Position numbers and translations under genes: made by a program. A stretch of DNA of 64,000 bases from Rhodospirillales bacterium (GTDB taxonomy: Bacteria > Pseudomonadota > Alphaproteobacteria > JAJFIK01), in NCBI GenBank assembly GCA_021775005.1, contig JAJFIK010000018.1, positions 1 to 64,000 on the forward strand, given 5' to 3'. Positions 1-64,000 of the stretch are shown one piece after another (position 1 is the first letter of the stretch; each line of letters starts with the position of its first letter). A model generated the notes under the pieces. The model did not search any database. It had not been told where the DNA came from and was given only the letters and a program-made list of their open reading frames with translations.

Positions 1-771
1 ATGTTGGCAACCTTGTTTGACTTCCCGTTCGAGGATCGGCGCAAGCTGACCTATTGGTCAGATGTGGCAACATCCCCGCCGGTACAAATGGGTATCACCA
101 GTGAAGAACGCGCCGCGCATCTGTTTGAATGTCTTGAGACCTTCACGGGTTTGTTTAAAGAGCGCCAGGGGGTCGGCAATGAAAGCCAGGACTTTATCTC
201 GTTGATGGCAAACCATCCGGACACCAAGGATCTGGATGGGCTCGGCTTGCTTGGCAATTTGCTGCTGCTCATCGTGGGCGGCAATGACACCACGCGAAAT
301 TCCATGTCCGGCGGTGTTTGGTTCTTGCAGGAAAATCCGGGCGAGTTTGCCAAGCTGAAGAACGACCTCTCCCTCATTCCAAGCATGGTGGCGGAGATTA
401 TCCGTTATCAGACCCCGCTTTCTTATATGCGGCGCACGGCCCTTGAAGATGTGGAAGTTGGCGGCAAGCTCATCAAAAAGGGTGACAAGGTTGCCATGTG
501 GTATGCCTCTGCCAATCGCGACGAAGACGAGATTGAGAACGCGGATCAATTCATTATTGATCGGCAAAACGCGCGGCACCACATTGCCTTTGGCTTCGGC
601 ATCCACCGCTGCATGGGCAATCGCGTGGCCGAAGCGCAGCTGCGTATTCTGTGGGAAGAAATCCTCAAGCGCTTTGATCGTATCGAAGTGATTGGAAAGC
701 CCGAACGCCTGTCCCACAGCTTTGTCCACGGCATTAAGGTTCTAAACGTTATTGCGCATCCTTTGAAGTGA
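1..771 (+). CDS. CYP153-type cytochrome P450 (alkane terminal hydroxylase), 5' truncated by window edge
   Basis: Heme-thiolate monooxygenase. CYP153 enzymes hydroxylate medium-chain alkanes and similar substrates at the terminal carbon, using electrons from a ferredoxin and ferredoxin reductase. The visible 256 residues are the C-terminal 55-60% of a P450: I-helix GGNDTT near residue 93, the ExxR helix (EIIR) near 132, and the heme loop FGFGIHRCMG near 198-207 whose Cys ligates iron. The openings MLATLFDFPFEDR and IVGGNDTTRNS are what I recall of CYP153 proteins. The ATG at base 1 is an internal Met; the true start lies upstream. No redox partner is visible here. The P450 call is certain and the CYP153 subfamily likely. 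Confidence 0.9.
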   Translation: MLATLFDFPFEDRRKLTYWSDVATSPPVQMGITSEERAAHLFECLETFTGLFKERQGVGNESQDFISLMANHPDTKDLDGLGLLGNLLLLIVGGNDTTRNSMSGGVWFLQENPGEFAKLKNDLSLIPSMVAEIIRYQTPLSYMRRTALEDVEVGGKLIKKGDKVAMWYASANRDEDEIENADQFIIDRQNARHHIAFGFGIHRCMGNRVAEAQLRILWEEILKRFDRIEVIGKPERLSHSFVHGIKVLNVIAHPLK

Positions 772-780
772 GCTCTTCCC

Positions 781-1926
781 TCACGCCCAAACTTCCGCGT
801 GATTGCGCCGTTCAACGCGGCGGGTGGTTTTAAGGTCAAGGAATTCTACAAGCCCCGCACCTTCAAGCGTGCTGCGCACCAAAGCTTGGTCGTTTGCGCC
901 TAAAGCCATAAAGGCATCTTGAATACGCTGCAACAAGTAGAGCCGATAAGGCACCACGGCGGCGTTGATGGTAAGGCCGCTCCAATCAAACGAGCACATG
1001 CCGATAAAGCGGTTCTGCGGCGCACCGCCCACAATGTCTCCGGCCTTGAGACCCTCTTGCTCGGTAAGCCAGGTATTTGTGAAGGCCACAAAGGCGCGCA
1101 CTTCGGGCAGGTAATCTCGCGCGATCAGTTTTAGCACCGGCATCAGGGTTGCGGGGAGGGCGTCATCGCCGAGAAGGTCCGCCGTTTGCCCGATGAACTC
1201 CCCAAAGTCATCGCCGCGGGCATTCATGCGTTCCGTCCAGCGGAACACGGCAGGGGCAATTCGTTTCATCAGCGCCGCAGGATGGGGATCACGACCCAAA
1301 TGCGCGAAGAGCGGCGCAATCATGCCGTAGTCGCCGATGGTGGGCGCGCCGCCCAAGAGATATGGCACTGCCATAAAGTGCTCATTAAGGGCGATGAGCA
1401 ATTCCTCATAGGCGCTTTCGATGGCGGCAAAGGCATCGGGCACCGCGCCAAAGGCAGCGCCGGCCATGCGCATGCGGTCCATGGCCTTTTTTGTCACCGC
1501 GCCACGCTTGTCAGCAGCGACACTGGCAAAGATGGAGCGACCGAATTGATCTTGCAAAAAGGCCAAATTCGCCTCATCGAAATTCCAGCGGTAATGCATG
1601 GCGGGGCGCAGCAAGCCCTCGCCGCCGAACATTTCCAATATTAACGAGACAATATGCTGACGCGGGGTCCGGGGGTAAGCCGGTTGTCGCGCCAGGTCCC
1701 GACTTTCAAACCAATCAATAATGTCGGTGCCGTCTTGGACGATGGTGGCATCCGGCGTTTGCATTACCGGGATGATGCGCCGCCCGATAACGGGGGCGAT
1801 CTCAGTCGCGTACGCCGGATCGCCCACAGATCGTTCTTCAAACTCAATATGTTGCTTGATGAGGTATGAGCGCGCCTTGCCGGAATAGAGTGAAAACGGT
1901 GTGGCATAAAGGATAAATTCTGACAT
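781..1926 (-). CDS. Glutathione S-transferase family protein with extended C-terminal region
   Basis: 381 residues. It has an N-terminal thioredoxin-fold GST domain (about 1-80; YATPFSLYSGKARSYL near the start, IIPVMQTPDAT and QDGTDIIDWF around the glutathione-binding end) followed by a helical C-terminal domain (about 90-240; the segment YLLGGAPTIGDYGMIAPLF is the usual GST helix). A further 130 residues with no recognisable domain make it longer than ordinary GSTs (200-230). ATG at 1926 is preferred to GTG at 1935. It ends 10 bp from the P450 in convergent orientation. Substrate and catalytic activity cannot be inferred. Confidence 0.8.
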   Translation of the reverse strand: MSEFILYATPFSLYSGKARSYLIKQHIEFEERSVGDPAYATEIAPVIGRRIIPVMQTPDATIVQDGTDIIDWFESRDLARQPAYPRTPRQHIVSLILEMFGGEGLLRPAMHYRWNFDEANLAFLQDQFGRSIFASVAADKRGAVTKKAMDRMRMAGAAFGAVPDAFAAIESAYEELLIALNEHFMAVPYLLGGAPTIGDYGMIAPLFAHLGRDPHPAALMKRIAPAVFRWTERMNARGDDFGEFIGQTADLLGDDALPATLMPVLKLIARDYLPEVRAFVAFTNTWLTEQEGLKAGDIVGGAPQNRFIGMCSFDWSGLTINAAVVPYRLYLLQRIQDAFMALGANDQALVRSTLEGAGLVEFLDLKTTRRVERRNHAEVWA

Positions 1927-2103
1927 AGGGCTCACTTAGTATTGGGGTGAGGGGCGCGGTCCGTCCACGCGAACCCTTAGTGACCTAGCGAGCGGTGGCA
2001 GCCCTGTCAAAAGTCTTGAGTGTTAGTGATCAGTACCGCAGCCATATCCGCGGGGATCACATATATTATCGCCGCCTGAGCGTTGCGCATCGATTCTGGA
2101 CCA

Positions 2104-3141
2104 CTATTTCAACGCAGAAAACGACACGAGTTTTTGCTGGGTCTCATCCCAGAGAGAAAGCCGCGCGCAGGCAAAACTTTTCCAAAGCGTCAATCGGCTA
2201 ACGTCTTTTAGCTCTGGATAATCCCTCAACACTTGTGTCAGGCGATAAAATGGAATGCGGCTGTTGAGGTGGTGCACGTGATGCACGTTGATGTTTGCCA
2301 TCATCCACGCCAACACACTTGGCAGCACATAGTAGGAGCTGCCCTTGAATGCGGCATCGGCCAGGTTCCACTCTTCACCTCGGGCCCAGTATGTATCTTC
2401 ATATTGATGCTGCACATAGAACAACCAAACGCCAATGGTTGTCGCCATCAAGGTGATGGGAATTTGAATGAGCAAAAATGGCCCAAGGCCCACCATATAA
2501 ATCATCGACGCCACCACAATAACAATGGCGATATTGGTCGCCATGGCGCTGATCCAATAGCGCCAACCATCGCTCATGAATTCAAACGGCAAGCGGTTTC
2601 TCAAGATAAAGTTATAGGCCGGGCCAATACCGAACAGCACCAGTGGATGGCGATAAAGACGATAGCCAAAGCGGCTCAACGCCGACCTGTTTTGGTATTC
2701 CTCAACTGTCAACGTGTCGATGTCGCCATAGCCGCGCTTGCCCAGGTCGCCCGAGGTTCCGTGGTGCATGGCGTGGGCGCGTCGCCATACGTCATATGGC
2801 GTTAGGGTGAATACGCCCAGCACACGGCCGACCCAGGTGTTTAGCGCTTTGGTGCGGAAAAACGCGCCATGGCCGCAGTCATGTTGAATGGTAAACAGGC
2901 GCAGAAGAAATCCGGCAGCAGGAATGCAGATCGCCAGGGTCAGAACATAGCTGACAGAAAGCGCCCACAAGGCTGCAATCCAAAGGGCTACAAACGGAAT
3001 GACGGTAATGATCATTTCCAGCGTGCTGCGCAAGTGGTCGGGCGTGTGGTAGGACGCAAGAACTTGCATCCAGTCACGTTTGGACGCGGACTCAATTTCA
3101 TTTTTGGTATCAGACAATGTTTCTTGACCCATATTACTCAT
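2104..3141 (-). CDS. Membrane fatty acid desaturase
   Basis: Di-iron integral-membrane desaturase of 345 residues. The three histidine clusters are present and ordered: HDCGHG (about 88-93), HAMHH (about 124-128) and HHVHH (about 289-293). Hydrophobic segments lie near 45-85 and 190-240, as in the family. It would introduce a double bond into a membrane acyl chain using O2 and an electron donor. Regiospecificity cannot be told. ATGs at 3141 and 3132 are both possible starts. A weak promoter-like TTGACC with a 16-bp spacer and TATTTG lies upstream on the minus strand (around 3180-3207). Confidence 0.88.
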   Translation of the reverse strand: MSNMGQETLSDTKNEIESASKRDWMQVLASYHTPDHLRSTLEMIITVIPFVALWIAALWALSVSYVLTLAICIPAAGFLLRLFTIQHDCGHGAFFRTKALNTWVGRVLGVFTLTPYDVWRRAHAMHHGTSGDLGKRGYGDIDTLTVEEYQNRSALSRFGYRLYRHPLVLFGIGPAYNFILRNRLPFEFMSDGWRYWISAMATNIAIVIVVASMIYMVGLGPFLLIQIPITLMATTIGVWLFYVQHQYEDTYWARGEEWNLADAAFKGSSYYVLPSVLAWMMANINVHHVHHLNSRIPFYRLTQVLRDYPELKDVSRLTLWKSFACARLSLWDETQQKLVSFSALK

Positions 3142-3393
3142 TCGGAAGTAGCCCCCGCAGCTTTCGAAAATCGCTTACCCAAATAGGGCAACTCAAATGC
3201 CGGTCAAGTTTATAAATTGATTTGGCGGCTGAGACCATGCTTCAAAGCGGAACTCTCATATCCGCTTGATTTGGCCAGAATTCGCGCGAAACTTGAGGTT
3301 AACAGGAGGCGGGCCCAGCTCTCTTCCGGGGCCCTTGGATCACGATTGTGGTAGCGAAATCCACCCTTAGCCCTCCAACGGCCTGCTTGAGGC

Positions 3394-5394
3394 CTAATCC
3401 GCGTCTTGGGTCTTTTTCTTAGAGCGCTTGAGGGGCGTTTCACCAGCTGCCTTGGCATCCTTCTTGGCGCGCGCGGCTGCCGCCGATTTGGCGAGTTTGG
3501 CAGCCTTTTTTTCTGAGCCGGTCCAGCGTTGTTTTTTCTTTTTTCCCGGCGCTTTAGGTCGATCTGATTTGGGAAACTCTTTGTCGCTCTTGTGGTCCTT
3601 GGCATCTTCGGCGCGCGGCTTTTGCGCCATAGATTTATGCGCCTTTGGCCTATCACTATGGGGCTTTTGATCTTCTGCCTTGTAGGGCTTCTTTTTGCGT
3701 GGCGCGGGTGCCGCATCGCCTGTTGCTGCTGGCATTGCGGCGGCGTCATCGCGGGTGATGAGTATGGATTTCTCCCTACCGCCGGTTTCGTCCAACGCGG
3801 CAGCGAACCGTTCAGCCGCTGCTGCTGATACTTCAAAGCGGCTTTCCTTTTCACCAACTTTGATGGAGCCCACATCTTTCTTGGTGACATGACCGAGACG
3901 GCAAATAAGCGGCAAGAGCCAGCGCGGTTCAGCGCGGTGTTTGCGCCCGGCGGACACACGGAACCAGACGCCGCCTACGAAAGGTGCACGCTCTTTCCTG
4001 GTGAACTCACGCTTGCCTGATGTCTCCGGTTTCCCGGGTGCGTCAAGCAATTCTTCGGCGGCAGGCAACTCACTCACGCGGCGATCAAGAAACGCAGCGG
4101 CGATTTGCTCTGCCCCGTGTTGCTCCAACAACTCGCGAGCGGTGCTCAGGGCGTCGTCGTCATAAGTGGCGCTCAACGCCGGATCAGCAAAAAGCCGCAT
4201 CCGGTCTTTGGCCTGGATGTCTTCAGGGCTGGGGGCCGAACCCCATTCGGCCTCAACCTTGGCAGAGCGCATCAATCGATTGGCATGGCCGCGACGGGTG
4301 TGGGGCACTACCAAGACGCAAGTACCCTTTTGGCCGGCGCGACCCGTGCGCCCGCTGCGATGCACAAGCACTTCGCCGTTGGTGGGAAGGTCTGCGTGTA
4401 TGACGAGCTCAAGCCCCGGTAAGTCAAGGCCGCGGGAGGCCACATCGGTGGCGATACAAACCCGCGCGCGTCCATCGCGCATGGCCTGCAGTGCGTGGGT
4501 GCGCTCGTTCTGGCTCAATTCGCCGGACAAGGCGACAGCAGAAAATCCGCGATTGCCGAGACGGCTGGAAAGGCGGTTGACGCCTTCGCGCGTGGCGCAA
4601 AATACCAGCGTGCTGTCAGCATCATAGTACCGCAGCAAATTGATGATGGCGTTTTCCCGATCGCTCGGCGCCACAGATAGGGCGCGATATTCAATGTCGC
4701 GGTGCTGGGTGCGTTCTTCCACGGTGGAGATGCGTAAGGCATTGTTCTGGTAGCGCTTCGCCATATTGGCAATAGTGCGCGGCACCGTTGCAGAAAACAG
4801 CAGCGTGCGTCGCTCAGTGGGGGCCGTATCCAAAATAAATTCAAGGTCTTCACGAAAGCCGTAATCGAGCATTTCATCGGCTTCGTCGAGCACCACCGCT
4901 TGCAGGGTGGACATATCCAGTGCGCCCCGCTCAATGTGATCGCGTAGCCGCCCGGGTGTACCGACGACAATATGGCAGCCCCGTTCCAAGGCGCGGCGCT
5001 CAGATCGGGCATCCATACCGCCGACGCAGGACGTAATACGCCCGCGCGCGTCCGCATAAAGCCAAACCAATTCGCGCTGGACCTGAAGTGCCAGTTCGCG
5101 GGTGGGGGCCACCAGCAGAGCGAGAGGCTTGCCCGCGCGCGTGAAAGCTTCCTCAACGCCCAAAAGTGTCGGCGCGATGGCCATGCCAAAGGCAACGGTT
5201 TTGCCCGAGCCCGTCTGCGCGGACACCAACAGGTCTCTGCCAGCGGCTTCAGGTTTCAGCACCGCCTCTTGCACTTCGGTGAGGGCGGCATAGCCCTTTT
5301 TTTCAAGAGCGCGCGCTAATGCGGGCGCAATTTCGGAAGCTATCGTTTTCGTGGCCGCAGGTTCGGCGGTCACGGTGTCGGGCGTTTGGGTCAT
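3394..5394 (-). CDS. DEAD-box ATP-dependent RNA helicase with basic C-terminal tail (DeaD/CsdA-like)
   Basis: 666 residues. The helicase core has a Q-motif region, Walker A AQTGSGKT (about 59-66), DEAD motif in VLDEADEMLDYGF (about 170), SAT (about 202) and HRSGRTGRAG (about 345). After the core, residues 460-545 look like a DbpA/CsdA-type RNA-binding domain. The last 110 residues are a Lys/Ala/Asp-rich disordered tail typical of DeaD-like helicases acting in ribosome assembly or cold-shock RNA remodelling. It is transcribed alone, with 274 bp separating it from the divergent ligase gene, enough for a long 5' leader; I could not identify a defined element there. Confidence 0.9.
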   Translation of the reverse strand: MTQTPDTVTAEPAATKTIASEIAPALARALEKKGYAALTEVQEAVLKPEAAGRDLLVSAQTGSGKTVAFGMAIAPTLLGVEEAFTRAGKPLALLVAPTRELALQVQRELVWLYADARGRITSCVGGMDARSERRALERGCHIVVGTPGRLRDHIERGALDMSTLQAVVLDEADEMLDYGFREDLEFILDTAPTERRTLLFSATVPRTIANMAKRYQNNALRISTVEERTQHRDIEYRALSVAPSDRENAIINLLRYYDADSTLVFCATREGVNRLSSRLGNRGFSAVALSGELSQNERTHALQAMRDGRARVCIATDVASRGLDLPGLELVIHADLPTNGEVLVHRSGRTGRAGQKGTCVLVVPHTRRGHANRLMRSAKVEAEWGSAPSPEDIQAKDRMRLFADPALSATYDDDALSTARELLEQHGAEQIAAAFLDRRVSELPAAEELLDAPGKPETSGKREFTRKERAPFVGGVWFRVSAGRKHRAEPRWLLPLICRLGHVTKKDVGSIKVGEKESRFEVSAAAAERFAAALDETGGREKSILITRDDAAAMPAATGDAAPAPRKKKPYKAEDQKPHSDRPKAHKSMAQKPRAEDAKDHKSDKEFPKSDRPKAPGKKKKQRWTGSEKKAAKLAKSAAAARAKKDAKAAGETPLKRSKKKTQDAD

Positions 5395-5668
5395 CGAGCA
5401 ATCATTCCGTTATCGGGGTGCTCAGATGCGGGTATGCCTCAAAATGCCTTTACGTCCCTCAAGGGCCCCGGCACGGCGTCGCGGTGAGCGCGGGGCGTCC
5501 CTTAGCACGGTTTTTGAGCAGCGCACACAAATACTGAGGGGTGCGGCTCTTTAGCTCGTATTGGCAAAAGGCTTGAGCCGACAAATTGGCTTCCTGCTTA
5601 GCGCCGAGGGGGAGATATGCTATAGGCGAGGGCATCTGATCAATGGACCAACCCTGAGGCCACCCCCC

Positions 5669-7018
5669 ATGAAGCATGACGATATCAAGAGCCATCTGGA
5701 ATCCGGTGGCATTGAAAACGTGAAGGTCGGCGTCTTTGACGTGGATGGCATCTTGCGCGGCAAATATATGCATCGCGACAAGTTCCTCTCTGCGCTCAAA
5801 GGGGGCTTTGGCCTTTGCGATGTGGTGCTGGGGTGGGACAGCAACGATCAGCTTTATGACAGCGCCGCCTATACAGGCTGGCATACGGCCTATCCCGATG
5901 CGCCGGTGCGCATTGTGCCGGGCTCCATGCGCGACATGCCTTTTGAAGAAAACACACCGTTTTTCCTGGGCGAATTTGATGGGGCGGCGGAAGCCATCTG
6001 CCCGCGCGGCACCCTGCGGCGGGTCATCGAGCGCGCCAAGAACATGGGCTTTGCCATCACTGCAGGGTTTGAGTTTGAGTTCTTTTTGTTTGAGGAGACA
6101 CCCCATTCAATTCGCGACAAGGGCTTTCGCGATTTGAGGACAATCACGCCGGGATATTTTGGCTATTCGGTTTTGCGCAATTCGGTTCATGCAGAGTTTT
6201 ACCAAGATCTCTTGAGCATGTGCAGCGAGATGGGCTTCCCGCTCGAGGGGCTGCACACCGAAACCGGGCCCGGCGTTGTGGAAGGCGCGCTTCAATGCGC
6301 AGAAGGTCTGGAAGCAGCCGACCAAGCGGCCCTGTTCAAGACCTTCACCAAGGTGCTGGCGCAGCGGCGCGGATGGCTCGCCACGTTCATGGCCAAATGG
6401 TCGAATGATTGGCCAGGGCAATCGGGGCATATTCACATCTCGCTGCAAGACAAAGATGGCGGAGCCGTTTTCTATGATGCCAACGCCGACGACAATATGT
6501 CTGAGGCGCAGCGCTGGTTCATAGGCGGGCAACAGGCGCTGATGCCGGAACTTCTTTCTATGATTGCGCCCACCGTGAACAGCTTTCGCCGTTTGATCCC
6601 TGGGTTTTGGGCCCCGACCCACGCCACCTGGGGGGTGGACAATCGCACCTGTGCCCTGCGGGTGATCCCTGGAAGTGCCAAATCCCAACGGGTGGAGTAT
6701 CGCATTTCAGCAGCCGACATTAACCCGCATATTGCCCTTGCGGCGGCGCTTGGCTCCGGTCTCTGGGGTATTGAAAACAAAATGGAGCCCACGGCGCCGG
6801 TGGTGGGTAACGCCTATGAGCAGGAATTCGGCACCGCGCAGTCCTTGCCGCAAACCCTTTATGACGCGGCAGAGCGCCTGGGCACATCAACCGCAGCGAC
6901 AGAACTGTTCGGTACAGAATTTGTTGAGCACTACATGCATTCCCGCCAATGGGAGGAACGGGAGTTCCGCAAAGCCATCACCGATTGGGAACTGGCACGT
7001 TATTTTGAAATCATCTAG
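5669..7018 (+). CDS. Glutamine synthetase family ligase (GlnA/PuuA-like)
   Basis: 449 residues from the chosen ATG at 5669, which opens the beta-grasp segment (VGVFDVDGILRGKYM). A start 36 codons upstream would add a non-family extension. The catalytic domain carries FEFEFFLF (metal-binding Glu), HTETGPGVVEGAL, a GHIHISL-type segment and RVIPG with downstream VEYR, all glutamine-synthetase landmarks. The family joins ammonia or an amine to glutamate's gamma-carboxyl with ATP. The FDVDGxLRGK opening is more typical of PuuA/gamma-glutamylamide synthetases than of housekeeping GlnA, so an amine substrate is inferred. It stands alone. Confidence 0.85.
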   Translation: MKHDDIKSHLESGGIENVKVGVFDVDGILRGKYMHRDKFLSALKGGFGLCDVVLGWDSNDQLYDSAAYTGWHTAYPDAPVRIVPGSMRDMPFEENTPFFLGEFDGAAEAICPRGTLRRVIERAKNMGFAITAGFEFEFFLFEETPHSIRDKGFRDLRTITPGYFGYSVLRNSVHAEFYQDLLSMCSEMGFPLEGLHTETGPGVVEGALQCAEGLEAADQAALFKTFTKVLAQRRGWLATFMAKWSNDWPGQSGHIHISLQDKDGGAVFYDANADDNMSEAQRWFIGGQQALMPELLSMIAPTVNSFRRLIPGFWAPTHATWGVDNRTCALRVIPGSAKSQRVEYRISAADINPHIALAAALGSGLWGIENKMEPTAPVVGNAYEQEFGTAQSLPQTLYDAAERLGTSTAATELFGTEFVEHYMHSRQWEEREFRKAITDWELARYFEII

Positions 7019-7101
7019 CGCGGCAATCTGTTAGCGTCCGAAAACAGCGCGCTTCAATTCCGCCTGCACCGTAGGTTTGCATTTTCCATTAGGAGTTCTT
7101 T

Positions 7102-7866
7102 ATGACCAGCCAATCTGATAAAGCACGCGTCTTTGAAGCGCTTCATGCGAAGAGTGAGACCTTCATCATCCCCAACCCGTGGGACGCGGGCTCCGCGCGG
7201 GTGTTGCAGGACGCGGGCTTCAAAGCCTTAGCCACAACCAGCGCCGGGTTTGCCTGGACCTTGGGCCGCGTTGACGGTGAAGTGTCACTGGAAGAAAAGC
7301 TTGTGCACTGCCGGGCGCTGTCAACTGTAACCGATGTACCCCTCAATGCGGATTTTGAGAACGGCTTTGCTGATGCGCCGGATGAAGCCGCGGCAAATCT
7401 GGTGAGAGTTGCCGAGGCGGGCGTTGTGGGCGCGTCCATTGAAGATTGGTCCGGTAGTGAGATTTATGATTTTGATCTGGCGGTGGCGCGCATAGCCGCC
7501 TGCGCCGAGGCCGTAGCAAAATTGCCATACAAGTTCATGCTCACTGCGCGCGCCGAAGGATTGCTGCGACAAACCTCTGACTTGGATGATGCCATCAAGC
7601 GCTTGCAAGCGTTTGCGGCGGCGGGAGCGGATGTGCTCTACGCGCCGGGCCTCAAATCCCTCACGGACGTTGAGGCGGTCATGAAAGTGGTCTCAAAACC
7701 CCTCAATGTGCTCGCGCCGTTCATGCCCAAGGTAACATTGGCGGAATACAACACCTTGGGGGTTGCGCGCGTTAGTGTAGGCGGCGCGCTGGCACATTTC
7801 ACCAGAGCTGCGACCAAGTCAGCGGCGGGAAAATTGATAAGCTCAGGCAGTTTTGTACTGGGCTAG
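7102..7866 (+). CDS. Isocitrate lyase/phosphoenolpyruvate mutase family protein
   Basis: 254 residues, the length of PEP mutase-like (beta/alpha)8 enzymes. Landmarks are IPNPWDAGSARVLQDAGF at the N-terminus, ATTSAGFAWTLG, the metal-binding segment LNADFENGF (about 76-84), GASIEDWSG (about 112-120) and LTARAEG. The KKCGH loop of true isocitrate lyase is absent, so this is probably a C-C or P-C lyase/hydrolase of unknown substrate (methylisocitrate lyase-, oxaloacetate hydrolase- or carboxy-PEP mutase-like). A good Shine-Dalgarno (AGGAG) precedes the ATG. Its stop overlaps the convergent next gene by 4 bp. Confidence 0.85.
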   Translation: MTSQSDKARVFEALHAKSETFIIPNPWDAGSARVLQDAGFKALATTSAGFAWTLGRVDGEVSLEEKLVHCRALSTVTDVPLNADFENGFADAPDEAAANLVRVAEAGVVGASIEDWSGSEIYDFDLAVARIAACAEAVAKLPYKFMLTARAEGLLRQTSDLDDAIKRLQAFAAAGADVLYAPGLKSLTDVEAVMKVVSKPLNVLAPFMPKVTLAEYNTLGVARVSVGGALAHFTRAATKSAAGKLISSGSFVLG

Positions 7867-8285
7867 AGCGCACGAAGTGCAGCGGCATCCCCCGCATTGA
7901 GTTGCCAATCATATGATGTGATGACGTCTGGAATGTTCCCCAACGCGGTTCGCAAGCGCTCATAGGCAGCCAGGTTGTTTTGATAATAAGCATCAACATC
8001 CTCCGCCGCGCCGGTCCAATTGAGGGTATGCGCCCATCTTGCGCTACTACCCGCCTCGGCCATGTCGCCTATGGTCAAGCGGATAAGGGCGAGGCGAAGG
8101 GCCGGGACGTCCTTGCGGGTGTCGTCATATTCATCGTCCACCACAAATGTAGCACTGCCGCCGTCCCAGGTCACTGTGAGTTGCGCCATGGATTTTGCTG
8201 CAAGGACATCGTCTACGCCCGTTTGATCCAAGCTGATGGTGCAGCGGCTGGCGTATTTGAGAAGTTTTTGTAGCCCTTCACCCAT
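7863..8285 (-). CDS. Hypothetical protein, 140 residues
   Basis: Soluble acidic protein without signal peptide or membrane segment; I do not recognise a family. The N-terminal half looks like beta strands (LTVTWDGGSATFVVDDEYDD) and the C-terminal half like helices (VDAYYQNNLAAYERLRTAL). It is convergent with the isocitrate-lyase-family gene, with overlapping stops, and divergent from the Rieske-ThDP gene across 87 bp. Codon usage resembles that of its neighbours, which supports a real gene. Confidence 0.6.
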   Translation of the reverse strand: MGEGLQKLLKYASRCTISLDQTGVDDVLAAKSMAQLTVTWDGGSATFVVDDEYDDTRKDVPALRLALIRLTIGDMAEAGSSARWAHTLNWTGAAEDVDAYYQNNLAAYERLRTALGNIPDVITSYDWQLNAGDAAALRAL

Positions 8286-8372
8286 CGCTGCATCCTATCC
8301 AAAGTCCGCACAAAACGCTAAACCAAGAGCAGGCAAAGTGCCGCCAAGCGCTGCAAGACAGGATGCCTTCAC

Positions 8373-10367
8373 ATGACCGCAAATGATGCTGAGCTTCAAT
8401 GGCACAAGGTTGCCGATCTGAATGAACTTTCAGACGGCCGCGCCAAGTCTGTCACCGCGGGCACAAAGAACATTGCCCTTGTGCATTTCCAAGGGCAATT
8501 TGCTGCCATGGACAATCGCTGCCCGCACCAGGGCGGGCCTTTGGGTGAGGGCGCTATTGAAACCGGCAATGATGGGGAGTGTTGGTTGCGCTGCCCCTGG
8601 CATGGCTGGGACTTTCATCCTCTCACCGGCAAGCCCCCCGGCGGCCATGAAGACTCCGGTCAGGTTACCTACCCCACCGATGTGCGTGATGACGGCATTT
8701 ATGTGGGCCTTGCGCCGGAGCCGCCCCACACCCGCACCGTGTCGGACCTGATGGCAGAGACCTTGGTGAACTGGGGCGTCACATCCGTGTTCGGCATGGT
8801 GGGGCACTCCAACTTGGGCCTTGCGGATGCGCTGCGGCGTCAGGTCGACCAAGGCACCATGCATTACTACGGCATCCGCCATGAAGGGGCGGCCGCATTC
8901 GCCATCTCCGGTTATGGCAAGCTCACCGGCGCATGTGCCGCGGCGCTCACCATCGCCGGCCCCGGCGCCACGAACCTGATGACCGGGCTGTGGGACGCGA
9001 AAGTTGATCGCGCTCCGGTGCTCGCGCTCACCGGCCAAGTGCAGGAACAAGTCATTGGTGTTCATGCCTTCCAGGATATTGATCTTGAAGCCGCGTTTCA
9101 GGCCGTCGCCGCCTTCTCGCAAACTGTGCATCCCAACTCAGGCCACGGGGCCCTGGCAAGCCAGGCCGTGAAAACAGCGCTGGTTGAGCGCGACGTGGCC
9201 CACCTTGTGTTCCCGGACAATGTGCAGACCTTGCCCGCGGGCGACGATGCGAAGCCGGGCAGCCCCGCAGGGCGCATGGCATCACACAGCTTTGCGCCAA
9301 ACCAGGAATGCCTGAGTGCCGCGCTGGCAGAAATCAACGCTGCCAAACGCCCCATGATCATCGTTGGTTACGGTGCGCTTGCCGGCATGGATGACGTCAT
9401 TGCCTTGGCGGAACATTTGAACGCCCCCATTGCCACCACGTTTAAAGCCAAAGGGCAGATCGAAGATGCTCACTTGCTGGCCGCCGGGGTGCTTGGCCGA
9501 TCAGGGACGCCCATTGCGTCATGGTTTATGAATGAAGCGGATCTGCTTGTGGTGTTTGGCGCGTCGTTCTCCGATCACACGGGCATTTATCCCACTGCGA
9601 AAACCGTGCAAGTGGATACGGACCCTATGCGGCTGGGCAAGCGCCATGGCGTGACCGTGCCTGTGCTGGGGGATGTGGGCATTACCGCGCAGCTTGCCTT
9701 AGCGCAAGTCTCCAAAGCCAAAACAGACCATCTGGATCAGCGCGCGGAAATTGCACAGCGCTGGCGCATCTGGCGCGGGGAAAAGGCAACCCGCCTGACA
9801 GAAGACAATGGCAAAGGGCTTTCCGCCGCGGCGCTTTTTGATGCGCTAACAAAACTTGCGCCGGAAGGGGCCATACTGCCTGTGGATGTGGGCAATAACA
9901 CCTATTCCTTTGGACGCTATTTTGAGCCAAAACGCGGGCAACGAGTTTTGATGTCGGGCTACCTGGGCTCTATCGGCTTTGCGCTTCCCGCCGCCATGGG
10001 GGCCTGGGCTGCAACCCAAGACCGGGCGGCCTATAAGGGCCGCAAAGTTATTTCCATTTCCGGCGATGGGGGCTTGGGGCAATACGCCATGGAGCTGACG
10101 ACATTGTCCAAGTATCACATGAACATCTGCCACGTGGTCATGAACAATGCGCAGCTCGGCAAGATCACCAAAGAACAGCGCGGCGGCGAGTTTGACGTTT
10201 GGGAAACCAATCTCGTGAACCCAAGTTTTGCCGGATTTGCGCGCGCCTGCGGCATTCATGGGGAGCGCGTGCGTACTCTTGATGAGTTGGAGCCTGCGTT
10301 GCGCAAGGCCATTGAACTTGATGGCCCTGCCCTTGTTGAAGTTATGACCGATGCGGAGCTAGTATGA
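8373..10367 (+). CDS. Rieske [2Fe-2S] domain fused to a ThDP-dependent (pyruvate oxidase/acetolactate synthase-like) enzyme
   Basis: 664 residues. Residues 1-115 are a Rieske ferredoxin domain with both cluster motifs, CPHQGG and CPWHGW. From about 120 the three-domain ThDP enzyme begins: PYR domain with the catalytic Glu in RHEGAAAF (about 170), a central domain, and the PP domain with GDGGLGQYAMEL and the NN of VVMNNAQLG closing the Mg-ThDP motif. The ThDP part resembles PoxB or large-subunit acetolactate synthase and would decarboxylate a 2-oxo acid. The Rieske part suggests that electrons from the carbonyl intermediate pass to a one-electron carrier. The next gene starts inside its stop codon (ATGA). 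Confidence 0.85.
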   Translation: MTANDAELQWHKVADLNELSDGRAKSVTAGTKNIALVHFQGQFAAMDNRCPHQGGPLGEGAIETGNDGECWLRCPWHGWDFHPLTGKPPGGHEDSGQVTYPTDVRDDGIYVGLAPEPPHTRTVSDLMAETLVNWGVTSVFGMVGHSNLGLADALRRQVDQGTMHYYGIRHEGAAAFAISGYGKLTGACAAALTIAGPGATNLMTGLWDAKVDRAPVLALTGQVQEQVIGVHAFQDIDLEAAFQAVAAFSQTVHPNSGHGALASQAVKTALVERDVAHLVFPDNVQTLPAGDDAKPGSPAGRMASHSFAPNQECLSAALAEINAAKRPMIIVGYGALAGMDDVIALAEHLNAPIATTFKAKGQIEDAHLLAAGVLGRSGTPIASWFMNEADLLVVFGASFSDHTGIYPTAKTVQVDTDPMRLGKRHGVTVPVLGDVGITAQLALAQVSKAKTDHLDQRAEIAQRWRIWRGEKATRLTEDNGKGLSAAALFDALTKLAPEGAILPVDVGNNTYSFGRYFEPKRGQRVLMSGYLGSIGFALPAAMGAWAATQDRAAYKGRKVISISGDGGLGQYAMELTTLSKYHMNICHVVMNNAQLGKITKEQRGGEFDVWETNLVNPSFAGFARACGIHGERVRTLDELEPALRKAIELDGPALVEVMTDAELV

Positions 10368-11107
10368 TGTTGAAAGATGCGCGACTTCGCCTTCATGCCG
10401 CAGCGCAATGGCTTGCGCGGCTCGGCTTTGCCTATGCAGCCCACGCTGATGATGACTCTCATGCTGCGCTCACATGGCAAGGGGATGACATCTCCACCGG
10501 GCCATTGGGGGAGGCAGGGCATTGCGCGACCATCAACGCGCGCACATTGGAATTTCAACTTGGGGATAGGGCAATCGCGCTTGAGGGCTTGAGTGAGGCC
10601 GCGCGAGAGGGGGCCGTACGCAAAGCCCTTACGGCTTTGGGATATGATGCTGCGGCGCTAAAGATTGCTTTGCCTTGGGGTGACGAGGCCCCCTCTGCCG
10701 ATGCAGCGCCCAAGAGCGCTCAAGAAAACATTGACGCCCTGGCGGACCTCTATCACGCTGCGTCTGTTGCGCTGGAAGCTGTGCAGCGCACAGAAGCAGG
10801 GGCATCGCCGCTGCGGCTCTGGCCCCACCATTTTGACATTGCAACGCTCATCACCGGACTGCCGGGCGCAGCCGATGATGCTTCCATTGGTGTCGGCATG
10901 GCCCCCGATGACGCTAATTTCGACACGCCATACTTCTATGTGACGCCGTGGCCTTATCCCGATGGTGCGTTGCCTGATCCGCCAAAGGGTTGGCACTGGC
11001 ACAGCAAAGGCTTCACCGCGCTCATCGCCCCGGTCACAGCAGCAAGCCAACTTGGCAATATCGATCTGGGTGCGGCCATTGCCCAGGCGCGGAAGTGTTT
11101 CGCGTGA
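10364..11107 (+). CDS. Conserved protein of unknown function, possibly DUF5996-like
   Basis: 247 residues, overlapping the Rieske-ThDP gene by 4 bp and so translationally coupled. The C-terminal half has motifs I associate from memory with DUF5996: LWPHHFDIATL, a Gly-rich strand with PDDANFDTPYFYVTPWPYP, and WHWHSKGFTALIAPV. No transmembrane or signal segment is visible. The two aromatic/His-rich motifs could form a ligand or metal site, but this is inference. Family membership is a recollection I could not test. Confidence 0.6.
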   Translation: MMLKDARLRLHAAAQWLARLGFAYAAHADDDSHAALTWQGDDISTGPLGEAGHCATINARTLEFQLGDRAIALEGLSEAAREGAVRKALTALGYDAAALKIALPWGDEAPSADAAPKSAQENIDALADLYHAASVALEAVQRTEAGASPLRLWPHHFDIATLITGLPGAADDASIGVGMAPDDANFDTPYFYVTPWPYPDGALPDPPKGWHWHSKGFTALIAPVTAASQLGNIDLGAAIAQARKCFA

Positions 11108-11132
11108 CGCGCCGTTATCTGATGACTGTCCT

Positions 11133-12332
11133 ATGAGCGCAAACCAATTCGATGTCATTGTGCTTGGCGGCGGCGGCGCGGGGCTCATGTGCGCTATCTC
11201 CGCAGGTGGGCGCGGGCGATCTGTGCTGGTGCTTGATCACGCTGCGAAGCCAGCGGAGAAAATTCGCATCTCCGGCGGGGGCCGTTGCAACTTCACGAAT
11301 TTGCATACTACACCGGAAAACTTTCTCTCAGAAAATCCACGCTTTTGTATTTCGGCACTGCGCGGCTACACCCAGCATGACTTTATCGAAATGGTGCAGC
11401 GTCATCGCATCGCCTACCATGAGAAAACCTTAGGGCAGTTGTTTTGCGATAAAAGCGCCAGCAACATCATCGAGATGCTGCTTGAGGAATGCCGCAGTGT
11501 TGGCGCGCGGGTTCAACTCAACACCCACATCAACGGCATTATGCGCCATGACAGCGGCTTCGATGTAGAGACCGATCACGGCAGATACACTTGTGCATCC
11601 CTGGTGGTGGCCACGGGGGGCAAGTCCATCCCCAAGATGGGCGCAACGGATTTCGGGTATGGCGTGGCCAAGCAGTTTGATCTCACTGTTATTGAGACCC
11701 GCCCTGCCTTGGTGCCTCTCACCTTTAGCGGCGACCTGCGCGCGCAGTTCAAGCCGCTCGCGGGGGTTTCCGTTGATGCGGAAATTCATTGCGGCAAGAC
11801 GAGTTTTTCTGAAGGGCTGTTGTTTACGCACAAAGGCCTCAGCGGACCGTCCATCCTACAGATCTCATCCTATTGGCGCGAAGGCGGAGAGATTATTGTG
11901 GACCTTGCCCGCGACGCAGATGTTTTGGCGCATTTGCTTGCCATTCGCGCCGCCCACCCAAAGAAGGGATTCACCGCGCCCCTGGCAGACATCCTGCCCA
12001 AGCGCCTTGCTGAGGTGATTGTGGAGACAATGGATTGGCGCGGGCTTAATCCCGTTGAGCGCCTTGCCGATGCATCAAACAAACATTTGCAACTGATTGC
12101 CGATGCGGTGAACCGCTGGCACGTAACGCCCGTGGGCACCGAAGGTTATCGCATCGCGGAAGTGACCATTGGCGGTGTGGACACAGGTGAGCTGTCATCC
12201 AAAACCATGGAGGCCCGCAAAGTGCCAGGGCTCTATTTCATCGGCGAGGTGGTCGATGTCACCGGGCACCTTGGCGGATTTAATTTCCAATGGGCGTGGT
12301 CGTCTGGCTATGCCGCTGGGCAATACGCATAA
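11133..12332 (+). CDS. HI0933/BaiN-family NAD(P)/FAD-dependent oxidoreductase
   Basis: 399 residues. N-terminal dinucleotide fold VIVLGGGGAGLMCA, the family motif ISGGGRCNFTN (about 50), ATGGKSIPKMGATDFGYGVA, and the C-terminal signature GLYFIGEVVDVTGHLGGFNFQWAWSSG that binds FAD. Members are flavoproteins of mostly unknown substrate; BaiN takes part in bile-acid ring reduction. ATG at 11133 places the Rossmann motif at residue 7 and is preferred over upstream starts. It is 25 bp from the preceding gene, so likely the third gene of that operon. A hairpin around 12326-12351 spans its stop but lacks a T-run. Confidence 0.88.
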   Translation: MSANQFDVIVLGGGGAGLMCAISAGGRGRSVLVLDHAAKPAEKIRISGGGRCNFTNLHTTPENFLSENPRFCISALRGYTQHDFIEMVQRHRIAYHEKTLGQLFCDKSASNIIEMLLEECRSVGARVQLNTHINGIMRHDSGFDVETDHGRYTCASLVVATGGKSIPKMGATDFGYGVAKQFDLTVIETRPALVPLTFSGDLRAQFKPLAGVSVDAEIHCGKTSFSEGLLFTHKGLSGPSILQISSYWREGGEIIVDLARDADVLAHLLAIRAAHPKKGFTAPLADILPKRLAEVIVETMDWRGLNPVERLADASNKHLQLIADAVNRWHVTPVGTEGYRIAEVTIGGVDTGELSSKTMEARKVPGLYFIGEVVDVTGHLGGFNFQWAWSSGYAAGQYA

Positions 12333-12344
12333 GCGCAAAATTGC

Positions 12345-13685
12345 TTACGCGCCTGTGCGCCGTTGCCGCCCCGCCGCACCGCGATTGGGGCCGCGGTTCG
12401 CACTGTGCTTTTGACCCTTGGGGCTATTGCCCCCTCGGGGGCCGCCACGGCGTTGGCCGTTTTTCGGGCCGCCGAATTTACGTCCTTGCTCGTCGCGCGG
12501 TTTCGGTGCAGGGCGAAGGGCCTTCACCCGTTTGACCTCAGCCATGAAATTGTCGGGCAAGGGATCAATATGCGCCTTTTTGCCGGTGAGCCGCTCAATG
12601 TCGCGCAAGAACGGCCGCTCATCGCCAGCGACAAACGAGATAGCGAGGCCGGATTTCCCGGCCCGCGCGGTCCGGCCGATGCGGTGGACATATTGCTCAG
12701 GCACATTGGGCATATCGAAATTGATCACATGGCTGACGCCGTCCACGTCGATACCGCGGGCGGCAATGTCGGTGGCAATCAAGATTTTGCACTCGCCGGC
12801 TTTAAATGCCTGCAAGGCGCGTGTGCGCTGGGGTTGGCTTTTGTTGCCATGGATGGCGGCGGCGGTGATGCCTGATGCCGCCAAGTGGCGCACGATCTTG
12901 TCCGCACCATGTTTGGTGCGAGAAAACACCAGCGCACGTTCAATCGGCTGGTTATTCAAGGTCATGGTCAGAAGCGCAACTTTTTCGCTCTGGTTCACAA
13001 AAGTGACGCGCTGTTCCACACGCTCTGCGGTGGTGGCAGTAGGGGCCACGGAAACTTGCTTGGGGTTTGTGAGGTAGCGCCCGGCCAAATCGGAAATGGA
13101 ATTGGGCATGGTGGCGGAGAAGAAAAGCGTCTGACGCTTCTTTGGCACCAGCTGCACAATACGCTTGAGGGCATGGATGAAACCGAGATCCAGCATTTGG
13201 TCGGCTTCATCGAGTACCAGCACTTCTACGTCTGAGATAGAAAGCACGCGCTGATCAATCAGATCGAGCAAGCGGCCCGGTGTTGCTACAAGGACATCCA
13301 CGCCAGGCACAATGGCTTTGATTTGCCGGTTGATGGGCACGCCGCCGAACGCCGTTGTGGTGCGAAGGGCAATGAAACGGCCATAGGTGCGGAAGGACTC
13401 GGCGATTTGCGCGGCAAGCTCCCGCGTGGGCGCCAGCACCAGCACGCGCGTGCTGCGCTTCTTGCGCTCATTGTGTTCGCCCTGGCTCATATTGAGCATG
13501 TCCAAAATAGGCAGCGCGAAGGCGGCGGTTTTGCCGGTGCCTGTTTGGGCAATGCCCAAGATGTCATGGCCCGCTTTTACCAGCGGGATGGCTTGGATCT
13601 GGATCGGTGTGGGAGTGGTGTAACCCGCCGCCGCCAATGCTTTGGCGATGGGCTTGGTGAGGTTAAGCGATGCAAAGTCAGTCAT
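12345..13685 (-). CDS. rhlE: ATP-dependent RNA helicase RhlE
   Basis: 446-residue DEAD-box helicase. It shows AQTGTGKTAAF (about 45), PTRELA, DEADQMLDLGF (about 155), FSATMP, and HRIGRTARAG. The core opens right at the N-terminus (FASLNLTKPIAKALAAAGY), as in RhlE. The last 70 residues are Arg/Gly-rich, a single-stranded RNA-binding tail. It is convergent with the flavoprotein gene. Confidence 0.9.
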   Translation of the reverse strand: MTDFASLNLTKPIAKALAAAGYTTPTPIQIQAIPLVKAGHDILGIAQTGTGKTAAFALPILDMLNMSQGEHNERKKRSTRVLVLAPTRELAAQIAESFRTYGRFIALRTTTAFGGVPINRQIKAIVPGVDVLVATPGRLLDLIDQRVLSISDVEVLVLDEADQMLDLGFIHALKRIVQLVPKKRQTLFFSATMPNSISDLAGRYLTNPKQVSVAPTATTAERVEQRVTFVNQSEKVALLTMTLNNQPIERALVFSRTKHGADKIVRHLAASGITAAAIHGNKSQPQRTRALQAFKAGECKILIATDIAARGIDVDGVSHVINFDMPNVPEQYVHRIGRTARAGKSGLAISFVAGDERPFLRDIERLTGKKAHIDPLPDNFMAEVKRVKALRPAPKPRDEQGRKFGGPKNGQRRGGPRGGNSPKGQKHSANRGPNRGAAGRQRRTGA

Positions 13686-14053
13686 TTTAATATCCTGTTA
13701 CAGCAAACGCACGCGCCGCCAAATGCTGGCGTCGCCGCGGGGCTCGAAAAGACGGCCCGCGTGAATCAGGACGTAGAAAAATGCATCTGAAGGGCGGCTC
13801 AGACGCGGCAAATGTGCCGCGCGTGCTTCACGCTGCCATACCCATGGGACCATTGCTGGTCGCAAATGCGAGGCTCATATGGGCCGCCCGTTCAGAAATG
13901 TCAATTGCAGGGGTTAATCCCGCCGTTTGCCGATAGCCGGGATCATGGGCACTTCCGCCACACATTGGCCATACCTGCCGCCGAAAAGCGTAATCCAATC
14001 GCGCTCTTCCTAGCCGATGGCGACAAATATACAGGCCGTCCAGATCCCGGCAA
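13686..14053. other. Non-coding stretch between rhlE and the anthranilate operon
   Basis: Bases 13686-14216 have no convincing large gene. The open frames on both strands here give low-complexity or Arg/His-rich translations and overlap the RidA gene out of frame. The right part holds one short candidate ORF (described separately). I see no tRNA, terminator or mobile-element signature. Decayed coding sequence is possible. Confidence 0.4.
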
Positions 14054-14203
14054 ATGGCAGATGCCCGGAACCTTGTAGCAAATCTGCCTCCAGCCAAAGA
14101 GCTCGAAATGATTCTGCGCTCCATAGACGAGCGCAACTCACCCCACTTTGACCGCCATGAAACACGCCGGTACGAGGCCGCTTTCGCTGTTTTGCGGCGG
14201 TGA
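14054..14203 (+). CDS. Possible small protein, 49 residues
   Basis: A short frame starts MADARNLVANLPPAKELEMI and ends AAFAVLRR before TGA at 14201. The composition looks protein-like: amphipathic helix, balanced charge, His/Arg-rich end. It lies antiparallel to, and 13 bp from the end of, the RidA gene. No good Shine-Dalgarno is visible and I know no homologue. It may be the surviving 3' end of a decayed gene, since the frame stays open upstream only to about 13993. Confidence 0.25.
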   Translation: MADARNLVANLPPAKELEMILRSIDERNSPHFDRHETRRYEAAFAVLRR

Positions 14204-14216
14204 ATAATGAACGGAA

Positions 14217-14615
14217 TTATTCCGGCAGCACCGCGGTTGCCTCGATCTCTACCTTGGCGCGATCTTCCACCAGCGCCACCACTTGCACCAATGCCATTGT
14301 GGGGAAGTGCTTGCCGATGACATCGCGATAGGCAGCGCCGACTTGCCCTAACGCGCCCAAATATTCTTGTTTGTCGGTGACATACCATGTGAGCCGCACA
14401 AGGTGTTCGGGCCCCGCACCGGCTTCGGCCAGAAGCGTAACAATATTCTCAAGAGTTTGCCGCACCTGGGCGGCGAAGTCATCGCTCTCAAATTCCTGCG
14501 CGGCGTTCCAGCCGATTTGACCGCCGAGAAAAATGGAGGTGCCTTTGGCCGCAATGCCATTGGCATAACCTCGTGCACGCTTCCAATTACTGGGGTGGAG
14601 TTGCTGGTGCATCAT
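14217..14615 (-). CDS. RidA-family enamine/imine deaminase
   Basis: 132 residues, typical RidA/YjgF length. Features are GIAAKGTSIFLGGQIGWN, the trimer core FAAQVRQTLENIVTLLAEAGAG, and VRLTWYVTDKQEY, followed by VALVEDRAKVEIEATAVL. The family hydrolyses reactive enamines and imines to ketones and ammonia, but the canonical Arg of the RidA subfamily (IRTTVF) is replaced here (ALVEDRAKVEIEA), so it belongs to a divergent subgroup. Its ATG overlaps the CoA ligase stop (ATGA), and it is the last gene of the operon. The context suggests a role in removing the amino group from the enamine formed by the monooxygenase/reductase. Confidence 0.85.
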   Translation of the reverse strand: MMHQQLHPSNWKRARGYANGIAAKGTSIFLGGQIGWNAAQEFESDDFAAQVRQTLENIVTLLAEAGAGPEHLVRLTWYVTDKQEYLGALGQVGAAYRDVIGKHFPTMALVQVVALVEDRAKVEIEATAVLPE

Positions 14616-16252
14616 ACCACTCCCTTCGCGGCGTCACGCAAGACAAAGCGCTGCACTTTTCCGGTTTGAGTTTTGGGAAGGGCATCAATGAACTTGATCG
14701 ATCTTGGATACTTGTACGGCGCGATGGTGGCCTTCACGTGATCCTGGAGCTGCTTGATGCAGGCCGCATCGCCTTGGGTGCCTTTTGCCAAGACCACATG
14801 GGCCTCAACGATTTGCCCGCGTTCTGCATCCGGCGCGCCAATGACCGCGCATTCCGCCACATCCACGTGAGACAGCAGCGCTGCCTCCACTTCAGGGCCC
14901 GCAATATTGTAGCCCGATGAAATGATCATATCGTCGGCGCGAGCGGCAAAGTGGAAGTAGCCATCGGCATCCTTAAAGAATGCATCGCCGGTCAAGTTCC
15001 AACCCTCGCGGACATATTGCGTTTGGCGATCATCGCTGAGATAGCGGCAGCCGGTGGGGCCGCGCACGGCGAGCTTGCCCACTTCGCCATCGGGCACATC
15101 CTGCATATCATCGTCAACAACGCGCGCTTCATACCCCATGATGGGCCTCCCGGTTACGCCGGCGCGCGCGTCATTCAAATGATTGGACAGGAAAATGTGC
15201 AGCAGCTCCGTTGCGCCAATGCCGTCCAAAATGGGAATGCCGGTCTTCGCGGTCCAGGCGTCATAGGTAGGTGCCGGTAATGTTTCGCCAGCGGACACCG
15301 CAATGCGCAGGCTCGAAAGATTAGCCCCTTCATCTATCGCTGCCATCATGGCGCGATAGGCTGTGGGGGCGGTGAAACAAATGGTCGCCCTATAAGTCTC
15401 AATGATCTCGATCAGGTTCGCGGGCGAGGCGTGCTCAAGCAATGTAGCGGTTGCACCAAAGCGCAAGGGAAAGACGGCAAGGCCTCCGAGCCCAAAGGTG
15501 AACGCCAGCGGCGGGGAGCCCACAAAAACATCATCGGGCGTGACCCCCAACACTTCACGGGCATAGCCGTCAGCAATGATCAGCATGTCGCGGTGAAAAT
15601 GCATGGTGGCTTTGGGCTCGCCCGTGGTGCCGGAGGTAAAGCCCAGCAGTGCCACATCATCGCGGCCTGTTTGCACTGCTTCAAAGCGGACTGGCTTGCC
15701 CAGCGCCGCGCGATCCAATTCCGCGTCATGGTTGGAGGTGCCATCAAAGCCCACAACGGTCTCAAGGAAGGCGCTGGTCTTCGCAGCGGTGGCAAGTTCA
15801 TCCATCATGCGCGTATCGCAAAGGGCAAGGGTCACCTCAGCTTTGTCGATGATTTTGGAAAGCTCACCGCTGCGCAGCATGGGCATGGTGTTGACCACCA
15901 CGGCACCTGCCTTTGTCGCCGCCAACCAGCACGCCACCATGGCCGGATTATTGCCGGAGCGAATGAGCACCCGATTGCCGGGGGTGACGCCATAGTCTTC
16001 TACCAGCGCATGGGCGAGGCGGTTGGTCCAATCCGTCAGCTCTTTGTAGGTGCGCCGCCGTCCATTGCCGATCAACGCGTCATGGTCGCCAAAGCCGCTC
16101 GCCACCATCTTGTCGGTCAGCTCAACCGCTACATTCAGGAAATCGGGGTATTGAAAGGCCGCGTTATCAAGCAGCAACTCAGGCCATTGATCTGCAGGCG
16201 GCAGATTGTCCCGCGCGAAGCTGTCCACATGCCCTGTAGGTCCCAGTACCAT
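14612..16252 (-). CDS. abmG: 2-aminobenzoate-CoA ligase (benzoate-CoA ligase family)
   Basis: 546-residue ANL-superfamily ligase. It has the P-loop FTSGTTGEPKATMHFHRD (about 208-225), DGIGATELLHIF (about 330), the hinge region FHFAARADDMIISSGYNI and the C-terminal catalytic Lys in LPKTQTGKVQRF. The His-rich continuation of the P-loop (MHFHRD) is characteristic of benzoate/aminobenzoate-CoA ligases. It activates the aromatic acid to its CoA thioester with ATP, the first pathway step. The anthranilate substrate is inferred from the monooxygenase/reductase in the same operon. A 198-bp spacer with a structured repeat separates it from the preceding hydratase gene. Confidence 0.85.
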   Translation of the reverse strand: MVLGPTGHVDSFARDNLPPADQWPELLLDNAAFQYPDFLNVAVELTDKMVASGFGDHDALIGNGRRRTYKELTDWTNRLAHALVEDYGVTPGNRVLIRSGNNPAMVACWLAATKAGAVVVNTMPMLRSGELSKIIDKAEVTLALCDTRMMDELATAAKTSAFLETVVGFDGTSNHDAELDRAALGKPVRFEAVQTGRDDVALLGFTSGTTGEPKATMHFHRDMLIIADGYAREVLGVTPDDVFVGSPPLAFTFGLGGLAVFPLRFGATATLLEHASPANLIEIIETYRATICFTAPTAYRAMMAAIDEGANLSSLRIAVSAGETLPAPTYDAWTAKTGIPILDGIGATELLHIFLSNHLNDARAGVTGRPIMGYEARVVDDDMQDVPDGEVGKLAVRGPTGCRYLSDDRQTQYVREGWNLTGDAFFKDADGYFHFAARADDMIISSGYNIAGPEVEAALLSHVDVAECAVIGAPDAERGQIVEAHVVLAKGTQGDAACIKQLQDHVKATIAPYKYPRSIKFIDALPKTQTGKVQRFVLRDAAKGVV

Positions 16253-16274
16253 CTATTGCCTCCAACTCTCTTCT

Positions 16275-16428
16275 GTCATTCCGGACGTTACATGACGCGT
16301 GAAGCCCGAAAGGGTTTCATATGCGACATGTTAGATCCGGAATCTTGCGCCCCTCACCCCGGAGATTCCGGATAGCTGGGTTCGCGCGCCAAATCAAAGA
16401 TTTGGGTCGAACCGGCTTCTGGAATGAC
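16275..16428. repeat. Palindromic intergenic repeat-like element inside the anthranilate operon
   Basis: A 154-bp block bounded by inverted ends GTCATTCCGGA (16275-16285) and TCTGGAATGAC (16418-16428, one mismatch when reverse-complemented). Inside is a perfect 11-bp inverted repeat, ATCCGGAATCT (16335-16345) and AGATTCCGGAT (16363-16373), and a perfect 7-bp hairpin, CCAAATC-AAA-GATTTGG (16389-16405). The form resembles dispersed palindromic elements of alphaproteobacteria. Only one copy is in this window, so its repetitive nature is inferred. Confidence 0.6.
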
Positions 16429-16450
16429 GGGGAAGGGGAAGCGCGCATCA

Positions 16451-17263
16451 TCAGTTACCTTCAAAGGTCGGTTTTTCTTTTGCGACAAAGGCGCGATAGG
16501 CGCGCTCAAAGTCGGCGGTTTGCATGCAAATAGCCTGCGCTTGCGCTTCGGCCTCGATGGCTTGCTCAAGGCTCATGGACCACTCCGCATTCATTTGCGT
16601 TTTGGTCATCATGTGGCCAAAGCTTGGGCCCGTAGCGATGCGGCTTGCCAATTCCAAGGCCTCTGCTTCAAGCTCGCCCGCACTGACGAGCTTGTTGTAG
16701 TAGCCCCAGGCAAAGCCTTCGTCTGCCGTCATGGCGCGCCCGGTGTGTAAAAGTTCCGCCGCACGGCCCTGGCCGATAATACGCGGCAGCATAGCGCAGG
16801 CCCCCATATCGCAACCCCCAAGGCCAACGCGATTGAACAGGAATGCGGTTTTGGCCTCCGGTGTTGCAATGCGCATGTCCGACGCCATAGTGATGATGGC
16901 GCCAGCCCCCACCGCCACGCCGTCCACGGCCGCAATAATGGGTTGCGGTGCAGCCAGCATAGCCTTGACGAAATCGCCGGTCATGCGGGTGAACGCCAGC
17001 AGCGCTTTCATATCCATCTTAACCAGCGGCCCGATGATGTCATGCACATCACCGCCGGAGCTGAAATTGCCCCCGTTGGACGCAAACACCACAGCTTTGA
17101 TGTCGTCGGCATAAGCAAGAGCGCGAAACATGTCGCGCAGCTCAGCATAGCTCTCGAAGGTGAGCGGGTTTTTCCGCTCCGGGCGGTCCAGCTGCACAAC
17201 GGCGACGGCACCCTCGCTGCGAAACAGAAAGTGTTTGGGTTTGAAGTTGCGCATGTCAGTCAT
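16451..17263 (-). CDS. Enoyl-CoA hydratase/isomerase family protein of the anthranilate operon
   Basis: 270-residue crotonase. The CoA-binding loop is [15 protein letters not shown] (about 64-78) and the second oxyanion-hole segment [23 protein letters not shown] (about 113-135) with [18 protein letters not shown] following; the catalytic Glu positions of classical hydratases are altered. Crotonase-fold members in CoA-dependent aromatic pathways hydrate or hydrolytically open the dearomatised ring. Its ATG overlaps the MarR stop (ATGA). Ring cleavage is a reasonable role but is inferred. Confidence 0.85.
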
Positions 17264-17727
17264 CGTTTCATTGTCTCCGCAGTGTCGGTCAATGTTTCCA
17301 GAAGGGATATTGCTTCAGCTGTTTGGGGCTCATTTAACCCGCTCAGGCGGCGATTGATCCAGGTTTCATGAGCCTGGGCCATGGTCTCAAACGTCGCGCG
17401 CCCGAGATAAGTTAGTTCCACATGCACGGTGCGGCGATCTTTGCTGCTGACATAGCGCCCCACAAACCCGTCGTCTTCCAACCGATCCACAATGCCGGTG
17501 ACATTACCGTTGGAAACCATCAGGGCGCGGCTCAGCTCACCCATGGTCAAATCTTTCTTTGCCCGATAAAGCGCAGCCATTACATCAAAGCGCGGCAGGG
17601 TGGTGCCGAATTCGCGCCGCAACAGCTCACGCATGTCATTTTCGATCAACCGCGAGGCGCGCAACAATCGCAGCCAAAGACGCAAGCGCTGTTTGGAAGG
17701 CGCGGTGCTGGCGGCAGCGTCGCTCAT
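17260..17727 (-). CDS. MarR-family transcriptional regulator of the anthranilate operon
   Basis: 155 residues with a winged helix-turn-helix: [30 protein letters not shown] (about 75-104) followed by the wing [15 protein letters not shown]. It is embedded in the operon, with 4-bp overlaps at both ends to the SDR and hydratase genes, so regulator level is tied to pathway expression. MarR proteins of aromatic-CoA operons are usually repressors released by the aryl-CoA thioester; that ligand is an inference here. Confidence 0.9.
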
Positions 17728-18485
17728 ATTTCACCGCCGGAGATGGAGATCGCTTGCCCGGTGATTGATTTGGATTCTGCCGCGCAGAGCCAGAGTACCG
17801 TCGCGGCAACCTCTTCCGGCGCAATGATGCGCCCTTGCGGGTTGGCACCGGCCAGCGCGGCGCGCGTCTCTTCCTCTGAGCGTCCGGTTTTCTCCATTAT
17901 GTTCGCAATAGAATCAGCCAACAGCGGTGTTTCAGTGAACCCCGGACAGATCGCATTGACGGTAATGTTTTGCGTCGCGGTTTCAGTTGCCAATGCGCGG
18001 GTGAGGCCAATGACGCCGTGTTTTGCTGCGCAATAGGGCGCGGCATAAGCGTATCCCTTAAGTCCCGCGGTGGATGCCATAGTGATGATGCGCCCGCCGC
18101 TGGTTGAGCGCATGTCTTCCAGCGCCGCGCGACAGGTGAGAAAGACACCGGTGAGATTCACATCCATCATGCGCTGCCAATGGTTCAGGTCGACGCGCGC
18201 GAAGGGCGCGCTCTCTGCCGCACCTGCATTGGCAATGACGATATTCACCGGGCCGTGGGTCTTGCGCGCGCCGGCAAACATGGCGGCCACCGACGCTTCA
18301 TCGGTAACATCAGCGATGACAGCGCTGATGTTCTTCGCTTGCGCTGCAATTTCCTGTAAGGGGCCTTTGCGTCGCCCGGCGATGGTAACATTTGCGCCGA
18401 CGCCCGCGAGCGCCAAAGCGATGGCCGCGCCAACGCCGGTGCCGCCGCCCGTGACCAATGCATGTTTGTCGCTCAATTCCGCCAT
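17724..18485 (-). CDS. Short-chain dehydrogenase/reductase of the anthranilate operon
   Basis: 253 residues. NAD(P)-binding TGGGTGVGAAIALAL (about 13-27), NAG in VIANAGAAE (about 88), and the catalytic Ser-Tyr-Lys of MASTAGLKGYAYAAPYCAAKHG (Y about 155, K about 159). It would oxidise a 3-hydroxyacyl-CoA-like intermediate, or reduce a keto group, after dearomatisation. It begins 1 bp after the monooxygenase stop and is coupled to MarR by ATGA. Confidence 0.88.
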   Translation of the reverse strand: MAELSDKHALVTGGGTGVGAAIALALAGVGANVTIAGRRKGPLQEIAAQAKNISAVIADVTDEASVAAMFAGARKTHGPVNIVIANAGAAESAPFARVDLNHWQRMMDVNLTGVFLTCRAALEDMRSTSGGRIITMASTAGLKGYAYAAPYCAAKHGVIGLTRALATETATQNITVNAICPGFTETPLLADSIANIMEKTGRSEEETRAALAGANPQGRIIAPEEVAATVLWLCAAESKSITGQAISISGGEI

Positions 18486-18486
18486 G

Positions 18487-20775
18487 TCATACCCGTATCA
18501 TTTGGCTGTCATCGCGTTCCGCAAGGCGATGAAGTTGGTCGCGGCCCGGCTCATACGGTTTGGGCCAGGTGGCCAGGGTCTCCCCCAAGGCCGCCCCTGC
18601 ATGAAGCGTCCAATAGGGATTGGCCAAATGCGGTCGGGCAAGGCAGACAAGATCAGCGCGTCCCGCCATAAGGATTGAATTCACATGGTCAGGCTCGAAT
18701 ATGTTGCCCACGGCCATGGTCTTTAGGCCGGTCTCATTGCGAATGCGGTCTGAAAAGGGCGTTTGGAACATGCGGCCATAGATCGGATCGGCGCGGGTTG
18801 AAGTTTGTCCGGCGGAGACATCAATAATGTCTACCCCTGCGTCCCCCAACATTTGCGCAATGCCAACGGCGTCTTGCGGCGTGATGCCATCGCTACCGAC
18901 CCAATCATTGGCGGAGATGCGCACGGAAATGGGTTTGCCCTCGGGCCACACGGCGCGCACCGCATGAAACACTTCCAACGGAAAGCGCATGCGGTTCTCT
19001 AAGGTGCCGCCATATTCATCATCTCGCTTGTTCGTCAGCGGCGTGATGAAGGACGACATGAGGTAGCCATGGGCGTAATGAAGCTCGAGCCAGTCAAAGC
19101 CGCAACGGTTCGCCATCTCTGCAGAGGCGACAAACTGGTCGCGCACCTCAGTCATCTCAGTACGGGTCATTGCGCGCGGTGTTTGATTTTGCGGTGACCA
19201 TGGAATGGGGGAGGCGGAGATCAATTCCCAATTGCCTTCTTTGAGCGGGGCGTCCATTTTCTCCCAGCCCAATTGAGTGGACCCCTTTGGCCCGGCGTGA
19301 CCCAATTGTATGGCCATCTTGGCGTCGGTCTCTTTGTGTACAAAGTCCACGATGCGCGTCCAGGCGGCTTCATGTTCGGCCGCGTAAAGACCGGGGCAGC
19401 CCGGCGTGATGCGGCCGGTGGGGGAGACGCATGTCATTTCCGCAAATAAAAGCCCCGCGCCGCCTTTGGCTCGCTCGGCGTAGTGAACCAGGTGCCAGTC
19501 AGTGGGGCTGCCGTCGACCGCTTTGTATTGCGCCATGGGGGAGACAACGACGCGATTTTTCAGCGTTACATCGCGCAACTTAAACGGGGCGAACATGGGT
19601 GCATGAGCATCCTTTGATGTCACGCCCGCTTCAGCAAAGAACCACCTCTCTGCGCTTTCAAGCCAGTTTTTGTCCCGCAAGCGCAAGTTTTCATGGCTGA
19701 TGCGCTGGGACCGGGTCAGCAGCGAATATGTAAACTGCACCGGGTCCAGGTGAAGATAGCGCTCCACATCTTCAAACCATTCCAGCGAATTGCGCGCCGC
19801 AGATTGCAGGCGCAACACTTCCACCCGGCGTTCATCTTCATAGCGTGCAAAGGCCGCTGGCATGGTGGGCTCGCTCACAAGATAATCCGCCAGTGCGATG
19901 GCGCTTTCCATGGCAAGCTTGGTGCCGGAGCCGATAGAGAAATGCGCCGTTGCTGCCGCGTCGCCCATGAGCACAATATTTTTGTGAGACCAGCGCTCGC
20001 AAAGCACCCGCGGGAAGCTGAGCCATGCAGACCCGCGTATGTGCGCGGCGTTGCTCATAAGGGCATGACCGCCGAGGTAGTCTTTAAATAATGCTTCGCA
20101 GGTTTTGATGCTGTCTGCTTGCGACATCTCGCCAAAGCCAAAAGCGTTCCAGGTTTCTTCGCTGCATTCAACAATAAAGGTCGCGGTGTCATCGTCGAAC
20201 TGGTAGGCATGGGCCCAAACCCAGCCGTGCTTTGTGTTCTCAAAAATAAACGTAAAGGCATCATTGAATTTTTGGTTTGTGCCGAGCCAGACAAATTTGC
20301 ATTTGCGCAGATCCGTGTTGGGCTGAAACACATCCGCGTGCTCTTGGCGCACTTTTGAGTTAAGCCCGTCGCTTGCCACGATGAGATCGAAGTCAGCAAA
20401 TTCGTCGGTGGACTCAAACTCTTGCTCAAAGCGCAGCTCCACGCCGAGCTCCCGCGCGCGGGTCTGCAAAATGTTTAGGAGCTTTTTGCGTCCGATACCG
20501 CAAAAGCCATGGCCGGTGGAAACTGTGCTTGTGCCTTGATAGTGAACGGCGATGTCATCCCAATAGGCAAAATTCTCTCGGATGATTTTCCCACTTGGCA
20601 CATCATTGTTGTCAAAATTGTCCAGCGTCTCGGCTGAGAACACCACGCCCCAGCCAAAGGTGTCGTCGGGCGTATTGCGCTCGAAGACAACGATGTCGCT
20701 TTCGGGCGCGCGCAGCTTCATGGAGATGGCGAAGTAAAGACCGGCGGGGCCGCCGCCAAGACAAGCGATGCGCAT
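18487..20775 (-). CDS. abmA: Bifunctional 2-aminobenzoyl-CoA monooxygenase/reductase (salicylyl-CoA 5-hydroxylase/oxidoreductase family)
   Basis: 762 residues, matching the two-domain enzyme. Residues 1-375 are a class A flavin monooxygenase ([15 protein letters not shown] motif; GD motif in [16 protein letters not shown] near 285). Residues 385-762 are an Old Yellow Enzyme-type reductase ([40 protein letters not shown]). Characterised members hydroxylate 2-aminobenzoyl-CoA at C5 and then reduce the ring with NADH, giving a non-aromatic enamine-ketone CoA ester. ATG at 20775 directly precedes the Rossmann motif and has AAGGA upstream, so it is preferred over 20832. First gene of the operon. 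Confidence 0.9.
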
Positions 20776-20893
20776 GGGATTTGATCCTTCGCCGAGCCGA
20801 TCCGAGGTCGAAATAGACTGCGGCAGAACCAAAACTATTTCAAGCTTAAAGCATTAACCAAATTAACGGGGATTTCCCGGGGATAAAAAGGGC

Positions 20894-23674
20894 CTAGACC
20901 CGGAGGACCAGTCGCGCCATCTGTCGGCTGAGAGCCGCCATGCCTTGCCACGGATTGACGTGATTGATGTTCATGAAGTCGTCGTCGCCAAGCTCAAACC
21001 CGTCCATGGGCATTAGCTCGATGTCTGCATTGGCTCTAAGGCGCGCGAGCAATTCTTCAAAGCGGTCGCCTTGATATTCAGCTGCCAGGGCACGCGTCAT
21101 AGTTTGGTCTGCCGGATGAATGAAACAGATAACCCGATCAGCCACTTCTTTTAGGGCCGCCGCCCCCCTGAACCAATCGTCGAGCTCTTCGAATTTGAAA
21201 TCCACGTCGCCCAAATAGGTGCGCGCGATTTCATAGTCGCGGTCCTTTTCCCACTTGGGGCGCAGGCGCCTGCGCGTGCTGTCATCATTGTGCGCCCAAA
21301 GACCGCCGCTTTCCGCGTCCCAATCAAACTCAGGATCAAGCTCGCCCGTACTTTGCGGCTTGATGCGCCCGGAAAAGTGGTCCCTGCTGAGATTGAGATC
21401 ACCCTTTGGCGGCGTCACGCTGATGTGCATGGGGTCAAGCTCATAGATCACAATCGGCATGCGCATGCCGACCGATTTGCAAGTGTCGCGAACAAAGGCG
21501 CAAACATCGCTAATACCCGCGCAACTGATCGCCGGCAGCCCTACATTGAGGCACCGCACATCATAACCCATTGTTTGGGCCTCTTGTTCAAACTCCAGCG
21601 GCGCAAGGGCACGATAAACCCCCGACGAGCCGATGATCATAATCGTGGGTTTTTTCTCCGCTGCGATATAGCCTGGGAAGCGGTCAATAAATTGCAATGC
21701 GCGGTTGGCGCGACGCTGCCCAAGCTCTGGTTTTGCCGGTTTCACTAAACCGCTGACGGCGCGCAATCCCTTGTGTAAGGCTGCGCTCAGGCGCGAAAGG
21801 AGGCCGCTCTCGCTATTGTGCCTCAGTGAGGACGCATCCAGCCGTTCCACCATGTCGCGGAAGGAAAGCTGCGATAGCTCCACCACGATGTCCTGATCAA
21901 GGGGGACGGCATAGGTGCGTTCAATCTCCGCCGTGAGGCTAACAAAGGAAAGTGAATCCATCCCCGCTGCAATCAGCGATGGCGCACTTAAGATGCGATC
22001 ACGGCTCAAAGCCGGCGACACTTGAAGCACCGCACTCATCAAGCGCTCTTGCTCCTGCGTCAGGGGCTCAAGGTTTTGGCTCTCGCTTTGCTCGCTAGCG
22101 AACGAAGCCTTGATGGTTGCGGCAATGGACTTGCGATCAATTTTTCCCGCCGCGCTGATGGGAAAAGTTTCGATGCAAACCACCCGCGACGGCACCATAT
22201 AGATCGGCAATTCGGTACGAACTGCGGTGATGATTTTGTCTGTATCCGCGCTGTTGCATTCAAGCGCCGCCACAATGGAGGTGCGCGCAGGTTCATCCGG
22301 CGGCCAGGCAAGCGCAATGGCGTTCACGTTGCCCGCCGCCTCACGCAGCACGGCTTCAATGGCCCCCAGCTCCACGCGATAGCCGCGGATCTTCACTTGG
22401 TTATCCATGCGCCCGATGATGTGAATGACGCCATTGGGTTCGCGAACAACCTGGTCCCCGGTGCGATAATAAAGCCCTTCTCTATCGGGCAGTGAGACAA
22501 AACTCTTGGCGCTGCGACCTGGATCATTCAAATAGCCACTGGCCACTTGCGGCCCGCACAAAAGCAATTCGCCTGGCTCGCCGTCAGGCACCTCGGCAAG
22601 GGCTTCATCGTGCACCGTCAAAGACATATTCGGGAACGCCGTGCCGATGGGAATGGATGGCTTGGCCGTGACCGCGCTTTGATCGCCTTGCGGTAAGACA
22701 TATCGCGCGCAAACAATGGTTGCCTCGGTCGGGCCGTACCAATTCTCCACGCTGCCATTTGGCGCAGCAACCGCCCATTCCAATGCAAGAGCGGTGGGCA
22801 GCATCTCGCCACAAAACAGTGACGATCGAAGAGACGGAAATGCGCCTGCGGTCAGATCCCCCTGGCTGCGAATAAGAAACCCCATGGACGGCACGGTGAA
22901 CCAGCAGGTAATGGCATGATCGCGAATGAAATCCGCAGGCCGCGCCAGCTCATGCTGTGTCGGCACAAAGAGGTGCGCGCCGGTGCTCCAACAAACATAA
23001 ATATCATGCACCGATGGATCAAACGTCAGCCCGAACGTTTGGCTGAACCGATCATCGGGCCGCGCGCCAATCATATCTTTGGCGGCATCTACATAGGCGG
23101 TCAGATTGCTGTGGCTGATGGGCACGCCCTTGGGCTCACCGGTGCTGCCTGAGGTAAAAAGGATGTAAGCCAGCCGATGCGCATCGATTTCCGTTACAGG
23201 CAAAGCCAAGTTGGCTGCAGCAGTAAGATGAAAGTCTGCTTTACGATCAAAGCAAGGCAAGAGCGTTAGTGCCTTACCACGTTCTGTTTTCATCAGCGCT
23301 TTGATTTCTGCGCGTTGGCCAACGGTTGCGCCACATATAATGTGTTGCGCTTGTGACCTTCGAAGCAGCTCTTCGTTTCGCTTGGCCGGGTTTTCAGAAT
23401 TGATGGGACAATAGGTGTGACCGCGCAGAAGACAGGCCAAAATACCGAGATATGACGACAAGTGCCGGTCTGCAATAATGGCGGTGACCGGCGGCGTGCC
23501 ACCGGAATTCGCCGGGGGAAGTTTTTCAGCCAGGGCTTGCGCAGCACCAAGAAGCTCGCCGTAGCTCCAGGTTTCTCCATCGATAGTGAGCGCAGGGCGA
23601 TCAGGTGTCGCTACGGCGTGGCGCACAATCGCGTGGCAGACAGACCAAGTTTCCTCAGACATCATGGGCGGCAT
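20894..23674 (-). CDS. Three-domain protein: amino-acid adenylation domain - carrier protein - SGNH-hydrolase-like domain
   Basis: 926 residues. The A domain (about 1-515) has LFTSGSTGEPKGVPIS, FDPSVHDIY with the Asp that binds an alpha-amino group, WYGPTEATIV, GRMDNQVKIRGYRVELG and the catalytic Lys of AAGKIDRKS. A carrier domain follows (about 530-610) with the phosphopantetheine Ser574 in GMDSLS. After a linker, residues 670-926 look SGNH/DltD-like: IMIIGSSGVYRAL near 676, CLNVGLPAISCAG near 707, and a late NINHVNPWQG around 905. The order mirrors DltA-DltC-DltD. No condensation domain and no membrane segment. The ATGs at 23665/23662 are equally plausible starts. The gene overlaps the upstream sulfotransferase by up to 20 bp. 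Confidence 0.8.
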   Translation of the reverse strand: MPPMMSEETWSVCHAIVRHAVATPDRPALTIDGETWSYGELLGAAQALAEKLPPANSGGTPPVTAIIADRHLSSYLGILACLLRGHTYCPINSENPAKRNEELLRRSQAQHIICGATVGQRAEIKALMKTERGKALTLLPCFDRKADFHLTAAANLALPVTEIDAHRLAYILFTSGSTGEPKGVPISHSNLTAYVDAAKDMIGARPDDRFSQTFGLTFDPSVHDIYVCWSTGAHLFVPTQHELARPADFIRDHAITCWFTVPSMGFLIRSQGDLTAGAFPSLRSSLFCGEMLPTALALEWAVAAPNGSVENWYGPTEATIVCARYVLPQGDQSAVTAKPSIPIGTAFPNMSLTVHDEALAEVPDGEPGELLLCGPQVASGYLNDPGRSAKSFVSLPDREGLYYRTGDQVVREPNGVIHIIGRMDNQVKIRGYRVELGAIEAVLREAAGNVNAIALAWPPDEPARTSIVAALECNSADTDKIITAVRTELPIYMVPSRVVCIETFPISAAGKIDRKSIAATIKASFASEQSESQNLEPLTQEQERLMSAVLQVSPALSRDRILSAPSLIAAGMDSLSFVSLTAEIERTYAVPLDQDIVVELSQLSFRDMVERLDASSLRHNSESGLLSRLSAALHKGLRAVSGLVKPAKPELGQRRANRALQFIDRFPGYIAAEKKPTIMIIGSSGVYRALAPLEFEQEAQTMGYDVRCLNVGLPAISCAGISDVCAFVRDTCKSVGMRMPIVIYELDPMHISVTPPKGDLNLSRDHFSGRIKPQSTGELDPEFDWDAESGGLWAHNDDSTRRRLRPKWEKDRDYEIARTYLGDVDFKFEELDDWFRGAAALKEVADRVICFIHPADQTMTRALAAEYQGDRFEELLARLRANADIELMPMDGFELGDDDFMNINHVNPWQGMAALSRQMARLVLRV

Positions 23675-24737
23675 CGCCTTGGGGTTTGGCTTGTGGATTG
23701 TCGCCGCTCACAAGGGCAGGAGCATCCGCTTCCACCTTCACCGCGAAACTGGTTTGCACTGTGGAGTAAAACGGCCGCTTCTCACCGTTCATGAGGCGCT
23801 CAATCGGTTCAAGCAGTTGCTGCCTCATCATGCGCAAGGCTGAGCGCTTCGCCGCAACGCCAAAGTCGAGAGCGTATCCAAACCGCGCCATCAAGTCGCC
23901 CAAATAGGCTTCGGTCATTTTGATCTGGCCGCGGGAAAGCGTTTTGCGATACTTGCCGAAATTTGATGACATCAACGGTCTGGCGAGGTTTTCGCGCGCC
24001 GTGCCTTTGCGCGCAAATTTCGCTGTGTCCTGATTTTCGTGGAAGCTGAGCATAGAGTCTTCAAATGTGATGCCGAGAAATTCGCATAGCGAAACCAAAA
24101 CCCGCCGGGGGTCGCTTACCAAATCCTCATAGCGCTGGAACTTGACACGCTCCGGCCCCAAGAGAGCCAAAGTTTGAAGGCCGCCAATTTGATCCTCGCG
24201 CCAGACCGTCAAGGCATTGCGGTTGGAACCGAACTTGTTACTGAGCCATACGTTCTTCAATGCTTTGGCGGAGGCGAGATAGTCGCGAGGGTCGCGCACT
24301 TGGAAGATAAATTTCGCGTCAGGAAAGCATGAGAGAATAAACGGCATGGTCTTATGGAGATTATTCTCCTTGATAAAGATCAGTTCGGCCCCGGGCTTGG
24401 GGTCAAGGCGCGCGTGCACATAGCGATAAACCTTGCACGGGTCCGCATCGCTGGTGTCCAGCCATGTCGCCAGATTTGCGGCCACCTCTTCTGAGTGAAC
24501 GCGGGCTACTGTGGTGACCAGATGGCGCTTAATCTTTTCCCACGCAGGCGCGGCTGCCCCCAACCCCAACATGGTGTGATGGTTCTGGATAAAATCGCGC
24601 CCCAGGTGAAACGGCGGCGGCGCGCTAACCTGGCTATGAGAACCGAGAATCGCGCTCATGAGGTTTGACCCGCTTCGCTCAGAGCAAATCAGAAAAGCGA
24701 ACTTGGTGCCGCCTGTGTCTGGCATCGGATCAGTCAT
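23655..24737 (-). CDS. Sulfotransferase family protein
   Basis: 360 residues. The 5'-phosphosulfate-binding loop is FLICSERSGSNLMSAIL near the N-terminus (about 14-30) and the 3'-phosphate motif is QVRDPRDYLASAKAL (about 144-158). It would transfer sulfate from PAPS to a hydroxyl or amine acceptor in the cytosol. The stop lies inside the start region of the adenylation-carrier-SGNH gene, so the two are co-transcribed and likely act in one pathway. The acceptor is unknown. LPS, capsule, lipid or a carrier-bound intermediate are all possible. Confidence 0.85.
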   Translation of the reverse strand: MTDPMPDTGGTKFAFLICSERSGSNLMSAILGSHSQVSAPPPFHLGRDFIQNHHTMLGLGAAAPAWEKIKRHLVTTVARVHSEEVAANLATWLDTSDADPCKVYRYVHARLDPKPGAELIFIKENNLHKTMPFILSCFPDAKFIFQVRDPRDYLASAKALKNVWLSNKFGSNRNALTVWREDQIGGLQTLALLGPERVKFQRYEDLVSDPRRVLVSLCEFLGITFEDSMLSFHENQDTAKFARKGTARENLARPLMSSNFGKYRKTLSRGQIKMTEAYLGDLMARFGYALDFGVAAKRSALRMMRQQLLEPIERLMNGEKRPFYSTVQTSFAVKVEADAPALVSGDNPQAKPQGDAAHDV

Positions 24738-24886
24738 CGTCCGCTCATGGTTGAGGGGTTTCTCATTGCCGCTTAGGAACTTGGATAAATACTCGCCCGC
24801 GGTGGGTCAAGCAAGGCGCTGGGCAGGGTTAAGCGCGAGCGCTGCGAGTTCAGTTACATGGACATCCCGCAACCAATCACCCTAGA

Positions 24887-25858
24887 TTGCAGCGAACGCA
24901 AGAGCCAAAGGAACGTGCCGCTGTGGCTGAGGCCCCTATAAAAATTATTGCCATATCAGGGACCGGCCGTACCGGCAGCACTTTGTTCGCGCTTTTGCTC
25001 AGCCAGCAGGCGGGCGTGTTCAATTTGGGTCAGCTGCGTGATCTCTGGTGGGCTTATGGCGAGGCGGCTCCTTGTAGCTGCCAAAATCCGCTAACCTCCT
25101 GCCCCGTCCATAGACCGGCAATGACGGAAGTGTTTGGGCCCGACGTCTCGCAAGGGTTAAAGCAAATGGACGAAGGCACCCGCGCGTTCATCCAGGATGC
25201 CAAGTCGTTGCGCCATTGGGACAGCGCTGAAACCCGGCACAGCTTGCGCGACCGGCACCGTTACTTGGTCGATACCCTTGGGAAAACATTGACGGCCTTT
25301 GTTCGCACAACCGGGTGTCATACGTTTATTGACGCTTCTAAGGCCCCCGAAATGGCATTGGCGTTCAGTCTCGTTGAAGGGGTCGACCTCAAGGTTCTTA
25401 ATCTGGTGCGGGACCCTCGCGCCGTGGTGTCCAGTTGGCACAAGAAAACCAAACAATTTCGCACTGCGATCAGTTTCGCCGCCCAATGGGCATTGCGCCA
25501 AAGGCAGCTCGAACAATGGGCACCGGCCCTCAGCGCAGATTTTCTGCGCGTCCGCTATGAAGATTTTGCTGCCCGCCCGCAAGATACCCTGAATGCCATA
25601 TCTGCCTGGGCAGGGATGCCTTTGGCGGACGATTTGTTTGTCTCACCCGACGAGGTGTCGCTAAGTTGGGGCAGGCAGCACCTTTATCCGCGCGCCAATG
25701 AGCGTTTGCTTGCTGAGCGCCAAACCCAAGTTATCATACAGCCTTCGGATGGTTGGCGCGGCTCGGGTAATCTGCCGTTGCATCTGATCGCACTTGCGTT
25801 CAGTGCCCCGCAAGGATGGCGCTACGTTTTTGATAAGCGCCAGGGGCCGGACGCCTAA
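24887..25858 (+). CDS. Second sulfotransferase family protein, divergent from the first
   Basis: 323 residues. The P-loop is ISGTGRTGSTLFALLLSQ (about 24-41), the 3'-phosphate motif LVRDPRAVVSSWHKK (about 176-190), and a C-terminal RYEDFAARP segment follows. A Cys-rich stretch (CSCQNPLTSCPVH, about 64-76) sits after the P-loop and occurs in a subgroup of bacterial sulfotransferases. GTG at 24923 is an alternative start closer to the fold. The 149-bp divergent region with the first sulfotransferase suggests shared control. It overlaps the stop of the VWA gene by 4 bp. Confidence 0.83.
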   Translation: MQRTQEPKERAAVAEAPIKIIAISGTGRTGSTLFALLLSQQAGVFNLGQLRDLWWAYGEAAPCSCQNPLTSCPVHRPAMTEVFGPDVSQGLKQMDEGTRAFIQDAKSLRHWDSAETRHSLRDRHRYLVDTLGKTLTAFVRTTGCHTFIDASKAPEMALAFSLVEGVDLKVLNLVRDPRAVVSSWHKKTKQFRTAISFAAQWALRQRQLEQWAPALSADFLRVRYEDFAARPQDTLNAISAWAGMPLADDLFVSPDEVSLSWGRQHLYPRANERLLAERQTQVIIQPSDGWRGSGNLPLHLIALAFSAPQGWRYVFDKRQGPDA

Positions 25859-27237
25859 GGCGCTGCGAATGTAAACTGGTGCGAAACTTCCGCGCCGGCA
25901 TCAAGCTCAATGTCAATTTCCTGCTCTTCACCTTGATAGCTGCCCACAAGGCGGTAGGTCCCTGCGCTTAGGAGAAACGCCGTGTCGCGTCGCACCTCGC
26001 GCGCCACAGATCGGGCGCCGTCCACGCCAGCGGAAAACACAGTCCAACTGACATGGCGAGCGGTGGCCGCGCCGGTGGGGCCAAGGCCCGAAACGCTAAT
26101 AAGCCCGGCATTCAAATCAATGACCTGCGCGCTGTGTTCGCCAACCTCAAAGACAGCCACAAATGAGACTTCCAAATCCTCAGCGCTGACCTCGCCCGCA
26201 TAAGTGCCCGCCGGTAGTGTAATGGAGACGGCATCTCCGGCTTCCCGCGCGACGCTGCGTCCATCGGGCGTCGAAAAAGACCACGAGAGGCGCTGCTCAA
26301 AAGCAGGCAAGCCCGTCGCCAATTGACTGGAAAAATCTAGCGTGCCCGTGGCGAACACCACGTCCACTTGCAGCGGTTCGGTGTCAATGACCTCGAACAT
26401 GTGCGTGATGCCTGTGTCGCCGCGCTGGCCTGCGACGCGATAGCTGCCGGGCACAAGAGCGATGTCAGCCTCAGCGGCGATACCGATCCATACGCGATCG
26501 TCTGTCTGGGTGTCATAGACATTCCATGAGACATTGTCGCTCAGTAAAGCCCCATCTCCATCTACGGCGCGCAATGTCACGTTGCGATTTGCCACCGCAC
26601 TCTGCATCACCGTGCCCATGGCCTCGCCCAGCGCACCCGCTGTATCAGCTGTGATAAAAAGCCCGCCGGTTTCATCAGCGATGCAACGCAAGGAACTCAC
26701 ATCCTCCTCGCCCAGATCGAAGCCAACAACATGGGCGCGCAAATTGATGCCCGAGGCGGCAAGTTCTGCCGCCGCAGCGCACGGGTCCGCATGGCAAGTT
26801 TCAAGGCCATCGGTGAGAAGAATTACCGTGCCTGGGCGTTCACTTGCGGAGATCACCGCCGCAGCCTGACGCAATGATGCGGTGATAGGCGTTTTCCCAA
26901 GCGGTCGCACCGCATTAATACCATCGTTTACCGCGTCCAAGGTGCCGGATGCGATGGGGGCCAACATTTCGATGTCTGTGCAGTCCCCTTCGCGCCGATG
27001 GCCATAGGCCATGAGACCGAGAGCATTTTCGCCGTCCCATGTGCTCAGAAGTTCAGCAATCACGTCCCGCGCAATTTCATATTTCGCGATGCCGTCGATT
27101 TGGCCCCACATGCTGCCAGACGAATCAAGCACCAAAAGCACCTGCTCGCCCGGTTCGATCAGATCATCTTGCGCTATTGAACTGGGCGCAGCTCCCCCCA
27201 TCACAAGCAGTGACAGGACTAAAGGCAAAAACCGCAT
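25855..27237 (-). CDS. Exported von Willebrand factor A (VWA) domain protein
   Basis: 460 residues. The ATG at 27237 (GGAG-type site upstream) opens a signal peptide, MRFLPLVLSLLVMGGAAPSSIAQ. The VWA domain (about 25-215) carries the MIDAS motif DSSGSMW and the later ILLTDGLETC (metal-binding Thr/Asp). Residues 220-460 form two or three beta-rich repeats (NVTLRAVDGDGALLSDNVSWNVYD; LSWSFSTPDGR; VSWTVFSAGVDGARSV), similar to periplasmic CoxL/YfbK-type scaffolds. It probably binds a protein partner or divalent metal outside the cytoplasm. No partner genes such as MoxR are nearby. Confidence 0.82.
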   Translation of the reverse strand: MRFLPLVLSLLVMGGAAPSSIAQDDLIEPGEQVLLVLDSSGSMWGQIDGIAKYEIARDVIAELLSTWDGENALGLMAYGHRREGDCTDIEMLAPIASGTLDAVNDGINAVRPLGKTPITASLRQAAAVISASERPGTVILLTDGLETCHADPCAAAAELAASGINLRAHVVGFDLGEEDVSSLRCIADETGGLFITADTAGALGEAMGTVMQSAVANRNVTLRAVDGDGALLSDNVSWNVYDTQTDDRVWIGIAAEADIALVPGSYRVAGQRGDTGITHMFEVIDTEPLQVDVVFATGTLDFSSQLATGLPAFEQRLSWSFSTPDGRSVAREAGDAVSITLPAGTYAGEVSAEDLEVSFVAVFEVGEHSAQVIDLNAGLISVSGLGPTGAATARHVSWTVFSAGVDGARSVAREVRRDTAFLLSAGTYRLVGSYQGEEQEIDIELDAGAEVSHQFTFAAP

Positions 27238-27370
27238 GACTCTCTCCACTTTGAGGCAATGATTTGAGTGGCATTCCGGCAATAATATACACCGCGGCAT
27301 TAAATCTTGTTAAGGGAGCAAAAATTGATCGCCTTTTTGCTCCCGTCTTCGCTGTGTCTTACGGCATACT

Positions 27371-27544
27371 GCCATCGAAGGGAGCGCCCACGTGCTTTAT
27401 TTTGAAAAGCATCAGATCAACGCAGAAACCATGCAGTTCACATTTGTAGTTGATGAAGAACCGCACTCTGTGGGGATCGACCCGTATAATTTGCTGATCG
27501 ATCGCAATTCAGATGACAACATGGACCGGGTGACCATCCGCTAG
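27371..27544 (+). pseudogene. Remnant: C-terminal tail of an M1-type aminopeptidase (ABC-transporter-associated)
   Basis: The frame reads, ending at TAG 27542-27544, LYFEKHQINAETMQFTF then VVDEEPHSVGIDPYNLLIDR then NSDDNMDRVTIR. From memory this matches the end of bacterial M1 aminopeptidases that are encoded with or fused to ABC-2 permeases (LYLEKHRI...AGIDPYxxLIDR..DDN). No HEXXH or other aminopeptidase sequence exists upstream, so only the final 50 residues survive. Its stop overlaps the pyroglutamyl peptidase stop. A short independent ORF starting GTG 27392 cannot be excluded. Confidence 0.6.
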
Positions 27545-28119
27545 GCCCTGGCGCCCAGCAGCGAAACCAGATCAGCGGTAAGCCGGGTGAGGGAGGCAAT
27601 TTCCTCGCCCGGTTTGTCTTTGAACGCAGGGATATGAATAAAGAGGCAGGGCGTCTTGCTTTTGGACCGCGCCAGATAATCCAGCGCCATATAGTAAGCG
27701 TGATTGCAGACATATGTTCCCGCGTGGTGAGATATGTCCACCGTGTGGCCCCGTGCCGCCAAGGCCTCCCTCGTCGCGGCGACATTCACGCTGGTCTCTA
27801 GGGCAAGGGCCGCCCCGTCTCGAATGGGGCAGCTCTGGCGCTGGTCGCCGTCGTTGTCGGCTATTTCTGCATGGTCGAAGTTGAGTGCCACGCGCTCAAG
27901 TCGCGGGCGCACGGCCTCCTCATGAACCCCAAACATTAAGATGAGCGATGGGCGATACTGGTCCATCAGGCTGAGAAGCCGTGGGCCGCTGCCGAAAAAA
28001 CTTGTGGGCAGAATTTCTGCGGCAACATCCACTGTGCCCGACAACGCGCGCGCAAGGTCAGCTGAAGGGTTGATGTCAGCGCCGCCAAAGGGCTCAAAAC
28101 CTGTCACAAGAATTGCCAT
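27541..28119 (-). CDS. pcp: Pyroglutamyl-peptidase I (peptidase family C15)
   Basis: 192 residues from ATG 28119, which starts the family N-terminus ILVTGFEPFGG. The Cys of AGTYVCNHAYY (about 136) and the His of LFIHIPA (about 160) are the catalytic Cys and His; a Glu in the MFGVHEEAVRPRLERVA region completes the triad. It removes N-terminal pyroglutamate from peptides in the cytosol. It is shorter than the usual 210-220 residues, mostly through compact loops. The reading frame extends upstream to 28209 but that part is not family-like. Confidence 0.87.
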   Translation of the reverse strand: MAILVTGFEPFGGADINPSADLARALSGTVDVAAEILPTSFFGSGPRLLSLMDQYRPSLILMFGVHEEAVRPRLERVALNFDHAEIADNDGDQRQSCPIRDGAALALETSVNVAATREALAARGHTVDISHHAGTYVCNHAYYMALDYLARSKSKTPCLFIHIPAFKDKPGEEIASLTRLTADLVSLLGARA

Positions 28120-28399
28120 GGGCAAGAAGCTCTGCCGCAACAAGGCGGGAGTCAACGCCTTAACAACACGCCTCCGCGATGCGCCATCCGCGCTGCGTTC
28201 GCACAACATTAAGGTTAAGGGCTTCGCGTTAGCGTTACCGTTTGGAAACCTTGTTCCGGCGATTCCCTTGAAGCGACACCTTTCCCGCCGCAGGCTGGCC
28301 CCTGAGTTGCATCACCTTGGGGGGAGGAGATGTGTCTGTCGCATTGCGGCACGGTAAACGCTCTCCCGCTGTGGTGAACGGGAACAAGCGAGAGTAAAC

Positions 28400-29668
28400 A
28401 TGTCAGGTGCCGTTGCGACATATTTTGAGGCGCTCCGCGCGTCGGAGACCGCTGTTCCTCGTCGCCAAGTGTATCACGGAGATCGCGCGCACCTGCGTCC
28501 GGTCCCCTTTACTACGAAACCGAATGGCAAGGGCGCGAGTGTAAAGTCCGTGGCGCTTGTCGCTGGCACGCGCCCTGAAATCATAAAACTCGCGCCAGTT
28601 TACCATGCCCTGAAATCAGGTCCTCTCGACGTGCGATTTGTCACCACTGGCCAGCACGGGGAAATGGCCCACCAGGCTTTGGCGACCTTTGAGATCACGC
28701 CCGAACTTGCCCTTGATTGCGTCAATGGCGCGGTCGACCTCAGCGATATCCAAGCGCGCATGATGACGGCCTTGAGCGCCGCTTTCACGGAAAACCGTCC
28801 TGATCTTATTGTCGTGCAAGGTGATACGTCATCGGCCTTTGTCGGCGCGATGGTGGGCTTTAACTTGCAGATTCCTGTAGCGCATGTGGAAGCGGGGCTT
28901 TCCAGCGCGTGCAAATATGATCCCTTCCCGGAGGAGATGTTGCGCACATTGGTGCGGGAAATTGCGGCACTCCACTTCGCGCCCACTCCTGGCGCATTTG
29001 CACATTTGGAGCGCAAAAACCTTCAAGAAGCAGTGCTGCATCTAGTTGGCAACACGGTTGTTGATGCGGCCCAGTGTGTGGCAGCAACGGAAACCGTGCC
29101 GCCGCAAGTCATTCGTGACTTGGAGGAAGGTGAGCGGATCGTATTGATCACCACCCACCGGCGGGAAGCCTGGGGCGGCGGAATTGAAAACATCTGCGAT
29201 GCGGTGGCGCAATTGGCGCGCGTGCATCCTGACGTCATGTTTGTATGGCCGGTTCATCTCAATCCACGCGTATCTGAAACGGTAACGGCAAAGATGTCCG
29301 GCCAACGCAATGTGCGCCTGACTGAACCTCTTGGCTATGCAGACTTCATCGGCGTGTTGTCGCGCGCCACATTGGCGCTGACTGACTCCGGCGGTGTCCA
29401 GGAAGAAGCGCCCAGCTTTGGCGTTCCCGTGCTGGTGATGCGCAATGTGACAGAGCGCCCTGAAGCCGTTGAAGCTGGCCTCGCGCGCCTTGTAGGTACA
29501 GACACAGCGGCAATTTTTGAACAAGCAAGCGAGCTTCTGTCTGATGAGGTGACCCGCCTCGCCATGACCAAGGCAGGCAATCCCTTTGGCGATGGCCTCT
29601 CTGGTCCGCGAATCGCGCGCCTGGTGGAAGAATATATGAACGCTTCAGTCAGCGTGGCGGCGAAATAA
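28400..29668 (+). CDS. wecB: UDP-N-acetylglucosamine 2-epimerase (non-hydrolysing)
   Basis: 422 residues. From about 50 the protein is a GT-B-fold epimerase: LVAGTRPEIIKLAPV, VVQGDTSSAFVGA, VAHVEAGLSS, TTHRREAWGGG, TDSGGVQEEAPSFGVPVLVMR and a terminal NPFGDG. It interconverts UDP-GlcNAc and UDP-ManNAc. The first 48 residues are not family sequence; the frame is open from 28400, but the GTG at SVALVAG or a codon near 28535 could be the true start. It lies 24 bp upstream of nfrB-like and nfrA-like genes, so its UDP-ManNAc is probably used by NfrB. Confidence 0.9.
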   Translation: MSGAVATYFEALRASETAVPRRQVYHGDRAHLRPVPFTTKPNGKGASVKSVALVAGTRPEIIKLAPVYHALKSGPLDVRFVTTGQHGEMAHQALATFEITPELALDCVNGAVDLSDIQARMMTALSAAFTENRPDLIVVQGDTSSAFVGAMVGFNLQIPVAHVEAGLSSACKYDPFPEEMLRTLVREIAALHFAPTPGAFAHLERKNLQEAVLHLVGNTVVDAAQCVAATETVPPQVIRDLEEGERIVLITTHRREAWGGGIENICDAVAQLARVHPDVMFVWPVHLNPRVSETVTAKMSGQRNVRLTEPLGYADFIGVLSRATLALTDSGGVQEEAPSFGVPVLVMRNVTERPEAVEAGLARLVGTDTAAIFEQASELLSDEVTRLAMTKAGNPFGDGLSGPRIARLVEEYMNASVSVAAK

Positions 29669-29692
29669 CAACAAAAAAGGAGCGGCACCCCC

Positions 29693-31966
29693 GTGCTCCC
29701 TCTAAATTGGCAAGCTTTAGAGTACATGGCGATCGACGCCGCTGCGATCGGCTGGTTCGGTTTGCAAGCGGCCATTGCCAGCATCGCTTTTATCATTCTC
29801 CTCAGCTCAATCGATGATCTCTTCGTAGACGGGACCTATTGGTTCCTGCGGCTCAAACGTGCCGGGCGCGGCAATGTTTACGGCTTGCCTCGCAATGCCG
29901 ACGATCTCACTGCAATTGAACAAAAACCTTTGGCCGTCATGGTGCCCGCGTGGGAGGAATCTGCTGTCATCGCGCGGATGATCGCCAACACCATCGCCAA
30001 TATCAAATACGACAACTACCATATCTTCGTCGGCGTTTATCCCAATGACTCAGATACCCGCGACGAGGTTGATCGTATGGGGCGCATGTATCCCAATGTG
30101 CATCGCGTTGATGTGGGGCATCCGGGACCCACCAGTAAAGCGGACTGTCTTAATTGGTTGATCCAGGGGATTTTTGGATTTGAGCAACACCAAGGGCATG
30201 ACTTTGCTGGCGTCGTACTTCATGACGCTGAAGACGTGATCCACCCCTACAGTTTTGCTGTGGTGAATTGGGTCTTGCCTTACCTCGATCTCATTCAACT
30301 GCCGGTCTATTCCATGCCACGTCGCCCCGGGCAAATGGTCGCCAGCCACTATATGGACGAGTTTGCCGAATGGCATACCAAAGACATGGTAGTGCGCGAG
30401 GCGCTGACAGGCATAGTCCCCAGCGCGGGGGTTGCCACGACGTTTTCGCGGCTCGCTCTAGAAGAACTTTCCCGCGACAACGAAGATCTGCCGTTTAATA
30501 CCAATAGCTTGACCGAGGACTATGACGTTGCCCAGCGCATTCAGGAACTTGGCTTGCGGGGCGGCTTTGTACGTCACGAGCTGGATGTGCCGTATGAGGC
30601 GGAAGATGGCTATACGGATTGGAAAACAGAGGTTGTTTCAACCCGCGAATTTTTCCCCGACAAATTGAAATACTCGATACGGCAAAAATCGCGCTGGATG
30701 CTGGGGATTTCATTTGTGGGGTGGGAGCAGATTGGCTGGCGCGGCTCCCTTGGTAATCGTTATTTCCTCTACCGAGATCGCAAGGGCATTGTAACCGCGC
30801 CGCTCAGTATGCTCGCCTATTTCGTTGTTCTAAATGTGGTGATGTATATGGCGTGGTATCTGCTCGCGCCGGTGGATTGGCGCTTGCCGACTTTGGTGGA
30901 AGCGGGCTCGCCGGCTTGGTACTTGGTCATGATCAACTTGGTATTTCTCGCCTCGCGGATTTTCCATCGCGCCTGGTTTGTGGGCAAATTGCATGGCCCC
31001 GTCCATGCCTTGATCTCACCCGCCCGCATCGTCGTTTCAAACTTCATTTCGTTCTTCGCCAGCATGCGCGCTGGGCGGCAATATATTGTCTCGCGCCTCA
31101 CAGGCAAAAAACTCACCTGGGATAAGACCAGCCATAACTATCCCTCAGCGTCGGAAATTCTTGACGGGCAAGCGCGTCTGGGGGAAGTGCTGGCGCAAAT
31201 GGGTGCGGTGCGCCCCTCTGACGTGGATGCCGCCTTGGCTGAACAAGGCAACGTCTATCGCCCCTTGGGACTTCTGATGTTGGATCAGAATCTGGTCAGT
31301 GACGAAGACCTGGCCAAGGGCTTTGCTGAACTTGCGGGCCTCGCATTTGAAAGCTTCAGCGTTCACGACGTGCCCGACGATCTGATTGAGATGATGCCGC
31401 AGCGTATCGCCGCTGAGTATGGCGCTTTCCCCATTCGCATCGACGGCAAGTGTCTCGTGATCGGCTTGAGAGAGCCGCTGACCAAACCACAGCGGGCCGT
31501 TCTTGAAGATGAAGTTCACACCGACCTCAATGTCACCTATGTGCTTTCCCCCCGAAGTGACATCAGCTTTGCCATCCGCTTTGCCTATGACGGTCATCTG
31601 ATGGACGCCACCAAGCGCGATCTTAACCTGCTTGAGAAGGTTGGGGTGGTCAGCGCGAGCGATGTTACGCGCATTTGGCGCGGCATTCGGCGCAGCTATA
31701 CCCCGTTCGCAGATCTGGCTGTACGACTTGGTTATGTCACTCATACAGAGCTAACCCAGATGCTAGGTGACTTCTGGGTGCGCGCTGATCTGCCGTTCAT
31801 CGGAGATTACCTGCTGGAGCTTGGTCTTCTCACCGATGAAAAGGTTAACGAAATCTTACGCATCCAAGACGCAGAACTTGCCGACGCGTTAACCGTCGCT
31901 GCGCACTTGGGCCTTATAAGCGAAAGTGATAGGGCCCAATTGGAAGACGAAAGGGAGCGGTCATAA
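29693..31966 (+). CDS. nfrB: NfrB-like membrane glycosyltransferase with C-terminal MshEN (c-di-GMP-binding) region
   Basis: 757 residues starting GTG with AAGGAG upstream. There are membrane helices near 15-40 and several near 370-430. The processive GT2 domain spans about 80-340, with MVPAWEESAVI, ADCLNW, the DxD-like HDAEDVI, SLTEDYDVAQ and the QxxRW motif (QKSRWML). From about 490 come MshEN repeats: RLGEVLAQMGAVRPSDVDA then PLGLLMLDQNLVSDEDLA, and a degenerate later copy. E. coli NfrB has the same architecture and is a c-di-GMP-activated polysaccharide synthase. The inner-membrane location and use of UDP-ManNAc from WecB are inferred from that system. Confidence 0.88.
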   Translation: MLPLNWQALEYMAIDAAAIGWFGLQAAIASIAFIILLSSIDDLFVDGTYWFLRLKRAGRGNVYGLPRNADDLTAIEQKPLAVMVPAWEESAVIARMIANTIANIKYDNYHIFVGVYPNDSDTRDEVDRMGRMYPNVHRVDVGHPGPTSKADCLNWLIQGIFGFEQHQGHDFAGVVLHDAEDVIHPYSFAVVNWVLPYLDLIQLPVYSMPRRPGQMVASHYMDEFAEWHTKDMVVREALTGIVPSAGVATTFSRLALEELSRDNEDLPFNTNSLTEDYDVAQRIQELGLRGGFVRHELDVPYEAEDGYTDWKTEVVSTREFFPDKLKYSIRQKSRWMLGISFVGWEQIGWRGSLGNRYFLYRDRKGIVTAPLSMLAYFVVLNVVMYMAWYLLAPVDWRLPTLVEAGSPAWYLVMINLVFLASRIFHRAWFVGKLHGPVHALISPARIVVSNFISFFASMRAGRQYIVSRLTGKKLTWDKTSHNYPSASEILDGQARLGEVLAQMGAVRPSDVDAALAEQGNVYRPLGLLMLDQNLVSDEDLAKGFAELAGLAFESFSVHDVPDDLIEMMPQRIAAEYGAFPIRIDGKCLVIGLREPLTKPQRAVLEDEVHTDLNVTYVLSPRSDISFAIRFAYDGHLMDATKRDLNLLEKVGVVSASDVTRIWRGIRRSYTPFADLAVRLGYVTHTELTQMLGDFWVRADLPFIGDYLLELGLLTDEKVNEILRIQDAELADALTVAAHLGLISESDRAQLEDERERS

Positions 31967-32011
31967 ACCGCACAAGTGCGCGCGTTTAGGTCAAAACCGC
32001 TTGGTTAACAC

Positions 32012-34408
32012 GTGCTGCGATGGCTTCGCCGCCGGGGGGGTGGCGCAACATCAAACCTATTAAGGAATTTTTGCCTGGCCATTTTGGTGGGAACCCTTCT
32101 GCTTGCGCCAACACCAATGGCCGTCGCGGCGGGAGAGACACAATCTCTCATCTCAAACGCGCGGTCATGGCTTGAGTCCTTTACAGGGTCCGAGAACGGG
32201 GATTGGTACCTTGAACGCGACTTGGCTGGCTTCCGCGCTTTTCCCCTGCTCAATCGCGCCCTGCGCCGCATGGCCGATGGTGACTATGATGGCGCGCGCA
32301 CAGCGGTTGATCGGGCCCTGCAGATCGCGCCCCAAAACGCTGCGGCGTGGACCATCAGCGGCGATCTCGCGTATAGGCGCGGCAATGTGGCCACCGCATG
32401 GCACCAGCTCAATCACGCCTTGGCGCTCAATCCTGATCTGGCGCAGGCGCATCTCTATCGCGCCTACGTTCGTATCGAATATGGTGACTTTGATGGCGCG
32501 CGGTCGGACTTTAATGCGGCCCTCGCGATCGGAGCCCTGACCGATGATCAAATCGAACTTGCCCAAAATGGGTTGGGGGCAGCGGCGTATCAAGTAGAGC
32601 TTATGAACGCGGCCGCCAGCTCCAATAGTTCACTTCCCATTACCAATGCCCTGCTGCAAGCTGATCCCAATCGGCGCCCAAACCTGCCAGCACCGGGCCC
32701 GGTTTCGATTCCCCGTCGCAACGAGACGCCTTCGCAGGCATACGTTTCTGCATATGTCGAACCGCCGACCCCCACGGCGGGCGATCGGGCCTATTCCTAC
32801 GCGTCCAATGGCCAATGTGCCGCCGCTGATCCATTATTCATGCAAGCTTATCGCGATACTGGTGACGGGGCGCTGCTCATAGCGCGCGCTGATTGTTTCA
32901 ACAGCGCGGGCGATATGATCGCCGCCCATGCCGCTTTTGAGGCCGCGCGTCGCGTCGCAAGCGGGCTTTCGGTTGTGCAAGAGGTTTATGTGCTGCAGTC
33001 CCTTGGCTATTCCTATGAAAACACGGGAGACCATGACCGCGCAGCTGAGGCGTGGGGCGCTGCGCTTGCTTTGGACGAAACCCCCACCCATCGCCTCGCT
33101 CTGGCGCGAAATTTGATGGCGGCCGGCGATAGTGCCCAAGCCCGGCAAACGATTGCCTCCATAAACCCGGACACCCTTTCACCAGGCGAGCAGGCGGCGT
33201 TTTATGATTTACGTGGGGGCGTGCGCGCAGAAACGAATCCAGTGGGCGCGATTCCGGATTTCGAAGCGGCAGTACGCGCGGAAGACAGCGCCGACCGGCG
33301 CTATCGCCTTGCCACAGCGCTGCAGGCGGCTGAGCGCCATGACGAGGCGCTGGTGCAGTTGGAGCAGGCTTATGACCTTGACCCCTCAAGCGCTGACATT
33401 GCGCTCTCCCTTGCCTACGCTTATGGCAATGTGGATCGCCCGGCAGCGTCCATCCCCTATTTTGTTGAAGGGCTGCGCCGCGATGACGCGCGCTTCTTTG
33501 AAGCCCGCGAGGATCTCGCCTATGCCCAGCTTCGCACCCGGCGCTATGGCGATGCCGCCCGGAGTTTCCGGCGTGTGGTGGATAATGAACAGAGATATGA
33601 CCAAGATACCCGCGCTGAGCGGCGCGAGCTCGATCAACGGATGTACCGTGTACGGCGTGAAGTGAGCGAGCTGGAACGCACCGGCTATGCCTATGGCTCA
33701 GCGGTCTATCGCAGCACCGACATTAACGCCAGCGGCCTTACTGGCGCCGATCGCGATCAATCCCAATGGAGTGCGCTGGTTGGATGGTATCCGCTGCGGG
33801 GCCGCGTCTCTGCGGGGCGGAACTTGTCGATTTTCGCACGAGCCTACCAATCGTTTGAGCCCGGCGGGTTCAGCTTGCGTGATGAAACATTGCAGGCAGG
33901 GGTCGGCTTACGCCTGCAACCGTTCGATAGCTTTGGGCTCACGCTTTCCGGCGAACGTTTGATTGCCGTTGGCGACGAGGCGCGCAATGCCTGGCTGTTC
34001 TCGGCCGCGCACGGCTGGGGCATTGGCGGTGATTGGCGCCCCACAGACCGCCGCTGGACCGTAGCCTCCAGTTATCTTGAGGCCGCCTATATTCCAGACG
34101 ATCCCCAAGTCCTATCGGGCTTTGGAGAATTGTTCCTGGGCCAAGCCTTTGCCATTGCGCCGCGCCTTGCGGTGATCCCCCACGTAGTTGCCTCGGTGCG
34201 CTACAGCGAAGATGAGTTCGTGACAAACTTCCTGAGCGAATTGGGTGTTGGTGCCTCTTTGCGATACTGGTTCGACGACACCAGATACCAAGCCCCGCGC
34301 GGATCGATTGATTTTCAACTGCAATATCGCTGGTTTGCCTATGATGACACTGAAATCCCCCTCACTGATGATGGCGCTGTTGTGGGCCGCGTGACCATCA
34401 GCCGGTAG
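32012..34408 (+). CDS. nfrA: NfrA-like outer-membrane TPR/beta-barrel protein
   Basis: 798 residues. The signal peptide is LAILVGTLLLAPTPMAVAA (cleavage near 41). Residues about 75-560 are tetratricopeptide repeats (for example ALQIAPQNAAAWTISGDLAY, ALALNPDLAQAHLYRAYVR and AYDLDPSSADIALSLAYAY). The last 250 residues (from about 570, YRSTDINASGL) resemble the NfrA C-terminal outer-membrane barrel: alternating aromatic strands ending with FQLQYRWFAY and VGRVTISR. In E. coli NfrA exports the NfrB-made glycan and is the receptor component for phage N4. It is 45 bp downstream of nfrB. Its stop overlaps the convergent monooxygenase gene by 11 bp. Confidence 0.85.
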   Translation: MLRWLRRRGGGATSNLLRNFCLAILVGTLLLAPTPMAVAAGETQSLISNARSWLESFTGSENGDWYLERDLAGFRAFPLLNRALRRMADGDYDGARTAVDRALQIAPQNAAAWTISGDLAYRRGNVATAWHQLNHALALNPDLAQAHLYRAYVRIEYGDFDGARSDFNAALAIGALTDDQIELAQNGLGAAAYQVELMNAAASSNSSLPITNALLQADPNRRPNLPAPGPVSIPRRNETPSQAYVSAYVEPPTPTAGDRAYSYASNGQCAAADPLFMQAYRDTGDGALLIARADCFNSAGDMIAAHAAFEAARRVASGLSVVQEVYVLQSLGYSYENTGDHDRAAEAWGAALALDETPTHRLALARNLMAAGDSAQARQTIASINPDTLSPGEQAAFYDLRGGVRAETNPVGAIPDFEAAVRAEDSADRRYRLATALQAAERHDEALVQLEQAYDLDPSSADIALSLAYAYGNVDRPAASIPYFVEGLRRDDARFFEAREDLAYAQLRTRRYGDAARSFRRVVDNEQRYDQDTRAERRELDQRMYRVRREVSELERTGYAYGSAVYRSTDINASGLTGADRDQSQWSALVGWYPLRGRVSAGRNLSIFARAYQSFEPGGFSLRDETLQAGVGLRLQPFDSFGLTLSGERLIAVGDEARNAWLFSAAHGWGIGGDWRPTDRRWTVASSYLEAAYIPDDPQVLSGFGELFLGQAFAIAPRLAVIPHVVASVRYSEDEFVTNFLSELGVGASLRYWFDDTRYQAPRGSIDFQLQYRWFAYDDTEIPLTDDGAVVGRVTISR

Positions 34409-35879
34409 CGACAGAACCAAACTCGTATTTTTCCGCATCAATCTTTTTGGTGCGTTTGATGTACTCGGTGGTGCGCCCAACCCAATTATTGGTCACTTTG
34501 CCCTGGCGCATATACCAACTGTCATCCACCACGCCCCAGATCATGTCGTCCATGCGCCCCTGCAGCCAGGTGTTGTAGTCACGCTGGGCATCTTCCCGCA
34601 CGTCCAGCCATTTGACGTTGCGATTTTTAAGGGCGGACAGACACGAAAGAATGTATTTCGTTTGCGCTTCGATCATCAGCACAATGGAATTGTGACCCAG
34701 GTTCGTATTGGGGCCATACATCATAAAGAAGTTGGGATAGCCAGTGTGGGTGATGCCAAGATAGGCCTCCGCACCGTTTTCTTTCCACTCATCATTAAGC
34801 ACACGGCCAGCACGACCGGTCACCACCATGGGCGCGACAAAGTCTGTGGTGTTGAACCCTGTGGCAAAGACAATGACATCGGCATTAATGGCATTGCCGC
34901 TTGCGGTTTCAATACCTGTGGGCGTCATTCGCGCCACGGCGTCGGTGGTCAAATGCACATTGTCCTGTCCTATGGCGGGCATGTAATCATCAGAAAATAA
35001 TATCCGCTTGGCCCCCATGGGATAATCCGGCGTTAGGATGGCGCGTTTGTCGGGATCGCTCACATGGGCGTGCATGTATTGTTTCGCCTGGTCTTCGGCT
35101 TTGGCGCGAAGCCACTTGGGGCACTTACGCTGCATCAGCGGGAACAGTTGCACATCGCCGCGAAACCAAATCAGAAAGCGATAAAACCTCAGGGTAAAGG
35201 GAAGCGCCGCGCCAAGCCATTTCTCAAATTGAGTGTACTCGCGGTCATTTTTGGGAAGCATCCAGTTGGATGACCTCTGGAACACATTGAGTGTTTTCAC
35301 TTGGGGCTGGAGCTGCGGGATAAACTGGATCGCGCTGGCGGCATTGCCAATCACCGCCACGTCTTTGCCCGCAAGGTCCACACTGTGATCCCATTCTGCG
35401 GAATGGAAGCTCGGCCCGGCAAAACTCTCCCGGCCATCAATATTGGGGATTTGGGGTTTGTGGAGCTGGCCCACGGCACAAATGATGGCGTCAAATTCAA
35501 AGGCCTGGCCATCGGAAGTGGTCAGGGTCCAGAGCCCTTTTGCCTCATCAAAGGTGGTTGCCGTAACGGCCTCATTGAGCTTGATGTGGGGATTGAGGCC
35601 GTTTTTCTCCGCGCAATGCTCCAGATAGGTGAGAATTTCCGCCTGCTCAGACCATTTATGAGACCAATTTGGATTGCGCTCAAATGAATAGGAGTAAAGT
35701 GCCGAGGGAATATCGCATTCGGCCCCCGGATAAGTGTTCTCCCGCCAGGTGCCGCCTACGCGATCGCCTTTTTCGAAAATCGTGAATGTGTCGATCCCTT
35801 TGGACTTAAGCTGAATGCCCGCGCAGAGCCCGGAAAACCCAGCGCCGACAATGCCTATACGGGGAGTGGGGGTATTCAT
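34398..35879 (-). CDS. Flavin-containing Baeyer-Villiger-type monooxygenase
   Basis: 493 residues. FAD motif GIVGAGFSGLCAG, type I Baeyer-Villiger fingerprint FAGPSFHSAEWD (FxGxxxHxxxW[P/D]) near 155, and the NADPH-binding VIGNAASAIQF near 180; a late ATGFNT motif follows. It would insert oxygen next to a ketone carbonyl (or oxidise N/S) using NADPH and O2. ATG 35879 is chosen because GGAG lies 6 bp upstream. No dedicated partner genes adjoin it. The substrate is unknown; with the CYP153 and anthranilate genes it fits a general hydrocarbon/ketone catabolic repertoire. Confidence 0.88.
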   Translation of the reverse strand: MNTPTPRIGIVGAGFSGLCAGIQLKSKGIDTFTIFEKGDRVGGTWRENTYPGAECDIPSALYSYSFERNPNWSHKWSEQAEILTYLEHCAEKNGLNPHIKLNEAVTATTFDEAKGLWTLTTSDGQAFEFDAIICAVGQLHKPQIPNIDGRESFAGPSFHSAEWDHSVDLAGKDVAVIGNAASAIQFIPQLQPQVKTLNVFQRSSNWMLPKNDREYTQFEKWLGAALPFTLRFYRFLIWFRGDVQLFPLMQRKCPKWLRAKAEDQAKQYMHAHVSDPDKRAILTPDYPMGAKRILFSDDYMPAIGQDNVHLTTDAVARMTPTGIETASGNAINADVIVFATGFNTTDFVAPMVVTGRAGRVLNDEWKENGAEAYLGITHTGYPNFFMMYGPNTNLGHNSIVLMIEAQTKYILSCLSALKNRNVKWLDVREDAQRDYNTWLQGRMDDMIWGVVDDSWYMRQGKVTNNWVGRTTEYIKRTKKIDAEKYEFGSVATG

Positions 35880-36132
35880 GGGCATCTCCAAAAAGGGCCA
35901 CGTCAGTTGGGCAATTGGCAAGGGTGGGGCAACCTAGCGCGCTCTGCAGAGGGGCGCAAAGCTGCTTCGTAAGCAGCACCGCGACCCCGCCGGTCCCTAT
36001 TGGGGGGTGGGGTGAGCGGAAAGGGCCAAGATAAGCGTAATCGCCTCTTGACCCTTGGGACCGAATTGTTGTGACAATGCAATGACTAAGGCGATGTAAC
36101 CGGGTGCAGGGAGTGACGGCGCCGCGTAACAA

Positions 36133-36237
36133 ATGGGACTGCTCAAGATGGGGGGCAATCCCAAGCAAAAACCGGATGGTGGGGCGACAGGGGTTATGTC
36201 GACCGGTGATGCTGATGGCGCTCAGAAATTGGGATGA
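36133..36237 (+). CDS. Possible 34-residue leader ORF ahead of the 2-oxoacid:ferredoxin oxidoreductase operon
   Basis: The frame MGLLKMGGNPKQKPDGG... ends QKLG at TGA 36235-36237, overlapping the ATG at 36234 of the next gene by 4 bp. Such ATGA junctions recur at every step of this operon, so the short frame looks translated and coupled. The downstream ATG lacks a clear Shine-Dalgarno, which would fit dependence on re-initiation. No family recognised; composition is Gly/Lys/Asp-rich and disordered. The upstream 253 bp from 35880 hold TTGACC near 36049 and an inverted TTGT-N4-ACAA at about 36067 but no clear -10. Confidence 0.35.
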   Translation: MGLLKMGGNPKQKPDGGATGVMSTGDADGAQKLG

Positions 36238-38051
36238 ATCCGACAAATACAACTGATCCGGACTACTTCCACAAAGTTGTGGATTGCCAGTGGGCATGCC
36301 CAGCGCATACGCCCGTGCCGGAATACATTCGGCTAATCGCGCAAGGCAAATACACCGAAGCCTATATGGTCAATCGCCATTCAAATGTGTTTCCTGGAAT
36401 TTTGGGCCGCGTTTGTGATCGCCCCTGCGAGCCCGCCTGTCGGCGCACGCGGGTGGAAGACGAACCCGTCGCAATCTGTCGTTTAAAGCGTGTAGCGGCC
36501 GATCATCGCGACGAAGATATTTCCGCGCTGCTTCCCAAAAAACCTGCAAAGACGAATGGCAAGAAGATCGCGTTGGTCGGCGCCGGCCCTGCGTCGCTAA
36601 CGGTTGCCAATGATCTCGCGCCACTTGGCTATGAGTGCACAATTTTTGAGGCACTGGAGCGCCCCGGCGGATTGATGATCTCAAACATCCCCTCATTTCG
36701 TTTGCCGGCAACGGTTCTTGATGAAGAGATCGGATACATCACCGATCTTGGAGTGGAGATAAAGTATAATCACCCCATCGCCAGCATGAAGGCGCTTTTG
36801 GACGAAGACTATGACGCGGTCTTTGTCGGGTCCGGCGCTCCCAAGGGGAAGGATCTCCAGCTTCCTGGCCGGGATGAGGCCGCTGCCAATATTCATATCG
36901 GCATTGATTGGCTGGAGTCCGTCGCGTTTGAGCACACGGACAAGATTGGCAAGCAAGTGCTGATTATTGGCGTTGGCAATACCGCAATGGACTGTTGCCG
37001 GTCATCGCTGCGCCTTGGTGCCGACACAGTGAAAGTTATGGCGCGTAAACCTCGCGCGTTCTTCAAGGCCTCCCCTTGGGAGCTGGAAGATGCCGAGGAG
37101 GAAAACGTTGAGATTGTCGTCAATCATTCACCGAAGTCGTTTGTCGTTGAGAACGGTAAGCTGACCGGCATGGTGTTTGAAAAGATGGAATATGAGCTCG
37201 ATGAGAGCGGCGCCATCACCTCACAAAAAAGCGCGGGCGATGTGACCATTCCGTGCGACGATGTCATCCTCGCCATTGGGCAGGAGAACGCGTTTCCCTG
37301 GATCGAGCGCGACATCGGGCTTGAGTTCGACAAATGGGATGTGCCGAGCGTTGACAAAGATACGTTCCAGTCCAACCGCGATGGTGTGTTTTTTGGTGGT
37401 GATGCAGCCTTTGGTCCGCTCAATATAATTTGGGCGGTGGAGCATGGTCATCAGGCTGCGATTTCGATCCATAAATATTGCGAAGGCACTGATGTCACGG
37501 ATCGACTGGCTGCGGGGCTCAATCTGGTCACCGCCAAGATCGGTGTGAATGAGTGGCAGTTCTCAAATGACTATGATCCTTCAGACCGCCGCCAAATGGA
37601 GCATGTGGAGCTGACGGAGCGGTTCCGCAAACTCGACACGGAAGTTGAGCTTGGCTTTGCACCCGAGCAGATCGCCACAGAGGTTCAGCGCTGCCTCAAT
37701 TGCGATGTACATACAGTTTTTGAAGCACCGCTCTGCATTGAATGCGATGCCTGTATCGACATCTGCCCGGTTGATTGCTTGACCATTACGGTCAATGGCG
37801 ATGAAGACGATTTGCGCACCCGGTTGACGACTGATGCCGACAACCTTGAACAGGCGCTATACGTCTCCGATCCACTTAAGGAAACCGCTCGTGTGATGGT
37901 GAAGGACGAAGACGTCTGCGTCCATTGTGGACTTTGTGCAGAACGATGCCCGACCGCTGCATGGGATATGCAATACGGCGTCATTCATATCCCTCTTGTT
38001 GAGGATGAAGTCACTGCCGCGCAAGTGGCCAAAGGAGTCGCAGCCGAATGA
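36234..38051 (+). CDS. GltD-like NAD(P)H/FAD oxidoreductase with [4Fe-4S] clusters, partner of 2-oxoacid:ferredoxin oxidoreductase
   Basis: 605 residues. The N-terminal Fe-S domain has CQWACPAHTPV and CDRPCEPACRR (the GltD-type cluster pattern). Two dinucleotide folds follow (ALVGAGPASLTVAND near 104; LIIGVGNTAMDCCRSSLRLG near 242). The C-terminus is a bacterial 2x[4Fe-4S] ferredoxin: CIECDACIDICPVDC near 500 and CVHCGLCAERCPTAAW near 560. It probably moves electrons between NAD(P)H and the ferredoxin or KOR clusters. The ATGA overlap with korA indicates a fixed-stoichiometry complex. Direction of flow is unknown. Confidence 0.85.
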   Translation: MNPTNTTDPDYFHKVVDCQWACPAHTPVPEYIRLIAQGKYTEAYMVNRHSNVFPGILGRVCDRPCEPACRRTRVEDEPVAICRLKRVAADHRDEDISALLPKKPAKTNGKKIALVGAGPASLTVANDLAPLGYECTIFEALERPGGLMISNIPSFRLPATVLDEEIGYITDLGVEIKYNHPIASMKALLDEDYDAVFVGSGAPKGKDLQLPGRDEAAANIHIGIDWLESVAFEHTDKIGKQVLIIGVGNTAMDCCRSSLRLGADTVKVMARKPRAFFKASPWELEDAEEENVEIVVNHSPKSFVVENGKLTGMVFEKMEYELDESGAITSQKSAGDVTIPCDDVILAIGQENAFPWIERDIGLEFDKWDVPSVDKDTFQSNRDGVFFGGDAAFGPLNIIWAVEHGHQAAISIHKYCEGTDVTDRLAAGLNLVTAKIGVNEWQFSNDYDPSDRRQMEHVELTERFRKLDTEVELGFAPEQIATEVQRCLNCDVHTVFEAPLCIECDACIDICPVDCLTITVNGDEDDLRTRLTTDADNLEQALYVSDPLKETARVMVKDEDVCVHCGLCAERCPTAAWDMQYGVIHIPLVEDEVTAAQVAKGVAAE

Positions 38052-39880
38052 ACGTCGTCACCAAACCCGCGGTTCAATCTCGGGTCAACGACTTCACCAT
38101 TAAAGTCGCCACCGTCAACGGGACCGGCTCATCCAGCGCCAATACGCTGTTGATGAAGTCGATCTTCCGCTCGGGGGTGCCGGTGGTGGGCAAGAACCTG
38201 TTCCCGTCAAACATTCAAGGTTTGCCGACGTGGTATGAAATCCGCGTCACCAAGGATGGTTATCAGTCCCCCACAGGGTCGGTTGATTTGATGGTCGCCA
38301 TGAACGGGGAAACCTACGCTAAGGATCTGGCTGAAGTTTGCGCGGGCGGCTACATGATTTATGATTCTACCTGGCCTCGGCCCAAGCTTCTGGAACGACC
38401 CGATGTCACTGTGATTGGCGTGCCGTTAGCGCAAATGTGCAATGCCCGGTTCGCCACGGCCCGCATTCGCGTATTGATGAAGAACATGGCCTATGTGGGC
38501 GCGGTGGCAGCTCTGGTTGATCTCGATATGGGTATTATTCGCGCCATGATCGAAGCCACATTTGCGTCCAAGCCGAAACTGATCGATTCCAATATGGAAG
38601 CGATTGAACTTGGCTATGATTACGTGCGCGAAAACTTTGAGTGGCCGCTTCCCTTGCGTGTTGAGAAGATGGATGACACCAAGGGCCATATCATGATTGA
38701 CGGCAACACAGCCGCGGGGCTTGGTTGCGTATATGCGGGTGCCACTGTCGGGGCCTGGTATCCCATTACGCCTTCCACCTCAATCATGGACGGTTACAAG
38801 CTCTTTTGCGATCGCTTCCGCACTGACAAGGAAACCGGCGAGCGGCAATTCTGCATTATTCAAGCTGAAGATGAATTGGCCTCTGCGGGGATGGTGGTCG
38901 GCGCCTCATGGAACGGCGCGCGCGCCTTTACACCCACCAGTGGTCCCGGGATTTCGCTCATGAGCGAGTTCATCGGCTTTGCTTATTATTCCGAAGTACC
39001 CATGGTGCTTTTTGATGTGCAGCGGGTTGGTCCCTCCACCGGGATGCCCACGCGCACACAGCAAGGCGACATATTGCTCGCTGCCTACGCCAGCCACGGC
39101 GATACCAAACACATCATTTTGTTCCCCGCCAATCCCCAAGAATGTTTTGAGACGGCGGTGGAAGCCTTTGAACTCGCCGAGTGGTACCAGACGCCGGTCT
39201 TTGTTCTGTCCGATCTCGACATCGGCATGAACGACTGGATGATTCCCGAACTTAAGTGGGATGACAATTGGACGCCCAATCGCGGCAAAGTCCTGAGCGC
39301 CGATGAAATAGAAAAGATGGAGAAATTCCATCGCTATCTCGATGTGGATGGTGACGCTGTGCCTTATCGCACCTTGCCGGGCGAACACCCCAAAGGGTCC
39401 TACTTCACGCGGGGGTCGGGCCACAATAAATATGGCGGCTACACCGAAGATAGCGCTGAATATCAAGACGTGCTGGATCGCTTGGCAGTGAAGTTCAAGA
39501 ACTCTGCGCTAAAAGTGCCCAAGCCGGTAATTGTGCAAGCGGCCAAGAAGACCTCGCTTGGTATTATCTCAGTAGGCGGTTGCGATGGTGCCGTGAAAGA
39601 GGCGCTGGATGTGCTTGGCGAGCACGGTGTTTACGCCGACTATCTTCGCGTTCGCGCTTTTCCATTTAACGGCGAGGTGAAGGACTTCACGGAAGGTCAT
39701 GAGACAGTTTTTGTCGTGGAGCAAAATCGCGACGCGCAGCTCAGAACCCTGCTCATCAACGAAGCATGCGTCGAACCGCAAAAACTTGTGCCGGTGCTAA
39801 AATACGACGGCATGCCCGCCGACCGGCGCTTTATCGTTGAAGGGATCAATTCACACCTCGCTGCGGGAGCGCGCAAATGA
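38048..39880 (+). CDS. korA: 2-oxoacid:ferredoxin oxidoreductase, fused gamma-alpha subunit
   Basis: 610 residues. Residues 1-190 are the gamma domain (VNGTGSSSANTLLMKSIFRSG and a VDLMVAMNGET strand), and 215-610 the alpha (pyrimidine-binding) domain, with GNTAAGLGCVYAGATVGAWYPITPSTSIM and IQAEDELASAGMVVGASWNGA. The domain-I to gamma order is the korA type. With the beta subunit it converts 2-oxoglutarate, or a related 2-oxo acid, plus CoA to the acyl-CoA, CO2 and reduced ferredoxin. Overlaps both neighbours by ATGA. The exact substrate is inferred, not visible. Confidence 0.88.
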   Translation: MNVVTKPAVQSRVNDFTIKVATVNGTGSSSANTLLMKSIFRSGVPVVGKNLFPSNIQGLPTWYEIRVTKDGYQSPTGSVDLMVAMNGETYAKDLAEVCAGGYMIYDSTWPRPKLLERPDVTVIGVPLAQMCNARFATARIRVLMKNMAYVGAVAALVDLDMGIIRAMIEATFASKPKLIDSNMEAIELGYDYVRENFEWPLPLRVEKMDDTKGHIMIDGNTAAGLGCVYAGATVGAWYPITPSTSIMDGYKLFCDRFRTDKETGERQFCIIQAEDELASAGMVVGASWNGARAFTPTSGPGISLMSEFIGFAYYSEVPMVLFDVQRVGPSTGMPTRTQQGDILLAAYASHGDTKHIILFPANPQECFETAVEAFELAEWYQTPVFVLSDLDIGMNDWMIPELKWDDNWTPNRGKVLSADEIEKMEKFHRYLDVDGDAVPYRTLPGEHPKGSYFTRGSGHNKYGGYTEDSAEYQDVLDRLAVKFKNSALKVPKPVIVQAAKKTSLGIISVGGCDGAVKEALDVLGEHGVYADYLRVRAFPFNGEVKDFTEGHETVFVVEQNRDAQLRTLLINEACVEPQKLVPVLKYDGMPADRRFIVEGINSHLAAGARK

Positions 39881-40929
39881 CCTCCATCCGCAAGCCGCTT
39901 ATTGATAAACATCTCCGCCGCAATGATCTGGGGCTCACGGTGCGCGATTATGAAGGCGTGATGTCCACCCTTTGCGCTGGATGCGGCCATGATTCGGTCA
40001 CGGCAGCCATCACCCGCGCGTTTTTTGAACTCAGCATTGAGCCTCATCGTGCAGCGAAAATCAGCGGCATCGGCTGCTCCTCGAAGACCACAGCCTATTT
40101 TGTCGGCCAGTCCCACGGCATTAATGCAGTGCACGGGCGGATGCCATCGGTGGCTACGGGCGCAGCGGCGGCAAATGGCGATCTCTACTACATTGGCGTT
40201 AGCGGTGACGGGGATTCACTTTCCATTGGTCTTGGCCAGTTCTGTCATGCCATTCGCCGCAATGTGAACATGCTCTATATTATTGAGAACAATGGGGTTT
40301 ACGGCCTCACGAAAGGGCAATTTTCCGCCAGTGCCGATATTGGCACCAAGCCCAAGAAGGGCGCGGCCAATGAGCAGACACCTATTGATCCAGTGAAATT
40401 GGCGCTCACCCTTGGCGCAAGTTTTGTGGCGCGGTCGTTTTCCGGTGACAAAAAACAATTAGTGCCGTTGATCCAGGCGGGGCTGAAGCATAAAGGCTTT
40501 GCGCTCATCGATGTGATTTCCCCTTGTGTGACGTTCAACGACCATGTGGGCTCGACTAAGAGCTACGCGCATACTTATGAGTATTTCCACCCGGTCATCC
40601 ACGCGGATTACGTCGCTTCAAAAGAAACCATTACCGCGGAATATGAAAACGGCGCGGCGATGGATGTGGAACTTCATGACGGCAGCGTGGTGCGCCTTCG
40701 CAAAACCGAAGAAGACTATGACCCGCGTGATCGTGGTGCGGCGTTTGACTACATCACGCGCCATGACGGCAAAGGCGAGATCGTGACAGGCCTGTTGCAT
40801 CTTGATGAGGATCGCCCGGACATGCGCGACATGAACAAACTACCTAAAGCGCCGCTTAACCGCTTGCCGTTTGAGGGTCTCTGCCCCGGTGCGGGCGCCC
40901 TTGCAGATCTGCAAAAGGACTATGCCTGA
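39877..40929 (+). CDS. korB: 2-oxoacid:ferredoxin oxidoreductase beta subunit
   Basis: 350 residues. CAGCGHDSV (two Cys of the [4Fe-4S] site, about 29-34) is followed by GIGCSSKTTAYF, and the Mg-ThDP motif is GVSGDGDSLSIGLGQF with NMLYIIENNGVYGLTKGQ. The length and Cys pattern match KorB-type beta subunits, which carry the ThDP and cluster. The stop overlaps the next start by 8 bp, suggesting continued coupling. Confidence 0.9.
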   Translation: MTSIRKPLIDKHLRRNDLGLTVRDYEGVMSTLCAGCGHDSVTAAITRAFFELSIEPHRAAKISGIGCSSKTTAYFVGQSHGINAVHGRMPSVATGAAAANGDLYYIGVSGDGDSLSIGLGQFCHAIRRNVNMLYIIENNGVYGLTKGQFSASADIGTKPKKGAANEQTPIDPVKLALTLGASFVARSFSGDKKQLVPLIQAGLKHKGFALIDVISPCVTFNDHVGSTKSYAHTYEYFHPVIHADYVASKETITAEYENGAAMDVELHDGSVVRLRKTEEDYDPRDRGAAFDYITRHDGKGEIVTGLLHLDEDRPDMRDMNKLPKAPLNRLPFEGLCPGAGALADLQKDYA

Positions 40930-41350
40930 GGCAATGGCGGACCCGATCCACAAATTCTTGGCGCCCTGGCATGCCCAATTGGGCAGCGGTTTGGGGGAGG
41001 CGCTAGCCGATCTGATTGCAGAGGATGCGGTGTTTTACTCCCCCATCGTCTTTGCGCCTCAAGAGGGCAAAGCGCTGGTGCAAATGTATCTCACCGCTGC
41101 GGGGGCGGTCTTTTCCGGCGGCGGCACGCTTAAGGACCATTTTCGCTACACCAAAGAGGTCGCTGCGGGCCACCATGCCGTGCTTGAGTTTGAGAGCGAG
41201 GTCGATGGTGTGATCGTCAATGGCGTTGACATTGTCACCGTAAACGATGCCGGTCTGGTCACAGAATTCAAAGTCATGGTGCGCCCCATGAAGGCGATCA
41301 ATTTGATGCGCGGTAAAATGGCAGCGCTGCTCGAATCGATGCAGACTTGA
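40922..41350 (+). CDS. SnoaL/NTF2-like protein
   Basis: 142 residues, an alpha+beta cone fold: helices at the N-terminus (MADPIHKFLAPWHAQLGSGLGEALADLIAEDAVFYSP) then strands HHAVLEFESEVDGVIVNGVDIVTVNDAGLVTEFKVMVRP, typical of SnoaL-like domains. The ATG at 40922 lies inside korB; an ATG at 40934 is the alternative. Members are ketosteroid-isomerase-like enzymes or ligand-binding proteins; no catalytic assignment is possible. The position suggests an accessory role to the oxidoreductase, which is unproven. Confidence 0.7.
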   Translation: MPEAMADPIHKFLAPWHAQLGSGLGEALADLIAEDAVFYSPIVFAPQEGKALVQMYLTAAGAVFSGGGTLKDHFRYTKEVAAGHHAVLEFESEVDGVIVNGVDIVTVNDAGLVTEFKVMVRPMKAINLMRGKMAALLESMQT

Positions 41351-41375
41351 TCTGATCGCAGCCTAGGAGCGAACC

Positions 41376-42140
41376 ATGGCGGACACTCTTCTCATCAAAA
41401 CAATTTTCATTCTCGCGATTTTGATCATCGGCGTCTTAGGGGGCCTTGCGCCGCTTCGATTTAAGGGCGGGGCGGGGGCGGCGCTCGCTATTGCGCGGGC
41501 CAATGCGTTCGCTGGCGGGATTTTTCTTGGCGCCGGGCTGCTGCACCTTCTCCCCGATGGGCTCAGCCATTTTGCCATTTGGCGGCCTGAGGTTGAATTT
41601 CCTATTCCCATGTTGCTCACGGCTGTGGCGGTAATTGCCATTCTCCTCACTGACCAAATTGGCAATGACAAACATGAGGTTGTGCCGCAAACCCGGCGGC
41701 GCTCCGCGCTGCTTCTTGTCGTGTTGTCAATTCATTCGGTCATCGCCGGGGCGTCGCTTGGTCTTGAGGCATCACTGATAAGCTCAATGGCTCTCTTTGT
41801 CGCCATCATCGCCCACAAAGGCGCGGCAGGATTTGCTCTGGGCACGGCGCTTGTGGCCGACGGTGTGTCGGCTGCGGCCCATCGCGCCCGGGTGATCTTT
41901 TTCGCGATCACGACGCCCGTTGGGATTTTGCTCGGAATCTTCCTTGCCAGTGAAATACATGGCGGTTCGGCAGATGCCTTTGAAGCGGTGTTTGACAGCC
42001 TTGCGGCGGGGACGTTTTTCTATATCGCCATGTCAGATATGTTCAGTCATGCCTTTGTGGAGGTGCGGGGGCGCTGGAGTAAAATTGCTCTTGCGACGTT
42101 CGGCTTGGGCGTAATGGCATTGATTGCTGTTTGGGCCTAG
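41376..42140 (+). CDS. ZIP-family metal transporter
   Basis: 254 residues, eight hydrophobic segments. The ZIP signature is in IHSVIAGASLGLE (TM4-like) and IAHKGAAGFALG (TM5-like), with HLLPDG near 51. The family moves Zn(II) or other divalent metals into the cytoplasm. TAGGAG ribosome site lies just upstream. It is 25 bp after the SnoaL-like gene, so it may be the last gene of the oxidoreductase operon, with iron or zinc supply a conceivable link. Its stop overlaps the convergent oxidase gene. Confidence 0.85.
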   Translation: MADTLLIKTIFILAILIIGVLGGLAPLRFKGGAGAALAIARANAFAGGIFLGAGLLHLLPDGLSHFAIWRPEVEFPIPMLLTAVAVIAILLTDQIGNDKHEVVPQTRRRSALLLVVLSIHSVIAGASLGLEASLISSMALFVAIIAHKGAAGFALGTALVADGVSAAAHRARVIFFAITTPVGILLGIFLASEIHGGSADAFEAVFDSLAAGTFFYIAMSDMFSHAFVEVRGRWSKIALATFGLGVMALIAVWA

Positions 42141-43519
42141 GCCGACAAAACGCGCCCACGATTGAGAATATTGTTGGGATCGAGCATGCCCTTGAGCTGT
42201 TTCATCATGGCGATTTCTGTGGGTGTGCGGGATAGCTTCAGAAATTCTTTCTTCTCAGTACCAATGCCATGCTCGGCCGAGACGGTGCCATGGACACCGG
42301 GAAGCGGCCCGTAAACAATTTCCTCAATGCGATGAAGCGCCGCTTTGTCATCGGTTCCCGCGCCAACAATGACGTGGAGATTGCTGTCCCCCAGATGGCC
42401 GAATATGACGGTGCGATTGTCCGGCAGTTCTTTGTCGAGGTCGGCCTGCATTTTTTCGATGTAGCGCTCCATATGCGAAAGTGGCACCGAGATATCAAAC
42501 GCCTTCATGGGCCAAAGCTGCAGCAATTGCGGAATATCATCTCGGATATTCCAGATTTTCTGCCGCTCCGCCTCGTTCTTGGCAATAAGGCCATCAACGA
42601 TCAGCCCTTGTTCGGTTGCCGTTTCAATCAACTCTAATGCAAGGCCCTCTGTGCGTTCGCTGTCTTTGCCTGAGAGTTCTATCAGAATGTAGAAGGGATA
42701 GCCTTGATCAAGGGCGGGTGCACTTTCGGCGGGCGGCGTGGTCATCAGCTTATAGAAATCTTCCCACATCACTTCAAAAGTTGAGAGGGTACCGCCAGAG
42801 CCGCTGTCAAAGTGGCGCAGCAATTTACACACCGCGTCATAGCTCGGCACCGCAAGAAAGAGCGTGGTGATGTGGGGCGGTTCCTCGCGCAATCGAAGCA
42901 CGGCGCGGGTGACGATTCCCAAGGTTCCTTCGCTGCCGATGAACATGTGCTTGAGGTCATAACCGGCGTTGTTCTTGAGCACGCGATTGAGTGAGGTCAT
43001 CACCGTGCCATCCGCCAACACCACTTCCAACCCCAGCACCTGTTCGCGCATCATGCCATAGCGCACTACGCGATTGCCGCCAGCGTTGGTTGAGATCATG
43101 CCGCCAATGGTGGCCGTGCCGCGCGCGCCCAAGTCCGCTTCCATGGCAAGGCCGTGATCAGCGGCAGCGTCATGCACGGTCTGCAATGGCACGCCCGCCT
43201 GCACAGTGACGGTGCGATCTTCCGGAGAGATCTCCTCGATCTGGTTCATCAGTTCTGTTGAGACAATAAGTTCATTGGGCTGAGCCACCGTTGCGGCGAC
43301 CATATTGGTCATGCCGCCGCCAGTGACGATGGGCTGATCATGGACGTTGCAATGCTTTATCAGTGCCGCCAGTTCCTCTGTGGTTTTTGGCCGGGCAATA
43401 CCGATGGCTTCATTTGGCGCTTGCGAGCCGAACGACAGCGCCCGTGCACGGCTGTCTTCGCCCGTGAGCAGTGACAATGACGGAAACGTTTCAGCAATAT
43501 CTTGGACCGTCAGCGGCAT
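42137..43519 (-). CDS. FAD-linked 2-hydroxyacid dehydrogenase (GlcD/D2HGDH-like)
   Basis: 460 residues. VAO-type FAD domain: IVTGGGMTNMV, the PP-loop LGARGTATIGGMISTNAGGNR (about 130-150) and FIGSEGTLGIVT. The C-terminal cap has HLGDSNLHV (metal-binding His) and the end SAEHGIG...NILNRGRVL that defines the D-lactate/D-2-hydroxyglutarate dehydrogenase family. It would oxidise a D-2-hydroxy acid to a 2-oxo acid. This could feed the nearby 2-oxoacid:ferredoxin oxidoreductase, but they are convergent genes and the link is speculation. Confidence 0.87.
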   Translation of the reverse strand: MPLTVQDIAETFPSLSLLTGEDSRARALSFGSQAPNEAIGIARPKTTEELAALIKHCNVHDQPIVTGGGMTNMVAATVAQPNELIVSTELMNQIEEISPEDRTVTVQAGVPLQTVHDAAADHGLAMEADLGARGTATIGGMISTNAGGNRVVRYGMMREQVLGLEVVLADGTVMTSLNRVLKNNAGYDLKHMFIGSEGTLGIVTRAVLRLREEPPHITTLFLAVPSYDAVCKLLRHFDSGSGGTLSTFEVMWEDFYKLMTTPPAESAPALDQGYPFYILIELSGKDSERTEGLALELIETATEQGLIVDGLIAKNEAERQKIWNIRDDIPQLLQLWPMKAFDISVPLSHMERYIEKMQADLDKELPDNRTVIFGHLGDSNLHVIVGAGTDDKAALHRIEEIVYGPLPGVHGTVSAEHGIGTEKKEFLKLSRTPTEIAMMKQLKGMLDPNNILNRGRVLSA

Positions 43520-43584
43520 CTGGAAACTCCTATCAATTAAGAGCGAATACTAACGGTATGGCGCCAGAGGGCAACTTGATCCCT

Positions 43585-44760
43585 CTATGCCCAGCGCGTG
43601 AGGCGGCGCATGACGAAAACACCAAACAAAGGGCCGATGGCGAGCACGAACAGCACCGGGGGCCAGCCAAAGTGCACCGCCGCTATTGGTGTTGCTTGAA
43701 CGGTGAAGAACGTGAGCAAGAACCCCAAAGAGGTTTGCAGCGACATTAAACTGCCCGCAAGTTCGGGCGGGGCGTTGTCGGCCACAAGGGCTGAAAATTG
43801 GGCTGAGTCCGGAACAATGGTTGCGCCCCACAATACGGCAAGCACAAAGGTGATCCAAGGGGCACCACCAAAGGTTAGTGCGGTGGCAAACCCTGCTGCG
43901 GCGCTCAAACCCATGGCGATGACGGTTACCTCCGCTTTGCCAATGCGGTCCGCAAATATGCCAGCAAGCACGCAGGCAGGCCCGCCAATGCCGATTGCGG
44001 CGAAGGCCGTCAGCTTGGCAAAGGACTGGGCATTGTCGAGAGGCATAGAGGCGGCAAAGGACGCGGCCGCCACAACGCCGATCCAGCTCCACATGGCATA
44101 GAGCTCCCACATATGCCCAAAATATCCCAAGTAGGCGGTGCGGATATTGCGATTGGTCCAGGCGATAAAAATGGCGCGGGGGTTAAATGCCGGGCTGCGC
44201 GCATGGTGCGGCCCGAGAGTTGTGAATAGAACCGCTGCGCCGCCGCTGGCGGCGAAGGCCGACGTGATCAATATGGCGAGGCGCCAATTCGTGCCGCCAA
44301 AGAGCGATGCCAGGTGCGGCATGGCAGACCCCAGGGTTAGCGCCCCCACCAAAAGCCCGATGAGAAACCCGCGATCTTTTGTGCCCCAGCCCACGACGAT
44401 TTTCATGCCAACGGGATAGACCCCTGCGAGTAAAAATCCAGTGGCAAACCGCAGCATGATGGCGGCGACCTCCCCAACCGGAACTGCAAGCAAAAGCGTA
44501 TTCGCTGTAACGGCAAGAAAAGCGCTATAGGCAAACACGCGCCGGGGGTCGTATCGATCAGCGATGCCAAGGATTGCAGATAACAGTGCGCCGACAACGA
44601 ACCCGGCTTGCACACTGCTCGATAGCAAAGCCTGATTGACCGGTGAAATGTCTGCCAAGCGCAGCATATCGGGAAGCGCAGCAGAAGAGACGAACCAAAG
44701 GCTCATCGCCGTTGTGGCAGCAAACGCTAGCAATGCAAGAGAGCGCGTCTTGTCGCTCAT
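43585..44760 (-). CDS. Major facilitator superfamily transporter
   Basis: 391 residues with about 12 hydrophobic helices; the TM1 region is LALLAFAATTAMSLWFVSSAALP and the loop-2/3 motif reads LGIADRYDPRRVF, matching the MFS signature (DRxxRR-like). The C-terminal half repeats the six-helix pattern (IGIGGPACVLAGIFADRIG). No recognised substrate family; it is transcribed on its own between two unrelated genes. Confidence 0.82.
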   Translation of the reverse strand: MSDKTRSLALLAFAATTAMSLWFVSSAALPDMLRLADISPVNQALLSSSVQAGFVVGALLSAILGIADRYDPRRVFAYSAFLAVTANTLLLAVPVGEVAAIMLRFATGFLLAGVYPVGMKIVVGWGTKDRGFLIGLLVGALTLGSAMPHLASLFGGTNWRLAILITSAFAASGGAAVLFTTLGPHHARSPAFNPRAIFIAWTNRNIRTAYLGYFGHMWELYAMWSWIGVVAAASFAASMPLDNAQSFAKLTAFAAIGIGGPACVLAGIFADRIGKAEVTVIAMGLSAAAGFATALTFGGAPWITFVLAVLWGATIVPDSAQFSALVADNAPPELAGSLMSLQTSLGFLLTFFTVQATPIAAVHFGWPPVLFVLAIGPLFGVFVMRRLTRWA

Positions 44761-44828
44761 ATTGCTGCAATAGTGTGCGCGGCGAGCGGTAGCGCGCCTG
44801 AACCCATCATCATGGGCGGAAGTCTAGC

Positions 44829-45347
44829 TTAGGCGGTGCGTTTGTTCCAAGGCATGAACATCAGCATGTTTGCCATGGCGCAGGTGCCGCTAATCCCTGC
44901 GAACATCAGCCCCGCACCGACAAAGGCACTGAGCCCGATCCAATAGGGATGCAGTGCCAATGACAGACCAACGCCTAAGACAATCAGGCTACCAGCGGTA
45001 ATTTGCACCTGGCGGTTCAGCTCCAAGGGGGCCTTCTTGTCGAGCTTTGTGCCGAACCCACCAGCGCGCCAGGCGTCAATACCGCCTTCAAGAATCATCG
45101 ATTCGCCTTGCGCCCATTCAGACAGCTGATCGGCAGCGTTGGCCGTACGCATCCCGCTTTTGCAATGAAATACAACTTTGCAATCCCCGTCGGGGCAGGC
45201 CTCGCTGCCAAGCTGGTCGAGGGGCAAATTTCGCGCACCGGGAATAGACTCGCGGGTAAACTCATCTGTGCCGCGAATGTCCACAAGGACGCAAGCGTCA
45301 TCACGGAGCATTTTTTTGAGGTCACTGGGAGAGATAGTTTTTGTCAT
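44829..45347 (-). CDS. Rhodanese domain protein with two C-terminal membrane helices
   Basis: 172 residues. Residues 1-105 form a rhodanese domain: VLVDIRGTDEFTRESIPGA and active-site CKSGMRT. The C-terminal part has two hydrophobic segments (IGLSAFVGAGLMFAGISGT and the preceding LIVLGVGLSLAL) with a Cys in TCAMANML, as in the DUF2892-type sulfurtransferases. It handles persulfide or thiosulfate sulfur. The 12-bp spacing after the ArsR regulator gene shows that they form an operon, divergent from the persulfide dioxygenase gene. Confidence 0.87.
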   Translation of the reverse strand: MTKTISPSDLKKMLRDDACVLVDIRGTDEFTRESIPGARNLPLDQLGSEACPDGDCKVVFHCKSGMRTANAADQLSEWAQGESMILEGGIDAWRAGGFGTKLDKKAPLELNRQVQITAGSLIVLGVGLSLALHPYWIGLSAFVGAGLMFAGISGTCAMANMLMFMPWNKRTA

Positions 45348-45359
45348 GGATCAGTTCCG

Positions 45360-45665
45360 TTATTGTGGGCAATAGGCTTTGTGCAGCACGCGCACAATCG
45401 ATTTCACGGTAGGATCGGCGAGTCTGTAGAAAACGGCCTGCGCCTCGCGCCGCGTTTCAACCAGGCCCTCGGCCCTTAACAATGCGAGATGTTGTGAGAG
45501 CGCCGATTGGCCAAGACCAGTAATTTGCATCAGCTCACCTACATTGTGCTCGCGATCACAAACCGCGCACATGACCATCAGGCGACCCTCATGGGAAAGC
45601 GCCCGCATGAGATTTGCCGCATCACGGGCTCCCACCTTCATGGAATTTATGGTTATGCTCGTCAT
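45360..45665 (-). CDS. ArsR-family thiol-sensing repressor (BigR/SqrR-like)
   Basis: 101 residues. Winged HTH: LMQITGLGQSALSQHLALLRAEGLV (about 46-70). Cys in RLMVMCAVCDRE (two Cys near 35 and 38) and Cys near the C-terminus (YCPQ, the last residues) match the positions of the dithiol in BigR/SqrR, which forms a tetrasulfide bridge with persulfides and releases DNA. The genome neighbourhood of persulfide dioxygenase, rhodanese and SulP agrees. It probably represses both divergent transcription units through the operator at 45686-45705. Confidence 0.85.
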   Translation of the reverse strand: MTSITINSMKVGARDAANLMRALSHEGRLMVMCAVCDREHNVGELMQITGLGQSALSQHLALLRAEGLVETRREAQAVFYRLADPTVKSIVRVLHKAYCPQ

Positions 45666-45685
45666 CGTGCACTCTTTAAATAAGG

Positions 45686-45705
45686 TATTGCTAAATTAGC
45701 CAATA
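45686..45705. promoter_or_regulatory. Candidate BigR/SqrR-type operator in the divergent promoter
   Basis: The perfect 11-bp palindrome GCTAAATTAGC (45690-45700) is flanked by TATT and AATA, giving a 20-bp near-symmetric AT-rich site between the two divergent genes. The TAATAT at 45707-45712 next to it may be a -10 for the dioxygenase gene. Sequence symmetry is seen directly; the protein that binds is inferred from the adjacent ArsR regulator. Confidence 0.5.
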
Positions 45706-45750
45706 CTAATATATATGTCAAGACCAATATCACAGCGGAGGAATTGAGCA

Positions 45751-46626
45751 ATGGCAGGGCAAGTTGAAGCCTTCTTTCACGAAGGCACCAATTCGTTGAC
45801 CTATGTTCTTCATGACGGGCCCGGCACAGAAGCTGCCATTATCGATTCTGTGCTGGAATATGACCCGGTAACCGGCGGCGTTGGCACGGCTCATGCGGAT
45901 CGTGTCATTGCTATGGTGCGCGAAAACGACCTGTCTCTTCGTTATGTGCTTGAAACCCACATTCACGCGGACCATCTGACGGCCGCCAAGTATCTCTGCG
46001 ATCAGCTTGGCGGGGAAACTGGCATCGGCGCAAATTCCCCTGTTGTGCAGAAAGAATGGTCCGGCCGATTTAACCTTGACCTCGATGCGGTGCAGAAAAA
46101 GGCAGCGTTCACGCACATGCTTTCACAAGGGGATACGCTCATTCTCAACGGACGTCCTATCGGCGTCCTCTATACCCCTGGTCATACGCCATCCTGCATC
46201 ACCTATACCTATGATGATGGGGCTTTTGTCGGCGACACATTCTTTATGCCTGACTATGGCACCGCGCGATGTGATTTCCCCGGCGGTGATGGCGAAGTGC
46301 TCTACGGCTCTTTGCAGAAAATTCTCGGGCTCGGCGACGATACCAAAATTTATGTCTGTCATGACTACATGCCAGGAGGGCGAGAGCTTGAATGGGTCGC
46401 CAGTGCTGCTACGCAACGCTCTAACAATATCCACCTCGTCGCCAACACGTCCGCTGATGCCTTTGCGAAATTTCGCGCCGAGCGGGACAAAGGGTTATCC
46501 ACACCGAAACTCCTTTTGCCGGCTCTGCAGGTAAATATGCGCGGGGGCTCGCTGCCGGATGCGGAGGACAACGGCACGGTTTATCTGAAAACGCCGATTG
46601 CGGGCGCGCCGGAGAGCGTCAAGTAG
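45751..46626 (+). CDS. MBL-fold persulfide dioxygenase-like protein (ETHE1/Blh type)
   Basis: 291 residues. Metallo-beta-lactamase metal site: THIHADH (about 69-75), TPGHTP (about 146-151) with CITYTYDD, and VCHDYMPGGRELEW (about 205) as the third His. The Fe(II) persulfide dioxygenases oxidise glutathione persulfide to sulfite. GGAGG site upstream of the ATG. It is followed with a 1-bp overlap by the SulP gene, which is the usual exit for sulfite/sulfate. First gene of the right-hand half of the divergent module. Confidence 0.87.
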   Translation: MAGQVEAFFHEGTNSLTYVLHDGPGTEAAIIDSVLEYDPVTGGVGTAHADRVIAMVRENDLSLRYVLETHIHADHLTAAKYLCDQLGGETGIGANSPVVQKEWSGRFNLDLDAVQKKAAFTHMLSQGDTLILNGRPIGVLYTPGHTPSCITYTYDDGAFVGDTFFMPDYGTARCDFPGGDGEVLYGSLQKILGLGDDTKIYVCHDYMPGGRELEWVASAATQRSNNIHLVANTSADAFAKFRAERDKGLSTPKLLLPALQVNMRGGSLPDAEDNGTVYLKTPIAGAPESVK

Positions 46627-48353
46627 TGGCGCTGCCGGACAACTTCAAACACTATATGTCTGGCCTTATTGGTCAGGATGCGGTGGCAAGTATCGTCATT
46701 ACGATCCTGCTCATCCCGCAAAGCCTGGCCTATGCGCAACTCGCCAGCTTGCCGCCGGAAGTGGGCCTGATGGCCAGTATCCTGCCGCTGGTGGCCTATG
46801 CGCTGTTGGGGCGCAGTTCTGTTCTGGCCGTTGGACCCGTCGCCATCGTTGCGCTGATGACCGCCGCCGCCTTGCAAGGGGCGGGGATTGTGGACCCGAC
46901 GGCCAAAGTCGCGGCGGCCGGCGTGCTGGCCCTGATGATCGGCGGCATCTTGATTGCTGCTGGGCTGTTGCGTCTTGGCTTTCTTGCGAACTATCTCAGC
47001 CAGCCGGTAATTCATGGTTTTATTATCAGCTCGTCGATCATCATCCTCATCAGTCAGTTACGACACATGCTGGATGTCACATTGACGGCTCATGAACCGC
47101 TGTTTCAGTTCCTTGAGCTTGTGCAAAGCCTGGTGGCAAGCAATCCCACCACAGTGATACTTGGCCTTGCGACTTTTGCGATCTTGTTTGGTTTCCCAAA
47201 GGCCATGACGGCGAGCCTTCCAAAGTCAGCGCGAGAAACCACTATCGGGGATCTTCTCCCTCGTGTTGCGCCGCTTGTGGCCATCGCCGTGACCGCATTC
47301 GCCGCTGTCGTGCTTCCGGCCGTGCAGGTTCCCTTGACCGGGGAAGTTTCTACCGCGCTTCCAGACCTCACCGCGATCACCCAAGGGCTTGGGGCAGCCG
47401 AGCTCCTTTGGCCCAGCGCCCTTCTGATCGCCCTTATCGCCTTTACAGAAAGCCTTGCCGTGGCGCGTTCATTCGCTGCCCGCAAGAAAGAAAAGATCGA
47501 GGCCAATCGCGAACTCATTGCGATTGGCGCTGCGAATGCAGCGGCGGCATTGTCAGGCGGGATGCCGGTAGCAGGTGGTTTCGCACGCACCGCTGTCAGT
47601 TTTGCCGCTGGTGCCGCCACCCGTGCGGCAGGGGCCATGACAGCAGGGCTCATTGCCCTCTCCCTTGTCTTCTTCACCGGGCTCTATGCCTACATCCCCA
47701 AGGTCACTCTGGCGGTGATTATTATCTTCTCCATTTCCAAGATGATCCGCTTTGGCGAGATTTTGCCCATCTGGCGCTATTCCCCCCTCGATGCCGGTGT
47801 TTACGCCCTTACTGCAGGCGGCGTATTCTTATTGGGTGTCGAAATGGGATTGTTGATGGGTGTTGTTCTTTCCATCATCATTTTCATTGCTCGCGCAGGA
47901 CGACCCCACATTGCGCAAGTGGGCCGCATCGCCGGGTCTGAGCATTTTCGTAATGTCAGGCGCCACAGCGTTCTCACGCACAATCATCTGTTGATGGTGC
48001 GAGTGGATGAAAGTCTCTACTTCGCCAATGCGCTCTTTCTTGAGAATGATCTTATGACGCGCGTTCAGGATCATGACGGCCTGACAGACGTCGTGTTGCT
48101 CGCCAGTGCGGTGAACAAGATCGACTGGAGCGCCATGGAAACTTTGGAGCGCATCAATGGTGACTTGAAAGCGCGCGGCATTCGTTTTCACTTGGCCGAG
48201 GTCAAAGGCCCGGTGATGGATCGCATTGAGCGCTCTGATCTTCTGGCGCACCTCACCGGTGAAATATTTCTCAGCGCATCTGTTGCAGAGAGCACCTTGG
48301 GTGCCAACGGGCGCGGGGCAAAATCTCAAATGGTGGATGGGGCAGGAATTTAG
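46626..48353 (+). CDS. SulP-family inorganic anion (sulfate/sulfite) transporter
   Basis: 575 residues from GTG at 46626, which overlaps the dioxygenase stop by 1 bp. Multi-pass membrane domain with PQSLAYAQLASLPPEVGL (family N-terminal motif) and GRSSVLAVGPVAIVAL, then a C-terminal STAS domain from about 440 (HSVLTHNHLLMVRVDESLYFANALFLENDLM... and NKIDWSAMETLERI). In BigR-type operons this transporter removes the sulfite made by persulfide dioxygenase. The direction of transport is inferred. Confidence 0.88.
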   Translation: MALPDNFKHYMSGLIGQDAVASIVITILLIPQSLAYAQLASLPPEVGLMASILPLVAYALLGRSSVLAVGPVAIVALMTAAALQGAGIVDPTAKVAAAGVLALMIGGILIAAGLLRLGFLANYLSQPVIHGFIISSSIIILISQLRHMLDVTLTAHEPLFQFLELVQSLVASNPTTVILGLATFAILFGFPKAMTASLPKSARETTIGDLLPRVAPLVAIAVTAFAAVVLPAVQVPLTGEVSTALPDLTAITQGLGAAELLWPSALLIALIAFTESLAVARSFAARKKEKIEANRELIAIGAANAAAALSGGMPVAGGFARTAVSFAAGAATRAAGAMTAGLIALSLVFFTGLYAYIPKVTLAVIIIFSISKMIRFGEILPIWRYSPLDAGVYALTAGGVFLLGVEMGLLMGVVLSIIIFIARAGRPHIAQVGRIAGSEHFRNVRRHSVLTHNHLLMVRVDESLYFANALFLENDLMTRVQDHDGLTDVVLLASAVNKIDWSAMETLERINGDLKARGIRFHLAEVKGPVMDRIERSDLLAHLTGEIFLSASVAESTLGANGRGAKSQMVDGAGI

Positions 48354-48877
48354 TCGCCCACACGGCGGATAGGTTTGGACCCATCCCAGGTATCCGCCAC
48401 CTCACGAATATGCTTGAAGAAGCCGCCTTTGGGACCGCTGACATCGGAAAGTTCCACCACAGTGCCGGGGTGGCTTTCGGTTTCGAAATAAACGAAACGT
48501 CCGCTCTCACCGATTTCGCCTTCCTGGCCGACGCGAAATCCTTGCGCCAGGAGCCGGTCATAGTCTTCTTGATAGTTCAAAGTCCAATACGCCACATGCT
48601 GCAAGCCCTCGTGGCCGGCGTTTAAGAAATCCATATACATGGACGGCGCAGCATTGCGCTGTTGGATCAGCTCAATTTGCAGGTCTCCAGAATTGCCCAG
48701 GGCGATGGAGAGCTCTGCATCAGATGGCTTTCCGCCATAAGTGAAGTTTTCGACTGGCACCTTGTCGATATAGTAAAACGGCCCAACACCCAGCACTTCG
48801 GTCCAGTGTTTCAGCGCAGCGTTGATATCGCGCACCACATAGCCGTTTTGACGTATCTTGCCGAAATATCGACTCAT
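48350..48877 (-). CDS. VOC (glyoxalase/bleomycin resistance) family protein
   Basis: 175 residues. Vicinal-oxygen-chelate fold: N-terminal QNGYVVRDINAALKHWTEVLG with the paired motif, and C-terminal GLQHVAYWTLNYQEDYDRLLAQGF and FETESHPGTVVELSDVSG (Glu metal ligand). It could be a lyase, epimerase or dioxygenase; nothing more specific is visible. It follows the CMD-family gene with a 4-bp ATGA overlap, so the two act together in an unidentified catabolic step. Convergent with SulP. Confidence 0.82.
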   Translation of the reverse strand: MSRYFGKIRQNGYVVRDINAALKHWTEVLGVGPFYYIDKVPVENFTYGGKPSDAELSIALGNSGDLQIELIQQRNAAPSMYMDFLNAGHEGLQHVAYWTLNYQEDYDRLLAQGFRVGQEGEIGESGRFVYFETESHPGTVVELSDVSGPKGGFFKHIREVADTWDGSKPIRRVGD

Positions 48878-49437
48878 GATCGTTTGTCGTCTTGAATTGA
48901 ATCGATCACCTTCATGCCAGCGGGCGGATCGATGTCTGTTTCCGTCGCTTCGGTCAGGCGCGCGGCCATCATGTAAAATCCGATAGTGAAAATGATCTCG
49001 ACAATCTCCCGGTCAGAGAAATGCGCATGTACCGCCTTGAAGATGGCGTCGGGAACGCGCACGTTTTCGGTCACTTCACGTGAGAAGGCGAGTAGCGCCT
49101 GTTCCGCCGTATTGAACGCGTCGCTGTTGATATCCCCATTGGCGATGGCATCAATTTGCGCGCGCGGCACGCCAACACCAATGGCAATGGGGTCGTGTTG
49201 ATTCCATTCGTATGCGCCGCCCTCCAACTGCGCCACTTGCAGGATAAGGAGCTCCCGCTCTTTGGCCCCAAGCTCTTGTTTGGACAGGATCGCACCGCCG
49301 AGTTTTACTACCGGCTTCACCAGGGTTTCCGCATGGGCCATCATACGAAATATGTTGATGGCATTGGGCATGGACTCCAGCACGCGCTTGGCGTCGCCGG
49401 TGGCTTGGGCGGGATCAATAAGGGGCAGACGGGCCAT
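48874..49437 (-). CDS. Carboxymuconolactone decarboxylase (CMD) family protein
   Basis: 187 residues, all-helical AhpD-like fold. Conserved region LSKQELGAKERELLILQVAQLEGGAYEWNQHDPIAIGVGV, where Glu-Tyr-Glu-Trp and His are kept but the CxxC pair of AhpD is missing, and FSDREIVEIIFTIGFYMMAARL at the C-terminal half. Without CxxC a peroxidase role is unlikely; it is more like the gamma-CMD/hydrolytic subgroup. Upstream partner of the VOC gene (ATGA overlap). Confidence 0.82.
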   Translation of the reverse strand: MARLPLIDPAQATGDAKRVLESMPNAINIFRMMAHAETLVKPVVKLGGAILSKQELGAKERELLILQVAQLEGGAYEWNQHDPIAIGVGVPRAQIDAIANGDINSDAFNTAEQALLAFSREVTENVRVPDAIFKAVHAHFSDREIVEIIFTIGFYMMAARLTEATETDIDPPAGMKVIDSIQDDKRS

Positions 49438-49539
49438 GGGGCATCCTTTGTTTGTTTGGATGTCATCTTAAACCGAGGCACCCCGTGACAGGCAAGGACC
49501 ATTGAGCTAGCGTCACCTTGCAATTGAAGCCCCCTTCGA

Positions 49540-50961
49540 ATGAGCCCCATGCGCCTTTTTGATTCTCAGATCCAGGACAATAGCTTGCCCACCCGTTCGG
49601 GTGAAGAAACCTCCGCCTTTGATCAGATTTTCTCCATTGGTGAGTTGCGCGGCCAAATGGAAGCCATTTGGTTTTGGACCCGTGACAACATCCTCAAGAT
49701 CGGCGTTCTAATCGAGTTCGGGCTTATTTTCGGCGCCTTTGCGGTGGCGGGATTGGTGGCTCCGCTGGTGCGGACGCAAATCACCAGGCATCTCACGCCG
49801 CGCGCGCCAGAGGGGCTGGCACGGCGCGCCTGCCATGCTCTTGGGCTTATCGCCGGGCCGATCATGTTCTTCGTCATGCTGAATGTGGCGTCCTTGGGGA
49901 TGCAGATCGCGGCGCAATCGCGCAGCTGGCTGGAAGCCGCCATCAGCCTTGCTCTGGCATGGATTGTTATCCGCCTGGTGACGCTGGTCATTCGCTCGCG
50001 CTTTTGGAGCCAGGTGGCGTTCTATATCGTCTGGCCCCTTACCGCGCTCGACATTTTTGGCGTACTGGACGACATCGTTTTTTATCTTGAGGCCGCTGCC
50101 ATCCCCCTTGGGGTCGACGCGTCCGGCGAGGTGCGAGACCTCTCCGCCCTTGATGTCATTCGCGGCTTTATGGCCTTTGCCGCGTTCTTCTGGCTCGCCA
50201 ATGTCATGGCGGGATTTTTGGCCAAGCGCGTCTACGAGATTGAAGATCTGACGCCTTCGCTTCGCGCGCTTATAGTCAAAATTCTCAACGTGTTGCTGCC
50301 GGTGCTGGCGTTTTTCTTTGCGCTGCAGCTTATCGGGGTGAATATCGCCGCCCTTGCCGTTTTCTCCGGCGCTGTCGGTTTGGGCTTGGGATTGGGGCTG
50401 CAAAAGAGTGTTTCAAATCTCCTTTCCGGCTTCACGCTCATTGCTGACAAATCCATCAAGCCCGGTGATGTGGTTGGTGTGGGGGATACATTTGGCTGGG
50501 TCACATCTCTTGGCGCACGGTATGTATCAATTCGCACTCGCGATGGTACCGAGCACCTGGTGCCCAATGATAAGTTTATTGAACAGGGCGTGGTCAACTG
50601 GTCTCACGCTGACAAGATCGTGCGCCTTCACGCCCCCATCGGGGTCGCTTATGGCACCGAGGATTTGCGGATGGTTCAGAAACTCTGCATGGAATCGGTC
50701 GCAAGCGTGGATCGAGTGCTCGATTTCCCCAAACCGGTTTGTAACCTGATGGAGTTCGATGACAGCTCCATCAATTTCGATCTGCGCTTCTGGATCAAGG
50801 ACCCTGAAAACGGTCTTTCCAACGTACGCAGCGAAGTATTCCTCAACGTGATGGACGCGTTTAAGGCCAATGGTATCGCCATTCCGTTCCCCCAACGGGA
50901 TTTGCATCTCAAATCTGTTTCAGAAGATGCTGCGGCTAAACTGTCTGACTTGAATGACTAG
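49540..50961 (+). CDS. Small-conductance mechanosensitive channel (MscS family)
   Basis: 473 residues with about five N-terminal hydrophobic segments. The pore helix and beta-domain signature is GAVGLGLGLGLQKSVSNLLSG followed by SIKPGDVVGVGDTFGWV, RYVSIRTRDGTEHLVPND and WSH, as in MscS. The C-terminal domain (LHAPIGVAYGTE, RSEVFLNVMDAFKANGIAIPFPQRDLH) ends as the family does. It opens under membrane tension to release solutes during hypo-osmotic shock. Its stop overlaps that of the convergent transsulfuration gene. Confidence 0.9.
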   Translation: MSPMRLFDSQIQDNSLPTRSGEETSAFDQIFSIGELRGQMEAIWFWTRDNILKIGVLIEFGLIFGAFAVAGLVAPLVRTQITRHLTPRAPEGLARRACHALGLIAGPIMFFVMLNVASLGMQIAAQSRSWLEAAISLALAWIVIRLVTLVIRSRFWSQVAFYIVWPLTALDIFGVLDDIVFYLEAAAIPLGVDASGEVRDLSALDVIRGFMAFAAFFWLANVMAGFLAKRVYEIEDLTPSLRALIVKILNVLLPVLAFFFALQLIGVNIAALAVFSGAVGLGLGLGLQKSVSNLLSGFTLIADKSIKPGDVVGVGDTFGWVTSLGARYVSIRTRDGTEHLVPNDKFIEQGVVNWSHADKIVRLHAPIGVAYGTEDLRMVQKLCMESVASVDRVLDFPKPVCNLMEFDDSSINFDLRFWIKDPENGLSNVRSEVFLNVMDAFKANGIAIPFPQRDLHLKSVSEDAAAKLSDLND

Positions 50962-52124
50962 GCTAGCGCCTGTTCCAGATCAGCGATCAGATCATCGCCA
51001 TCCTCAACCCCGACTGAAAGCCGCACCAAGCCATCATCAATGCCCAGTTCTGCGCGTCGCTCTGGCGGGATTGAGGCATGGGTCATGATCGCAGGATGCT
51101 CAATAAGGCTTTCCACACCGCCCAAGGATTCTGCTAGCGCGAAAATACGCACGCGCTCCAGCAATGTGCGCGCAGGTGTCAGGCCGTCTTTCAGAACCGC
51201 TGTCACCATGCCGCCAAAGCCCTGCATCTGCCGTTTGGCGAGATCGTGTTGCGGGTGGCTTTCAAGGCCGGGGTAGTAAACTTTGGCAATCTTGGGGTGC
51301 GCTTCAAGATAGGTCGCCACGCGCGCCCCGTTTTCGCAGTGGCGTTCCATGCGTAATGCGAGGGTTTTGAGCCCCCGCATGGCGAGGAAGGAATCAAACG
51401 GGCTCTGAATGGCGCCGACAGAATTTTGCAGAAACTGAATGCGGTTGGCAATTTCCGCATTTGGTCCAACCACAGCAATACCGCCGATCATATCGGAATG
51501 GCCGTTGAGATATTTCGTCGCCGAGTGAATGACGATATCCGCGCCATCATCAATAGGGCGCTGAATGTAGGGCGAGCAAAACGTGTTATCCACCACCATC
51601 AAAATGCCGCGCGCCTTGGCGATTTTGGCAATGGCGGCAATATCAACCAGTTTTAGCAGCGGATTGGTGGGCGATTCCACCCAGACCATCTTTGTGTTGG
51701 GTTTGATGGCGGCTTCAAAGTGAGCCGGGTCGTGCAAATCAACGTATGAAAACTCCAACCCCGCTGAAGCGCGGCGCACCTTCTCAAACAAGCGATAGGT
51801 GCCGCCATAGAGATCATCCATAGCGACGACGTGGCTGCCTGCATCAATGAGCTCAAGCACAGTTGATGTGGCGGCCATGCCTGAAGCAAAAGCAAATCCA
51901 CGCGAACCGTTTTCAAGATCCGCAATGCACGCCTCATAGGCTTGGCGCGTAGGATTGTGGCCCCGTGCATAGACATAGCCTTTATGATCACCGGGGCTGG
52001 CCTGCGCATAGGTCGAGGTCGCGTAGATCGGTGTGATCACAGCGCCGGTCAGCGCATCAGGTTTTTGGCCTGCATGAATAGCACGAGTGGCGAAAGCGTC
52101 GCGATTGCGTTTGGCGTCGCTCAT
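50958..52124 (-). CDS. Cystathionine gamma-lyase / gamma-synthase (Cys/Met metabolism PLP enzyme)
   Basis: 388 residues. PLP-binding Lys in SATKYLNGHSDMIGG (about 200), N-terminal TRAIHAGQKPDALTGAV, and C-terminal SLGGVESLIEHPA (specificity loop). It cleaves cystathionine to cysteine (lyase), or condenses O-acyl-homoserine with cysteine (synthase); sequence alone does not separate these. It lies 3 bp after the cystathionine beta-synthase-like gene, which favours the lyase role in reverse transsulfuration (homocysteine to cysteine). Confidence 0.87.
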   Translation of the reverse strand: MSDAKRNRDAFATRAIHAGQKPDALTGAVITPIYATSTYAQASPGDHKGYVYARGHNPTRQAYEACIADLENGSRGFAFASGMAATSTVLELIDAGSHVVAMDDLYGGTYRLFEKVRRASAGLEFSYVDLHDPAHFEAAIKPNTKMVWVESPTNPLLKLVDIAAIAKIAKARGILMVVDNTFCSPYIQRPIDDGADIVIHSATKYLNGHSDMIGGIAVVGPNAEIANRIQFLQNSVGAIQSPFDSFLAMRGLKTLALRMERHCENGARVATYLEAHPKIAKVYYPGLESHPQHDLAKRQMQGFGGMVTAVLKDGLTPARTLLERVRIFALAESLGGVESLIEHPAIMTHASIPPERRAELGIDDGLVRLSVGVEDGDDLIADLEQALA

Positions 52125-52127
52125 GGA

Positions 52128-53528
52128 TCAGGATTCCTTCATCTGACGGCGCAAAGTGTTCAAAAGATCGATGCGCGTAATAAGCCCTTGAAACTTGTCA
52201 TCCAATGTGACGATGGCCACCAAACCCTTGTCGAATAAAGGAATGAGCTTGCCAATGGACTGCTTGGCATCAATGGTCTCAAGGCGCGCGGTCATCGCTG
52301 TACTTACGGGCTCACGGAATTTTTCTTCGTGGCCAATGACAGTGTAAAGCAGGTCTTCTTCGTCGAGCAGGCCCACCACTTTGCCGTCAGCATCAATCAC
52401 CGGAAGCTGGCTGATGTCGTAAAGCTTCATACGGCCATAGGCGATCAGCAAGGTATCGGTTGGCGCGGCGGTTACGGTGGCGCGGTCTTCATGCAAACGC
52501 CCAATCAAATCACGCAGATCACCGTATTGTTTTTTCTTGATATAGCCGCGATCCATCATCCAATAATCATTGAACATCTTGGAAAGATATTTGTTGCCGC
52601 TATCGCATACAAAGGTGACAACGCGCTTTGGCTCGGTTTGTTCACGGCAATATTGCAGCGCCGCGTGGATCAACGTGCCGGATGATGACCCGCAAAGTAT
52701 GCCTTCCTTCGCCAATACATCGCGCGCGGTGAGAAATGATTGCTCGTCGGTGACCGTGAAAGCACTTTTGACTCTTGTAAGATCACAAACGTCGGGCAAA
52801 AAATCTTCGCCAATGCCTTCCACTTCCCAACTGCCCACATCGTTGGAAAGTTTACCGGTAGTGATGTAGTCCGCAAGGATTGAGCCGGTGGGGTCGGCAA
52901 GGACCATTTCTGTGTCAGGGCTGACTTTCTGGAAGAAGTGGGTGAGGCCCGCACTGGTGCCGCCAGAGCCGACGCCGCACACAACTGCGTCAACGTCATG
53001 GTCCATTTGCTCCCCGATTTCCGGTCCGGTCCATGTCTCATGAGCAAGAGGGTTGGCTTCATTACCGAATTGGTTGACGTAAAAGCCGCCAGTTTCATCG
53101 GCGATGGCTTGAGCAACTTCTTGGTAATAGTCCGGATGCCCCTTCGCCACATCTGATCGGGTCAGCCTTACCTCGGCTCCCAAGGCGCGCAGGTGAAAAA
53201 TTTTCTCTTGCGCCATTTTGTCAGGCACCACGATGATCAGCTTATAGCCCTTCTGCGCCGCCACCAGCGCCAAGCCCAAACCTGTGTTACCAGCGGTTGC
53301 TTCAATGATAGTGTCACCCGGTGAAAGCTTGCCTGCTTTTTCCGCCTCCTCAATCATCACAACACCGATGCGATCTTTGATCGATCCGCCGGGGTTTTGA
53401 TTTTCAAGCTTGAGGAAAAGTCGGCAAGGCCCTGTATCCATATGGGTGACTTCGAGCATGGGCGTTGAGCCGATGGCATCGAGCACATTGGCAAAGACCG
53501 GGGCGGGCGGCGTTTGAACGGCGGCCAT
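52128..53528 (-). CDS. Cystathionine beta-synthase with C-terminal CBS domain pair
   Basis: 466 residues. The PLP fold has NQNPGGSIKDRIG with the Schiff-base Lys (about 45), ATAGNTGLGLALVAA and GVGSGGTSAGL. After the catalytic part, a pair of CBS motifs from about 335 (for example AAPTDTLLIAYGRMKLYDISQLPVI and VSTAMTARLETIDAKQSIGKL) forms a regulatory Bateman module. It makes cystathionine from serine and homocysteine, and can release H2S from cysteine. It is the first gene of the pair. Confidence 0.88.
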   Translation of the reverse strand: MAAVQTPPAPVFANVLDAIGSTPMLEVTHMDTGPCRLFLKLENQNPGGSIKDRIGVVMIEEAEKAGKLSPGDTIIEATAGNTGLGLALVAAQKGYKLIIVVPDKMAQEKIFHLRALGAEVRLTRSDVAKGHPDYYQEVAQAIADETGGFYVNQFGNEANPLAHETWTGPEIGEQMDHDVDAVVCGVGSGGTSAGLTHFFQKVSPDTEMVLADPTGSILADYITTGKLSNDVGSWEVEGIGEDFLPDVCDLTRVKSAFTVTDEQSFLTARDVLAKEGILCGSSSGTLIHAALQYCREQTEPKRVVTFVCDSGNKYLSKMFNDYWMMDRGYIKKKQYGDLRDLIGRLHEDRATVTAAPTDTLLIAYGRMKLYDISQLPVIDADGKVVGLLDEEDLLYTVIGHEEKFREPVSTAMTARLETIDAKQSIGKLIPLFDKGLVAIVTLDDKFQGLITRIDLLNTLRRQMKES

Positions 53529-53647
53529 GTGAGAACTCCCTGAAATGAGGTATCAGCTGGGTGGTAATTTTGGCCGGAGACTAATGCGACTACGCCCAAT
53601 ACGGAAGGGGCGCAGCGTCGCAGGAACCTTGGCGTTTTGACGAAATG

Positions 53648-53875
53648 TCAGCTTGCATCCAGCAGTAATTCAATATCTCTGAGCGATAAGACCGAGGTAA
53701 TCTCGTCCGCGGTCAGGGCCCGATTGAGCGTGGTTTCCAACGCAATCATCAGCCGGGCATGGGCAAGGCTATCCCAGGGCTCAAAGCTGCCAATGGCAGC
53801 ATCCGCTGGAATCTCCTCGGGCGCATAGGAGACCGCTTCCGCAAGCACGCCCCGGGCTCTGTCAGGCGTGCTCAT
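53648..53875 (-). CDS. Acyl/peptidyl carrier protein
   Basis: 75 residues. Phosphopantetheine attachment Ser in the DSL of FEPWDSLAHARLMIALE, flanked by helices (TALNRALTADEITSVLSLRDIELLLDAS). The ATG at 53875 overlaps the GNAT stop (ATGA), which fixes the start; an upstream ATG at 53905 is not needed. A discrete carrier with an adjacent adenylating ligase and acyltransferase would hold an activated acyl or amino acid group. Last gene of the three-gene unit. Confidence 0.83.
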   Translation of the reverse strand: MSTPDRARGVLAEAVSYAPEEIPADAAIGSFEPWDSLAHARLMIALETTLNRALTADEITSVLSLRDIELLLDAS

Positions 53876-54450
53876 TTTGCGGTTCCTTTTTTGCGCGCGA
53901 TCCATTCCTCCCGTAGCAATCCGAAATAGACCTGGTCGACGCGCTTACCGCCTGGCTCCAGAATTTGTGCGCGCAAGACGCCTTCTTTGGTAAAGCCCAG
54001 GGCCTGGTAGTTGAAGATGGCGGAGAAATTTCGCGCCAGGGGGCGCCCGAGCACCTTGTCCATGCCAAGGCTGAAGAACAAAAAGTCCAGCAGCGCCACA
54101 CGGGTTTCCTGCACCACTTTCTTGCCCCAGTAGTCGCGATTGCTAATCACAACATGAGACATGGCGGTCTTGTTATCGAGCTCTACATTGACCCAGTAAT
54201 AGCCGATGTCCACGCCGCTCTGCTTTGTCGCAATGGCCAGATGGTAGCTATTGCGATTATCAAACGTCTGCACATAGCGTTTGAACTGCGCCACGGTTGG
54301 ATTGGGCGGCACGTTGAGCCCAATCTTTCCCGGCAGCTCCGGGTCACGCACCCAAGACATATAGCTTTCGTCAACGTCATCCGGCACGACCGAGCGCATG
54401 GTGAAACGCTCTGACTCTATACGTGCAGGGCGGCCCTCAGCTTTTTTCAT
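53872..54450 (-). CDS. GNAT-family acetyltransferase (RimJ/RimL-like)
   Basis: 192 residues. It begins ARIESERFTMRSVVPDDVDESY and has an extended beta fold with GYYWVNVELDN and VISNRDYWGKKVVQETRVALLDFLFFSLGMDKVLG, which covers the acyl-CoA-binding loop (the usual QRGIG-like motif is altered to YWGKKVVQ). The C-terminal YQALGFTKEGVLRAQI is the family end. It probably transfers an acyl group held on the neighbouring carrier, or from CoA. Middle gene of the ligase-GNAT-ACP unit, 2 bp after the ligase and overlapping the ACP gene by ATGA. Confidence 0.8.
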   Translation of the reverse strand: MKKAEGRPARIESERFTMRSVVPDDVDESYMSWVRDPELPGKIGLNVPPNPTVAQFKRYVQTFDNRNSYHLAIATKQSGVDIGYYWVNVELDNKTAMSHVVISNRDYWGKKVVQETRVALLDFLFFSLGMDKVLGRPLARNFSAIFNYQALGFTKEGVLRAQILEPGGKRVDQVYFGLLREEWIARKKGTAK

Positions 54451-54451
54451 T

Positions 54452-55882
54452 TCAGCTACCAGCGAGACATGAGTGTTGAACCTTCATGCGGTCGAGCTTG
54501 CCACGTTCATTCTTGGGAAGCTCGTCCAAAAAGAACCATTTCTCCGGAACGGCTTCACGGCGCACTCTTTCTGCACACCATTTGCGCAATAGCGTGGGCG
54601 TACCCTCAGTGCCCGGCTTGAGCACAAGCGCGATGCCGACGATCTCACCGGCGATCTCGTCCGGCACTCCAAAGGCGCAGGCCTCCATGACGTCGGGGTG
54701 GGTTTCAAAGAGCAGGTCCAAGTCTTCGGGGTGGATTTTCATCCCCGCCCGATTGATCTCATGTTTGATGCGCCCGGTAAGCCGCGCGCACCCGCTCGCG
54801 TCGATCCGTCCCACATCGCCGGTCCGGAACCAGTCATTGAGAAATGCCGCCTCCGTCAGATCCGGTCGTTGATCATATCCAGACATCAGCGATGGGGTGC
54901 GCACCAAAAGCTCGCCTTCGCCGGTGGTCATGATTTCGCCGGTATCGTTCAGCACGGCCATGTCCCCGCCCCACGGCATCCCGATCAGACCATCTTCGGG
55001 GGTGAAGTCCTTGGCGGACGCACCGCCAACCCAGTTCGCGGTTTCGGTAATGCCGAATGTGTTGACCACATCGTTGGTGCCGGACCATGCCATCACTTTG
55101 CGCCAAAGCTTTGCCGCCAAAGGGGCAGAGCCGATATGGATGCGGCTTAGTGTGCCGCCGCTGGGCGGGGTGCTCATGCGCAACGCCAATTTCCAAAATG
55201 ACGGCACTGAACTCATGAAAGAAATTTTATGCGCATCAATCATGGCGCTGAACCCCTTCAGCTCCATGGGCCCCAGGCCGCAGGCAAGGTACAAGTCATG
55301 GCCGCCCAGCAATGGGGAGAGGCAATTTCCAATGAGTCCGTGACCGAAGTGGGTCGGCAAAACGCAAAGGCTTCGACGTAACGAGGCGCTCGGAATGTAC
55401 GTAAGATTTAGCGCAACCCGGGCCTGCAATGATCGGTAGCTATGCACCACGCCTTTGGGCTCGCCCGTGGTGCCAGAGGTAAACAGCACGAGTGCGGGAT
55501 CGTCTTCGCCGCGCGATGGGGGCGGGGCTATTGCGCCGGAGATGGCAAGAATATCGTCTGTACCTGCGAGGATAAGATCGGGCCGGACAAATGCTTTGAT
55601 GTTTTCAATCTCTGCCGCCGTAAGCCCTGTGTTGAGGCAATAGGCCGTGCCGCCAAGCGCCCAAACCGCCAGCAGATCGCGAAAGAATTCGGCTGTACCC
55701 CCATGAGCGATGACCACTCTCGGGCGCGGGTGAGGGGCGGCTTTGGCAAAGGCCTCCTGTCGCGCGGCGATCTCCTGCGCCAAACGATCTGCGCTCCAAC
55801 TCGCGCCGCTGCGGGCGTCAGTGATGGAACCAATATTGGGGAATTCGCGCCACATGGCGGTGGGGATCACTTTCGTAGTCAT
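54452..55882 (-). CDS. AMP-dependent acyl/amino-acid ligase (ANL superfamily)
   Basis: 476 residues, slightly shorter than typical CoA ligases. P-loop VLFTSGTTGEPKGVVHSYRS (about 131-150), TFGITETANWVG, core 8 motif region RLTGRIKHEINRAGMKIHPEDLD and terminal Lys in LPKNERGKLDRM. It adenylates a carboxylate and passes it to CoA or the adjacent carrier. The operon with a stand-alone carrier suggests the latter. The substrate is not predictable. The divergent GntR gene 123 bp away is a candidate regulator. Confidence 0.85.
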   Translation of the reverse strand: MTTKVIPTAMWREFPNIGSITDARSGASWSADRLAQEIAARQEAFAKAAPHPRPRVVIAHGGTAEFFRDLLAVWALGGTAYCLNTGLTAAEIENIKAFVRPDLILAGTDDILAISGAIAPPPSRGEDDPALVLFTSGTTGEPKGVVHSYRSLQARVALNLTYIPSASLRRSLCVLPTHFGHGLIGNCLSPLLGGHDLYLACGLGPMELKGFSAMIDAHKISFMSSVPSFWKLALRMSTPPSGGTLSRIHIGSAPLAAKLWRKVMAWSGTNDVVNTFGITETANWVGGASAKDFTPEDGLIGMPWGGDMAVLNDTGEIMTTGEGELLVRTPSLMSGYDQRPDLTEAAFLNDWFRTGDVGRIDASGCARLTGRIKHEINRAGMKIHPEDLDLLFETHPDVMEACAFGVPDEIAGEIVGIALVLKPGTEGTPTLLRKWCAERVRREAVPEKWFFLDELPKNERGKLDRMKVQHSCLAGS

Positions 55883-56005
55883 TTGTTGCGGGACGCTATC
55901 AGGAATGGTGCATACCGCCTATTCCTGCAAATTGGTCCATATCAGCATCAAATGCCGGGCTTGGTTTTGTTGTTCAAATGACAGTCCAGCAGATAGAATA
56001 GTCGG

Positions 56006-56965
56006 ATGGGGAAAGCGGCTAAAGATTGTACATCCGCAATGTTTCTCGCGCAGCCAGATGCGGCACGCGACGATCCGCTTTTTGTGCAGATCGCCGATGG
56101 TGTGCGCTATGGAATTGGCTCCGGTCACATGGGCCCCGGGGATCGTTTGCCCACGGCTGTGGATGCGGCAAATTCCTGGGGCGTCAATCATCATACGGTG
56201 CGGCGCGCCTATGGTGCCCTCGCAGACGAAGGGTTGATCACAGTGCTGCCAAGGGTTGGCGCACGGGTCCGCTGGCAACACCAAACCGCGGCCAACTCAC
56301 CAATGCCGTTGTCGGGATTTCTTGATGCCATGCTTCACCATGCGGAGCGCGCCTATGGACTTGACCCGGACGACTTGGCGGACCTCATTCGCACGCGCCG
56401 CCGTAAGACACGCCAAAACGGCGTTGTGGTGGTGATGGAATGCACCGCCGATCAAGCGGCCCATCACGGCGAAGAACTTGGGCATGCATTTGGCATGGAT
56501 ACTGTAGCGTTCTGTCTTGACGGGCATACTGAGCCCCCAGAAGGCCCCATCTTGGGAACTTATTTTCACTTATCAGAAATTGCAGCGCGCTGGCCCCATC
56601 GCCTTGGCGACGTCGTGATTGTGGCGGTAGAGCCCAGTGCCGAGATCGTCGACAGTATCCGGCAACAGGACGGCTCCATTCCTGATGTGGTTTTGCATGA
56701 AACCAATGGTATCCGCGCCGGCCTGATGGCGGATCAATTGCGGCACATGCCGGCGCTTGGCGGCACGCGGATTTTCATTGAGTTGAGCGATACCGTCGGG
56801 CCTGAAACGGATCAGCGCGAAAATATTGCACACCTCTATGCCCCTAAAAACTGGGCGCAGCTCTCGTGGTCAGCCCGCGGCAGAGCAAGGCACGACGAAT
56901 TGCCCTTTCAAATCACACCTTTGGAGATCAAACGCCTGGCACCGTTACTCGATCAACTGAATTAG
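56006..56965 (+). CDS. GntR-family transcriptional regulator
   Basis: 319 residues. Winged HTH about 20-90: LFVQIADGVRYGIGSGHMGPGDRLPTAVDAANSWGVNHHTVRRAYGALADEGLITVL, the standard GntR domain. The C-terminal 200 residues are an alpha/beta region (VVVVMECTADQAAHHGEELG, FIELSDTVGPETD), not the canonical UTRA or FadR helical bundle. ATG 56039 (MFLAQP) is an alternative start. It is divergent from the ligase-GNAT-ACP unit, so it may control it. Confidence 0.82.
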   Translation: MGKAAKDCTSAMFLAQPDAARDDPLFVQIADGVRYGIGSGHMGPGDRLPTAVDAANSWGVNHHTVRRAYGALADEGLITVLPRVGARVRWQHQTAANSPMPLSGFLDAMLHHAERAYGLDPDDLADLIRTRRRKTRQNGVVVVMECTADQAAHHGEELGHAFGMDTVAFCLDGHTEPPEGPILGTYFHLSEIAARWPHRLGDVVIVAVEPSAEIVDSIRQQDGSIPDVVLHETNGIRAGLMADQLRHMPALGGTRIFIELSDTVGPETDQRENIAHLYAPKNWAQLSWSARGRARHDELPFQITPLEIKRLAPLLDQLN

Positions 56966-57092
56966 ATTCGCCTTGGTGGTTTCAAAAGTGTTAACGCAAC
57001 GCGGACAGATCTGCAGCGAATCTGTATTGATTGAGGCGAAGGTTTCCCCTAGATTCTGGCGCTCAGGCGGGATTTTTATAGAGGGGTAGTTC

Positions 57093-57515
57093 ATGTCAGA
57101 TAAGAAATCACTTAGCCGTCGCTCGTTCATGCGCACTGTTTCAGGCGCAGCACTGGCACTTGGTGCCACGGCGGTCGTGGCGGGGGCGGCCCATGCCGCG
57201 ACTGATTCAGATACTGGTGGCAGCGCCGATCCAGCAGGGCGCGGGTACACCGGCGTTTCAGATTCCGACGGGGGCAGCAATGCCGACCGTGGAGGGCATG
57301 GTCGCGGTAGCTCATCCTCAGGCGTTACAGATTCCGACACCGGGTCTTACGCTGACGCTGTGGGAAATGGTCGCGGCAGAGCGAGCTACACAGATTCTGA
57401 CAGCGGTGGCTGCTCTGATCCGGGCGGCAACGGTCGGGGTCCGGTCCAACCGGGCACTACAGATTCTGATGTTGGCAGCTGTTCAGATCCCGGCGGCAGG
57501 GGTCGCGCAAACTAA
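57093..57515 (+). CDS. Tat-exported small protein with five Asp/Gly/Arg-rich repeats
   Basis: 140 residues. A twin-arginine signal (SRRSFMR, residues 8-14; cleavage after AHA, residue 35). The mature 105 residues are five repeats of 19-23 at 36, 55, 78, 99 and 122, each close to [TS]DSDxGxxxDPxGxGRG; repeats 4 and 5 gain a Cys (GGCSDPGG, GSCSDPGG). Repeats 1 and 2 lack it. Export through Tat implies folding before transport or fitting a cofactor. DSDxG resembles Ca-binding acidic loops, but that is only a resemblance. GAGGGG precedes the ATG and a strong terminator follows. No known family assignment. Confidence 0.75.
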   Translation: MSDKKSLSRRSFMRTVSGAALALGATAVVAGAAHAATDSDTGGSADPAGRGYTGVSDSDGGSNADRGGHGRGSSSSGVTDSDTGSYADAVGNGRGRASYTDSDSGGCSDPGGNGRGPVQPGTTDSDVGSCSDPGGRGRAN

Positions 57516-57578
57516 TATCATTCTAAGTTGCAAGGGGAATTTCTAGTTTCCCTTAGCGACCCAAATACCTTTGAATAA

Positions 57579-57610
57579 GGCGTGAGATTCAATTCTCGCG
57601 CCTTTTTCTT
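57579..57610 (+). terminator. Rho-independent terminator after the repeat protein gene
   Basis: A 9-bp stem, GGCGTGAGA with TCTCGCGCC (one G-T pair), closes over the loop TTCAAT and is followed by TTTTTCTTTG. It lies 64 bp after the repeat protein stop and 33 bp before the next ATG, so the repeat gene is transcribed as its own unit. Confidence 0.85.
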
Positions 57611-57642
57611 TGTTTGGGCAGAACTGCCCAATTGAGCCAGGG

Positions 57643-58833
57643 ATGACCATGACTGAACCTGAATGGATTGATAGCCCGCTACCGTTTCTTGTTGGCGATG
57701 TGAGTAGCGAAGACTTCTTCGACAACTTCTTTGAGAAGAAGGCGCTGATCGCCAAGCATGGTGATGCAGGGCGCTACAAACACCTTCTCTCTGTTGATCG
57801 GATAGATGAGATCATTGCCGGAATGGATCTACCTGGCAGCTCGCTTGATATGGCGCGGGCGGAACCGCGCATCAGCCGCGATGAGTTTCTGTTTCCAAAC
57901 GGCATGGCTGACAAAGGGGCGGTGGTGCGTCACTTCCAGCAAGGTGCCACCATCATCATGCCGCATCTACATCAGCTTGATGCCACTCTCGCGGAATTTT
58001 GCCGCGCCATAGAGAGCCTTTTCTGCGCTCATGTTCAGACCAACATATATTTGACACCGCCGAACAACCAAGGCTTCCGCACCCATTACGACGACCACGA
58101 TGTTTTTGTGATGCAAATATCCGGGCAGAAGCTCTGGAAGCTTTATGACATGCCCATCGCCAATCCTTATCGCGGGGAGGGATTTCAGCCCAATGTGCAC
58201 AAAGCAGGGGATCCGGTGGAGGAGTTTCTGCTTGAGGCCGGGGACTGCGTCTATATTCCGCGCGGGTTGATGCACGATGCCATTACCGATGGTGACGAGT
58301 CCTCACTGCACATAACGGTGGGGCTGATTGTCAAAACCTGGGCCGATCTGATGCTGGAAGCTGTCTCGGAAGTGGCCCTTCGTAATGAAGGATTTCGGCA
58401 GAGCCTGCCGGCTGGGTTTGCCCGAGATGACTTTGACGCCAGCAAGGCTGAGGCGCATTTTCGCAAAATCGCAGAGGATTTTTCCCGCGAAGCGAATTTC
58501 ACCGAGGCGTTTGAGCTTTTCGTTGAAAACTTTATCCGCGGACGAAGCGCCACCACCCGCGGTGGTGTGACCGGTGTGGTTGATCCCGTTGAGGCAGGCG
58601 ACAAATTTATCCGACGTAAAAACGCCCCGGCGCGCCTGCGCTACAACGACGAACGCGCCATTATCATTTGTGCGGGCGGCGAAGTGAATTTTGAGCGGGA
58701 GGCGGTCCCTGGTCTGGAAACGGCCCTTTCGGGGAAACCCTTTGATCTCTCAACCTTCGCGGACCTTGCTGAAAATCGCCGTGCCGATACCATCAAGAAG
58801 CTAATTGCATTTGGGCTTGCCACCAAAGTCTAA
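57643..58833 (+). CDS. JmjC/cupin-8-type 2-oxoglutarate oxygenase (ROXA-like)
   Basis: 396 residues from ATG 57643 (alternative 57649). The double-stranded beta-helix iron site is H148xD150 (THYDDHDVF) and H211 (YIPRGLMHDA). The following DGDESSLHITVGL and a C-terminal winged-helix-like part match the ribosomal oxygenase group (RoxA/Mina53/NO66-like), which hydroxylates Arg or His of ribosomal proteins L16 or L27. Activity on a ribosomal protein is the usual expectation; a role on the neighbouring repeat protein is only a hypothesis. No promoter found, but a terminator separates it from that gene. Confidence 0.8.
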   Translation: MTMTEPEWIDSPLPFLVGDVSSEDFFDNFFEKKALIAKHGDAGRYKHLLSVDRIDEIIAGMDLPGSSLDMARAEPRISRDEFLFPNGMADKGAVVRHFQQGATIIMPHLHQLDATLAEFCRAIESLFCAHVQTNIYLTPPNNQGFRTHYDDHDVFVMQISGQKLWKLYDMPIANPYRGEGFQPNVHKAGDPVEEFLLEAGDCVYIPRGLMHDAITDGDESSLHITVGLIVKTWADLMLEAVSEVALRNEGFRQSLPAGFARDDFDASKAEAHFRKIAEDFSREANFTEAFELFVENFIRGRSATTRGGVTGVVDPVEAGDKFIRRKNAPARLRYNDERAIIICAGGEVNFEREAVPGLETALSGKPFDLSTFADLAENRRADTIKKLIAFGLATKV

Positions 58834-58843
58834 GGAGCATCTG

Positions 58844-59650
58844 ATGTCATCCGATTTTTCGTATGAAACGTTGCTGGTGACTTTAGACGGCGCGGTGGCG
58901 GTGGTGCGGCTGAACCGCCCTGAAAAACGCAACGCCCTATCCGTCAAGATGATAGGGGAGCTAACTGACGTTGCCCGCGATTTGAAAACGCGCACAGATA
59001 TTCATGCCATCGTGCTTGCGGGATCAGACCAAATCTTTTCCGCCGGCGCTGATCTTACCGACCCAGATCGCCAGGGTGAGACTAAGCGAACCCTTCTGGA
59101 GCGGCGTCAGCGCGTTCTGGTGGGCCCGGATATGTGCGACGCCTGGGAAGCGCTTGAGCAAGTTACCATTGCCGCTGTCGAGGGGCCGTGCCTTGGGGGC
59201 GGGGTGGCGTTGGTGGCGGCGTGTGACTTCCGCATTGCTGGCGAAGGCGCGAGCTTTCGCCTGCCGGAGGTGGCTCTGGGGATCAACATGAGCTGGCACA
59301 GCTTGCCGCGCTTGGTCGCCATCATGGGGGTCGCGAAGGCAAAGCGTTTCGCAATATTCTGCGAAGATGCCTGTGCCGCCCACGACAAAGCCTGGGGTCT
59401 GGCTGACGAGGTTGCGCCGAAAGGCGGTGCGTTCTCAGAGGCGATGGCGTGGGCGGTAAAGGTGGCGGCGCTCCCTCCGGTGCCCGTGCGCATGTCCAAA
59501 GAAGCGATAAACCGCATTGCCTTGGCCGGTGCCGCCAGCACCATTCATATGGACCGCGACCAGTTTTTGCTCACCGCAGGGTCTGAAGACTTTGCTGAGG
59601 GCGTTTTGGCCTTTCTGGAGAAACGCGACCCCACGTTCAAGGGAAACTAG
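58844..59650 (+). CDS. Enoyl-CoA hydratase/isomerase family protein
   Basis: 268 residues, ATG 58844 with AAGGAG upstream. Crotonase signature: DQIFSAGADLTDPDR (about 63) and AAVEGPCLGGGVALVAACDFRIA (about 107-129), with the catalytic Glu region in FRLPEVALGI. It hydrates enoyl-CoA or acts as a related isomerase or hydrolase. It is 10 bp after the oxygenase gene, so possibly co-transcribed. No other beta-oxidation gene follows. Confidence 0.85.
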   Translation: MSSDFSYETLLVTLDGAVAVVRLNRPEKRNALSVKMIGELTDVARDLKTRTDIHAIVLAGSDQIFSAGADLTDPDRQGETKRTLLERRQRVLVGPDMCDAWEALEQVTIAAVEGPCLGGGVALVAACDFRIAGEGASFRLPEVALGINMSWHSLPRLVAIMGVAKAKRFAIFCEDACAAHDKAWGLADEVAPKGGAFSEAMAWAVKVAALPPVPVRMSKEAINRIALAGAASTIHMDRDQFLLTAGSEDFAEGVLAFLEKRDPTFKGN

Positions 59651-59685
59651 GCCTTATCGTTTGGCGCAAGGGGCGGTGGCTGCTC

Positions 59686-59714
59686 TTGACATAGTTTAAC
59701 GTTGAACTTATATA
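59686..59714 (+). promoter_or_regulatory. Sigma-70-type promoter of the nitroreductase-MarR operon
   Basis: A consensus -35 TTGACA (59686-59691), 17-bp spacer and TATATA -10 (59709-59714). The ATG follows 29 bp later with GGAGAAG in front. The spacer is occupied by a palindrome (next entry), as in repressor-controlled promoters. Confidence 0.75.
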
Positions 59715-59729
59715 GTTTAATATTGAACT
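59693..59729. promoter_or_regulatory. Two tandem near-palindromic operators over the promoter
   Basis: Site 1 AGTTTAACGTTGAACT (59693-59708) and site 2 AGTTTAATATTGAACT (59714-59729) differ only at the two central bases. Each is symmetric except for one base pair, and they are 21 bp centre to centre, two helical turns. Site 1 fills the -35/-10 spacer and site 2 covers the -10 end and start point. A dimeric MarR protein encoded two genes down is the natural candidate. Confidence 0.7.
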
Positions 59730-59743
59730 AATGGAGAAGAGCC

Positions 59744-60898
59744 ATGAACCGGCGCGGCGCACTAAAAATTCTTGGAAGCGGGGCGGTTATTCTGGCCGCC
59801 GGGGCCGGAGGCTTTGCTGTCACGCGCACGCCCACTGAGGCCATAGCCCCATGGGGGATGGCCGGATCAGCGGATTACACAGACCCCCGCGTGCGGGCGC
59901 TGTCCTATGCCATCCTCGCCCCCAACCCCCATAATCGCCAGCCCTGGATGGTGGATCTCTCGACCCCAGGTGAAGCCAGCTTGCATTGCGATCTGGGTCG
60001 ATTGCTGCCCGCCACTGATCCGTTCAGCCGGCAAATCACTGTTGGGCTGGGGTGTTTTTTGGAAATCCTGCGCATGGCCGCGGCGGAAGAAGACCTCCGG
60101 GCTGAGATTACACCGTTTCCCGACGGTGGCGACGCGGATCAATTGGATGGACGGCCCATCGCTCATATTCGTTTTGTGGAAGATGCCGGTGTTGCACGGG
60201 ATCCGCTTTTTGCCTTTGTCCTAGAGCGACGCACAACGCGGGAGCCCTTTGATACAAGTCGCCCTGTCTCAGATCGCTCGCTCGCCGCCATGCAGGGCGC
60301 TGCGGGCTCCGGTGTTCGTACCGGCTCCACCAATGATGCCGCGCGCATCGCCGCCCTTCGCGACCTGACCTGGGAAGCAATGCAAATCGAAATGCTCACG
60401 CCTTACACGATGCAGGAGAGCATTGACCTCATGCGTGTCGGCAAGCGCGCCATCAATGAAAACCCCGATGGCTTGGCATTTGGCGGCTTGATGTTTGATA
60501 CGCTCAATCTCTTTGGTTTGATGTCGCCTGAAACCCTTGCGGATCAAAGCTCCGTGTCGTTTCAACAAGGTCTGGATATCTGGGAGGAGATCACCATGAC
60601 GTCCATGGGCTTCATTTGGATCATTACGCCGGAGAACACGCGCCTCGATCAAATTAGTGCCGGCGGCAGTTGGGTGCGCCTCAATCTCGAAGCGGTGCCC
60701 CAGGGCTTGGGCCTGCATCCCGTGAGCCAGTCGCTGCAGGAGTACCCGGAAATGGATGAGCTTTATGCTCAACTTCGCCGCGATCTTAGCGCCACCGGGC
60801 CTGCGACGGTTCAGATGTTGGGGCGGATCGGCTATGGTCCCGCCATGCCGCGCTCCCCGCGTTGGCCTGTTGAGATAAAAATTACAGGGATCACATGA
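59744..60898 (+). CDS. Acg-family FMN-binding nitroreductase-like protein with Tat-type signal
   Basis: 384 residues. It opens MNRRGALKILGSGAVILAAG, a twin-Arg-like signal, then WGMAGSADYTDPRVRALSYAILAPNPHNRQPWMVDL, in which HNRQPW is the flavin-binding motif of the Acg/nitroreductase fold. Two nitroreductase-like halves appear (LEILRMAAAEEDL, QGLGLHPVSQSLQEYPEM). Acg proteins bind FMN tightly, and a flavin-sequestering role has been proposed. The gene is translationally coupled (ATGA) to the MarR gene. Substrate and redox role are not predictable. Confidence 0.8.
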   Translation: MNRRGALKILGSGAVILAAGAGGFAVTRTPTEAIAPWGMAGSADYTDPRVRALSYAILAPNPHNRQPWMVDLSTPGEASLHCDLGRLLPATDPFSRQITVGLGCFLEILRMAAAEEDLRAEITPFPDGGDADQLDGRPIAHIRFVEDAGVARDPLFAFVLERRTTREPFDTSRPVSDRSLAAMQGAAGSGVRTGSTNDAARIAALRDLTWEAMQIEMLTPYTMQESIDLMRVGKRAINENPDGLAFGGLMFDTLNLFGLMSPETLADQSSVSFQQGLDIWEEITMTSMGFIWIITPENTRLDQISAGGSWVRLNLEAVPQGLGLHPVSQSLQEYPEMDELYAQLRRDLSATGPATVQMLGRIGYGPAMPRSPRWPVEIKITGIT

Positions 60899-61344
60899 CC
60901 GCGAAAAATGCCGATCCGCTGCTCTATGTGTTCTTCAATGAGATCGGCATTATCAATCAGCTGATCACGACGCAGTTGGAGCGCTCCCTGCCTGATGGTT
61001 TGCGCTTGTCGCATTTCTCAGTTCTCAGCAATTTTGTGCGCCTGGGGGGCACGCGCACACCGGCGCAATTGGCAAGCGCGTTTCAGGTCACCAAAGGCGC
61101 CATGACAAATACGCTGCAGAAGCTTGAGGCCAAGGGTCTTGTTCGTATTAAAAGCAACCCGGACGATGGCCGCGGCAAGCTGGTGAGCATTACGGAAAAG
61201 GGACGGCGCGTGCGCAACAAAGCCGTTACGGCCCTTGCTCCCTCGTTTGCTGAATTTGAAAAGGCGTTTGCAAAGCGGGATGTCAAAGAAGCGTTGCCGT
61301 TCCTACAGGAAGTGCGCGCTTACCTGGATACCGCTCGCGATTAA
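60895..61344 (+). CDS. MarR-family repressor of the nitroreductase operon
   Basis: 149 residues. N-terminal dimerisation helix (LLYVFFNEIGIINQLITTQLERSLP), winged HTH AQLASAFQVTKGAMTNTLQKLEAKGLV (about 59-85) and wing IKSNPDDGRGKLVSITEKGRRV. It overlaps the nitroreductase stop and so is produced with it. Autorepression through the two 16-bp operators upstream of the operon is the simplest reading, but binding is not shown. It is convergent with the next SDR, their stops overlapping. Confidence 0.88.
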   Translation: MTAKNADPLLYVFFNEIGIINQLITTQLERSLPDGLRLSHFSVLSNFVRLGGTRTPAQLASAFQVTKGAMTNTLQKLEAKGLVRIKSNPDDGRGKLVSITEKGRRVRNKAVTALAPSFAEFEKAFAKRDVKEALPFLQEVRAYLDTARD

Positions 61345-62117
61345 AAATGCGCGAGGTAGCCGCCATCGACGGCAAGGATTTGCCCGGTGATATAACTTGC
61401 CGCCGGTGAAGCAAGAAATACTGCCGCCCCCGCAATTTCAGCCGGATCACCCCAGCGCGCCAGTGACGTGCGCATGGAGAGCCATCTGGCGACCGCGGGG
61501 TCCGCCATCATTTCTTCATTGGCCTCGGTGGCAAAATATCCCGGTGCGATGCCGTTCACAGTGATGCCTTGGCCGCCAAGTTCCGCCGCAAGCGCACGGG
61601 TTAACGCCTCGAGCCCGCCCTTGCTGGCGGTATAGGCAGCATCGCCGCCCCGCGCGATGGGCCCAGCAATAGACGTGACATTAATGATGCGGCCTTCATT
61701 CGCCTCGATCATGCCCACGCTGACAATACGGGCGAGGTTAAATGGTGCCACCAAATTGACCTCCAAGAGCGCGGATACATCATCCGCCGCAAAGTCCTGG
61801 AGCGCGCGTCGATCGCGTTGCCCGACATTGTTCACAAGGATATCAAGCGCACCGTGAGCTGTGGATATTGTATCGATGGCGCCTTGTACGGCGGCGGTGT
61901 CGGTCACATCAAACGCGGCCACATGGCCCGCGCCGCCTTCATCTTCGATCTCGGCCCTGGTGGCCTCCAGCACGTCGCTCTGGCGGCCGTTGAGGAAAAC
62001 TGTTGCCCCGGCGCGCGCCATGCCTTTAGCAATGGCAAGGCCCAGGCCGCGCCCCGCGCCGGTAACGAGGGCACGCTTGCCTTCAAGTGAAAACGACCTT
62101 GGGAAAAACTCAGCCAT
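61341..62117 (-). CDS. Short-chain dehydrogenase/reductase
   Basis: 258 residues. NAD(P) motif ALVTGAGRGLGLAIAKG (about 15-31), NNVGQ (about 91), and catalytic Ser-Tyr-Lys of NVTSIAGPIARGGDAAYTASKGG (Y about 161, K about 165). Closest in style to gluconate or glucose 5-/3-oxoacyl-type reductases. It overlaps the upstream epimerase gene by 8 bp, so translationally coupled. Function unassigned. Confidence 0.85.
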   Translation of the reverse strand: MAEFFPRSFSLEGKRALVTGAGRGLGLAIAKGMARAGATVFLNGRQSDVLEATRAEIEDEGGAGHVAAFDVTDTAAVQGAIDTISTAHGALDILVNNVGQRDRRALQDFAADDVSALLEVNLVAPFNLARIVSVGMIEANEGRIINVTSIAGPIARGGDAAYTASKGGLEALTRALAAELGGQGITVNGIAPGYFATEANEEMMADPAVARWLSMRTSLARWGDPAEIAGAAVFLASPAASYITGQILAVDGGYLAHF

Positions 62118-63123
62118 CGACGCTTGCCTTTGCTTTATCCCAGGCGTTGAGCACTTCTGCTTCGCGCTCCCTCGTGAGGGATTGATTGGCGAGGAATGTT
62201 CCGGTCTCGTCTAGTTCTGCCAGCACATCCTTGATGGTATCGCCAAGGGGGCGAAACCTCAGACCTGCTTTCAAGGGCATGGTGAGATCCGCGCGCATCA
62301 TGGCTTCTGATTTCGCTGCGCGCGGAATCCACAATGGTAATTCCATCCACCCGTTGACCTTCTGGGCGCGAAGAAAGCCCTCAGCCACAAGTTCACGAGT
62401 TGTCCCGGGCGGGGCAAATTTCTCGCAGGCGTCAAGAACCTCGCCGAGGGTCAGGGATACTTCCGGTCCCGTGCCATTGAGGATACCGTGGGCCTTGCGT
62501 TCACAAAGATCGAGCATCCAGCCCGCCAAATCTGCCGCATCGATTACCTGCACGGGGAAATCAAGATAGTCCGGCACCAAGACACGGCCGCCTTTGACTA
62601 TTCGTTGCGGCCAATAGGTAAAGCGTCCGGTTTTGTCATAGCGCCCGATAATGAGGCCAGGGCGGACGATCATTGCCGCATCGCCATAGGCCGCGATAAC
62701 ACGCCGCTCACATTCGGCCTTGAGGCGACCATAGTGCTTTGGTTCGACTTCCGTGGCGTCTTCAAGCGCCGGATCCCAATCCAAAACCTTGCTGGTTTCG
62801 TCAAGGGTCGGCGCGCCCGTTTCGTCATAGACAGAGATGGTGGAGACAAAAAGATAGTGCGGCACATTGGCCCTCACAGCCGCAATGGTACGCTCCACAA
62901 TCGGGGGCAGATAGCCGCTGGTATCAATGACGCTGTCGAAGCTCTTGCCGTTGAGGGCAGAAAGATCGCCGGCCCGATCACCGCGCAATTTCTCCGCCTC
63001 TGGGTAAAGCTCAGCGTTCGTTGTGCCGCGATTGAAAAGCGTCACAGCGTGGCCACGGGCCAATGCCTGTTCGGTTACATGACGACCAAGAAAACTAGTC
63101 CCACCAAGAATGAGTAAGCGCAT
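62110..63123 (-). CDS. NAD-dependent epimerase/dehydratase (atypical SDR)
   Basis: 337 residues from ATG 63123, where the Rossmann motif LILGGTSFLGRHV begins; the upstream frame to 63168 is unlikely. The extended-SDR-like fold has VIDTSGYLPP and LFVSTISVYDE with substrate loops of the isoflavone-reductase/CSP41 type, but the YxxxK of extended SDRs is not obvious (HYGRLKAECER is a candidate, Y and K). Function unknown. It sits between two SDR genes on the same strand, suggesting one operon. Confidence 0.8.
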   Translation of the reverse strand: MRLLILGGTSFLGRHVTEQALARGHAVTLFNRGTTNAELYPEAEKLRGDRAGDLSALNGKSFDSVIDTSGYLPPIVERTIAAVRANVPHYLFVSTISVYDETGAPTLDETSKVLDWDPALEDATEVEPKHYGRLKAECERRVIAAYGDAAMIVRPGLIIGRYDKTGRFTYWPQRIVKGGRVLVPDYLDFPVQVIDAADLAGWMLDLCERKAHGILNGTGPEVSLTLGEVLDACEKFAPPGTTRELVAEGFLRAQKVNGWMELPLWIPRAAKSEAMMRADLTMPLKAGLRFRPLGDTIKDVLAELDETGTFLANQSLTREREAEVLNAWDKAKASVDG

Positions 63124-63133
63124 CGCGGGGTCC

Positions 63134-63868
63134 TTATCCTTGGGCGAGGGGGCGGATGGTGATCTCATTTACCGCAACGCCAGGGTCTTGGCCCAAGGCA
63201 TAGATAATGGCTTCGGCTACGCGCTCGGCAGGCTGCGCCAGCTTTGCAAAGCCGCGTTTTTCCATCAGCTCTTTCACGAATTCATCTTTGATCCCGTCAA
63301 CGAGTTCTGTGGTGAAGGCGCCGGGATAAATACAAGTAACACCAACTTTGCCCGCGCATTCCTGGCGCAAGCCTTCGGAAATCGCTTTCACAGCGAATTT
63401 TGTGCCGGAGTAAACTGCCGAGACCGGCGTTGTTGAAAGCCCGGCAACAGACGAGATACTCACAATGCGGCCGGAGCCCCGTTCCATCATGTGAGCAAGC
63501 ACCGCGTGAATGCCGTACAAAACGCCCTTGATATTGACGTCGATCATCTGGTCCCATTCTTCTACGCGGCCAGCGCCAATCATGGACAGCGGCATGACGC
63601 CGGCATTGTTCACCAAGCCATCAATGCGGCCAAAGGTGTCGAGCGCCTTGCTCGCCAGGGTGTGGAGATCTTCATGTTTGGTGACGTCGCACACGGCATA
63701 GACGGCGTTGTCGGTCCCTAGCTCATCACATAGCGCCTTGAGGCGGTCTTCACGCCGTGCGCCGAGGACAACTTTGGCCCCTTCGGCCACCAGCATGCGG
63801 GCGGTTACTTCGCCAAAGCCGGAGCTGGCCCCGGTAATGACGATGACTTGGTCTTTGATGGATTGCAT
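63134..63868 (-). CDS. Short-chain dehydrogenase/reductase (clan of YdfG-type)
   Basis: 244 residues. VIVITGASSGFGEVTARML (about 8-26), NNAGV (about 87), ISSVAGLSTTPVSAVYSGTKFAV (catalytic Ser, Tyr, Lys), then AGKVGVTCIYPGAFTTELVDG. The length fits classical SDRs of the YdfG/serine-dehydrogenase type. It begins just outside the preceding epimerase gene by 10 bp, so all three genes probably form one transcript. The substrate cannot be given. Confidence 0.85.
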   Translation of the reverse strand: MQSIKDQVIVITGASSGFGEVTARMLVAEGAKVVLGARREDRLKALCDELGTDNAVYAVCDVTKHEDLHTLASKALDTFGRIDGLVNNAGVMPLSMIGAGRVEEWDQMIDVNIKGVLYGIHAVLAHMMERGSGRIVSISSVAGLSTTPVSAVYSGTKFAVKAISEGLRQECAGKVGVTCIYPGAFTTELVDGIKDEFVKELMEKRGFAKLAQPAERVAEAIIYALGQDPGVAVNEITIRPLAQG

Positions 63869-64000
63869 GGCGGCCTCCGAGATGACTAGGGGTTTGGCCC
63901 CTCATAGCCCCTCTCGCGGGGGCCTGTCCACTTTGTGGCAACCAAGGCATTTGCCAGTTTCCCGCAATTTACGTGTGAAATATCACCTGGCGAGAGCTGC
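63869..64000. other. Short non-coding end of window
   Basis: 132 bp upstream of the SDR operon. A perfect 5-bp hairpin AGGGG-TTTGG-CCCCT (63888-63902) and a second GC-rich stem (around 63908-63922) are visible. No further gene or convincing promoter. Confidence 0.4.

Follow-up and report, generated by a model that had tools for sequence, protein, structure and literature searches.

The closest described counterparts of the locus reported here include two systems of amino-acid transfer to the cell surface: the Dlt system, which carries out teichoic acid D-alanylation, and the AlmEFG system, which glycylates lipid A in Vibrio cholerae. AlmE has been solved with Gly-AMP (PDB 4OXI); its pocket is limited to glycine by Leu248 and Cys316, whereas in DltA a Thr takes the place of the AlmE Leu and leaves space for the methyl group of D-Ala (PMC11253843). 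AlmE is able to misactivate D-Ala (PMC12930378). DltD is membrane-anchored and faces outward (PMC3783018). In a different setting, the sulfazecin pathway, it is established that SulN and PAPS sulfonate a carrier-bound peptide (PMC11298585). Amino-acid esters of the Dlt and Alm kind shift surface charge one way, and sulfate esters shift it the opposite way.

The locus lies in a window of 64,000 nucleotides (contig JAJFIK010000018.1 of a Rhodospirillales bacterium). It encodes a fusion of an adenylation (A) domain, a carrier (thiolation, T) domain and a C-terminal domain of SGNH fold, accompanied by two sulfotransferases, STa and STb (Table 1).

Table 1. Features of the A-T-SGNH and sulfotransferase module, in window coordinates
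Feature	Position	Strand	Evidence
A-T-SGNH fusion, module core, 926 aa	20894..23674	-	ORF call, Pfam/NCBIfam, homologues
Adenylation (A) domain, residues ~12-524	22103..23641	-	Pfam, NCBIfam, pocket alignment, nearest structure 4OXI
Carrier (thiolation) domain, residues ~536-612, phosphopantetheine Ser574 (codon 21953-21955)	21839..22069	-	PF00550 above cut-off
SGNH-fold domain, residues 654-926	20897..21715	-	AlphaFold + Foldseek, invariant residues
Sulfotransferase STb, 360 aa	23655..24737	-	PF13469 E 1.8e-25, orthologues
149-base gap between divergent sulfotransferase genes, putative shared promoter region (inferred)	24738..24886	.	gene layout
Sulfotransferase STa, 323 aa, divergent	24887..25858	+	PF13469 E 6e-16, orthologues

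Domains, pocket and fold of the fusion protein

The open reading frame and the Pfam and NCBIfam matches agree on one protein that joins an A domain, a carrier and a C-terminal domain, as the initial annotation had described it. The AMP-binding match of Pfam covers residues 18-382 (E 8e-64), the PP-binding match covers residues 566-602 and is barely above threshold (22.1 bits against a cut-off of 20.8), and the amino-acid adenylation model TIGR01733 of NCBIfam scores 333 bits against a curated cut-off of 317. By hand alignment with a column check, D219 (in FDPSVHDIY) falls at position 235 of GrsA and K511 (in AAGKIDRKS) at position 517, which bears out the Asp and Lys that had been singled out from the sequence. 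The proposed carrier Ser574 lies in the PF00550 match and is invariant in all 14 aligned sequences, as is the D-S at the carrier site. Pfam finds no condensation domain in the fusion protein, and the earlier statement that it is not a non-ribosomal peptide synthetase (NRPS) stands. A hydropathy scan of the protein gave no transmembrane segment.

The amino-acid pocket of the window protein consists of D219, P220, H223, F259, L286, C288, W312, I320, V321 and K511. In the 14-sequence alignment the pocket of the family is near-invariant (D L H F L C W I A/S K), and the window protein departs from it with Pro at position 236, where the family has Leu, and Val at position 331. Of the solved A domains, 4OXI comes closest across the pocket region; Cys301 is common to AlmE and the window protein, and Leu236 to AlmE and the rest of the family. 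The family has Phe at the position read as equivalent to the Leu of AlmE and the Thr of DltA, from which glycine is predicted. The A domain is thus a candidate activator of a small amino acid, predicted from its pocket residues to be glycine, although the Pro at position 236 weakens this prediction for the window copy. The initial annotation had read an amino-acid-type A domain in a DltA-DltC-DltD order; TIGR01733 supports the amino-acid type, but the pocket is closest to that of AlmE and not DltA, and the DltA equivalog model scores well short of its threshold.

Residues 654-926 match no Pfam family, and a sequence profile of the domain found no significant match in the PDB. AlphaFold models of the C-terminal domain were obtained from an alignment headed by the window protein (pLDDT 86.3, pTM 0.88) and from one headed by the Verrucomicrobiales homologue (pLDDT 84.5, pTM 0.86), and SGNH proteins fill the top PDB matches of both models in Foldseek; DltD, esterases, PatB, OatA and E. 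coli thioesterase I are among the matches. DltD ranks first with the window-headed model (6pfx, E 3.5e-5, TM 0.50), whereas GDSL esterases are at the top with the Verrucomicrobiales-headed model and DltD ranks fourth. Judged by these two predicted structures, the SGNH fold is secure and DltD is not clearly the nearest relative, so only the first half of the earlier description, an SGNH or DltD-like domain, is upheld.

The SGNH blocks can be placed on the predicted structure, with GSSG (682-685) at the beta1-alpha1 turn as block I, N-x-G (710-712) at the end of beta2 as block II, and H905 preceding the last helix as block V. GSSG, H905 and G911 are invariant in 14 of the 14 aligned sequences. 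In the same alignment E-x-D/E replaces GxND in block III, and the residue at -3 from H905, usually the Asp of DxxH, is Asn in 12 sequences and Asp in two. The catalytic machinery is therefore non-canonical, and with Asn in most members a canonical Ser-Asp-His triad, the geometry named in the initial annotation as a check, is not evident.

Sulfotransferases and their linkage to the fusion

STb and the fusion gene have 20 bases in common at the start of the latter, and the divergent STa gene is separated from STb by 149 bases on the upstream side of STb, an arrangement that agrees with the one initially described. To judge from the gene layout, the gap between the two is probably a shared promoter region. 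Both proteins match PF13469, the PAPS sulfotransferase family, above cut-off and carry both PAPS-binding motifs, which are invariant in the orthologue alignments (GxGRxGxT and RDPRAV in STa, CSERSGSNL and RDPRD in STb). Because the genome has about 12 PF13469 genes in 2.85 Mb, two of them adjoining the fusion gene by chance alone is unlikely. The same genome encodes one APS kinase and one AcpS-type PPTase, so that PAPS supply and carrier activation are possible.

The A-T-SGNH fusion occurs in 14 further genomes, 15 with the window, from Rhodobacteraceae, Comamonadaceae and one member of Verrucomicrobiales. Two full-length homologues were found by tblastn against plasmids (CP104103 of Phaeobacter sp. 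G2 and NZ_CP109794 of Leisingera thetidis), six more by a scan of 84,980 species genomes (two Comamonadaceae, one Verrucomicrobiales and three Rhodobacteraceae), and six additional ones by a profile search of 397 genomes from the family of the Pseudophaeobacter MAG. Both plasmid homologues are annotated as non-ribosomal peptide synthetases. The A, carrier and SGNH parts are present in 15 of 15 genomes, the A domain of one (L055) being interrupted by an assembly gap. Since the architecture and its neighbours recur in 14 further genomes, chance is excluded. The fusion is rare in profile searches, with members in 7 of 397 genomes of the Pseudophaeobacter family and 1 of 301 of the Comamonadaceae family (the seed alone), and a clear match in 1 of 335 genomes of the Verrucomicrobiales class and 1 of 385 of the window's own class; weak profile matches (E about 1e-4, 43-71 positions covered) were left out as members. 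A single-sequence search with the C-terminal domain against 116 relatives and 385 class members returned the window itself or chance matches, and phage records held no match for the module. A Solidesulfovibrio A domain (L082) with a near-identical pocket was set aside, as it has a carrier and no SGNH domain or sulfotransferase was found adjoining it.

Counted over these genomes, the adjoining sulfotransferase noted in the initial annotation proves near-constant. Of the 15 genomes with the module, 14 have an STa orthologue at the locus (33-44% identity over about 300 aa), within ~2.5 kb in 13, one of which has STa split across a contig break, and at 10.7 kb in another (G514). The exception is the Verrucomicrobiales MAG, whose contig begins 186 bases upstream of the fusion gene and in whose genome no STa was found. 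STb is present in 10 of the 15. In five Rhodobacteraceae it forms the N-terminal part of an in-frame fusion with A-T-SGNH, an ST-A-T-SGNH protein of 1212-1266 aa, and in two Comamonadaceae a fusion of STa and STb (669-702 aa, domains confirmed) overlaps the A-T-SGNH gene; at one of these two loci (L034), the genes upstream include cysD and a cysNC that has an APS kinase domain. The distance matrices of STa and STb correlate with that of the core enzyme (r 0.965 and 0.934, Mantel p 2e-4), to which shared species history could contribute. In PLSDB, matches that cover 80% or more of STa occur in just three records, among them the two plasmids that carry the fusion enzyme. Across these genomes the A-T-SGNH enzyme and the sulfotransferases are consistently inherited together and sometimes physically fused.

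Proposed mechanism and alternative readings

The genomic setting of the module varies. The roseobacter copies have capsule or polysaccharide genes around them; two of these copies are on polysaccharide/rhamnose plasmids, where their neighbours are glycosyltransferase, UDP-galactopyranose mutase, ABC exporter and rhamnose genes. At other loci (L054 and L056-L059) the neighbouring genes, read by eye, are unlike polysaccharide synthesis, and further unrelated sulfotransferase genes are present at L031, L033 and L055. In the window a wecB-nfrB-nfrA cluster neighbours the module and was considered as an acceptor pathway; none was seen next to the module in the other genomes.

The reading preferred here, to which we give about an even chance, is a self-contained cytosolic glycyl-carrier transferase module that couples aminoacylation with PAPS sulfation of a surface glycan or lipid precursor. 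It builds on the observed domain make-up, fold, conserved pocket, constant STa link and fusions of STb and STa; the distance correlations, the PAPS supply, the AcpS-type PPTase, the lack of a transmembrane segment and the polysaccharide genes near the roseobacter copies speak for it as well. First, the A domain would make a small-amino-acid adenylate, predicted to be that of glycine, and load the phosphopantetheine arm of its own carrier. The SGNH domain, a putative transferase rather than a hydrolase, would then receive the aminoacyl group that the carrier holds, probably forming an acyl enzyme at Ser684, and hand it on to a hydroxyl group of an acceptor in the cytosol, for which a glycan or a lipid-linked precursor of a surface polymer is most likely. 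STa and STb would serve as dedicated PAPS sulfotransferases that sulfate the same product. We infer the substrate, the direction of transfer, the acceptor and the order of sulfation. The settings of L054 and L056-L059 and the non-canonical SGNH catalytic residues speak against this model. The initial annotation had also proposed an amino acid loaded on the carrier and moved by the SGNH part to an acceptor that is also sulfated; this is borne out in part, by the A domain, the SGNH fold and the sulfotransferase link, but with a pocket closer to AlmE than to DltA, an SGNH domain that has no membrane anchor and is not clearly nearest to DltD, and no evident canonical triad.

The in-frame fusion of STb to a carrier-bearing enzyme in five genomes also fits another order of events, in which the aminoacyl group is sulfonated while still on the carrier, by STb and perhaps also by STa (to N-sulfoglycyl if the amino acid is glycine), and the SGNH domain then transfers or releases the sulfonated unit. 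The solved structures nearest to STb and STa are the sulfotransferases of CurM (4gbm) and 4gox (profile E 1e-23 for STb and 9.5e-11 for STa), a comparison that weighs little, as the PDB contains few bacterial members of this sulfotransferase family. Both of these enzymes modify acyl groups that are bound to a carrier. For a control sulfotransferase from the window's genome the match is instead to tyrosylprotein sulfotransferase, in a list crowded by repeat matches. This likeness and the SulN precedent make on-carrier sulfation a serious rival; glycine, however, has no hydroxyl, so the amine would have to be sulfonated, and two sulfotransferases would not be needed, and it is on balance unlikely. 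In its specific form, which is likewise unlikely, ST-A-T-SGNH would build a sulfonated aminoacyl thioester (e.g. N-sulfoglycyl) on its own carrier and the SGNH domain would transfer it to a surface glycan or lipid. If true, sulfonated-aminoacyl transfer would be a previously undescribed chemical modification and the enzymes a new class of aminoacyl-sulfation machinery.

The presence of E. coli thioesterase I and esterases among the SGNH matches, and of the module alone, away from polysaccharide genes, at L054 and L056-L059, would suit a thioesterase whose action releases a small, sulfated product derived from an amino acid, which would make the protein a minimal natural-product synthetase instead of a polymer transferase. 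Such an enzyme has neither a condensation domain nor a second module here, freeing a just-activated amino acid would be futile unless it were modified on the carrier, and the roseobacter plasmids have a polysaccharide setting, which together leave this reading quite doubtful. That the sulfotransferases and A-T-SGNH are co-located cargo of polysaccharide islands with independent targets, as the extra sulfotransferase genes at several loci might suggest, is strongly disfavoured and improbable, since no assessable locus in Alpha- and Betaproteobacteria is without the STa orthologue, five genomes have STb fused to the enzyme, the trio stays together outside polysaccharide islands, and the plasmid matches of STa are mostly those bearing the enzyme.

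Comparison with known systems

No paper on a combination of an aminoacyl carrier with a sulfotransferase was found in the open-licence literature searched, and within it the earlier remark that no system with this exact set has been described holds. The combination of A-T-SGNH and sulfotransferases is real, conserved and, within the same literature, undescribed. An aminoacylation enzyme joined to sulfotransferases genetically, and physically in five genomes, suggests a combined modification that nobody has sought, and points to an unreported kind of decoration in which an amino acid and sulfate are both attached to a surface sugar, lipid or small molecule.

Among systems with a sulfotransferase, the sulfotransferase-thioesterase pairs of CurM and OLS resemble the module in joining a sulfotransferase with carrier and hydrolase domains, and their sulfotransferases are the nearest to STa and STb among solved structures. 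These pairs belong to polyketide-type enzymes with no amino-acid A domain, and their thioesterase is an alpha/beta hydrolase, not an SGNH enzyme. SulN and SulM are similar in that a sulfotransferase using PAPS acts together with an A-T enzyme and a domain for release, but they belong to a multi-module NRPS with condensation domains and a Cys-type thioesterase that makes a beta-lactam.

The Dlt system has an A domain, a carrier and an SGNH protein in the same order, A-C-D, and DltA shares Leu236, Leu299 and Cys301 with the family. It differs in that the fusion protein scores only 257.9 bits with the DltA equivalog TIGR01734 (cut-off 559.85), and that the SGNH domain here is without a membrane anchor, sulfotransferases are present and the hosts are Gram-negative. 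The DltD family PF04914 has no Pfam match in the fusion protein or its own genome, and a Pfam scan of neighbouring genes gave no DltB/MBOAT gene, nor do the annotated loci L031 and L032 contain one. With AlmEFG the module shares an ATP-activated amino acid that is carrier-held before transfer and a similar pocket (D-L-H-L-F-C-L-I-A in AlmE, D-L-H-F-L-C-W-I-A in the family). Here, however, the carrier and putative transferase are fused to the A domain, sulfotransferases are attached, and the putative transferase is of SGNH fold and not an AlmG-type LPLAT, of which Pfam finds none among the neighbouring genes scanned. The module would work like Dlt and Alm aminoacylation but, lacking defining features of each, belongs to neither.

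Module copies and flanking genes in other genomes

The 110-kb contig NVUP01000014.1 carries two apparently identical copies of the module, the A-T-SGNH fusion gene with its sulfotransferases, which are separated by ~93 kb and each lie close to one contig end. The twin copies apparently reflect either a duplication or the terminal redundancy of a circular replicon. The A domain of a Solidesulfovibrio plasmid locus has the pocket D-L-H-F-L-C-L-I-A-K, almost the same as that of the module (D-L-H-F-L-C-W-I-A/S-K), and is followed by a carrier that is separate from it; no SGNH or sulfotransferase gene was found adjoining this A domain. Flanking genes of other copies are listed in the table.

Features of the window and of module-related loci
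Feature	Location	Strand
Acyl-CoA ligase gene; FAD-binding/old-yellow-enzyme fusion protein	window 14612-20832	-
wecB, NfrB-like c-di-GMP-controlled glycosyltransferase, NfrA-type outer-membrane protein, consecutive	window 28400-34408	+
Ferredoxin oxidoreductase operon, three genes (Fer4_20/Pyr_redox; POR_N/POR; TPP_enzyme_C)	window 36234-40929	+
SulP-type sulfate permease and metallo-beta-lactamase-fold protein, genes overlapping	window 45751-48353	+
Comamonadaceae, beyond the module: two further sulfotransferase-like genes, GT41-type protein, very large repeat protein	L033 12225-20833; L034 10617-19224	
1263-aa ORF with arylsulfatase-like start (read by eye), after the Verrucomicrobiales copy	L035 3161-6952	
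Solidesulfovibrio A domain	L082 5965-7834	

Probable metabolic and polysaccharide genes of the window

The permease pair possibly has a role in sulfur or sulfate supply. The FAD-binding/old-yellow-enzyme fusion resembles aminobenzoyl-CoA monooxygenase/reductase, and together with the acyl-CoA ligase gene it looks like part of aromatic catabolism. The row beginning with wecB, which is 2.5 kb from the divergent sulfotransferase gene STa, is probably an N-acetylmannosamine exopolysaccharide cluster, similar to that for the glycan receptor of N4 in E. coli (PMC8669472).
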